Shown piece by piece: positions 1-34,921 of a stretch of DNA of 34,921 nt. The notes under the pieces were generated by a model. The model saw only the letters and a list, made by a program, of their open reading frames with translations. It was not told the DNA's origin and searched no databases. A program made the position numbers and the translations under genes. The stretch is from positions 1 to 34,921 of IMG/VR virus record IMGVR_UViG_3300049810_001362; one strand, 5' to 3'. How positions within the stretch are numbered: position 1 is the first letter of the stretch; each line of letters opens with the position of its first letter. Origin of the DNA: a virus.

Positions 1-1707
1 GAAAATGATGGATTTGATTATACACAAAAAAGTTATGGCTTTTGGGCTGTACCACCTGATATTGGCACTAAGGTACTAGTTATATTTGCTGAAGGAAACA
101 GAGGTAAAGGATATTGGATAGGCTGTATACAAGATCAAAATATGAACTTTATGGTTCCTGGAAATGCAAGTACTAAGTTTAACAAAGAGGATCCTACAAA
201 AGCAAGACCAGTCGGCGAGTATAATAAAAAAACTGAAGAAGCTAACGGATCAAACGCAACACAATATTTAAAGCCGTGTAACGCTGATGCGTGTGCTGTT
301 TTAGATAACAACGGATTAGCAGACGATCCTGTTCGAGGAACAACAACTTCTAGTGCTAGACGAGATTTGCCTAGTATGGTATTTGGTTGGAGTAGTCCTG
401 GACCAGTAGATAGACGTGATGGAAAACCTATAGTAAAGTCTGGAGGCAAAATTGACGGCATAGATATAAAAGCAAGTAGGCTAACAGGAACAACGTTAGT
501 TATGGATGACGGTGATCCTACGCTTTTTAGAAAAGGATCTGCTAAAACTTCACCTAGCGAATATGCTAGTATACCAGACGGTGGTGATCCTACAAAACCG
601 TTTAACGAATTATTTAGAATTCGTACTAGAACTGGACATCAAATATTATTACATAATTCAGAAGACTTAGTATACATTGCACACGGTAGTGGTGATAGCT
701 GGATTGAAATGACAGCTAACGGAAAAATTGACATTTATTCAAAAGATAGTATTAGTATTCATACTGAAAATGACTTTAATTTTAAAGCAGATAGAAATAT
801 TAATTTAGAAGCAGGACAAAATATTAATATAAAAGCGGGCAATCAAATGGCAATGGAAACATCAGCTAATTGGACAGTAAAAGTAGGAGCAGACGGCATG
901 CTTACATGTGCTGGTTCAAGTAATATCAAATCTGCAGCACATAAAGAAACAGCTGGTAGAATTGATATGAATGGTCCTGCTGCGGCAGAAGCAGGTGCTG
1001 CACCGATTCCAAATAGAGTACCTAAGCGAGGATCCTGGACAGGACAAGAAAATAAGAATCCCGAAGAACACACTCCTGAAAAAACAGATAACGATCCTAA
1101 AAAGATAGAAGAAGGTAAAGCAAACGCTACTAGTGATGATAAAAATAAAGAGAAAAATCCTGAAGATACATTCAAGCAATGCCAAGTTCCAGCTGCAAGC
1201 GGCAATCCAAACGAAGATAGGGCAAATGAAGAAGCCGCCGCTGAAAACAAAGATGCTACATTAGTAAACCAAAATGGCCAACCACAAACTGAAACAACAA
1301 CTACAGTATCAGACGACGGCACTAAAACATCTACAACATCAACAACTACAACCGAAACAATTACTTCTGGCGGTAAAGCTGTATTAGTAGGTAATGATGG
1401 AAATGTAATTCCTGAAGCGTCTGCACCTAAAATTACAGGATATGCAAAGGATGCCGAAGGAAAAGTAACAGCTAGATTTGAAGAAGTAACGGGTGTAGAT
1501 GCTGACGGTTTTAGTTATACTGAAAAGAAGCGTATTGCTGTAGATCCAGTAACTGGTAAAGATGTTATAAAAGGCGGACCAGAATATAAACCTGATAGAA
1601 TTAACACAACACCTGTACCCATAACTGCAGATCAACAAGCCCAGATAGATGCAGAAACAGCCGCATTTGAGGCAGAGTATGATGCCAGGCGTGGCACACA
1701 AACCTAG
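1..1707 (+). CDS. 5: gp5-like baseplate hub / tail spike protein, 5' end cut by window
   Basis: Central baseplate hub and membrane-puncturing spike, related to T4 gp5 and VgrG. The reading frame is open from base 1, so the ATG at 142 is internal and the true start lies outside. Fragment residues 1 to about 55 end an OB-fold-like beta domain (segment GTKVLVIFAEGNRGKGYWIG). Residues about 200-300 form a gp5/VgrG-type beta-helix needle with short repeats such as INLEAGQNINIKAG. About 145 residues separate these domains, and I find no T4-lysozyme-like Glu-Asp-Thr catalytic segment there, so this appears to be a lysozyme-less spike. After the needle comes a roughly 240-residue extension: first charged and Glu/Lys/Asn-rich, then a Thr-rich run near residues 436-458, then a small C-terminal domain. 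gp25 follows 11 bases downstream. The family call is firm; the function of the extension is unknown. Confidence 0.85.
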   Translation, partial: ENDGFDYTQKSYGFWAVPPDIGTKVLVIFAEGNRGKGYWIGCIQDQNMNFMVPGNASTKFNKEDPTKARPVGEYNKKTEEANGSNATQYLKPCNADACAVLDNNGLADDPVRGTTTSSARRDLPSMVFGWSSPGPVDRRDGKPIVKSGGKIDGIDIKASRLTGTTLVMDDGDPTLFRKGSAKTSPSEYASIPDGGDPTKPFNELFRIRTRTGHQILLHNSEDLVYIAHGSGDSWIEMTANGKIDIYSKDSISIHTENDFNFKADRNINLEAGQNINIKAGNQMAMETSANWTVKVGADGMLTCAGSSNIKSAAHKETAGRIDMNGPAAAEAGAAPIPNRVPKRGSWTGQENKNPEEHTPEKTDNDPKKIEEGKANATSDDKNKEKNPEDTFKQCQVPAASGNPNEDRANEEAAAENKDATLVNQNGQPQTETTTTVSDDGTKTSTTSTTTTETITSGGKAVLVGNDGNVIPEASAPKITGYAKDAEGKVTARFEEVTGVDADGFSYTEKKRIAVDPVTGKDVIKGGPEYKPDRINTTPVPITADQQAQIDAETAAFEAEYDARRGTQT

Positions 1708-1718
1708 GAAAATAAGAT

Positions 1719-2168
1719 ATGAGCACACAAGAAAAAAGATTATATCAAGATATTAATATCAAATCTAATAAAAAACCTGATTATGGTATAGGATCAAAGA
1801 CTTATAAAGGATTTAGTACAACCGATCCTGATCAAAACGGATTTAATTTATATGACTTTAGTCTTATTAAACAAGATATTATCAATCATTTTCATATAAG
1901 ACAAGGTGAATTATTATCTAACCCGACCTTTGGAACAATTATTTGGGACGTTTTACACGAACCAATGACTGAACAGTTAAAGCAAATTATTATTGATAAT
2001 GTAACAGAAATCATTAATTACGATCCAAGAATAAATGTAAATTCAGTTACTGTAGACGAGTACGAAAGTGGACTACAGATTGAAGCAGAAATACTATTTT
2101 TAACTTATAATATTGTTGAAAATATGCGTTTAACTTTTGATCAAAATAACGGATTTTTAAATACCTAA
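1719..2168 (+). CDS. 25: Baseplate wedge subunit gp25
   Basis: Small baseplate wedge protein of the GPW/gp25 family, which in T4 joins gp6 and gp53 at the inner baseplate near the sheath. Length (149 aa) is close to T4 gp25 (132 aa). The family core is visible at residues about 62-140: a LLSNPTFG segment, IIWDVLHEP, a helix ending in a YDPRI segment, then beta strands ending in EAEILFLT. The ATG follows an AGGAAAATAAG stretch, part of which overlaps the stop of the gp5 gene. It sits between gp5 and gp6, the usual arrangement in marine T4-like phages. About the first 35 residues are polar and not clearly part of the conserved core. Confidence 0.9.
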   Translation: MSTQEKRLYQDINIKSNKKPDYGIGSKTYKGFSTTDPDQNGFNLYDFSLIKQDIINHFHIRQGELLSNPTFGTIIWDVLHEPMTEQLKQIIIDNVTEIINYDPRINVNSVTVDEYESGLQIEAEILFLTYNIVENMRLTFDQNNGFLNT

Positions 2169-2192
2169 TAATATACGTAGTTAATCAATACT

Positions 2193-2201
2193 GATAAATA
2201 C
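2193..2201 (+). promoter_or_regulatory. T4-type late promoter box GATAAATAC before gp6
   Basis: GATAAATAC in the short gap between gp25 and gp6, 24 bases before the gp6 ATG and upstream of an AAGGAAAG ribosome binding site. T4 late promoters use a single TATAAATA -10 box read by the gp55 sigma factor; marine relatives use NATAAATA-like boxes. The identical nonamer recurs at 20900 and 25571. Confidence 0.75.
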
Positions 2202-2224
2202 TGTATAATAAAGGAAAGCCAAAT

Positions 2225-5200
2225 ATGTCCTCGACTGATAGACAAAATAGATTACTAGTAGCAGAAGATTGGAAGCGTATCTACCAAAGTTATAGAAACG
2301 CTGATTTCAAATCTTATGACTTTGATAACTTGCGTAGAACAATGATAAATTATCTACGTCAAAATTACCCAGAAGATTTTAACGATTATATTGAAAGTTC
2401 GGAATACCTTGCTTTGATTGACATGATTGCTTTCCTTGGTCAAAACATTGCTTTCCGTACAGATTTAAATGCACGTGAAAACTTTCTAGAACTTGCAGAA
2501 CGTAGAGAAAGTGTTCTCCGTCTTGCACGTACACTATCTTACAATCCAAAGCGTAATCAGTCAGCTAACGGATTACTTAAAATTGAAAGTGTTAGTACAA
2601 CTGAAACTGTTAGAGATAGTAATGGAATTAATCTAGAAAACCAAACAATAATATGGAATGATCCTAGTAATGCAAATTGGCAAGAACAATTCACAAAAAT
2701 TTTAAATGCATCATTACCGGTTAATAACCCTATTGGTAGACCAGTTAAAAAAGATACAGTAAATAATATCCCAACAGAGCAATACAGATTTAGTAGTACT
2801 AATACAGGAGTACCGGTTTTTGGATTTAATAAAAGTATAAGCGGAAGTACTAGTAGATTTGAAATTGTAAGTACTGATGTAAACAATGGAGCAATTGAAG
2901 AAGAAGCTCCGTATCCAGGAAATAACTTTGCATTTTTATATCGCAATGATGGCAAAGGTCCTAGTAGCACCAATAGCGGATATTTTTGTCATTTCAGACA
3001 AGGTGCATTAGATAGTGGATCCTTCATTGTTGATGCACCAAGTTCTAATCAGGTTGTTTCAATTGATGCAACTAATGTTAACAATTCAGATGTTTGGTTA
3101 TATTCAGTAGATGATTTTGGACTAGAACAAGAACTATGGACAAAAGTTCAAGCAGTTGAAGGCAACAATGTAGTTTATAATAGTCTAAGTAAAAGTATCA
3201 GAAATATTTTCAGTGTGTTAACAAGAGCGAATGATAGAATTAGTTTAATATTTTCGGATGGAACTTTCGGCAATTTACCGCAGGGAAATTTTAAAGTATA
3301 TTATCGAACTGGTAAAAATCAAAGATTAGTAATTGATCCAAAAGACATGCGTGGTATTAGTATACAAATTCCATATGTAAGCAAATCAGGAAAAAGCGAA
3401 AGTCTTTCATTAGTATTCCAATTAAAGTATACAGTAGACAATGCGAGTATTAGTGAAACAAATGCAAGTATTAAGCGTAATGCTCCATCTAGTTACTACA
3501 CACAAAACAGAATGGTAACAGCAGAAGATTACCAGATTGCTCCTCTTACTTCAAGCCAAGAAATTATTAAAGTAAAAAGTGTTAATAGGACATCAAGCGG
3601 AATAAGCAGATATCTAGATCTTGTAGACGCAACGGGTAGATATAGTAAAACAAATTTATTTGCTGTAGACGGAATTTTAACAAGAGAACTTATTGATACA
3701 AAAGTTGGATTTGATTTTGTTACTAAAACAGATATCGAAGGTGCAATAGCAAATGTTATACAACCAGTTTTAGAAAACAGAAAAATTAAAAATTATTACC
3801 TTACTAATTTTCCAAAAATATTAGTAGGTGATTTGGGCTTAGTATGGAATAGTAGCACAGTTGACTCAAATCAAAATACTGGTTATTTTACAAATGCTGC
3901 AGGTACTAGACAGCAATTAGGTACTTTTACAGCTAGTACATTAAAATTAATGCGAGCAGGAACACTACTTAAATTTATTGCTCCGACAGGCAAGCATTTT
4001 ATGAAGACTGATAATAATAAAATAATGGAAGGCGCAGCCGACCATCCAGGATCAGTTGATTACCTATGGGCAAAGATTGTAAGCACTGAAGGTAACGGAA
4101 CAGTAGTTGCAGATGATGGTACAGGACCAGTTTTAATAAATGACATAATTCCACAAGGCGCAAAACTTACTCAAATTATTCCTAGAATTGCTAATGATAT
4201 ACAAGCATCAGTTCAAACACAACTTGTTGATCAAATTTTTGCTTATAGAACTTTTGGTTTAAGATTTGATATAAATTTAGGAGAATGGAGATTAGTATCT
4301 TCTACTAATTTAGATAGTGCAAGTGCATTTAGTATTGGTAAAGCAGGAGATAACACTAATCAGCAATTAGATGCAAGTTGGTTATTATTGTTTGAAACTA
4401 ACGGTGAAACGTATACTGTTACATACAGAGGTTCTAGATACTTGTTTGAAAGCGATGAAGAAGTTAGATTCTATTTTGATAATAGTGATAAAGTTTATAA
4501 TAATAGAACTGGTAAAATTATCAAAGATAAAATTAGTATGCTAAGTATTAACCAAAAAGATCCAACATCAAATCCAGTGCCTTACACAGTTGACTATGAT
4601 TGGGAAATTGTAGAAGATTATAGAGATACAGAAGGTTATGTAAACAGTAAAAAAGTCCAAGTTAGTTTCTTTGATGCTGACGATGACGGAGTTGTTGATG
4701 ATCCAGATTTATTTGATGTTATTGTTAATGAGACAAATAATCCTTTAGAAAAGTATATATTTTCTGAAAAAGTTACAAGCATTGATGGCGTTGAAGAATG
4801 GTTCTATAAACCAAACAGTGTATTAAATGTTGTTGTTCTTCAAAATAAAGCAAGTTTAGGATCTACTACATTATACGCAGATAACCAAATATTTTATTAT
4901 GTAGATGAAAATATTTTTGAAATACTTGATAAGACTACAAGTAACTTAAATATTTCACAAAAATATAGAGCACAAATTGGTCGAGATAATATAAAATTTC
5001 ATTATGTGCATGCTGCTGACGAAAGCACACGTATAGATCCTAGTGTGAGTAATATTATCGATTCTTATTTACTAACAAGATCATATGATAATAGTTTTAG
5101 ACAATATTTAGATGGTATTACAAATACTAAACCGTTAGCACCTAGTAGTGACAGTTTATTTTTAAATTATGGCGCAAACTTAAATAACATTAAATCGTTA

Positions 5201-5758
5201 AGTGATGAAATTATATATCATCCAGTAAAGTATAAAATTTTATTTGGAACAAAGGCTGATGCTGAATTCCAAGCAGATTTTAAAATTGTAAAAAATCCTG
5301 ATATTGTTATAAACGACAACGAAATAAAATCAAGAGTAATAAGTGCAATAAATGAATTTTTTGCTTTAGACAACTGGGACTTTGGCGAAACTTTTTATTT
5401 TACAGAACTAACAGCATATGTAATGCAACAACTTGCACCGAATATTGTTACTTTTGTAATTGTACCAAAACAAATAGATCAAACTTTTGGAAGTCTTTTT
5501 GAAATAAAATCAGAATCGGATGAAATATTCATTAGTGGAGCAACAGTAACTGATGTGGCAATAATCGATAATGTTACAGCTACACGCCTTAAAGCAGAAG
5601 GCGCAATTACTACAACAGCAACTACTACAGGTAATATTGGAATAACAAGTACTAATTTAAACACAGGTACTAGTAGTTCAAGTGGATCTAGCAGTTCAAG
5701 TGGATCTAGCAGTTCAAGCGGCTCAGGCAGCTCAGGCAGTGGCGGAGGAGGCTACTAA
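2225..5758 (+). CDS. 6: Baseplate wedge subunit gp6
   Basis: Main baseplate wedge protein, related to T4 gp6 and the gpJ/Mu gp47 baseplate family; gp6 dimers form the inner ring of the baseplate. The N-terminal signature is clear: residues about 12-110 contain DWKRIYQSY, DFDNLRRTMINYL, an ALIDMIAFLGQNIAFRTDLN segment and the helix ending in LSYNPKR. At 1177 aa it is almost twice T4 gp6 (660 aa), with the extra length mostly in beta-rich middle parts. The C-terminus is unusual: after a Thr-rich stretch the last 30 or so residues are almost only Ser and Gly, ending GGGGY. The start has a good AAGGAAAG ribosome binding site at 2211-2218 and a late-promoter box upstream. The stop TAA shares one base with the ATG of the next gene. 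Confidence 0.92.
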   Translation: MSSTDRQNRLLVAEDWKRIYQSYRNADFKSYDFDNLRRTMINYLRQNYPEDFNDYIESSEYLALIDMIAFLGQNIAFRTDLNARENFLELAERRESVLRLARTLSYNPKRNQSANGLLKIESVSTTETVRDSNGINLENQTIIWNDPSNANWQEQFTKILNASLPVNNPIGRPVKKDTVNNIPTEQYRFSSTNTGVPVFGFNKSISGSTSRFEIVSTDVNNGAIEEEAPYPGNNFAFLYRNDGKGPSSTNSGYFCHFRQGALDSGSFIVDAPSSNQVVSIDATNVNNSDVWLYSVDDFGLEQELWTKVQAVEGNNVVYNSLSKSIRNIFSVLTRANDRISLIFSDGTFGNLPQGNFKVYYRTGKNQRLVIDPKDMRGISIQIPYVSKSGKSESLSLVFQLKYTVDNASISETNASIKRNAPSSYYTQNRMVTAEDYQIAPLTSSQEIIKVKSVNRTSSGISRYLDLVDATGRYSKTNLFAVDGILTRELIDTKVGFDFVTKTDIEGAIANVIQPVLENRKIKNYYLTNFPKILVGDLGLVWNSSTVDSNQNTGYFTNAAGTRQQLGTFTASTLKLMRAGTLLKFIAPTGKHFMKTDNNKIMEGAADHPGSVDYLWAKIVSTEGNGTVVADDGTGPVLINDIIPQGAKLTQIIPRIANDIQASVQTQLVDQIFAYRTFGLRFDINLGEWRLVSSTNLDSASAFSIGKAGDNTNQQLDASWLLLFETNGETYTVTYRGSRYLFESDEEVRFYFDNSDKVYNNRTGKIIKDKISMLSINQKDPTSNPVPYTVDYDWEIVEDYRDTEGYVNSKKVQVSFFDADDDGVVDDPDLFDVIVNETNNPLEKYIFSEKVTSIDGVEEWFYKPNSVLNVVVLQNKASLGSTTLYADNQIFYYVDENIFEILDKTTSNLNISQKYRAQIGRDNIKFHYVHAADESTRIDPSVSNIIDSYLLTRSYDNSFRQYLDGITNTKPLAPSSDSLFLNYGANLNNIKSLSDEIIYHPVKYKILFGTKADAEFQADFKIVKNPDIVINDNEIKSRVISAINEFFALDNWDFGETFYFTELTAYVMQQLAPNIVTFVIVPKQIDQTFGSLFEIKSESDEIFISGATVTDVAIIDNVTATRLKAEGAITTTATTTGNIGITSTNLNTGTSSSSGSSSSSGSSSSSGSGSSGSGGGGY
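5671..5724 (+). repeat. Three 18-bp tandem repeats encoding the Ser/Gly tail of gp6
   Basis: Three direct copies of an 18-base unit (TAGCAGTTCAAGTGGATC with small changes) at 5671, 5689 and 5707. They are followed by decayed Gly/Ser codons up to about 5754. In frame they encode repeated S-S-S-S-G units. Short in-frame tandem repeats of this type can change copy number by slippage without breaking the gene. Confidence 0.85.
5744..5751 (+). promoter_or_regulatory. Strong ribosome binding site inside the Gly codons of gp6
   Basis: GGAGGAGG lies 6 bases before the ATG at 5758 and is made by the Gly-Gly-Gly codons that end gp6. It is the strongest Shine-Dalgarno match I saw in the window and serves the 15-kb giant gene. 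Together with the TAATG stop/start overlap it indicates tight translational coupling between gp6 and the giant. Confidence 0.75.
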
Positions 5759-8700
5759 TGGCATATAACAACGATCAATCAGACCAACCGTTGCCAGGAG
5801 GTAATGAAAATCGTAAAAGACAAAGTGCAAGCCATTTACCAAGATATTATCGAACCCCTGCTAATAAAAAGTTTTTAGCAAGCACAATGGACCAGCTTAT
5901 ACAGCCTGGTGTAGTTGAAAAGTTAAATGGATATGTTGGACGTAAAACAGCAAAGGCTTTTTCTTCTACTGATAATTATGTATCTGATGTAAGTGCTGAC
6001 AGAGAAAATTACCAATTAGAACCAGCTAGTATTGTAAAAGACAATTTAGGCAATGTAACATTTTATAAAGATTATAATGATTATGTTAATCAGCTTGATA
6101 GTTTTAACAAAGGTACTAACGATCATAGTATCCTAAACCAACAAGAATATTATGCATGGGATCCTCATGTAGATTGGGACAAACTTACTAATTTTAGAGA
6201 ATACTATTGGTTGCCAAATGGTCCTCAAAGTTTTGGAGTACCAGGAAACACTATAGATGTAGAAAGTACATACACTGTACGTATAGGTGATAATGTAGAT
6301 AACAATACATATGTTTTTAGTCCTGATGGATTAACTAATAATCCTACTATTACATTATATAGAGGAATTACTTATAAGTTTGATATAGATACACCAAATT
6401 TACCGTTTACAATTAAAACTAAAAAGACTCTTGACGAAGGGTATGATTTAGATAGTTCAAGTATAATTGTTTTAGAAGGTGTAAGTGTTCAAGGATTAGA
6501 AAAAGGCGTAAGCACACTACAACTTGGAACAGACACACCAGATATACTTTATTATATGGCATCTAACGATTTACAAGCAAGCGGAACTATTGTTGTTAAA
6601 GACATTAGTGAAGCAACATTTATTGATGTTGAAAAAGAAATACTTGGAAAGAAAACTTATAAAGCAAGTAATGGTGCTGTGTTATCAAACGGAATGAAAA
6701 TATTTTTTACCGGCGAAGTTGAACCAGCTTCTTATGCAGAAGGTGCATTTTATGTAGAGGGTGTTGGCGATAAAATTAAACTTGTATCCGAAACTAATCT
6801 TAATGTTCCAACAGATTTTACAGACGATGTTGAAATAGCATTTGATGCTAACGGATTTGACAGATTGCCGTTTGGTAAAGCAATTGGTTTTCCAACTAAG
6901 AAAGATTATTTGGTTATTAACCGTTCAGCAAAAGACGGAAATCTTTGGGCAAGATATAATAGATGGTTTCATAAAAGTGTAATTGAAACTAGTGCAGCAC
7001 AAAACAATCAACCTTCTGATTTAGATCAACTACAACGTGCAAAAAGACCAATTATTGAATTTGAAGCAGATATTAAATTACATAATTTTGGTACAAAAAT
7101 TAAAAAAGATGTTGACCTAATTGATAATTTTACCACAGATGTTTTTAGTACTATTGAAGGCGGAATAGGATACAACATTGACGGAATTGATATTGTTAAA
7201 GGTATGCGTATTCTTTTTACAGCAGATACAGATATACTTGTAAAAGGTAGAATATTCGAAGTTGACATTATTAAGTTTGCTGGCGGAGAGTCAACAAATA
7301 ATCAAATTACACTTAAAGAAGTATCAGATAGTATTCCTCAAGAAAACGAAACAGTACTTGCACTAAATGGTAATACATTTAAAGGTAAAATGCTGTATTT
7401 CCAAAACGGAACGTGGCAAGAAACACAGCAAAAGACAAATACTAATCAACCGCCATTATTTGATATTTTTGACAGTAACGGAAAAAGTTATTCAGATACC
7501 AGTACATACGAAGCATCAACATTTAGCGGTAATAAATTGTTTAGTTATAAACAAGGAACAGGACCATCAGATACTGAATTAGGATTTCCTTTAAGTTATC
7601 GTAGTATTTCTAATGTAGGAGATATTGTGTTTAATTACGATATTCTTCAAGATACTATGACGTATACTAACGAAAATAATATTTTTAAAGTTAATACAGA
7701 CGTTGGATTTTTAAGAAAGTATAGTGATCTAAATGTATTTGAAACAGTAACTGGTTGGAAAAAAGTTACAACACTAACTGAGCAACCTGTTATTAGACAG
7801 TATGTTTTTGATAACACAACAACTGGATTTGAAATTGACGTATATAACAACAGCGGATTCTTAAACGATTTATGGGTGAGAGTATATCTTAATAATAAAT
7901 TACAATTTGAAAATGTTGATTATACTATTACAACTAATAATCAAAACAATGCACAAATAAATTTTAATAACACACTTGTACTTAATGATGACATAGTTAT
8001 TAAAACTAAATCTAAAACTTTAAAAAATGATAATGGATTTTATGAAATACCAACATCATTAGAAAGAAATCCTAAGAATGAAAATCTTAAAGAATTTACA
8101 CTAGGAGAAGTTAATGATCATGTTAGTACTATTGTTGAAAATTTAGATAATTTTGCTGGTGTGTTTCCTGGAACAGGTAATCTAAGAGATCTTAGTAACT
8201 TATCAGATCTAGGAAGAAGATTTTTACAGCACAGTGCTCCTATGAATTTATCTCTTTATCATATAACTGATAAAGATAGTAATATTATAAAATCGTTAGA
8301 TTATGCAAGAACTGAATATAACAGATTTAAAAGAGAATTTTTACAAGTTGCATTAAATTCTGAGTTTCAAGGCTCAACTAAAGATCATGTAGATAGTATA
8401 TTACAAACTATCAATAGTGTAAAAAGTAAAGAAATGCCGTTTTATTTTAGTGATATGGTACCAACTGGCGCTGTCAAAAAACTATCATATACTATATTAG
8501 ATGCTGACGAGACATTTTTTGCTTTAAGTGAAGTGTTTGATAATAATACATTATCGAAAAAAGCCGTTAGTGTTTACAAAAATAACATTCAATTAGTATA
8601 TAACAAAGATTATACATTTAACAGTGATGGATTTGCTGTTGTAACAGCAACAAAGGCACAAGATGATGTAATAGACATTTTTGAATACGAAACTACTAAC

Positions 8701-11700
8701 GGAAGTTATGTGCCACCAACACCTACTAAATTAGGACTGTATCCTGCGTACGAACCAATGTTATATAGTGATGATACATACCTAACAACAACATCATTTA
8801 TTCAAGGACATGATGGTAGTAGGTTTGTTGCTTTTAATGATTATAGAGATGATTTATTATTAGAATTAGAAAAACGAATTTTTAATAATATTAAAATAAA
8901 ATATGACCCAACACTTTTAGATATAAATGATTTAGTTCCAGGTGAATATAGACAAACCGGAATGTCGTTTAGTGAAATTAATAAGTCAATGTTAAGTAAC
9001 TTCTTGTCTTGGAGTAAGTTTATAGATACAGATTATACTTTACATAACTTTTTTGAAAGAACAAATACATTTACATTTAATTATAGTAAATCTAATTCAC
9101 CAAGCGGAAGTACTTTACCAGGATTTTGGAGACAAATTTATAAAAGAGCATTTGATACAGACCGTCCGCATACTCATCCTTGGGAAATGCTAGGACTTAC
9201 AATAAAGCCTAGTTGGTGGGACACACAATATGGTCCAGCACCATATACTAAAGATAACTTATTAATGTGGACTGACTTACAAGATGGTATTCTAAGGCAG
9301 CCGGGTGTAAAATATAAAATTTTAAACAAATACGTAAGACCAAATTTGTTAGCAAATATACCATCAGATGCAAACGGAAACCTTTTACCTCCTTTAAGTA
9401 TTGGATGGATTAGTAATTACCAACCTGACTCAATATCTAATAGTTTTGTATTTGGAGACGGCGCACCGGTAGAGTCTGCGTGGAGAAACAGTTCTGATTA
9501 TGCATTTAGTTTAATCAAAGCATTTATAATTAATAAGCCTAGTTTAATATTTTCTACAGGATTTGATAGATTTAATCAAATACGTAATAGTGCAGGCGCT
9601 ATTGTATATAAACCTACTAATAAAAGAATCACTTTAAAAGACTTAGTATTTCCAAGTGTAGCATCAGATGCTACTCAAACTTTTACAAGCGGGCTAATAA
9701 ATTACATAGCTTCTTATATGGCCGGAGATGTCTTAAAGAATTATGCAAAGTATAAAGAAAATATTACTAGTATAGACAATCAAATTGGTTTTAAATTAGC
9801 GGGATTTACTGACATAGAAAAGTTTAAATTAATACTTGATAGTAGAACTCCAACCAATGAAGGTAATGTATTTGTACCAGATGAAAATTATCAAATATTT
9901 TTAAATACAAGCTCACCTGTAAAAACTGTAGAATATAGTGGTGTAATTATTGAACGCAGAACAGACGGATATGTAATTAAAGGGTATAGTCCTAATAATA
10001 CCATATTTAAATATTTTAGTGCAGTATCTAAACAAAACGATCCAAGTATTAATATTGGCGGAATAAGTGAAGACTATGTTGAATGGGATAGTAATAAAAC
10101 ATATGTTGCAGGTCAAAATGTTGAATACCAAGGTTCTTACTATAGAACAAAAACACAACACCAAAGCACACAACTATTTGATGAAACACAGTTTGCTAAA
10201 TTAGCTGCTTTGCCATTAAAAGGCGGAAGAGAAGCTTTTATTAGAAAACAATTTACAAATAATATAATTAATGAAATGCCTTATGGTACGTTACTAACTG
10301 GAATACAGGATGTTGTAGACTTTTTATTAGGATACGGAGAATATTTAAAAAGTGAAGGATTTGTTTTTGATTATTTCCAAGGAGATAGCAAAGTGGTTCT
10401 TGACTGGAGGCATTGTGTAAACGAATTTTTATTCTGGACTACACAAAATTGGGCTGCTGGCAGTGTTATTACACTTAGTCCTGGAGCCGAACAAATTAAA
10501 ATAAACACTAATTATTCAATGGTTGATAATATATTTGACGGATTTTACGGCTATGGATTATTAAAAGCAGATGGACAAAAACTTGTAGAAGATTTTGCAA
10601 ATCTTGGAAGATCGCCTAATGAATTTAGCATAGGTCCAAAAAATACAGCAGATGGAATTTATTTTATATCGTTGCCCTTAGTACAAAAAGAACATGTAGT
10701 TATTATTGATAACGCAACAGTTTTTGGCGATGTAATATTTGATCAGCAACCTGGATATAGACAAGAAAGAATTAAAATACTAGGTTATAGAACAACAGAC
10801 TGGGACGGAAGTTTAAATATTCCTGGTTTTATATTTGACGAACCTAATATTGTAGAATGGGAGCAATGGCAAGATTATAATATTGGTGCTGTTGTTAAAA
10901 ATAAAGAATTTTATTATAGTGCTCCTAAGAAAGTACCCGGATCTCAAACCTTTGATGCAACGAATTGGAATGTACTTTCTGAAAAACCAGAAGGCGGCCT
11001 TTATGCAAACTTTGAATATAAAACAAATCAATTTGCTGATTTTTATGATTTAGATTCAGACAACTTTGATGTTGAACAGCAAAAAATGGCACAGCATTTA
11101 ATTGGTTATCAAAAACGCCAATATTTACAAAACATTGTAAACGATGATGTAAGTCAATACAAATTCTATCAAGGATTTATTCAAGACAAAGGTTCTAAGA
11201 ATGCTCTTACTAAATTGTTTGATGCACTTGCAAGTGACGACAAGGATAGTTTAGAGTTTTACGAAGAATGGGCTATTAAAGATGGCCAATACGGAGCCAG
11301 CGAAGGCTTTGACGATGTTATTTTTAGACTAGACGAAGGAAAGTTTAGACTAGTGCCGCAGCCTATAGAACTAGTAAATTCAACTACAGGTAGAGAAACC
11401 GATTTAATTTATAGAATTAAACCATATGAAGTTTACCAAAAATCTAAAAATTACAATCATAAACCATTGCCTGCAAAATATGTTTTTGACAGTTACACAA
11501 AAAATGCAGGATATGTAAATCAACAAGATGTTAGAGGAATAGTAACTAACTACGAAAACATACTTGACTTTAATTTTGCTGATATTGCAAAAAATGCATA
11601 TATTTGGGTTGGAAATCAAGATAAAGACTGGACAGTATATAAACATATTGACACTCCTTATGTAATAAACCAAATTGGAAAGGGTGAAGCAACATTTGAC

Positions 11701-14700
11701 ATTACAGTAGACATAAATGTTAAAGATTTTGTAAAAGGTGATATCATCGGTATTAATGCTATACATAATGATAGTACAAGTCTTAACCTTGACGGATTTT
11801 ATAAAATTGATAGTATAAACAACAATGTTATAACTGTAGAAACTAACTCTCCAAAAACTACTGAAGATAGTGACCTAGTTGGCAATATAACGGTATTTTT
11901 AAAAGTTAGAGCAACAAATGTTGTTGAAGCAAACAAAATTGTACAAAAAAATCTACACGGTGAAGATTTACTATGGATTGATTCAATAACTGACGATAAT
12001 GAATGGGCAGTATATAAGAATACTAATTCATTTATTGATCATCAGCGTATTAATAATCCAGTATCTAATGCATCTGGAAATATTGAATCTATTACTTTAG
12101 ATGTTGCTAGTACTACTATTTTTAATCAAGGATTTCATAAATTATCAAAATATGATAGAATAACGTTTAGTGATATACAAGGTACTGTAGAACTTAATAG
12201 TACTTCAAAATATGTTGGCGGAACTATTACATCATCATCATTCCAGTTATATGATGATCCTGACTTAACTATACCAACAAACTCGTCTAGTTTTACAGCA
12301 CATACTTTCCGTACTGGTAAGTGGATAAACAATGGATCAAATTTTGGAACATCAATAGCTGTTGACGATAGAAATACTACATTATTAGTAAGTACACCAG
12401 ATGACGCTGACGGAAAGGTTTATGTATATAATAGACCAACTAATGCATTGACATATATATTAACACAAACTATTGAACCTTTTAAGTTTGGTAACGATAG
12501 ACAGCGTTTTGGAGCAGGCCTAGCAATAAGTCCAGACGGTGAATATGTTGTAGTCGGTTCGCCTAATGCTTCAAATGTAAAAACAAAATATTCAGGAGCA
12601 TTTCAATCAGCTGTTGATTATCCTAAAAATAGTATAGTTGGAAAAGATCAAGGGTTATGGCGTGCCAAAATTGATATTGAAGGCGAAGAAGATAATATTG
12701 TATTCAATAGTTTTAGTTCGGTTGTTGAAAATATTGAAGCTGCAGGTTTGCAAAATAATAGCACAGATTTTATTCCAACATTGCTTGTTGGGGATTATGC
12801 AATTGATCCTAATAATAACTTACTTGCATTTAATGGTTTACCAACAAGCCATATACTTGTTCGAGCACCGTTTTCGTTGTATGAAGGTAGTGGAATAAAC
12901 GATCAGGTAAGATTGCAATGGAATTCAGTAACATACGGAAACCAAGACTTATCAGCTTTAGCATCGAGGGCACCTTTTAACGGAAGTCATGCAGTAATCA
13001 CAGATACATTTTTAAGTCAAGAACATACAATACAAAAGAAAATTGACGAAGTTTTATATGTTAATAGTAGTACAACCGCTGTTGATATAGGAGATGTTTT
13101 ACAAACACCGGTTGCTACTGGTACAGTTGAATATACTAAATTAGTAGGCGCTGAAATACTAATATATCTAAGAGATGTAAACGGTTCATTTAATACTAGC
13201 GATAGTTTATTTAGAGACGATGGCGACTTTATCGGCGAATATGTTAAACAAGGACCAGTAGACCCTGTCAACACTTCAACAGTTTGGGGTGGATATTGGT
13301 GGATTGACACACCTGTGTATACACCAACTTCGTCTACAACAAATATTGACAAGGGCGCCGGATTAGTTTACTGGGATCTAATATCAGATAGTACTCCAAC
13401 TGGTAGATACTATTATTCGAGTTTGGATTATTTAACAACTGATATTAGTAGTCAAAATACTTTTACTGGTTATATAAGAACGTTAACATATAGAGGGCTA
13501 CCTGGAGCAGGTGGAAGTAATTCTACTTTCTCAAGTAACTTATATGTAATGCGAGCTCCTAAAGCACTCAGTGATACTATATCTCCAGGTGATCCAGTTA
13601 GTGTTTATGTTAACCAATTACCGCAATACACAACCGGTGACTTCAAAGATCTAACTACAATAGGATTAAGTTCTACAGTTACAAACACAACAAGAAACGT
13701 TTATGACGTATGGGACGGATACATTAATTTAGACTTTACTAAAACAGATGCATCAGATAATCCTTTTGAGCCAAGAGTAGGTGATACAGTTCGTGATTTA
13801 ACAACTGGAGCAACAGCTGAAGTAACATTTTATCAAAGAAACAGTTTAAATGCCACTATATTTGTAAAAAATTTAGTAGGTACATTTAGTGTTGGCGACG
13901 ACTATGGACAAAATGCAGAAATAGAATACTTGGCTACACCAGGTGATCCTGATGTAAATTATCAAACCGATCGTGTAATGGGCGAAATACAATTTACATC
14001 ATTAGGGTATACACCTTCTGGAATAGGTAAAATGCTAGTGTTTGATAGCGGAAATCCTATTACATTAAGTGCAGAAGATAATATTAATGAAGTTGAATAT
14101 TGGATGTATACTGAAGGAAATGTTTTAGGTATTCCTAGATTACCAAATCCACCAAGTAGTATAAACAACGATTGGGAACAAGTTTATAGAATTCCGGCAG
14201 AATCAACAGGAACACCAAGTGGATTTACTAACCAAGGACTATACACAGTATACAGTAGATCTGCTCCGGGCAGATATGATGAAATTGGTACATATACTGT
14301 TCCTGAACAACAGTCGAACTTTAAACTTGGTAGCAATATTAAAATTGCAAAAACTAGTAACGGCTTGTATAGAACAATGGTGCATGCCGAAGGCACACAG
14401 ACACAATCTTCACCAGGTAGAATCTATTTTATTAAGACTGGCATTGAAAATGGTATTACATATACATGGGAATATGCGAAAAACAAAAAGTACAAAGGTG
14501 TCTTTAACGAAAGTATAAGTTATTTTACTAACGATATTGTTTACAGAGAAAATCCTGCGGTGAGCGGAACAGGAGTATTATATGTAGCAAAAACTAATTT
14601 AGCACCAGGCACATTTAATACAACTGACTGGACAAGTACAGATGATTTAATTGACTATGTTGGATTTATACCAAACTCTTCAGGCACTAGTGTTATTAAC

Positions 14701-17700
14701 GACAGTACTGACGGAAGCACAGTTCTTGATCAAGGGTTACTTTCGACCTTCGGAAGTGAATTTGATATTAATAAAAACGGTGATGTACTAATTGCTAATG
14801 CATTATACGATAATGATAAAACTAATCAAGTTGTTGTATATCGGCAAAATAATGGCTTTTGGGAAAGAGGCCAAGAAATACAAGCACCAGATAAAACTAG
14901 CGGCTTTGGAAAGGCAATAGCAATATCAGATGATGGTATGTATATAGCAATTTCAGAACCATTTAATGATGATTACAATGCCGATCAAGGTAAAGTTTCG
15001 ATTTATCATCAAGTTAATGGTGTGTTTACATTCTTACAAGATTTACAAAGTCCTAACAATGAACGTGCTGAAAGATTTGGTTGGGAGTTGCAATATGACG
15101 GAAATAAGTTATTTGTAACTTCGAGAAATGCTGATTCAACTGAAACAACTACATTTGATTCTAATACCACTAGATTTGATAATTCTTTTACAGAAATAGT
15201 TGAAGAAAGAAAAGATGTTGGCGTAGTATTTGTATACGAAAAAACTCCAACAGGTATGTTGTTTGCACAAACTATTCAAATTCCAGATTCGGATGTTAAT
15301 ACGTTTGGCAGAAACATACTAGCAAAACTTAATCATTTTTATACAGGATTAGAAACTAAAGTTGATGAAAATTCTCAAGGCCAAGTAGTTGATTTTAGAA
15401 TAGATCAAGATGTTAAGATGTGGGAAACATATAGGTCTTCAAACAAAACAGTTGATGTAGAAAAAATTAAAAAAATATTTTTATATAACATTAAAGAAAA
15501 CGAATTACTTACATATCTTGATTACATAGATCCAATACAAGGCAAAGTAGCAGGACCTGCGGAGCAAGAACTTACATATAAAACATATTTTGATCCTGCA
15601 GTTTATACTACTTCTAGTAGTATTAGTGCAATACAAGATCAAACATCTGCTTGGGGACCAAAACAAGTCGGCGAAGTTTGGTGGAACTTAACAACAGCCA
15701 AGTTTACTAATCCTTATCAAGGTAGTATTCAATATGCAACACAATCTTGGAACAAAGTATTTCAAGGAAATTCAATTAATGTTTACGAATGGGTAGAATC
15801 AGATGTACTTCCAAGTGCTTGGGACGCAGAGTCTGATACTGAAACTGGGTTTTCTAAAGGATATAGTGGTAAAAGTTTATACGGAGATTCATCGTATTCA
15901 ACAAGACGAGTATACAATGAAATTTTAAAAACTTTCAAAACAATGTATTATTTCTGGGTAACAGATAAAACTATTGTTCCTAATGTTGAATTTAGAAAAA
16001 TTGATACTAGAGAAATTGCACAATATATTACTGATCCTGCAGCAAAAGGACATAGATTTGTTGCACTTATTTCACCAGAAAAATTTGTACTATATAACTG
16101 CGAACCTTTGATAAAAGGTACAGATGTTGCCATTAATATACAATTTTGGACAATTAAAAATCAAAACCAAAATATTCATAACCAATATCAAATTGTTAGC
16201 GAAGGCCTTGAAACTAGCCAACCAAATCCAGATGTTGTTATAAAATGGTTTGATAGTTTAATCGGATATGATGCACAATCGAGAATAGTACCAGATCCAA
16301 CACTTAGTGACAGAGAAAAATACGGGTCACTTAATAGACCTCGACAGTCTTGGTTTAAAAACAAAAACGAAGCACTAAAACAAGTGATTGAGCGTGTAAA
16401 CCTTGTTCTTACAAAGAATTTAATTATTGACGATAAAGATATAAGCAAATTATCGTTAAACGATCCGATATTAACTACAGCTAGTAATTTATATGATGTT
16501 GAAGTAGAAACAGTAGCAGATCTTGCAACAGTTGGAACAGACAAAATTGAAAGAGCAGTACTATCTCCTGTGATCAAAGACGGAAAAATTACAGATGTAA
16601 CTATTATTAATCCTGGTAAAGGATACAGATATCCTCCTACTATATCAATAGCAGGCAAAGGTACAGATGCAGAATTATTGCCAGTAATCGACGGAGCAGG
16701 TAAAATAATATCTGTAACAGTATTGCAAGAAGGAACATATTACGATTCAAGTACTATTTTAACTGTACGAAATTTTTCTGTATTAGTTAAAGCTGATGAA
16801 ACTTTGCTAGGTAAATGGGCTCTTTATCAAAGAGAAAATAGAGCCTGGAATAGAATAAAAAGTCAATCTTATAATGTATCTTTATTTTGGAAATATATTG
16901 ATTGGTATGCTACAGGATATAATGAAGCAACTGACATTGATTACCTTATTGACAATAGTTATGAATTAACAAGTTTAGATAATCCTGTTGGAAGTGTTGT
17001 AAAAATATCAAATATTGGTACAGGCGGATGGCTGTTAATTGAAAAAATATCAGCCAGCGATAGCGAAGATTATACACAAAATTATAAAACTATTGGTAGA
17101 CAAAACGGTACAATTAAATTTAACGAAACGTTATATGATTCAGAAGCAGCATTTACTGGGTTTGATACAATTAGTTTTGATACTAAAGTGTTTGACAGTG
17201 AACCAATTAAAGAACTTAGAATTATTTTAAACACAATAAAAGATGATATTTTAATTGATGAACTATTAGTTGAATTTAATAAGTTATTTTTTGCAAGTTT
17301 GCGTTATGTATTTTCAGAACAAACATACGTAGATTGGGCGTTTAAAACTAGTTTTATAAAAGCTAAACATAACGTTGGTTCGTTACGTGAAGATATTACA
17401 TTTAACAATGATAACCTTCCAAGTTACGAAGCATATGTTAAAGAAGTTAAACCGTTTGCAACAAAAATTAGAGAATACCTAAGTGCGTATGAGGGTTTAG
17501 ACCCTACAAAAACAGTAACAACTGATTTTGACTTACCAGCATCTTATAATGCTATAGAAGGTAAAATATTACCAAAGAATATTAAAGTTATTGATGATGT
17601 ACTAGTAGGAACAACTCCTGATCTAGAAACTTATCCAAATAAAAATTGGTTAGATAATAGTAGCTATAGCATTGTCAGCGTAACTCCAGTTGATGGTGGT

Positions 17701-20700
17701 CAAGGTTATACATCACCTCCAGAGTTAACATTAACCGGCGGCGGTGGATCAGGCACTGTTCTAAAAACATATTTAGGAACAAAGGGAGATGTAACAAAGG
17801 TTGATGTAGTTGTTTCTGGTAGCGGATATTACAGCACACCTGTAATCTCAGTTAACGGCAATCTTATAGATGGCGGCAGAGATGCAACTTTCAGTGTAGA
17901 ACTAGGTAATAATCCAGTAAGAGGAATTACTACTACAGTTAATTTTGATAGAACTACAGGAACATATGTATATACGCAAATTGATCAAACACAAACATTT
18001 ACAGCATCAGGATCTCAGTTTGAATTTAATTTAAATTGGCCCATTGATTTAAAGATTACTGATATAAGTGTATTTAGAAATAATATTGAACAATTAAGTA
18101 ACGAATATACCTATACTAATATCTTAGATGCTACAGCAAGCTATGAAAGATATTATGGACAAGTATCTTTTACAAATAAACCAGATGCTAACGATATAAT
18201 TGTTATTAATTACAAACTTTCTCCAGATCTATATCAAGCAGCAGATCGAATTAGTAATTTATATAATCCACAAGAAGGGCAATTAGGCAAAGAATTAAGC
18301 CAGTTAATGACAGGCATTGATTACGGCGGCGTAGAAGTTAAGAGCTTTGGAATGTCGCAGGGTCAAGGATGGGATTCAGATGCATGGTTTGGATCAACTT
18401 GGGATAGTTATGATAATACTTATAATGATGAAATTTTTGAATTAGGTGATAGTACAACACTATTTAATTTTAGCAAGCCATTAGAAACAGGTGTAGAATA
18501 TCATGTTTATAGAAACAATGTTAGAATTGATGATCCTAATTTTGGAACAGCACAGCAGACAAATCCAAATGCACTAGTGCAAAGTATTACAGGTGCAGGG
18601 CAAACAGCATGGTCTCGAACAGATGATGATTATGATGTAACAAACTATGTTGCATTTAACGAAGAAGCTGTTCCATTTGGAAATACAGATGTTGTAATAT
18701 TTAGAAAATCAACTAGCGATGGCACTTTCCTACCAAATGAGCAAACATACGACAGTATTATACAAGGCGGTAGTTTAAATTATTCTACAGCAACAGGATT
18801 AGAAAGTGCAGACATTACAATTGACGGTGATGGATTTGTTACACCTACTACAAGTGCAGGCCCTGAAGAACAAGTTCCTGGACAGATATTAGATACTGTT
18901 GATATTAAAGTGTTTGAAAGACCTAAAGGTGGAGGAAGCCAAGTAGCTTCTACAAATTATAATGGTAATGGTAGTAAAGTTACATTTGATATAGGAGCAA
19001 AGCCTTTAACTACACAATCAGTATTTGTTAAAGTAGCAGGAAATATACAAACACTTGGCGAAGACAATGACTATACTATTGATTTTAATAATAACACTAT
19101 AACACTAGCAAGCGCACCGGCTATAAATTCTAAAGTAAATATTATAACATTAGGCGTAAGCGGAACAAAAATTATTGATATTGATACAATAGTAGCTGAC
19201 GGAAGTACAACTTCATTTATAACAAATGTAAGATACAAAGCTAACTTACAAAATATTATTACAATGAACGGCCTTCCAATAGAAAACGTTGTAAATAAAA
19301 GTAAAAAAGCAGATGGCATTGCTGGCAATGCATTAATCAAGTTTGCTATACCTCCAACAGCAGGTTCTGAAATTAAATATGTGTTCTTTGAAGACGATTT
19401 ATTAGTTAAAAACTATAGTGAAGTAAATGTTGAAACTATTACAGCTGATGGAAGTAGTTTAGCATATGACATTACAACCACTCCAAGTGTACAGCAACCA
19501 TTGCATTTTAAAACATTAGTAAAAGCTGGAAATAAAATATTTAACGCAGGATATAATCAAAGATATATTACTAAGGCAACTACATTAGAATATAAAATTG
19601 AGGAATGGCAATTCCCTCCTGGCTCACTTGATAGCAGATATGTAGAAGTTTACTTAAACGGTGTTATACTTGATACTGTAAAATGGAACTTAATAGTAGG
19701 AGCAAGTACTGTTATTAGATTAAAAGGCGAAGTGCAACAGCAAGATGGTGACATACTAGATGTGTTTGTAATGACCGACGGTGAGTATAGATTTGGATAT
19801 GTAGATTCTGCGTCAAGGCTATTTGTAAAAACTCCTAATCAAATACATTTTGATACAGCTATTGCTGAAGGCACAGAAATTGAAATATTTACATTTAATA
19901 ATCATGATTATCAAGATATACAAACAATAAATTATGATGTAATTGACAGAATTAATTTAGTTCCAGGCACTGATGAATACCAAAAATATATACATCTACA
20001 TAATGGACTTATAAAATTAAATCAAGAAGCTATTGATGCACAATATTTATGGGTATCAATTAATGGACAATTACTAACTCCGAGTGTAGATTATTTTGTA
20101 ACAGATAATAAACAGTATGTTAAAATTGAATCAACTATATCTGAAAATGATGTAGTCCAAGTAGTACATTTTGCAGCTAGTAAAACACAAAATAAATTTG
20201 GATGGTCACAGTTTAAAGATATGTTGAACCGAACACACTACATTAGGATAAACAATGAAGAAGAAGTTACACTAGCAAAAGATTTGTATCAATACGATCA
20301 AAGTATTACGGTAATTAATGGAGAAGCATTACCGTCACCAGTTGCAGGATCACTAAAACCAGCAATAATTATGATTGGCGGAGAAAGAATTGAATACTTT
20401 GTACGTAACGGAAATGTAATAAGTCAATTTAGAAGAGGTACTTTAGGAACAGGTGTTAAAAACATGTATCCAGCTGATACAGTAGTATTAAATATTTCAG
20501 GCAAAAACTCTATGCCGTACAAAGATGAAACATTAACAACAATATTTACAGCAGACGGTACATCGTCGACATATGAACTTGATTTTACAGCTAGTAATAT
20601 AAACGAATTTGAAGTTTTTGTTGCAGGTAAGCGTTTACGTAAAAATTCAATAAACAATTACATTTTTAACGAAATAACAGGACCAGTTTCTCAGGATAGT

Positions 20701-20904
20701 CCTGAAGGTGACGAAACAATATCAGCTGAATTTACTGTAAACGGTAATCAGCTAGTACTTACAACCACTCCAACACAGAATACAAAAGTGATTGTTGTAA
20801 GAAAACAAGGACAACAGTGGACAGAACCAGGTACTGCACTTGCAGATAGCGATTCTAACATAAGTAGATTCTTACGTGCAGCAAGAGTTGACTTGCCGCG
20901 ATAA
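5758..20904 (+). CDS. Giant multidomain baseplate/virion structural protein (gp7 position)
   Basis: A single uninterrupted frame of 5048 residues, 43% of the window. It sits directly after gp6, where T4 has gp7 (1032 aa), and is probably a baseplate wedge or peripheral tail protein. Residues about 25-160 match a head segment known from large marine phage baseplate proteins (LPRYYRTPANKKFL, YQLEP, DWDKLTNFREYYWLPNGP). Further modules are W-x-Y-G-V-Y segments near 1442-1480, 1701-1741 and 2912-2961; FG-GAP-like repeats near 2190-2270 and 2990-3190; a Trp-rich block (VGEVWWNLTTAKF) near 3305-3360; paired GxGY motifs near 3614-3675 and 3972-4036; and at least four ADG-type beta modules from about 4070 to the end. 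I see no signal peptide, membrane segment or catalytic motif. That it is structural is secure; gp7 orthology is an inference from position. It could also act as a peripheral host-recognition appendage. Confidence 0.8.
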   Translation: MAYNNDQSDQPLPGGNENRKRQSASHLPRYYRTPANKKFLASTMDQLIQPGVVEKLNGYVGRKTAKAFSSTDNYVSDVSADRENYQLEPASIVKDNLGNVTFYKDYNDYVNQLDSFNKGTNDHSILNQQEYYAWDPHVDWDKLTNFREYYWLPNGPQSFGVPGNTIDVESTYTVRIGDNVDNNTYVFSPDGLTNNPTITLYRGITYKFDIDTPNLPFTIKTKKTLDEGYDLDSSSIIVLEGVSVQGLEKGVSTLQLGTDTPDILYYMASNDLQASGTIVVKDISEATFIDVEKEILGKKTYKASNGAVLSNGMKIFFTGEVEPASYAEGAFYVEGVGDKIKLVSETNLNVPTDFTDDVEIAFDANGFDRLPFGKAIGFPTKKDYLVINRSAKDGNLWARYNRWFHKSVIETSAAQNNQPSDLDQLQRAKRPIIEFEADIKLHNFGTKIKKDVDLIDNFTTDVFSTIEGGIGYNIDGIDIVKGMRILFTADTDILVKGRIFEVDIIKFAGGESTNNQITLKEVSDSIPQENETVLALNGNTFKGKMLYFQNGTWQETQQKTNTNQPPLFDIFDSNGKSYSDTSTYEASTFSGNKLFSYKQGTGPSDTELGFPLSYRSISNVGDIVFNYDILQDTMTYTNENNIFKVNTDVGFLRKYSDLNVFETVTGWKKVTTLTEQPVIRQYVFDNTTTGFEIDVYNNSGFLNDLWVRVYLNNKLQFENVDYTITTNNQNNAQINFNNTLVLNDDIVIKTKSKTLKNDNGFYEIPTSLERNPKNENLKEFTLGEVNDHVSTIVENLDNFAGVFPGTGNLRDLSNLSDLGRRFLQHSAPMNLSLYHITDKDSNIIKSLDYARTEYNRFKREFLQVALNSEFQGSTKDHVDSILQTINSVKSKEMPFYFSDMVPTGAVKKLSYTILDADETFFALSEVFDNNTLSKKAVSVYKNNIQLVYNKDYTFNSDGFAVVTATKAQDDVIDIFEYETTNGSYVPPTPTKLGLYPAYEPMLYSDDTYLTTTSFIQGHDGSRFVAFNDYRDDLLLELEKRIFNNIKIKYDPTLLDINDLVPGEYRQTGMSFSEINKSMLSNFLSWSKFIDTDYTLHNFFERTNTFTFNYSKSNSPSGSTLPGFWRQIYKRAFDTDRPHTHPWEMLGLTIKPSWWDTQYGPAPYTKDNLLMWTDLQDGILRQPGVKYKILNKYVRPNLLANIPSDANGNLLPPLSIGWISNYQPDSISNSFVFGDGAPVESAWRNSSDYAFSLIKAFIINKPSLIFSTGFDRFNQIRNSAGAIVYKPTNKRITLKDLVFPSVASDATQTFTSGLINYIASYMAGDVLKNYAKYKENITSIDNQIGFKLAGFTDIEKFKLILDSRTPTNEGNVFVPDENYQIFLNTSSPVKTVEYSGVIIERRTDGYVIKGYSPNNTIFKYFSAVSKQNDPSINIGGISEDYVEWDSNKTYVAGQNVEYQGSYYRTKTQHQSTQLFDETQFAKLAALPLKGGREAFIRKQFTNNIINEMPYGTLLTGIQDVVDFLLGYGEYLKSEGFVFDYFQGDSKVVLDWRHCVNEFLFWTTQNWAAGSVITLSPGAEQIKINTNYSMVDNIFDGFYGYGLLKADGQKLVEDFANLGRSPNEFSIGPKNTADGIYFISLPLVQKEHVVIIDNATVFGDVIFDQQPGYRQERIKILGYRTTDWDGSLNIPGFIFDEPNIVEWEQWQDYNIGAVVKNKEFYYSAPKKVPGSQTFDATNWNVLSEKPEGGLYANFEYKTNQFADFYDLDSDNFDVEQQKMAQHLIGYQKRQYLQNIVNDDVSQYKFYQGFIQDKGSKNALTKLFDALASDDKDSLEFYEEWAIKDGQYGASEGFDDVIFRLDEGKFRLVPQPIELVNSTTGRETDLIYRIKPYEVYQKSKNYNHKPLPAKYVFDSYTKNAGYVNQQDVRGIVTNYENILDFNFADIAKNAYIWVGNQDKDWTVYKHIDTPYVINQIGKGEATFDITVDINVKDFVKGDIIGINAIHNDSTSLNLDGFYKIDSINNNVITVETNSPKTTEDSDLVGNITVFLKVRATNVVEANKIVQKNLHGEDLLWIDSITDDNEWAVYKNTNSFIDHQRINNPVSNASGNIESITLDVASTTIFNQGFHKLSKYDRITFSDIQGTVELNSTSKYVGGTITSSSFQLYDDPDLTIPTNSSSFTAHTFRTGKWINNGSNFGTSIAVDDRNTTLLVSTPDDADGKVYVYNRPTNALTYILTQTIEPFKFGNDRQRFGAGLAISPDGEYVVVGSPNASNVKTKYSGAFQSAVDYPKNSIVGKDQGLWRAKIDIEGEEDNIVFNSFSSVVENIEAAGLQNNSTDFIPTLLVGDYAIDPNNNLLAFNGLPTSHILVRAPFSLYEGSGINDQVRLQWNSVTYGNQDLSALASRAPFNGSHAVITDTFLSQEHTIQKKIDEVLYVNSSTTAVDIGDVLQTPVATGTVEYTKLVGAEILIYLRDVNGSFNTSDSLFRDDGDFIGEYVKQGPVDPVNTSTVWGGYWWIDTPVYTPTSSTTNIDKGAGLVYWDLISDSTPTGRYYYSSLDYLTTDISSQNTFTGYIRTLTYRGLPGAGGSNSTFSSNLYVMRAPKALSDTISPGDPVSVYVNQLPQYTTGDFKDLTTIGLSSTVTNTTRNVYDVWDGYINLDFTKTDASDNPFEPRVGDTVRDLTTGATAEVTFYQRNSLNATIFVKNLVGTFSVGDDYGQNAEIEYLATPGDPDVNYQTDRVMGEIQFTSLGYTPSGIGKMLVFDSGNPITLSAEDNINEVEYWMYTEGNVLGIPRLPNPPSSINNDWEQVYRIPAESTGTPSGFTNQGLYTVYSRSAPGRYDEIGTYTVPEQQSNFKLGSNIKIAKTSNGLYRTMVHAEGTQTQSSPGRIYFIKTGIENGITYTWEYAKNKKYKGVFNESISYFTNDIVYRENPAVSGTGVLYVAKTNLAPGTFNTTDWTSTDDLIDYVGFIPNSSGTSVINDSTDGSTVLDQGLLSTFGSEFDINKNGDVLIANALYDNDKTNQVVVYRQNNGFWERGQEIQAPDKTSGFGKAIAISDDGMYIAISEPFNDDYNADQGKVSIYHQVNGVFTFLQDLQSPNNERAERFGWELQYDGNKLFVTSRNADSTETTTFDSNTTRFDNSFTEIVEERKDVGVVFVYEKTPTGMLFAQTIQIPDSDVNTFGRNILAKLNHFYTGLETKVDENSQGQVVDFRIDQDVKMWETYRSSNKTVDVEKIKKIFLYNIKENELLTYLDYIDPIQGKVAGPAEQELTYKTYFDPAVYTTSSSISAIQDQTSAWGPKQVGEVWWNLTTAKFTNPYQGSIQYATQSWNKVFQGNSINVYEWVESDVLPSAWDAESDTETGFSKGYSGKSLYGDSSYSTRRVYNEILKTFKTMYYFWVTDKTIVPNVEFRKIDTREIAQYITDPAAKGHRFVALISPEKFVLYNCEPLIKGTDVAINIQFWTIKNQNQNIHNQYQIVSEGLETSQPNPDVVIKWFDSLIGYDAQSRIVPDPTLSDREKYGSLNRPRQSWFKNKNEALKQVIERVNLVLTKNLIIDDKDISKLSLNDPILTTASNLYDVEVETVADLATVGTDKIERAVLSPVIKDGKITDVTIINPGKGYRYPPTISIAGKGTDAELLPVIDGAGKIISVTVLQEGTYYDSSTILTVRNFSVLVKADETLLGKWALYQRENRAWNRIKSQSYNVSLFWKYIDWYATGYNEATDIDYLIDNSYELTSLDNPVGSVVKISNIGTGGWLLIEKISASDSEDYTQNYKTIGRQNGTIKFNETLYDSEAAFTGFDTISFDTKVFDSEPIKELRIILNTIKDDILIDELLVEFNKLFFASLRYVFSEQTYVDWAFKTSFIKAKHNVGSLREDITFNNDNLPSYEAYVKEVKPFATKIREYLSAYEGLDPTKTVTTDFDLPASYNAIEGKILPKNIKVIDDVLVGTTPDLETYPNKNWLDNSSYSIVSVTPVDGGQGYTSPPELTLTGGGGSGTVLKTYLGTKGDVTKVDVVVSGSGYYSTPVISVNGNLIDGGRDATFSVELGNNPVRGITTTVNFDRTTGTYVYTQIDQTQTFTASGSQFEFNLNWPIDLKITDISVFRNNIEQLSNEYTYTNILDATASYERYYGQVSFTNKPDANDIIVINYKLSPDLYQAADRISNLYNPQEGQLGKELSQLMTGIDYGGVEVKSFGMSQGQGWDSDAWFGSTWDSYDNTYNDEIFELGDSTTLFNFSKPLETGVEYHVYRNNVRIDDPNFGTAQQTNPNALVQSITGAGQTAWSRTDDDYDVTNYVAFNEEAVPFGNTDVVIFRKSTSDGTFLPNEQTYDSIIQGGSLNYSTATGLESADITIDGDGFVTPTTSAGPEEQVPGQILDTVDIKVFERPKGGGSQVASTNYNGNGSKVTFDIGAKPLTTQSVFVKVAGNIQTLGEDNDYTIDFNNNTITLASAPAINSKVNIITLGVSGTKIIDIDTIVADGSTTSFITNVRYKANLQNIITMNGLPIENVVNKSKKADGIAGNALIKFAIPPTAGSEIKYVFFEDDLLVKNYSEVNVETITADGSSLAYDITTTPSVQQPLHFKTLVKAGNKIFNAGYNQRYITKATTLEYKIEEWQFPPGSLDSRYVEVYLNGVILDTVKWNLIVGASTVIRLKGEVQQQDGDILDVFVMTDGEYRFGYVDSASRLFVKTPNQIHFDTAIAEGTEIEIFTFNNHDYQDIQTINYDVIDRINLVPGTDEYQKYIHLHNGLIKLNQEAIDAQYLWVSINGQLLTPSVDYFVTDNKQYVKIESTISENDVVQVVHFAASKTQNKFGWSQFKDMLNRTHYIRINNEEEVTLAKDLYQYDQSITVINGEALPSPVAGSLKPAIIMIGGERIEYFVRNGNVISQFRRGTLGTGVKNMYPADTVVLNISGKNSMPYKDETLTTIFTADGTSSTYELDFTASNINEFEVFVAGKRLRKNSINNYIFNEITGPVSQDSPEGDETISAEFTVNGNQLVLTTTPTQNTKVIVVRKQGQQWTEPGTALADSDSNISRFLRAARVDLPR
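12325..15320 (+). other. FG-GAP/beta-propeller-like repeat region within the giant protein, split by a large insertion
   Basis: Five or six copies of a pattern FG-x-(S/A)-(hydrophobic)-A-(hydrophobic)-(S/N)-D-G-(hydrophobic)3 followed by a Y/V-rich strand. They lie near residues 2190-2225 (FGTSIAVDD), 2247-2270 (FGAGLAISPDGEYVVVGSP), 2990-3017 (FGSEFDINKNGDVLIA), 3048-3073 (FGKAIAISDDGMYIAISEP), 3104-3126 (FGWELQYDGNKLFVTS) and a degenerate one near 3180 (FGRNIL). Such repeats resemble integrin-type FG-GAP or related propeller blades. Copies two and three are about 720 residues apart, so the presumed propeller carries a large insertion. Confidence 0.6.
16597..17865 (+). repeat. Two GxGY repeat modules within the giant protein
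   Basis: Two modules of about 60 residues share the layout V-(T/S)-(V/I)-x2-P-x(1-3)-G-x-GY-x2-PP-x(4-5)-G-x-G, a glycine-bearing spacer, then a V-x-V-x2-(S/E)-G-(S/T)-x-Y-x-(S/D) half. They lie near residues 3614-3675 (GKGYRYPPTISIAG, then EGTYYDSS) and 3972-4036 (GQGYTSPPELTLTG, then GSGYYSTPVISV). This looks like a diverged internal duplication at protein level, of a type common in phage structural proteins. Confidence 0.65.
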
Positions 20905-20908
20905 ATAC
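20900..20908 (+). promoter_or_regulatory. T4-type late promoter box GATAAATAC before the 20930 gene
   Basis: GATAAATAC overlaps the last codon and TAA stop of the giant gene and ends 21 bases before the next ATG. It is identical to the boxes at 2193 and 25571. This gives the downstream gene group its own late initiation point despite the long upstream transcript. Confidence 0.72.
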
Positions 20909-20929
20909 AACAGCAGGATGGTATAAACT

Positions 20930-21544
20930 ATGACAGATAAATTAAACGAACAAAGCGGTGTGCTACTACAAGGTCACATCAAAATACATAATCCAGAAAC
21001 TGGCGAAGTTATTATAGACAAGCGTAACGCTATTCATTATGAAAATATGAGTATTAGTTTAGCTGAAAGTTTAGGCAATGCTGGCACAGGTTGGATATAT
21101 GAAATGGGGTTTGGAAATGGCGGAACTAGCGTTGATCCTACAGGTATTATTACATATCTAACACCAAATTCAACTGGTACTAATGCAAGTTTGTACAACG
21201 AAACATTTACAAAGATTGTAGATGATAGAAGTGTTAACAATTTAGATCCTGCTAGAAATAAAATTGAAACACGTCATGTAAGCGGCACAAACTATACTGA
21301 TATCTTAGTAACATGTTTATTAGATTATGGTGAACCTACAGGACAAGATGCTTTTGATACAGCAGCAGATCAAAATAGTTTATATGTATTTGATGAATTA
21401 GGATTAAGAGCATACAGTGCATCAGGAACTGGCAGATTACTAACACATGTTATTTTCCATCCTGTACAAAAGTCACTTAATAGGCTTATACAAATAGATT
21501 ATACAGTTAGAGTACAAAGTTTAACTGGTTTTAACGAAGGATAA
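20930..21544 (+). CDS. Virion structural protein, probable baseplate component (gp8 position)
   Basis: A 204-residue protein with no signal peptide or membrane segment. It begins with a polar stretch and a short beta pair (GVLLQGHIKIHNPETGEVII), then a helix leading into a Gly-rich segment (residues about 50-66, ESLGNAGTGWIYEMGFGNGG). The rest is mixed beta, ending in LIQIDYTVRVQSLTGFNEG. Its place between the giant baseplate gene and the fibre genes, and its own late-promoter box, argue for a baseplate or tail role. Position corresponds to gp8 in T4 order, but it is shorter than T4 gp8 (334 aa) and I cannot show homology. An AGGA ribosome binding site lies 11 bases before the ATG. The next gene starts 4 bases after its stop. 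Confidence 0.55.
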   Translation: MTDKLNEQSGVLLQGHIKIHNPETGEVIIDKRNAIHYENMSISLAESLGNAGTGWIYEMGFGNGGTSVDPTGIITYLTPNSTGTNASLYNETFTKIVDDRSVNNLDPARNKIETRHVSGTNYTDILVTCLLDYGEPTGQDAFDTAADQNSLYVFDELGLRAYSASGTGRLLTHVIFHPVQKSLNRLIQIDYTVRVQSLTGFNEG

Positions 21545-21548
21545 TTAG

Positions 21549-23645
21549 ATGGCATATACGATTAATTTTACAAATAGTGCTGAAAAAGATCCTATTGTTA
21601 TTGAAGATGGTACAATTAATAACACAACAAGCCTAAGTTTTCCAGGAAGAAATTCAACTGGCTATGGCGCTGTTATTGCTGAAGACTTATTACGCTTATT
21701 AGAAAATTTTGCAAGTCCAACTGAACCTAGTAATTCTATACAAGGTCAGCTTTGGTATAATAGTATTTCAGGACAATTATTAGTTTACGATGGCACTACT
21801 TGGATACCAAGTGGCGGCTTAGCTAAGAGTACATCTCAACCTGATCCGACAGATGCAACAGACGGTGATCTATGGGTTGACACTGCATCACAGCAATTAT
21901 ATTTGTTTTCAGGTTCTACTTGGGTATTAGTAGGTCCAGAATTTAGTCAAGGATTAACAACAGGTGCAAAACCTAGTAGTATTGTTGGACAAGATAATGT
22001 TGAATACACAGTAATTGAAATTCAAGTTAGTGCAAATATTGTTGCTATTGTTGCTTTTGACGACTTTGTTCCAAAAGCAACAGTGCAAGGCTTTACAGCA
22101 ATTAAGCCAGGCATTAACTTAGCAAACAGAGATACTGATGCTGACGGAGTAAACAATGTAAAATTCTATGGAGTTGCAGAACAAGCAGAAAATTTAATTG
22201 TAAATGATCTTGCTGTTCCAAGTGCAAACTTTTTAAGAGGAGATGTTGAATCAACATCTACTAATCCGTTAAACATTCAGAACAACACTGGTATTGCATA
22301 CGGCATTAACGGAGAAATGGGTATTGGCATTGAAGGAAGTGCTGGTATAATACAACATAATATTGAAGGATCAAATATTGATATGCGTGTGCGTAATGCA
22401 GGCGCAAGTAAAACAGTTCTTCGAGTTGATAGTAGTTTAAGAGTTGGTATTAATAACGAAGCACCCGACGAAGCATTAGATGTTACAGGGAATTTATTAA
22501 CAAGTGGAATAATTAGAACTAATGATGTAACCGAAAGTACAACTATAAGCAATGGAGCATTAATTGTAAAAGGCGGCATTGGCGTTGCTAAATCTTTAAA
22601 CATTGGCGAAAATCTTGTTGTACAAAAAGGTATTACTTTAGGTAATAATGATCTTACAGTTGATACAACTGAATCAGAACTTATTATGCCAGATTTAAAT
22701 AACACTCGTAATATTGGTAGTCCTACAAATAAATGGCGTAAAATGTATGCAACTACATTTATTGGATCTTTAGAAGGTTCAGTTAGTGGTAGTGTAAGTG
22801 GTAAATCAGGAAGTGCTGATAAACTTACAAGTTCTACAACATTTAGATTAACAGGCGATGTTGAAACTGTTGAAAACGTATTTGACGGACAAACAGGTGG
22901 AGCTGTAAAAGATTTTAATATATCAATTAAAAATACAATCATTTCAGGAAAACCACAAGTAACTGATAGTTTATCAAACGATGAATTTATTATTGATAGA
23001 ATTAGCGGATCTAGTACGGGTCTAAGACGTATATCAAGAGGAACATTATTTCAGAATATTGCAGGTCTTACACCTATTGGAAGTATTATGCCATTTGCAG
23101 GAAATATTGAACCTACAGCTACAGGTTGGTTCTTTTGTAATGGACAAGAACTAAGCCAAGGTGTATACAATACTTTATATCAACTAATTGGATTTACTTA
23201 TAAAGCACAAGGATTAGTAACAGCAGGAAATTTTGCTCTACCTGATCTAAGAGGAAGGTTCCCACTAGGATCATTAACTATGGGCGGCACAAATCCGGCA
23301 GTTGAAGTTCCAGATACTAGATCAAGAGACTCTAACTCAAGTGTATTAGGTGCTGTTGATGGAACAGACGATGTTACAATAGATGTTAATAATTTACCAG
23401 AACACGAGCATGATTTAAGAGCTGATAACGGTGTTCAATTTACAGCTATTAGAGCTGTTGACGGTAGAGGCGGAGATAAACCAGATGATGCATCATTAAG
23501 TACAATACAAACTGGTGCTGATCAATTATCCCAAACAATTGATAAAAGTGGTGGAATATTATCACCGACAGTAGGTGATGATTTAAATATAATGAACCCA
23601 TATCAAACAGTTAATTATATTATATACACAGGAGTAACATCATGA
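21549..23645 (+). CDS. Tail fibre/collar protein A with phage tail collar domain
   Basis: First of three paralogous fibre-like proteins. Residues 1 to about 190 form the shared N-terminal domain (IEDGTINNTTSLSF, LLENFA, QGQLWYNS, GDLWVDTASQQLYLFSGSTW), probably the attachment part. The middle is a repetitive beta shaft with an ALDVTGNLLTSG-type unit and an IVKGGIGVAKSLNIGENLVV segment, typical of trimeric fibres. Residues about 510-590 are a phage tail collar domain (GSIMPFAGN, GWFFCNGQELS, FALPDLRGRFPLG), as in T4 gp12 and many receptor-binding fibres. After this come a HEHD motif and a last strand ending in NYIIYTGVTS, the usual end of collar-domain fibres. The start has AAGGA 7 bases upstream. 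The stop overlaps the next ATG as ATGA. It may act as a short tail fibre or a baseplate adhesin. Confidence 0.8.
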   Translation: MAYTINFTNSAEKDPIVIEDGTINNTTSLSFPGRNSTGYGAVIAEDLLRLLENFASPTEPSNSIQGQLWYNSISGQLLVYDGTTWIPSGGLAKSTSQPDPTDATDGDLWVDTASQQLYLFSGSTWVLVGPEFSQGLTTGAKPSSIVGQDNVEYTVIEIQVSANIVAIVAFDDFVPKATVQGFTAIKPGINLANRDTDADGVNNVKFYGVAEQAENLIVNDLAVPSANFLRGDVESTSTNPLNIQNNTGIAYGINGEMGIGIEGSAGIIQHNIEGSNIDMRVRNAGASKTVLRVDSSLRVGINNEAPDEALDVTGNLLTSGIIRTNDVTESTTISNGALIVKGGIGVAKSLNIGENLVVQKGITLGNNDLTVDTTESELIMPDLNNTRNIGSPTNKWRKMYATTFIGSLEGSVSGSVSGKSGSADKLTSSTTFRLTGDVETVENVFDGQTGGAVKDFNISIKNTIISGKPQVTDSLSNDEFIIDRISGSSTGLRRISRGTLFQNIAGLTPIGSIMPFAGNIEPTATGWFFCNGQELSQGVYNTLYQLIGFTYKAQGLVTAGNFALPDLRGRFPLGSLTMGGTNPAVEVPDTRSRDSNSSVLGAVDGTDDVTIDVNNLPEHEHDLRADNGVQFTAIRAVDGRGGDKPDDASLSTIQTGADQLSQTIDKSGGILSPTVGDDLNIMNPYQTVNYIIYTGVTS

Positions 23646-25564
23646 GTTATAAACTAAACAAAACAGACGGCTCACTCCTAGTAGAATTACAAGATGGAGT
23701 AATTGATACTACCTCTTCAGATCTAACCCTTGTAGGAAGAAATTATAAAGGCTTTGGCGAATATATTAATGAAAACTTTATTAAATTAACAGAAAGTTTT
23801 GCAAGTACTAGTGCTCCTTCAAATGCAATACCAGGACAACTTTGGTACGATACTTCCGATCAGCGTTTAAAAATTTACAACGGAACAACATTTAGAATTG
23901 CAGGCGGCCCAATTATAAGTTCTTCACAACCTAACATGGTTGCAGGTGATTTATGGATTGATAATGAACAAAATAAATTATATTTTTATGATGGAACCGA
24001 TGTTGTTGCTGTAGGACCTAATTACACAGCTACACAAGGAAAAACTTTGTTAGAAGCTGTGACAATGATTGACACATCAGGACAAACTAGAGCAGTCCTA
24101 GCACAATATATACAAGGAAACTTAATTGGTATACATAGTGCAAAAGAATTTACACCGAGAACTGAAGATGTACTATTACCATATGCAGCAGGAAGAGTAA
24201 TCAAGGTAGGGTTTAATCCACTTTATACAGCAGATAATGGAGATAACATTGCTTTCCGTTGGAATGGAATTGCATCAACAGCAGAAAACTTAGTAGATGC
24301 TCAAGGTGTATCAGTTGCTAGTACTGACTTTGTTAGAAATAACGAAAGAGATAGTAGTAATGTTATTGTTGATCAAACAATGGACGGTGGATTATTTGTT
24401 AAAGGAGAATCTGGAGTAAAAGTTGGATACGGTGATACAGCATACGGACAATTTAAAACTACAGAAACAGATACAAAAACAGTTATTGATATTTTAAATC
24501 AAAATCAACCATTTGCAATCAGAAGAAAAGTTGGTTCGAATCAAATTGATGGGTTAACATTTGATACACTAAATGGACGTTTTGGTATTTTTCAAGACAC
24601 ACCAACAGTTGCATTAGATGTAACTGGAGATGCAAGAGTTACAGGCGACTTAACGATTGAAGGAAACATTGCAATCGGCGGCGCAAGCACAATTATTGAT
24701 TCAGCAGAGTTAAGAGTACAAGATCCGCAAATACAATTAGGAATTACTGATGATTCAACAGAATTAGACGATGCAGGAATCGACGGCGGCGGATTTGTTA
24801 TTAACAGCTTAAATGGTAGTAAAGACTTTATCTGGAAAAACTCAACAGGCAACTTTACATCCAATCAAAATATAGACTTAGAATTAGGAAAGTCTTTTAG
24901 AATTTCAAATGCAAATGTACTTACAGCGACAACATTAGGTAGCGGAGTTGTAAATTCTTCTTTACAAAATGTTGGTACACTAACATCTGTAACTGTAAGT
25001 GGTAATGCAGCAGTTGGAAGTATTAGTTCGCCAGGAGCATTAAATATTAGCTCTACAGGCGATATAACAGTAAACACACAAAAGATTACTGGAGTGGCTG
25101 CACCAACGGGTACAACTGACGTAGCAAATAAAGGTTATGTAGATACACAAATTGCATTTGAACCAATGTCTTTAGCATTAGATATTACAGGATTTGTATC
25201 ACCAAATGTACCCGGCGTAGGTGACGGACCAATAAACGATGTAAAAGCTGTTATAGAATCAGTATATCCTGCTTCAGCAGCAGCAAATGGAAAAGTTGCT
25301 AAAATACATTGTACATCATATGCGGCCAGTACAATTTCAGGAATTCAAATTACTGTATCTACTTCGCCAAATGCTACTGGGGTTTTACAAAAATCAACTA
25401 TTTCAGTTGATTCAGCAGGAACACAAAATGAATCAGTTATACAAGATATAGCATTCATTAATCCAGCTACAGGTACGGTGGCACTAGATCCATCGAGATT
25501 TACAATGACATTCACAATAACAGCAGGAGTGTGGACTTGGAATTCCACAATAGCATATCCGTAA
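23642..25564 (+). CDS. Tail fibre-like protein B
   Basis: Second paralogue (640 aa). The N-terminal domain matches those of the genes at 21549 and 25600 (LQDGVIDTTSSDLTLVGRNY, KLTESFA, PGQLWYDT, GDLWIDNEQNKLYFYDGT). The middle is a fibre shaft with an ALDVTGDARVTGDLTIEGNI unit, an RVQDPQIQLG segment and, near residue 498, the NKGYVD motif often found just before the last domain of phage fibres. The C-terminal 130 residues (from about EPMSLALDITGF) are a separate beta-rich, cysteine-poor domain unlike those of its two paralogues. AGGAG at 23630-23634 serves the ATG and lies inside the upstream gene. Translational coupling through ATGA with the collar-domain paralogue suggests the two are made together. 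Receptor specificity cannot be inferred. Confidence 0.75.
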   Translation: MSYKLNKTDGSLLVELQDGVIDTTSSDLTLVGRNYKGFGEYINENFIKLTESFASTSAPSNAIPGQLWYDTSDQRLKIYNGTTFRIAGGPIISSSQPNMVAGDLWIDNEQNKLYFYDGTDVVAVGPNYTATQGKTLLEAVTMIDTSGQTRAVLAQYIQGNLIGIHSAKEFTPRTEDVLLPYAAGRVIKVGFNPLYTADNGDNIAFRWNGIASTAENLVDAQGVSVASTDFVRNNERDSSNVIVDQTMDGGLFVKGESGVKVGYGDTAYGQFKTTETDTKTVIDILNQNQPFAIRRKVGSNQIDGLTFDTLNGRFGIFQDTPTVALDVTGDARVTGDLTIEGNIAIGGASTIIDSAELRVQDPQIQLGITDDSTELDDAGIDGGGFVINSLNGSKDFIWKNSTGNFTSNQNIDLELGKSFRISNANVLTATTLGSGVVNSSLQNVGTLTSVTVSGNAAVGSISSPGALNISSTGDITVNTQKITGVAAPTGTTDVANKGYVDTQIAFEPMSLALDITGFVSPNVPGVGDGPINDVKAVIESVYPASAAANGKVAKIHCTSYAASTISGIQITVSTSPNATGVLQKSTISVDSAGTQNESVIQDIAFINPATGTVALDPSRFTMTFTITAGVWTWNSTIAYP

Positions 25565-25570
25565 GGATCT

Positions 25571-25579
25571 GATAAATAC
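25571..25579 (+). promoter_or_regulatory. T4-type late promoter box GATAAATAC before the 25600 gene
   Basis: GATAAATAC lies in the 35-base gap between fibre genes B and C, 20 bases before the ATG, with an AACAAGGA ribosome binding site between. It is identical to the boxes at 2193 and 20900. Confidence 0.75.
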
Positions 25580-25599
25580 TTGTAACAAGGAACTGAAAC

Positions 25600-27108
25600 A
25601 TGGCGTACACAATAAACAAATATGATACTACCCAGCTTACAATAGTACAAGACGGTACTATTGATCAAACAACTGACATTAAGTTAGTTGGTAAGAATTA
25701 TGCAGGGTACGGTGAGATACAAAACGAAAACTTTGTATTTCTTTTAGAAAACTTTGCAGGAGCAAATCAACCACCAAGGGCTATACAAGGCCAAATATGG
25801 TTTGATACAGCAAATAGCAAATTAAAATTTTATGACGGTGGCAAATGGCGCACAACAGGCGGCGCAGAAATTAGTGCTACAGCACCAGCAGGTTTATCAA
25901 CTGGTGATTTTTGGTGGGATACAACTAACCAACAGTTATATGCATACAACGGCACAGATTTTGTACTCGTAGGTCCACAAGATGCAGGTACAGGCATTAC
26001 ACAAATGCAAAGTAAAACAGTACTTGATACTGGATCAATTAGTAGAAGTGTAATTGCTGCAACAGTAAACGACGATGTACAATTCTTAATAAGCCCAGTA
26101 GAATTTACTATCGACTCAACTGATGCACAAAACGCAATTTCAGGATTTGATATAGTACGCCAGGGTGTTACACTTAAAAATACGCAAAGTGCAACAGCTG
26201 GAGTAACAAGCACAGATCATCAATTCCACGGTACAGCATCTAACGCATTAAAACTTAACGGAGTTGATGCAAGTAATTATGTTACAGCTAACCCAGGTGC
26301 GCCAACAGTATTCACAGAAATAACAAACTTCCAAACTGATGCAGGTATTGCAATTGGTGCAGGATTAGATTTAAAATTGTTTATCGAGAATGATAACGAA
26401 GGTGTTATACAAAATTCACAAGGTGACGAAATTAAATTTAGAGTAAAAGAATCCGGCGGAGCAACCGTAAATGTTGTAGATATCCTTCCAGGAAATATTT
26501 TACCTGGTATACAAAGTACAGGTCCAACTGTTTATAGAAGTATAGACATAGGTTCTACAGCAGCACCATTTGATGATGTATATGCCGGAAATTATTATGG
26601 AATTTCAGAAAAAGCAAGTGCTCTTATTGTAGGTGGAAATACTAGAGTAGGATCAGTAGACTCAAGCGGAACAGGCACCGGCAATACTATAGCTGTAAGA
26701 GACGGATCAGGAAACTTAAATGCAGTATTATTTCAAGGCACAGCAACAAGTGCAAGATATGCTGACTTAGCAGAAGTTTATGTAACTGATCAAGATTATC
26801 CAACAGGAACAGCAATGTGTGTCGGCGGCGAAGCAGAAGCTACAGCATGTAAAGCAAGTTGCATGGCAATTGGAGTTATATCTGCAGAGCCTGCATATTT
26901 AATGAATAGCGATTGTGACGGTCAAGCAATTGGTCTTAAAGGGCGTGTTCCAGTAAGAGTAAAAGGAACTGTAACAAAAGGACAGCCTGTTTATGCATGG
27001 GAAGATGGTGTTTGTACTACTATAGCATCAACAGCATTAGTAGGAATTGCTCTAGAATCAAGCCAGGACGAGTCAGAAAAATTAATCGAGTGTGTCTTAA
27101 AAGTATAA
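25600..27108 (+). CDS. Tail fibre-like protein C with a Cys-bearing C-terminal domain
   Basis: Third paralogue (502 aa). The shared N-terminal domain is clear (VQDGTIDQTTDIKLVGKNY, LLENFAG, QGQIWFDTANSKLKFYDGG, GDFWWDTTNQQLYAYNGTDF). A short beta shaft follows, with an IDIGSTAAPFDDVYAGNYYG segment. The C-terminal 120 residues begin at ATSARYADLAEVYVTDQDY and continue with GTAMCVGG, several Cys residues (ATACKASC), a PAYLMNSDCDG segment and GRVPVRVKGTVTKGQPVYAW. That pattern is widespread at the ends of phage fibre and appendage proteins and resembles domains linked to self-cleavage or capping; I cannot show cleavage here. It is the shortest of the three and has its own late-promoter box. The next gene's late-promoter box overlaps its last codon and stop. 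Confidence 0.75.
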   Translation: MAYTINKYDTTQLTIVQDGTIDQTTDIKLVGKNYAGYGEIQNENFVFLLENFAGANQPPRAIQGQIWFDTANSKLKFYDGGKWRTTGGAEISATAPAGLSTGDFWWDTTNQQLYAYNGTDFVLVGPQDAGTGITQMQSKTVLDTGSISRSVIAATVNDDVQFLISPVEFTIDSTDAQNAISGFDIVRQGVTLKNTQSATAGVTSTDHQFHGTASNALKLNGVDASNYVTANPGAPTVFTEITNFQTDAGIAIGAGLDLKLFIENDNEGVIQNSQGDEIKFRVKESGGATVNVVDILPGNILPGIQSTGPTVYRSIDIGSTAAPFDDVYAGNYYGISEKASALIVGGNTRVGSVDSSGTGTGNTIAVRDGSGNLNAVLFQGTATSARYADLAEVYVTDQDYPTGTAMCVGGEAEATACKASCMAIGVISAEPAYLMNSDCDGQAIGLKGRVPVRVKGTVTKGQPVYAWEDGVCTTIASTALVGIALESSQDESEKLIECVLKV

Positions 27109-27111
27109 ATA
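27104..27111 (+). promoter_or_regulatory. Consensus T4 late promoter box TATAAATA before the 27139 gene
   Basis: TATAAATA, an exact match to the T4 late -10 box, overlaps the last codon and TAA stop of fibre gene C and lies 27 bases before the ATG at 27139. An AAGGA ribosome binding site lies 6 bases from that ATG. Confidence 0.75.
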
Positions 27112-27138
27112 AGTACGTAGTTTAAAAAAGGATGAAGA

Positions 27139-28050
27139 ATGGCTGTATCAGTAGGCTCAAGTATTAATGAAACACATTATACCACACTAAGAAGCGGTAT
27201 AAACACAGTAATGGGAACCCCAACAGGAAGCGGTAACGGTTCATCGGGATATAATGTTGGTATTTCAGCACCGTCGGTATCTGTAGGTTCAACAATTACA
27301 GCATCACAATGGAACAATTTAAGAGGTGATATTCGCAAAGCAAGCGCACACCAAACTAATAGTGCCGTAGCACTAACAACAGTTGATACAGACACAGGCA
27401 TTACAGCAGCAATACATAACGAATTTGAAACGGCATTATCTACAGTAACATCAAATAGATTTACAATGGCAACGGCACAAAGTACACTTAGTACAGCAAG
27501 AACAAAAAATAAATCAGGTGGATGGAATGGTACACAAATACATGATGTACAGTTAACCTGGGGAAGTGCAAACGCATTCAAAGCATTTTGGAATGCCGGC
27601 GGAGTGGTTAGTATTAATTCGTCTTTATCTTATACTGGTTCTGAAGCTAAAACACTAGATTGGAAAAGCCTAGTAAACGATGCTAAAAACGTAAGTATAA
27701 ACTATACAAGTGCATATGCAGACGGTGGCGGTAACCAAGGTACAATTACCAACACAGGTATGTATGATTTGAACACAAATGGCACTGAGGTAAAAATTTT
27801 CCAAGATGGCGGTACTAATCCGTACTCAGAAAACGACTACCAAATTTATATTAGATATATCACTAACGGAATAAGAGTACGTGTATTTTTCAGAGACGAT
27901 GATGCAGGCGACCAAACAGGAACTGGCGCACCTGTTGATGAACCCGTCCAAGGCACTCTAACAAGTGCTATTACTGTTAGACGTGCTACAGGCTCAAACG
28001 TTGAAGTTACATCACCTAGTGTAGCTACTGGCAGTTCAAATACTTTCTAA
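27139..28050 (+). CDS. Probable virion structural protein, function unknown
   Basis: A 303-residue protein rich in Ser, Thr, Gly and Asn, without Cys, signal peptide or membrane segment. The N-terminal third has a periodic helix/loop pattern (THYTTLRSGINTVMGTPTGS, then ITASQWNNLRGDIRKASAHQ) that I associate with appendage proteins of marine T4-like phages. A middle segment, AFKAFWNAGGVVSINSSLSY, leads into a beta-rich C-terminal half. It is the last gene of the late structural block, with its own TATAAATA box, and is followed by the accessory cassette. A role as a tail or decoration protein is likely from composition and context; I cannot name the family. Confidence 0.6.
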   Translation: MAVSVGSSINETHYTTLRSGINTVMGTPTGSGNGSSGYNVGISAPSVSVGSTITASQWNNLRGDIRKASAHQTNSAVALTTVDTDTGITAAIHNEFETALSTVTSNRFTMATAQSTLSTARTKNKSGGWNGTQIHDVQLTWGSANAFKAFWNAGGVVSINSSLSYTGSEAKTLDWKSLVNDAKNVSINYTSAYADGGGNQGTITNTGMYDLNTNGTEVKIFQDGGTNPYSENDYQIYIRYITNGIRVRVFFRDDDAGDQTGTGAPVDEPVQGTLTSAITVRRATGSNVEVTSPSVATGSSNTF

Positions 28051-28057
28051 TTAACTC

Positions 28058-28086
28058 TTGACAAACACTTAGTTTTAGTATATACT
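28058..28086 (+). promoter_or_regulatory. Sigma70-type promoter of the accessory cassette
   Basis: TTGACA at 28058-28063, a 17-base spacer, and TATACT at 28081-28086: a near-consensus bacterial housekeeping promoter and unlike the late boxes in the structural region. Predicted transcription start is near 28093, about 20 bases before the ATG at 28112. It would let the host polymerase transcribe the cassette early, independent of the late programme. Confidence 0.8.
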
Positions 28087-28100
28087 ATAACAGTATATAC
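28078..28100 (+). promoter_or_regulatory. Perfect 9+9 inverted repeat over the -10 box, likely operator
   Basis: GTATATACT (28078-28086), spacer ATAAC, AGTATATAC (28092-28100): the arms are exact reverse complements. The left arm covers the whole -10 hexamer and the right arm covers the expected transcription start, a classic layout for repression by a dimeric regulator. On transcripts reading through from upstream, the same repeat could fold into a hairpin next to the ribosome binding site at 28101-28106. It has no U-tract, so it is not a terminator. Confidence 0.65.
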
Positions 28101-28111
28101 AAGGAGATCCC

Positions 28112-28459
28112 ATGGATGAACGACTGGAAAAAGCTCTAGAATTTTCTAACTTTTTAGAAACACAAAACAACCAAAAACGTATTTTTTTAAAGCAGTATCA
28201 AGATAATCTTGTCCATTATACTAATGGGCATAAAATAACTGTTACTATGGATTTAATTAGTTTCTGCCAAAGTTTGCTAGAATTAGATCAAGGAGAAACA
28301 GTTTTGTTAGATGACAATAGTATTCCTTTTGATGTCAATAATCTAAAAGAATTTACAAGACAGTTATTAGGTGTCTATACTTTTGCATCTAGAAAATACT
28401 TATATGATTATAAAAAAATTAAAGACAACAGATCAGTTGAAGGATTAACTAGTCTATGA
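28112..28459 (+). CDS. Small acidic protein, first gene of the accessory cassette
   Basis: A 115-residue, mostly helical protein that I do not recognise. The N-terminal helix (residues 1-35) is charged and may be coiled coil. The middle contains a short beta segment (GHKITVTMDLISFCQ) and an acidic loop (ETVLLDDNSIPFDV), and the C-terminus has Tyr/Lys-rich helices (RKYLYDYKKIKDNRS). There is no membrane segment or helix-turn-helix that I can see. It has a strong AAGGAG ribosome binding site 5 bases before the ATG and lies directly behind the sigma70-like promoter and inverted repeat, so it should be the best expressed early product of the cassette. Its stop overlaps the next ATG as ATGA. It could be a regulator or accessory factor for the enzymes behind it, but nothing in the sequence shows which. 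Confidence 0.7.
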   Translation: MDERLEKALEFSNFLETQNNQKRIFLKQYQDNLVHYTNGHKITVTMDLISFCQSLLELDQGETVLLDDNSIPFDVNNLKEFTRQLLGVYTFASRKYLYDYKKIKDNRSVEGLTSL

Positions 28460-29307
28460 AAAAAGGCGTAGTTTTATTTGCTTTTAATAACAATACAATT
28501 GATTATGTAAAGCAAGCAATATATTGTGCAAAACGTATAAAAAAATATCTAGGGTTATCAGTACAACTAATAACTGATGACAAAGACCACCTAATTAAAA
28601 AATTTCCGTTTTATAAAAAATATATTGATGTAGTTACATATAGCCCTGCTCCTATTCCATCTAACAAAACATTTTATGATGGAATACATGGAAATCACGG
28701 CAAGTTAGATTGGAAAAATAGTGCAAGAGATAGTGCATTTGATCTTACAGTATTTGAACAAACATTAGTTCTTGATACTGATTTATTGATTAGTAATGAT
28801 AAATTACTAACTTGTTTTAACATGTCAGAAGATTTCATGATTGCTAAGAATTATCAATTAGTAAATACTAGTAAATCTTATAAAAGTTTTGATAGAATTA
28901 GTGATAATTCTGTACCAATGTATTGGGCGACAATAATTTACTTTACTAAGAGTTATACGTCAAAAACAGTATTTGATTTAGTAAAACATATTAAAGAAAA
29001 TTATAATTATTATAGATTAGTTTATAATATCATCGAAACAAAATTTAGAAATGATTTTGCTTTTAGTATTGCATTACACACAATGCGAGGGTTTGTAGAA
29101 GATAGTAACTGGCCTCTAGATATTCCTACTGATATGTGGGTATCTACTGATAAGGATGTACTAGTAGATGCAAACAATAGTAGTATAAAATTATTAGCAC
29201 AAAGAGATCATGATTATCTTGCTGTTAAGTTAGATGATGCTACTACTCATATTATGAACAAGTTTAGTTTAGACAAGTTTATTGATAAGGAGTTTGCTAA
29301 TGAGTAA
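28456..29307 (+). CDS. Glycosyltransferase-like protein (GT-A fold, DxD), copy 1
   Basis: A 283-residue protein with the layout of a retaining GT-A glycosyltransferase of the GT8-like type. The N-terminal strand and loop read GVVLFAFNNNTIDYVKQAI, then SVQLITDD, and the metal-binding DxD is D107-T-D109 in the strand FEQTLVLDTDLLI. The later part has an aromatic-rich segment (MYWATIIYFTKS) and a C-terminal WPLDIPTDMW. A role in sugar transfer is inferred; donor and acceptor are unknown. It shares the NNNTxDY(V/I)(K/R)QA start and overall plan with the next gene, so the two look like an old tandem duplication. There is no signal peptide, so it acts in the host cytoplasm. It overlaps the upstream gene by 4 bases and the downstream gene by 8. 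Confidence 0.65.
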   Translation: MKKGVVLFAFNNNTIDYVKQAIYCAKRIKKYLGLSVQLITDDKDHLIKKFPFYKKYIDVVTYSPAPIPSNKTFYDGIHGNHGKLDWKNSARDSAFDLTVFEQTLVLDTDLLISNDKLLTCFNMSEDFMIAKNYQLVNTSKSYKSFDRISDNSVPMYWATIIYFTKSYTSKTVFDLVKHIKENYNYYRLVYNIIETKFRNDFAFSIALHTMRGFVEDSNWPLDIPTDMWVSTDKDVLVDANNSSIKLLAQRDHDYLAVKLDDATTHIMNKFSLDKFIDKEFANE

Positions 29308-30127
29308 CGGCATTTGTCTTGTTGCACAAAATAATAATACAACAGATTATATTAGACAAGCGTATGCACTAGCGTTAAGTGTTCTTGCTAACAGTCCTAG
29401 AACCAATATAAGTTTAATTACTAACGACGAAGTACTTCCTGAGTATCAAAAGGTATTTGATAAAATTATACCTATACCTTGGGGCGATGGTGCTAATAAT
29501 AAACAATGGAAAATTGAAAATCGTTGGAAAGTTTACCACATAACACCTTATGAAAATACAGTTGTTATGGATGTAGATATGTTGGTGTTAGATAATATTA
29601 ATAAAGTTTGGCAAGATTTTACAAAATCACCTCCTTTATTATTTACAAAAAATGTTAAGACTTATCGAAACGAACTAATTACTTCTCGATATTATAGGAA
29701 AACATTTGATTCAAACGATTTGCCAAATGTATATACAGGACTATATCAATTTTCAAAATCAGAAAGTACACACGGATTTTTCGTATTGCTTGATATAGTA
29801 ATGAAACATTGGAGAGAATTTTACAAACAATATGCACCTAACGATTTTCAAGCCTGGTGTAGTGTTGATGTTAGTGCAGCAATAGCATTAAAAATATTAG
29901 ATATGCAAGGATATTGTTTAGATAATAGTACATTAGCGTTTACACATATGAAACCTCATTTACAAAATTTATATAATCCACCATCTAAATGGACAGAACT
30001 TCTAACTGTTGATTTTGGAAATAATGATATCATTATTAATGGATATAAACAATCGGGTGTATTGCATTACGTTGAAAATAGTTTTTTGTCAAATGATATA
30101 GTTAAGTGGCTAGAGGAGAAAATATAA
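29300..30127 (+). CDS. Glycosyltransferase-like protein (GT-A fold, DxD), copy 2
   Basis: A 275-residue paralogue of the preceding gene. Shared features are the start GICLVAQNNNTTDYIRQA, the strand NISLITND and a DxD motif D91-V-D93 (TVVMDVDMLVLDN). A Trp-rich segment (KQWKIENRWKVYHITPYE) before the DxD and NVYTGLYQFSKSE after it are consistent with a donor-binding pocket of GT8-like enzymes. The start is set at the ATG at 29300, which has AAGGAG 7 bases upstream. The longer frame opens with a TTG at 29282, inside the previous gene and without a ribosome binding site. The stop overlaps the next ATG by one base (TAATG). Substrate is unknown; divergence from copy 1 suggests a different acceptor or linkage. 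Confidence 0.65.
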   Translation: MSNGICLVAQNNNTTDYIRQAYALALSVLANSPRTNISLITNDEVLPEYQKVFDKIIPIPWGDGANNKQWKIENRWKVYHITPYENTVVMDVDMLVLDNINKVWQDFTKSPPLLFTKNVKTYRNELITSRYYRKTFDSNDLPNVYTGLYQFSKSESTHGFFVLLDIVMKHWREFYKQYAPNDFQAWCSVDVSAAIALKILDMQGYCLDNSTLAFTHMKPHLQNLYNPPSKWTELLTVDFGNNDIIINGYKQSGVLHYVENSFLSNDIVKWLEEKI

Positions 30128-30672
30128 TGTTTTACTTACACTATGACGAAGAAGGCAACATAACTTCAGTCTCTAATATTAAAGCAACAGTTGAAAAGTA
30201 TATCAAAATTGATAAAAAAACTTTTAATGAATTTAATAATGGCGAAAAAGCAATGTTTGATTACAAAGTAATTGAAAATGTTAAAACAAAAGGAAGTTAT
30301 CACATTGTTCCTATCAATATCGATGAAGAAGAATCTGTACATCATACAAATTTTGTAAATAAAGCAGATATATTAGAATCAGGAATCCAGATTGTACAAG
30401 AAAAAGACGGATGGGTCGTAAATAATTTTATAGATGATGTAAATTGTACAGCATTGTCAATAGGCGAAGATTATCTAAAAGAATATTATATTGTAGATAG
30501 CACTAACAGATTTATATTATTAGATAAGTTTAGTATTAATTTAAAAGAATTTGCAACACAAAAAGAAATAAAAATTAGTAATTGCTCGTCGCATAAAACA
30601 GTATCGGTTTTAACTAATAGTAGTCATATACCGCATGTACATACAATAGGATATAAACATGAAAGTAATTGA
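30127..30672 (+). CDS. Unknown cytoplasmic protein within the glycosyltransferase cassette
   Basis: A 181-residue protein that I do not recognise. It starts MFYLHYDEEGNITSVSNI, continues with mixed alpha/beta segments (KADILESGIQIVQEKDGWVV), and ends in a Ser/His-rich tail (NCSSHKTVSVLTNSSHIPHV). There is no membrane segment or catalytic signature. The start is placed at the ATG at 30127, with AGGAG 8 bases upstream and coupled to the previous stop; the frame could be extended to a GTG at 30106, but this is inside the previous gene and poorly placed. The last 14 bases overlap the next gene. Operon context suggests a partner of the flanking GT-A proteins. The His/Cys-rich tail could bind metal; that is speculation. 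Confidence 0.65.
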   Translation: MFYLHYDEEGNITSVSNIKATVEKYIKIDKKTFNEFNNGEKAMFDYKVIENVKTKGSYHIVPINIDEEESVHHTNFVNKADILESGIQIVQEKDGWVVNNFIDDVNCTALSIGEDYLKEYYIVDSTNRFILLDKFSINLKEFATQKEIKISNCSSHKTVSVLTNSSHIPHVHTIGYKHESN

Positions 30673-31549
30673 TCAAGATATAATATTTTTAAGTTATGAT
30701 GAACCTAACGCTGAAGAAAATTATGCAGACTTACTAGCCAAAGTCCCATGGGCTAAACGTGTACATGGAGTAGAAGGTTCAGATGCTGCACACAAAGCAT
30801 GTGCTGATCTAAGCGAAACTGAAAATTTTATTACTATTGATGGTGATACAATTATTGATCCTAAGTTTTTAGAAGTAGATCTTGATTTGAATAAACTAAA
30901 TGCAACAAAAGATTATCAATTTAGCTGGGCTGGCAAGATAGATGTAAATGGACTAATGTACGGTAACGGTAGTATAAAAATGTGGACAAGAAATTTTGTA
31001 AAAAATATGAAAACACATGAAAATACAGACGGCTCCGATGACACAAGTATAGAATTTTGTTATTTTGATAATTATCTTCAACTAAATGAAAATTTTTCGA
31101 CTAGTATTATTAGTTCAACTCCTCAACAGGCTTGGAGAGCAGGATTCCGCGAAGGTGTAAAAATGTCGCTAAACAGAGGATCGGTAATAAAAGATTTAGA
31201 AAAGTTATGGTGGCAAAATTATAACAGACTGTTAGTTTGGACTATGGTTGGTGCAGATATAAAAAACGGATTATGGACTATATACGGCGCTAGAGAAGGT
31301 GTTTTTAAAACAATGTGTACAGATTGGGATCACATACAGGTAAGAGACTTCACATATTTAAATAACCTGTGGAATGAAAAACAAAAAACACAAATAACAG
31401 GTGATGACTTATTAGAAGCTATAGAAGTTCTAGGAGCTTCGTTAGTAAACGAACTTAAACTACCAATAGGACAAATGCCTTTAGATGAGCAACAGAGTAA
31501 ATTTTTTAAGAAAGTTTACACTCAGCCTGCAAGAAATATAAAATTATAA
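30659..31549 (+). CDS. GT-A-like glycosyltransferase-family protein (DGD motif), third in the cassette
   Basis: A 296-residue protein with a short GT-A-like core. The N-terminal strand IIFLSYDEPNAEENYADLL is followed by a helix and then the metal-binding type motif D61-G-D63 in FITIDGDTIIDP, the usual place of DxD in GT2-like folds. Further segments are YQFSWAGKIDVNGLMYGNGS, an aromatic SIEFCYFDNY loop and a Trp-rich helix pair (LEKLWWQNYNRLLVWTMVGA). It differs from the two upstream GT8-like paralogues in layout. AGGA lies 7 bases before the ATG, which is inside the preceding gene. Glycosyl transfer is inferred from fold and motif only; similar phage proteins are often left as hypothetical. 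It is followed after 1 base by the radical SAM gene. Confidence 0.55.
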   Translation: MKVIDQDIIFLSYDEPNAEENYADLLAKVPWAKRVHGVEGSDAAHKACADLSETENFITIDGDTIIDPKFLEVDLDLNKLNATKDYQFSWAGKIDVNGLMYGNGSIKMWTRNFVKNMKTHENTDGSDDTSIEFCYFDNYLQLNENFSTSIISSTPQQAWRAGFREGVKMSLNRGSVIKDLEKLWWQNYNRLLVWTMVGADIKNGLWTIYGAREGVFKTMCTDWDHIQVRDFTYLNNLWNEKQKTQITGDDLLEAIEVLGASLVNELKLPIGQMPLDEQQSKFFKKVYTQPARNIKL

Positions 31550-31550
31550 A

Positions 31551-32936
31551 ATGAAAACATCTGATGATCTATATCATTTCCGAGATAATGTTTTAAATGA
31601 AGTAAGTCCGAGTTTTTGTACAGCAAAATGGAAGCAGGTAACTTTACATTTACATAGTGGACAAACACACAGTTGTCATCATCCCGTTCCGCATAAAATT
31701 CCTTTAGATGAAATTGCTGATAATCCAAGTGCATTACATAATACTAAATTTAAAAAACTTCAGCGTAAAGAAATGTTAGAAGGAAAACGTCCTAGTGAAT
31801 GTGACTATTGCTGGCGAGTAGAAGATTGTAACCCTGAAGCTCTTAGCGATAGAGTATATAAATCTGCAGAACCATGGGCTAGAAATTTTATTGATGAAAT
31901 TATATCTAAGCCTTGGGATGACGATGTTGATCCTAGTTACTTAGAAGTTAGTTTTAGTCATGTGTGTAATTTAAAATGTAGTTATTGTAGTCCTCAGGTT
32001 AGTAGTAAATGGGTAGAAGAAATACAACAGCATGGTGCATATAAAACTAGTAGTAACTTTAATGATTTAGATTGGATTAAAAAGCAAGGAACTATGCCTA
32101 TACCAAATAGAGAACATAATCCTTATGTTGAAGCTTTTTGGAAATGGTGGCCTAGTGTATCGTCTAAATTACACACGTTTAGAATTACTGGTGGCGAACC
32201 ATTATTATCAAAAGATACTTTTAAAATTCTTGATTATTTGATAGAAAATCCCTTGCCAAATTTAGAATTTTCTATCAATAGTAATATGTGCTTACCTGAT
32301 GCTGTAATAGATAAATTTATTGAAAAAATTAAAATAATCTGTAATGAAGGCAAAGTTAAAAATTTTAAAATATTTACAAGTGCCGAAGCACATGGTACAC
32401 AAGCTGAATATATTAGATACGGACTTAATTATAATAAATGGATTGCAACTATTAGACGTATATTAACTGAGGTGCCTAACTGTACTTTTACTTGTATGAG
32501 TACCTATAATTTATTAAGCATGTTTTCTTTTGATAAATTTTTACAGGATATACTATCTATTAAAACTGAATTTGGAGGACTAGGAAAGCCAACACCGATT
32601 ATACTAGATGTTCCTTATTTAAGATGGCCCGATCATCAAACTATAAAAATTGCCCCAAAAGAATGGACAAAAAACATTGCTAAACAGTTAGAATTCATTC
32701 GTAGTAACTTAGAAAACGTAAATGTAAAAAACGGGTTTCATAAATGGGAAGGTGACAAGTTTAGTAGATTACTAGAAGTGTTTGATAACGAAAACTTAAC
32801 ACAACAACAACTTGATATATTTAGAAAAGATTTTGCTATATTTGTTGATGAGCATGATCGTAGACGTTCTACAAATTTTTTAAAAACTTTTCCTGAAATG
32901 GAACAATTCTATCAAGATTGTAAACTAATTACGTAA
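31551..32936 (+). CDS. Radical SAM protein, twitch-domain-like
   Basis: A 461-residue radical S-adenosylmethionine enzyme. The [4Fe-4S] cluster motif is C139-NLK-C143-SY-C146 (SFSHVCNLKCSYC), and the SAM-binding GGEP motif is at residues 214-217 (FRITGGEPLLS). Five further Cys lie N-terminal to the core (C23, C42, C84, C87, C93), three of them in CDYCWRVEDC; they could bind a second cluster, as in SPASM/twitch enzymes. Such proteins are common in marine phages but the reaction is not known to me. It lies 1 base after the third GT-A-like gene and has no clear ribosome binding site, so translation probably depends on coupling. It may modify a sugar or a peptide substrate of the cassette. The stop codon lies in a palindrome shared with the converging gene. 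Confidence 0.85.
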   Translation: MKTSDDLYHFRDNVLNEVSPSFCTAKWKQVTLHLHSGQTHSCHHPVPHKIPLDEIADNPSALHNTKFKKLQRKEMLEGKRPSECDYCWRVEDCNPEALSDRVYKSAEPWARNFIDEIISKPWDDDVDPSYLEVSFSHVCNLKCSYCSPQVSSKWVEEIQQHGAYKTSSNFNDLDWIKKQGTMPIPNREHNPYVEAFWKWWPSVSSKLHTFRITGGEPLLSKDTFKILDYLIENPLPNLEFSINSNMCLPDAVIDKFIEKIKIICNEGKVKNFKIFTSAEAHGTQAEYIRYGLNYNKWIATIRRILTEVPNCTFTCMSTYNLLSMFSFDKFLQDILSIKTEFGGLGKPTPIILDVPYLRWPDHQTIKIAPKEWTKNIAKQLEFIRSNLENVNVKNGFHKWEGDKFSRLLEVFDNENLTQQQLDIFRKDFAIFVDEHDRRRSTNFLKTFPEMEQFYQDCKLIT

Positions 32937-32940
32937 TTAG
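32925..32940. other. 16-bp perfect palindrome containing both convergent stop codons
   Basis: CTAATTACGTAATTAG is its own reverse complement. The TAA of the + strand gene (32934-32936) and the TAA of the - strand gene (32929-32931) lie in it symmetrically, and the genes overlap by 8 bases. There is no loop or flanking U-tract, so it is a poor terminator; it could be a protein-binding site, or simply a result of two TAA-containing gene ends meeting. Confidence 0.6.
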
Positions 32941-34116
32941 ATATTCTTTATTCTTGTTAAATTGTTTTCTTAAGGTCTTGTAATTGTGTTCTAGTACACT
33001 ACGCATTTCTTGTAACATTATTTTTAGATTGTCGATTGGTATATTATTAATATCATTTATGATTTTATATATCATTTCTAATCTTTTATTGTGGTTAGTT
33101 TCATTATCATAACTTTCGTCCCACCATTTATTAAATGTTTGAAATCCTAAACTTTGTAAATGTGAAATTGTACCTACTGGACCTACCATAATAAACGGCC
33201 TATGTGCTACAATAGGTTTGATTGTTTTTTCTGTTAGATTTATCATATTAGATGCATATCTAGTTTCAGTTACAACATCAACAAATGCTTTTGAAACACC
33301 TTGAATAGTATTTCTTTGCTTATCACTTTCTATATCTACTACATCACTATTTTTAGCGTCCCATAAGATTGGAGTATTTTCTAATTCGTAATGACTTGTT
33401 AATATTTTCTCTACAGTTTGCGGACTAAAGTTTGCAAGAGGCAATGTTTTATTATTAAGTAATTGTTTAGTAGTACATAAGTTGTTTAAACTTAACACAG
33501 TATCAAAGTCTTTTATTAACAAACCTATTATGTAACGATGGTATTCAAAACGAAGGTTAAAACAAGATATTTTTTTGTCAAAGATATATCTATTATTATC
33601 GTTTACAAAATCATCTTTAGTATACATATTTGATGCAATGCTTGTAAAATAATAGTCAAAGTAATCAATTTTTAAGTTATAGTTTTTTGCTATAATAAAT
33701 GAGTCTTTTTCACAATGATAAATTTTATATTTACATTTTGTTTTAGATAAAATTCTTGAAATAATATCTAATTCGTAGCTACGTACTTCGTCGGGAATAG
33801 TTTCTATTGGATAAGTTTCTAGCATATTAAAATTATTTGTATTTGAATATAACCTAAGCACATCTTCCATAAAGAAATATATTTTTTCAATAGAATTTTT
33901 TCTTATAAATTTAATGATATCTTTTTCGTTTGTTTGTGTACATCCTGCAAATAAAATTATAACAATCTCTTGCTTAGTAGGTTTGATAACTTTTTTAAGT
34001 TTATTTAATAACCTATCTTCCCATTGCGGCCTAATAGATTTAAGTTTAGTTCTTTGGTTTCTATTACCACTTGTAAAGTAAATATTATTATTATGATAAA
34101 TTTTTAAATGGGCCAT
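32929..34116 (-). CDS. Unknown protein with glycosyltransferase-like C-terminal motif
   Basis: A 395-residue, Lys/Asn/Ile-rich protein without a signal peptide. The N-terminal half has alternating strands and helices (EIVIILFAGCTQ, IEKIYFFMEDVLRLY, CFNLRFEYHRYIIGLL). Near residues 287-335 is the most telling part: FVDVVTETRY, NLTEKTIKPIVAHRPFIMVG, LQSLGFQTFNKWWDESYD. The TEKT/K-P-I-x(4)-PF-I-x-(V)-G order recalls the acceptor/donor segment of GT10 fucosyltransferases and exostosin-type GT47 enzymes, where a conserved Glu-Lys precedes a G-x-P loop. I recognise the same C-terminal pattern from other marine phage proteins of unassigned function. The ATG overlaps the stop of the oxygenase gene by one base. 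A glycosyltransferase role is an inference; the N-terminal half gives no clue. Confidence 0.6.
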   Translation of the reverse strand: MAHLKIYHNNNIYFTSGNRNQRTKLKSIRPQWEDRLLNKLKKVIKPTKQEIVIILFAGCTQTNEKDIIKFIRKNSIEKIYFFMEDVLRLYSNTNNFNMLETYPIETIPDEVRSYELDIISRILSKTKCKYKIYHCEKDSFIIAKNYNLKIDYFDYYFTSIASNMYTKDDFVNDNNRYIFDKKISCFNLRFEYHRYIIGLLIKDFDTVLSLNNLCTTKQLLNNKTLPLANFSPQTVEKILTSHYELENTPILWDAKNSDVVDIESDKQRNTIQGVSKAFVDVVTETRYASNMINLTEKTIKPIVAHRPFIMVGPVGTISHLQSLGFQTFNKWWDESYDNETNHNKRLEMIYKIINDINNIPIDNLKIMLQEMRSVLEHNYKTLRKQFNKNKEYLIT

Positions 34117-34610
34117 TAATTAACGCCAGTAATTTGTAAAGTATATCTATCTTCAATGCCAATATTTGCAGCAAAGTGCGGTACGCTATGTGTCCACATA
34201 CAATAGTCGCCAGCTTTCCAATTAAATACCGGAAATCCGTCTACTTCAAAATAATGTCCAGATTTCCAGTTTTCTAAAAACACAATTGCTCTTACTACAT
34301 CTTTAATATTCTTCTTGAATATTTTAGTATATGTTGAGTAGTGATCAACATGAGTAGGAATAATATTATTTGTTTTCATTTTATAAAATGAATACCCACA
34401 ATCTTTCATATTTAGATCTTTGCTTATTTGTTTAGTCCATTCTGGTATATAGTTTTTTCCGCTATATAATTCCCCGCCGAATGTCATGCCGTTGTATACG
34501 CCAGTTTCCCATTTATCTTCTTCTTGTAAATTTAATGGTTGTCTAGTGTATTCAAATGACTTAATTTCATTAATGTCTATGTTTAAATTTATATGTCCTA
34601 ATTTATACAT
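34116..34610 (-). CDS. 2-oxoglutarate/Fe(II)-dependent oxygenase
   Basis: A 164-residue non-haem iron oxygenase of the compact prolyl-hydroxylase-like type common in marine T4-like phages. Iron ligands are H87-x-D89 (PTHVDHYSTY) and H145 (THSVPHFAANIG); R155 (DRYTLQITG) is placed to bind the 2-oxoglutarate carboxylate. A VVRAIVFLENWKSGHYFEVD strand pair lies between, as expected for the jelly-roll core. The start is set at the ATG ending at 34610, preceded by AGGGGA just upstream and 2 bases after the stop of the amidinotransferase gene. A longer frame opens with TTG at 34643 but lies inside that gene. It likely hydroxylates a small molecule, sugar or peptide; the substrate is unknown. Confidence 0.8.
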   Translation of the reverse strand: MYKLGHINLNIDINEIKSFEYTRQPLNLQEEDKWETGVYNGMTFGGELYSGKNYIPEWTKQISKDLNMKDCGYSFYKMKTNNIIPTHVDHYSTYTKIFKKNIKDVVRAIVFLENWKSGHYFEVDGFPVFNWKAGDYCMWTHSVPHFAANIGIEDRYTLQITGVN

Positions 34611-34612
34611 AT

Positions 34613-34921
34613 CTATCCCCTGTGTAAATCTAGTGTGGTGCAATGATGTCCGCCCCCGAGTGTTCTTGAATGAGCAAATGGTACTGTGTAACTTAGTACT
34701 CCATTTGCTCTCAGTGCTTGCTCTAGTTTAGGACAGTCATCAATAACTGCCAAGTCTGGACGAATCATAAAGAAGTTTAACAAAATATAATTACTTGCAA
34801 ATGCTTCTCCTGTAAAACTTTTCTGTGTTAGATCTTTGTCACCTAACCAAATAACTTCCCAGTCTTTAAAACAGAGAGGTAATGATTTCTTTGTAACACG
34901 ATCTTTATTAACTACAACAAG
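34613..34921 (-). CDS. Amidinotransferase family protein, C-terminal part (cut by window edge)
   Basis: An open frame of 102 residues enters from the right edge and ends in TAG; the start is outside. It matches the C-terminus of glycine/inosamine-type amidinotransferases in the guanidino-group-modifying superfamily, which move an amidino group from arginine to an amine through a Cys intermediate. Visible features are a strand-helix unit FASNYILLNFFMIRPDLAVI, a helix (LEQALRANGV) and the hallmark HSRTLGGGHHCTTLDLHRG. The Cys, nine residues from the end, is in the place of the catalytic nucleophile. The stop lies 2 bases before the oxygenase ATG, so these - strand genes form one operon. A related deiminase or hydrolase is possible; the fragment lacks the other catalytic residues. 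Confidence 0.8.
   Translation of the reverse strand, partial: LVVVNKDRVTKKSLPLCFKDWEVIWLGDKDLTQKSFTGEAFASNYILLNFFMIRPDLAVIDDCPKLEQALRANGVLSYTVPFAHSRTLGGGHHCTTLDLHRG

What the first reader, a model, noticed from the sequence alone, without database searches (positions are those of the whole stretch)
28058..34921. Accessory cassette combining three GT-A-like proteins, radical SAM, 2OG oxygenase, amidinotransferase and a GT10/47-like protein
Directly visible motifs (three DxD/DGD, CxxxCxxC plus GGEP, HxD...H...R, GGGHHC) put six or seven probable small-molecule or sugar enzymes side by side next to fibre genes, in two convergent operons. This mix suggests synthesis of an unusual modified sugar or guanidino-bearing group and its transfer to virion fibres, host surface or DNA. 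I know the families, but not a described phage pathway with this exact set. Combining them into one pathway is inference.
Basis: partly seen in the sequence, partly recalled or inferred. Interest (0 to 1): 0.8.

Follow-up and report, generated by a model that had tools for sequence, protein, structure and literature searches.

The report
Phage sugar-tailoring genes beside tail fibres
A large marine phage carries, right behind its tail-fibre genes, a conserved set of sugar-transferring enzymes followed by a come-and-go block that looks built to make a sugar bearing a guanidine group, as in part of streptomycin, probably to coat its fibres or its host's surface.

Summary
In detail: probable sugar or small-molecule enzymes lie in two convergent gene runs behind fibre genes. 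The single-pathway reading needs correcting: relatives show two units. (1) A fixed core, o115-GTa-GTb-o188-GTc-radical SAM, complete in 59 of 77 non-redundant loci with a GTa/b gene. GTa/GTb are GT8-like GT-A folds; GTc rests on a DGD motif. (2) A come-and-go block, GT-B protein-2OG-amidinotransferase-(SGNH)-mini-DegT, plus a nucleotide-sugar dehydrogenase. A relative 88.6% identical in DNA lacks it; a carbamoyltransferase run, which the window's phage carries farther downstream, stands there. Block 2 keeps together elsewhere (2OG near 29 of 33 such amidinotransferases; anchor bias noted), and 18 of 20 other records with it show no GTa/b gene. The amidinotransferase is closest to StrB1 of streptidine synthesis, catalytic residues kept. 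Best reading: a sugar or cyclitol is oxidised, transaminated and amidinated to a guanidino residue, then transferred, to fibres (slightly favoured) or host surface. Prior art: pelagimyophage host-recognition clusters (PMC7029224) and a Campylobacter-phage radical-SAM/amidinotransferase module (PMC2853527). The fixed core and the guanidino block were not found described. New variant of a known kind.

The parts
20930..28050 (+). five fibre or tail-appendage-like ORFs (204, 698, 640, 502, 303 aa) immediately upstream
   Evidence: Phage Tail Collar domain 6.2e-16 in the 698-aa ORF; ORFs of similar size stand upstream of the core in most related loci that reach so far
28058..28086 (+). promoter-like TTGACA-17-TATACT, 25 bases before o115
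   Evidence: best of 46 sites (11 of 12 matches), but 46.0 sites are expected by chance in all, so weak
28112..28459 (+). o115, 115 aa, unknown; first gene of the core
   Evidence: no family; just before the GT pair in 72 of 77 non-redundant loci with a GTa/b gene
28456..29307 (+). GTa, 283 aa, GT8-like GT-A glycosyltransferase, DTD at residues 107-109
   Evidence: AlphaFold2 mean pLDDT 93.2; VIA Z 15.8 to glycogenin 3t7n, 210 aligned, 3.7 A; profile vs glycogenin E 8e-4
29282..30127 (+). GTb, 281 aa, paralogue of GTa (21% identical), DVD motif
30106..30672 (+). o188, 188 aa, unknown, fast-diverging
   Evidence: no convincing family; family found in 69 of 77 core loci
30659..31549 (+). GTc, 296 aa, probable GT-A glycosyltransferase with conserved DGD
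   Evidence: 124 of 125 family members keep both D; 1 of 30 members hits Glycos_transf_2, E 9e-4; no relevant PDB match
31551..32936 (+). radical SAM protein with twitch domain
   Evidence: NCBIfam NF033640 N_Twi_rSAM E 4.7e-103, over cut-off; 524 relatives in viral contigs, best 80 kept
32929..34116 (-). X395, GT-B-fold glycosyltransferase-like, 395 aa
   Evidence: AlphaFold2 mean pLDDT 75.6; VIA Z 12.9 T4 beta-glucosyltransferase (5.2 A), 11.5 H. pylori fucosyltransferase (4.1 A), 11.3 phage HY126 glycosyltransferase (4.2 A); Foldseek best E 1.5e-3, none at 0.001 or below
34116..34643 (-). 2OG-Fe(II) oxygenase-like, Asp/Arg-hydroxylase-like, 175 aa
   Evidence: PF05118 E 0.003, below cut-off, 5 of 23 aligned members hit it; H98, D100, H156 invariant in 23 rows
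34613..34921 (-). C-terminal 102 aa of a StrB1-type amidinotransferase (whole form: L002:13063-13935, 290 aa)
   Evidence: profile vs 1bwd inosamine-phosphate amidinotransferase E 7.5e-92; single whole sequence E 1.5e-41

Best explanation
The stretch joins two functional units of a large marine myophage. Unit 1 (28112-32936), a fixed core behind the tail-fibre genes, has two GT8-like glycosyltransferases, a third probable GT-A enzyme, a twitch radical SAM enzyme and two small accessory proteins; it assembles a short glycan and alters one residue by radical chemistry. Unit 2 (32929-34921 and beyond the window) is a come-and-go tailoring block that makes and transfers a guanidino-bearing residue by the logic of streptidine synthesis: an NDP-sugar dehydrogenase-like enzyme oxidises a sugar or cyclitol, a shortened DegT enzyme puts on an amino group, the StrB1-type amidinotransferase turns it into a guanidino group with arginine as donor, the small 2OG oxygenase hydroxylates it or its precursor, and the GT-B protein transfers it. 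Most likely target: the phage's own fibre proteins in the cytoplasm, giving fibres a variable glycan coat; host surface glycan comes a close second. Shown: gene content, folds of GTa and X395 by model, catalytic residues, co-travel of block 2, its absence from the records of close relatives. Inferred: reaction order, substrates, target.
For: Core order complete in 59 of 77 non-redundant loci with a GTa/b gene. In 58 core loci with at least 7 kb downstream, 11 have both amidinotransferase and 2OG, 45 neither, 1 each alone; the lone amidinotransferase (L193) is of another subfamily. StrB1-type amidinotransferases: 2OG within 6 kb in 29 of 33, dehydrogenase 27, X395 24, mini-DegT 24; evolutionary distances run parallel (Spearman 0.80 with DegT, 0.47 with dehydrogenase, 0.46 with 2OG, 0.26 with X395). 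The same genes stand together in contigs of other make-up and, apart from the dehydrogenase and X395 (not looked for), in cultured Synechococcus phage S-SCSM2R. Amidinotransferase nearest StrB1, ahead of HsvA, SxtG and AGAT; D131, H177 and C282 align to D179, H227 and C332 of 1bwd by counting in the alignments. Mini-DegT matches sugar aminotransferases (WbpE 8.6e-20) with its lysine kept. Dehydrogenase keeps the GGxC pattern in 30 of 36. Fibre target: no hydrophobic stretch of transmembrane type in 22 ORFs scanned, 19 distinct, fibres directly upstream, and, by eye, a fibre-like end at the far side of the island.
Against: No substrate is known; family resemblance does not fix a sugar or cyclitol. 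The dehydrogenase has no recognised UDP-binding C-terminal domain. The mini-DegT lacks about half of a normal DegT, and only 7 of the 80 best mini-DegT loci hold a StrB1-type amidinotransferase, so it may serve another step. 2 of 20 records fetched through block 2 do hold a GTa/b pair, so the units are less separate than the short stretches suggest. No kinase, lipid carrier or flippase was noticed, but none was searched for by family. The far part of the island (L369) was not scanned for membrane stretches and holds a fatty-acid desaturase, a membrane-type family. Published opinion for similar clusters is host O-chain modification (PMC7029224). X395 resembles DNA glucosyltransferases as much as fucosyltransferases. 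The related loci share ancestry, so co-occurrence p-values overstate independence. Loci brought in by 2OG or DegT contain these genes by construction.
Confidence: 0.4

Rival explanations
1. Host-surface remodelling: the enzymes build or alter the O-chain or capsule of the infected cell, so that other phages cannot adsorb or newly made virions do not stick to debris.
For: PMC7029224 (abstract and passages read) describes a host recognition cluster in pelagimyophages with fibres, GT8 enzymes, UDP-glucose dehydrogenase and radical SAM cassettes and proposes this role. The same enzyme classes are here.
Against: No transmembrane-type stretch in the 19 distinct cassette ORFs scanned; no flippase, polymerase or lipid-carrier enzyme was noticed (not searched by family). 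The core lies in the fibre gene run, where late expression is expected (inference).
Confidence: 0.32
2. DNA hypermodification: the GT-B protein and the amidinotransferase decorate modified bases, as with T4 glucosyl-hydroxymethylcytosine or archaeosine-like amidines.
For: X395's top structural neighbours include T4 BGT and AGT and the phage HY126 glycosyltransferase. A PTPS (QueD-like) gene is over its cut-off in 5 of 12 related records, and GTP cyclohydrolase I sits beside the amidinotransferase in L172.
Against: QueC is over its cut-off in 0 of 12 records, with 3 weak partial matches; Thymidylat_synt in 1 of 12, a partly different set; records are fragments. In G002 the PTPS gene lies at least about 84 kb from the cassette. 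The amidinotransferase matches the StrB1/AGAT enzymes, not, as far as I recall, the archaeosine kind.
Confidence: 0.1
3. A small diffusible metabolite: the block makes a guanidino compound such as guanidinoacetate or an aminoglycoside-like molecule used in host metabolism or warfare.
For: The amidinotransferase family includes AGAT and SxtG. The island in contig G001 also holds carbamoyltransferase, nitroreductase, TauD, radical SAM and sulfotransferase genes.
Against: Closest to StrB1 rather than AGAT (145.6 vs 62.2 bits). A glycosyltransferase-like gene (X395) is near it in 24 of 33 loci and fibres lie next to the core.
Confidence: 0.1
4. No common function: a mobile hot-spot beside the fibres that collects unrelated cargo genes.
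For: The downstream region is very variable.
Against: Fixed core order and co-travel of block 2 in contigs of other make-up with correlated distances.
Confidence: 0.08

Closest known systems
Host recognition cluster (HRC) of pelagimyophages and cyanomyophages (PMC7029224; abstract and passages read)
   Same: Hypervariable island with tail fibres behind a baseplate gene, GT8 enzymes, UDP-glucose 6-dehydrogenase, added radical SAM cassettes
   Different: Its main text does not contain the words amidinotransferase, carbamoyl, DegT, aminotransferase or guanidin, and no fixed order like the core is described in the passages read. The gp6-like protein here is nearest to jumbo myophages.
Exchangeable radical SAM/amidinotransferase cluster of Campylobacter phages CP220 and CPt10 (PMC2853527; passages read)
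   Same: Radical SAM genes around an amidinotransferase in a replaceable block
   Different: Amidinotransferase only 24-25% identical. Within 15 kb of it in CPt10 no glycosyltransferase, 2OG oxygenase or DegT is annotated.
StrB1, inosamine-phosphate amidinotransferase of streptomycin synthesis (PDB 1bwd)
   Same: Best match among solved structures; catalytic Asp/His/Cys aligned
   Different: 290 aa against 348, lacks a stretch before the DAAN motif; substrate unknown; streptidine kinase and inositol dehydrogenase not looked for
Synechococcus phage S-SCSM2R sugar cluster (PQ898602)
   Same: Mini-DegT (195 aa), radical SAM, GT, 2OG and amidinotransferase in one run with further GTs
   Different: Other gene order, all on one strand. 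The window's GTa, GTc and o115 find no tblastn match in the whole phage collection.

Membership tests
GT8-like (GT-A) glycosyltransferase, GTa/GTb | GT-A fold of GT8 type | tested here: met
   GTa: VIA Z 15.8 to glycogenin, 210 aligned, 3.7 A; Foldseek E 2e-7 to GlyE. GTb by homology only.
GT8-like (GT-A) glycosyltransferase, GTa/GTb | DxD metal/donor motif | tested here: met
   first D in 135 of 142, second in 142 of 142
GT-A glycosyltransferase, GTc | GT-A fold | tested here: inconclusive
   DGD (or DAD) kept in 124 of 125; 1 of 30 members weakly hits Glycos_transf_2; no relevant PDB hit; not folded
GT10 fucosyltransferase, X395 | GT-B fold with GT10 relation | tested here: inconclusive
   GT-B fold fits; GT10 Z 11.5 stands beside T4 BGT 12.9 and phage HY126 GT 11.3; no glycosyltransferase Pfam family in 29 members
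Radical SAM, N_Twi_rSAM | NCBIfam NF033640 above cut-off, CxxxCxxC | tested here: met
   345 bits vs cut-off 170
StrB1/AGAT amidinotransferase | catalytic Asp, His, Cys (D179/H227/C332 of StrB1; roles recalled) | tested here: met
   D131, H177, C282 invariant in 15 aligned rows and aligned to 1bwd. A stricter two-motif pattern is in 29 of 38 family hits of 270-360 aa; misses include a second subfamily.
StrB1/AGAT amidinotransferase | amidino transfer to an inosamine phosphate | not testable with these tools
   needs enzyme assay
DegT/DnrJ/EryC1/StrS aminotransferase | PLP lysine and Asp | tested here: met
   K108 and D84 invariant in 12 rows; lysine pattern in 88 of 89
DegT/DnrJ/EryC1/StrS aminotransferase | full length of about 360-400 aa | tested here: not met
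   195 aa here, median 200 aa in the family subset of 150-260 aa; a shortened form
Host recognition cluster of pelagimyophages | island with fibres, GTs and variable content | tested here: met
Host recognition cluster of pelagimyophages | position between VrlC and gp14 | tested here: inconclusive
   a 5048-aa ORF lies upstream but was not identified; gp14 not looked for
Campylobacter phage radical SAM/amidinotransferase module | cluster of about five radical SAM genes with an amidinotransferase, replaceable as a unit | tested here: inconclusive
   a come-and-go amidinotransferase block and radical SAM genes are present, but the amidinotransferase is only distantly related (24-25%) and partners differ
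DNA hypermodification cluster | modified-base precursor genes in the same phage | tested here: inconclusive
   QueC 0 of 12, PTPS 5 of 12, Thymidylat_synt 1 of 12 related records over cut-off; records may be fragments

The most novel reading that the evidence does not exclude
Large marine phages carry their own streptidine-like pathway: a self-contained cassette that builds a guanidino sugar and puts it on tail fibres, so that phages vary the chemistry of their fibre coat by gaining, losing and moving tailoring blocks (guanidino, carbamoyl and others) behind a fixed glycosyltransferase/radical SAM core, like serotype switching but on the virus.
Probability: 0.18. Interest if true: 0.85.

Novelty: new variant of a known kind. 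Interest (0 to 1): 0.55.

Why it matters
If right, it adds a chemistry not reported for phage-made glycans in the papers searched (guanidino groups made by a StrB1-type enzyme), shows a tailoring block coming and going between near-identical phages, and offers a testable account of why variable fibre islands of marine phages are full of radical SAM, 2OG and sugar genes. It also describes a short form of the DegT aminotransferase that keeps the catalytic lysine.

Tried and rejected
Single indivisible pathway: rejected, since the core is found without the block. Exchange of the guanidino block for a carbamoyl block: my first reading of L085, now withdrawn. The carbamoyltransferase is in the records of L085, L086, L101, L166, L168 and also in the window's near-identical contig (6 of 6), where it lies farther downstream in the other orientation; the amidinotransferase is in 1 of these 6, the near-identical contig. 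So the block is gained or lost, and the carbamoyl run has moved or turned. The odds of the novel case were lowered from 0.20 to 0.18 for this. AGAT-like glycine amidinotransferase: less likely, StrB1 scores far higher. GTc as a member of the GTa family: profile comparison gives probability 0.6%. Core in cultured phages: no tblastn match for GTa, GTc (E 0.01), radical SAM (1e-5) or o115 (0.001) in 50,697 records. Bacterial origin of block 2: of 75 loci from bacterial assemblies with an amidinotransferase ORF (80 kept of 81 found), 2OG stands beside it in one, L207, whose neighbouring ORF looks fibre-like to the eye; no bacterial donor found. SCTP-2, the nearest cultured baseplate relative, has no annotated cassette in 229000-275000 (nearly all genes hypothetical there). 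The sigma-70 scan finds no more sites than chance. Literature: 10 searches; the statement that the guanidino block and the core are not described rests on these and covers open-licence PMC papers only. The PDB lists are a second look at Foldseek's own ranking; families absent there are not excluded.

Limits of the counts. L001, L205, L206, L207-L286 and L367 were left out of the viral set (284 loci, dereplicated to 177). ORFs were called mechanically. 'Radical SAM' in the core count is any of three related profiles; 69 of 77 core loci hold one longer than about 383 aa that fits the twitch profile best. 58 of 77 core loci had at least 7 kb downstream and entered the co-occurrence table; the window itself did not. 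One search kept amidinotransferases above 140 bits only (a second subfamily was left out), and its 33 loci count the window's phage twice (window and L287). Anchor bias: L195-L204 were fetched by 2OG and L287-L366 by mini-DegT, so they hold these genes by construction. Unbiased for 2OG are the 11 core loci besides the window, 11 of 11 with it, and the 8 loci fetched by the amidinotransferase, 6 of 8.
Full report
What is there. The window is a whole 34,921-base virus record. It runs from a gp5-like ORF through gp25-like and gp6-like baseplate ORFs (names by recall, gp6 also by tblastn) and a 5048-aa ORF to five fibre-like ORFs, then the cassette. Among cultured phages the gp6-like protein is nearest to jumbo myophages SCTP-2, Atu_ph07 and Phosso at 34.6-37.8% identity. 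A related record with the same core is 381,886 bases long (L292), so the phage is probably large.

Two gene runs converge. The plus run is o115 (28112-28459), GTa (28456-29307), GTb (29282-30127), o188 (30106-30672), GTc (30659-31549) and a radical SAM gene (31551-32936); neighbours overlap or are 1 base apart. The minus run is X395 (32929-34116), 2OG (34116-34643) and an amidinotransferase cut by the end of the record (34613-34921), also overlapping. A 99.97% identical contig shows the rest: whole amidinotransferase of 290 aa, SGNH hydrolase and a 195-aa DegT on the minus strand, then on the plus strand an NDP-sugar dehydrogenase-like gene, a GTc paralogue, an SGNH-like gene, a 283-aa unknown, a SPASM-like protein, two radical SAM genes and a full DegT. 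Further on come a nitroreductase with look-alikes, a NodU-type carbamoyltransferase, TauD, radical SAM, 2OG-like, sulfotransferase and desaturase genes and then, about 25 kb beyond the window's end, a fibre-like end (families without a Pfam result are by eye).

Families. GTa: AlphaFold2 mean pLDDT 93.2, glycogenin/GT8 fold with Z 15.8 over 210 residues, conserved DxD. GTb is its paralogue. GTc: strictly kept DGD/DAD but no fold test. X395: GT-B fold with moderate confidence; T4 BGT, H. pylori fucosyltransferase and others score near each other, and Foldseek alone gives nothing at E 0.001 or below. Radical SAM: N_Twi_rSAM, far over cut-off. 2OG: Asp/Arg-hydroxylase-like below cut-off with invariant HxD and H. 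Amidinotransferase: StrB1 first by both profile and single sequence, catalytic residues aligned. DegT: 195 aa, lysine kept, closest to WbpE and other sugar aminotransferases.

Two units, not one. I fetched relatives of six window proteins and of the whole amidinotransferase and the mini-DegT from viral contigs (at most 80 each), called ORFs mechanically and searched them with profiles. 284 viral loci dereplicated to 177. Of 77 with a GTa/b gene, 59 keep the complete core and all 77 have a GTc-type gene close behind. The downstream region differs between loci. In 58 core loci with at least 7 kb downstream, amidinotransferase and 2OG are both present in 11, neither in 45, one alone in 1 each. 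The lone amidinotransferase, in L193, is of another subfamily. Ancestry is shared, so the small Fisher p-value (6e-10 for that pair) is not independent evidence. Of the 12 non-redundant core loci with the StrB1-type gene (the window's phage seen through L287) 11 keep the minus-strand order X395-2OG-amidinotransferase-DegT, with other genes put in between in several (for example SGNH, or X395 in L292); L060 has another order.

The closest comparison is L085: 88.6% identical in DNA over window 20659-32441, with the same core. Behind it stands a minus-strand run of carbamoyltransferase, radical SAM, three ORFs of 243-262 aa and DegT; L101 shows the same and L166 starts the same way before its stretch ends. 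No amidinotransferase is found in the records of L085, L086, L101, L166 and L168, while the carbamoyltransferase is in all of them and also in the window's near-identical contig, where it lies farther downstream and in the other orientation. So block 2 is gained or lost, and the carbamoyl run has moved or turned; this is not a clean exchange of one for the other. The records may be fragments.

Block 2 elsewhere. Of 33 non-redundant viral loci with a StrB1-type amidinotransferase (the window's phage counted twice), 2OG is within 6 kb in 29, dehydrogenase in 27, X395 in 24, mini-DegT in 24. Those fetched by 2OG or DegT hold these genes by construction. In the eight loci fetched by the amidinotransferase itself outside the window's phage (L172-L175, L177-L180) 2OG is within 6 kb in six; L173 is a short contig and L180 has one just beyond 6 kb. 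Of the 20 records behind loci with block 2 and no GTa gene in the stretch, 18 have no GTa/b match anywhere, among them one of 202,913 and one of 82,703 bases; 2 (L288, L291) do have the GTa/b pair. Distances between loci run parallel for amidinotransferase and DegT (Spearman 0.80), dehydrogenase (0.47), 2OG (0.46) and X395 (0.26). Among cultured phages S-SCSM2R has mini-DegT, radical SAM, GT, 2OG and amidinotransferase together. Campylobacter phages have radical SAM genes around a distant amidinotransferase. Of 75 loci from bacterial assemblies with an amidinotransferase ORF, one has 2OG beside it, and its neighbouring ORF looks like a fibre. Against a tight link with DegT: only 7 of the 80 best mini-DegT loci hold a StrB1-type amidinotransferase, 10 more the second subfamily.

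Mechanism. The dehydrogenase, aminotransferase and amidinotransferase repeat the order of steps of streptidine synthesis (dehydrogenase StrI, DegT-type StsC, StrB1; recalled knowledge). I therefore read block 2 as making a guanidino-bearing sugar or cyclitol, hydroxylated by the 2OG enzyme and transferred by X395. The core then supplies the acceptor glycan. None of 22 ORFs scanned (19 distinct) over the cassette and its nearer continuation has a transmembrane-type stretch, which fits a cytoplasmic protein acceptor, and fibres are the neighbours; the farther continuation was not scanned and includes a desaturase. PMC7029224 prefers host O-chain modification for GT8-rich clusters of this kind; my evidence does not exclude it. 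DNA modification is weakly supported and not excluded.

Known and new. Known: variable fibre islands with GT8, UDP-glucose dehydrogenase and radical SAM genes (PMC7029224, abstract and passages read; the words amidinotransferase, carbamoyl, DegT and guanidin do not occur in its main text); an exchangeable radical SAM/amidinotransferase cluster (PMC2853527, passages read). PMC12619734 (abstract, section list and passages), PMC11360552 (passages; it concerns guanidinoacetate methyltransferase) and PMC6884629 (passages) do not describe it in what I read; other papers were seen as listings only. Not found in ten searches: the fixed six-gene core and the StrB1-type block with mini-DegT. Verdict: a real, interesting, new variant of a known kind; family calls good, pathway and target inferred.

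Noticed in passing
window 5758-20904: A single 5048-aa ORF between the gp6-like gene and the fibres, where pelagimyophages have VrlC according to PMC7029224; its first 1081 residues match no Pfam family at E 0.01. Rest not searched.
   Followed up: partly
L369 14576-17510 (minus): Four adjacent ORFs that look like nitroreductase paralogues (one confirmed by Pfam) in the continuation of the island; ORFs of similar size sit beside the carbamoyltransferase in L085 and L101.
   Followed up: partly
L193, L201, L298, L300, L305, L311, L315, L317, L344, L351, L352, L359: A second, distant amidinotransferase-like subfamily with another flank before its active-site HC. Ten of these loci were fetched by mini-DegT, so nearness to DegT is by construction.
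   Followed up: no
   Followed up: partly
L172, L174, L175, L177, L180: Contigs with block 2 also carry GTP cyclohydrolase I (Pfam for L172; others by eye) and, behind the amidinotransferase, what looks like an ABC-transporter binding-protein gene (by eye, for L172, L174, L177 and L180).
   Followed up: no
L207 (DLXM01000205.1): A contig filed under a Bacteroidetes MAG holds X395, 2OG, amidinotransferase and a fibre-like ORF, so it is probably a phage contig binned wrongly.
   Followed up: partly
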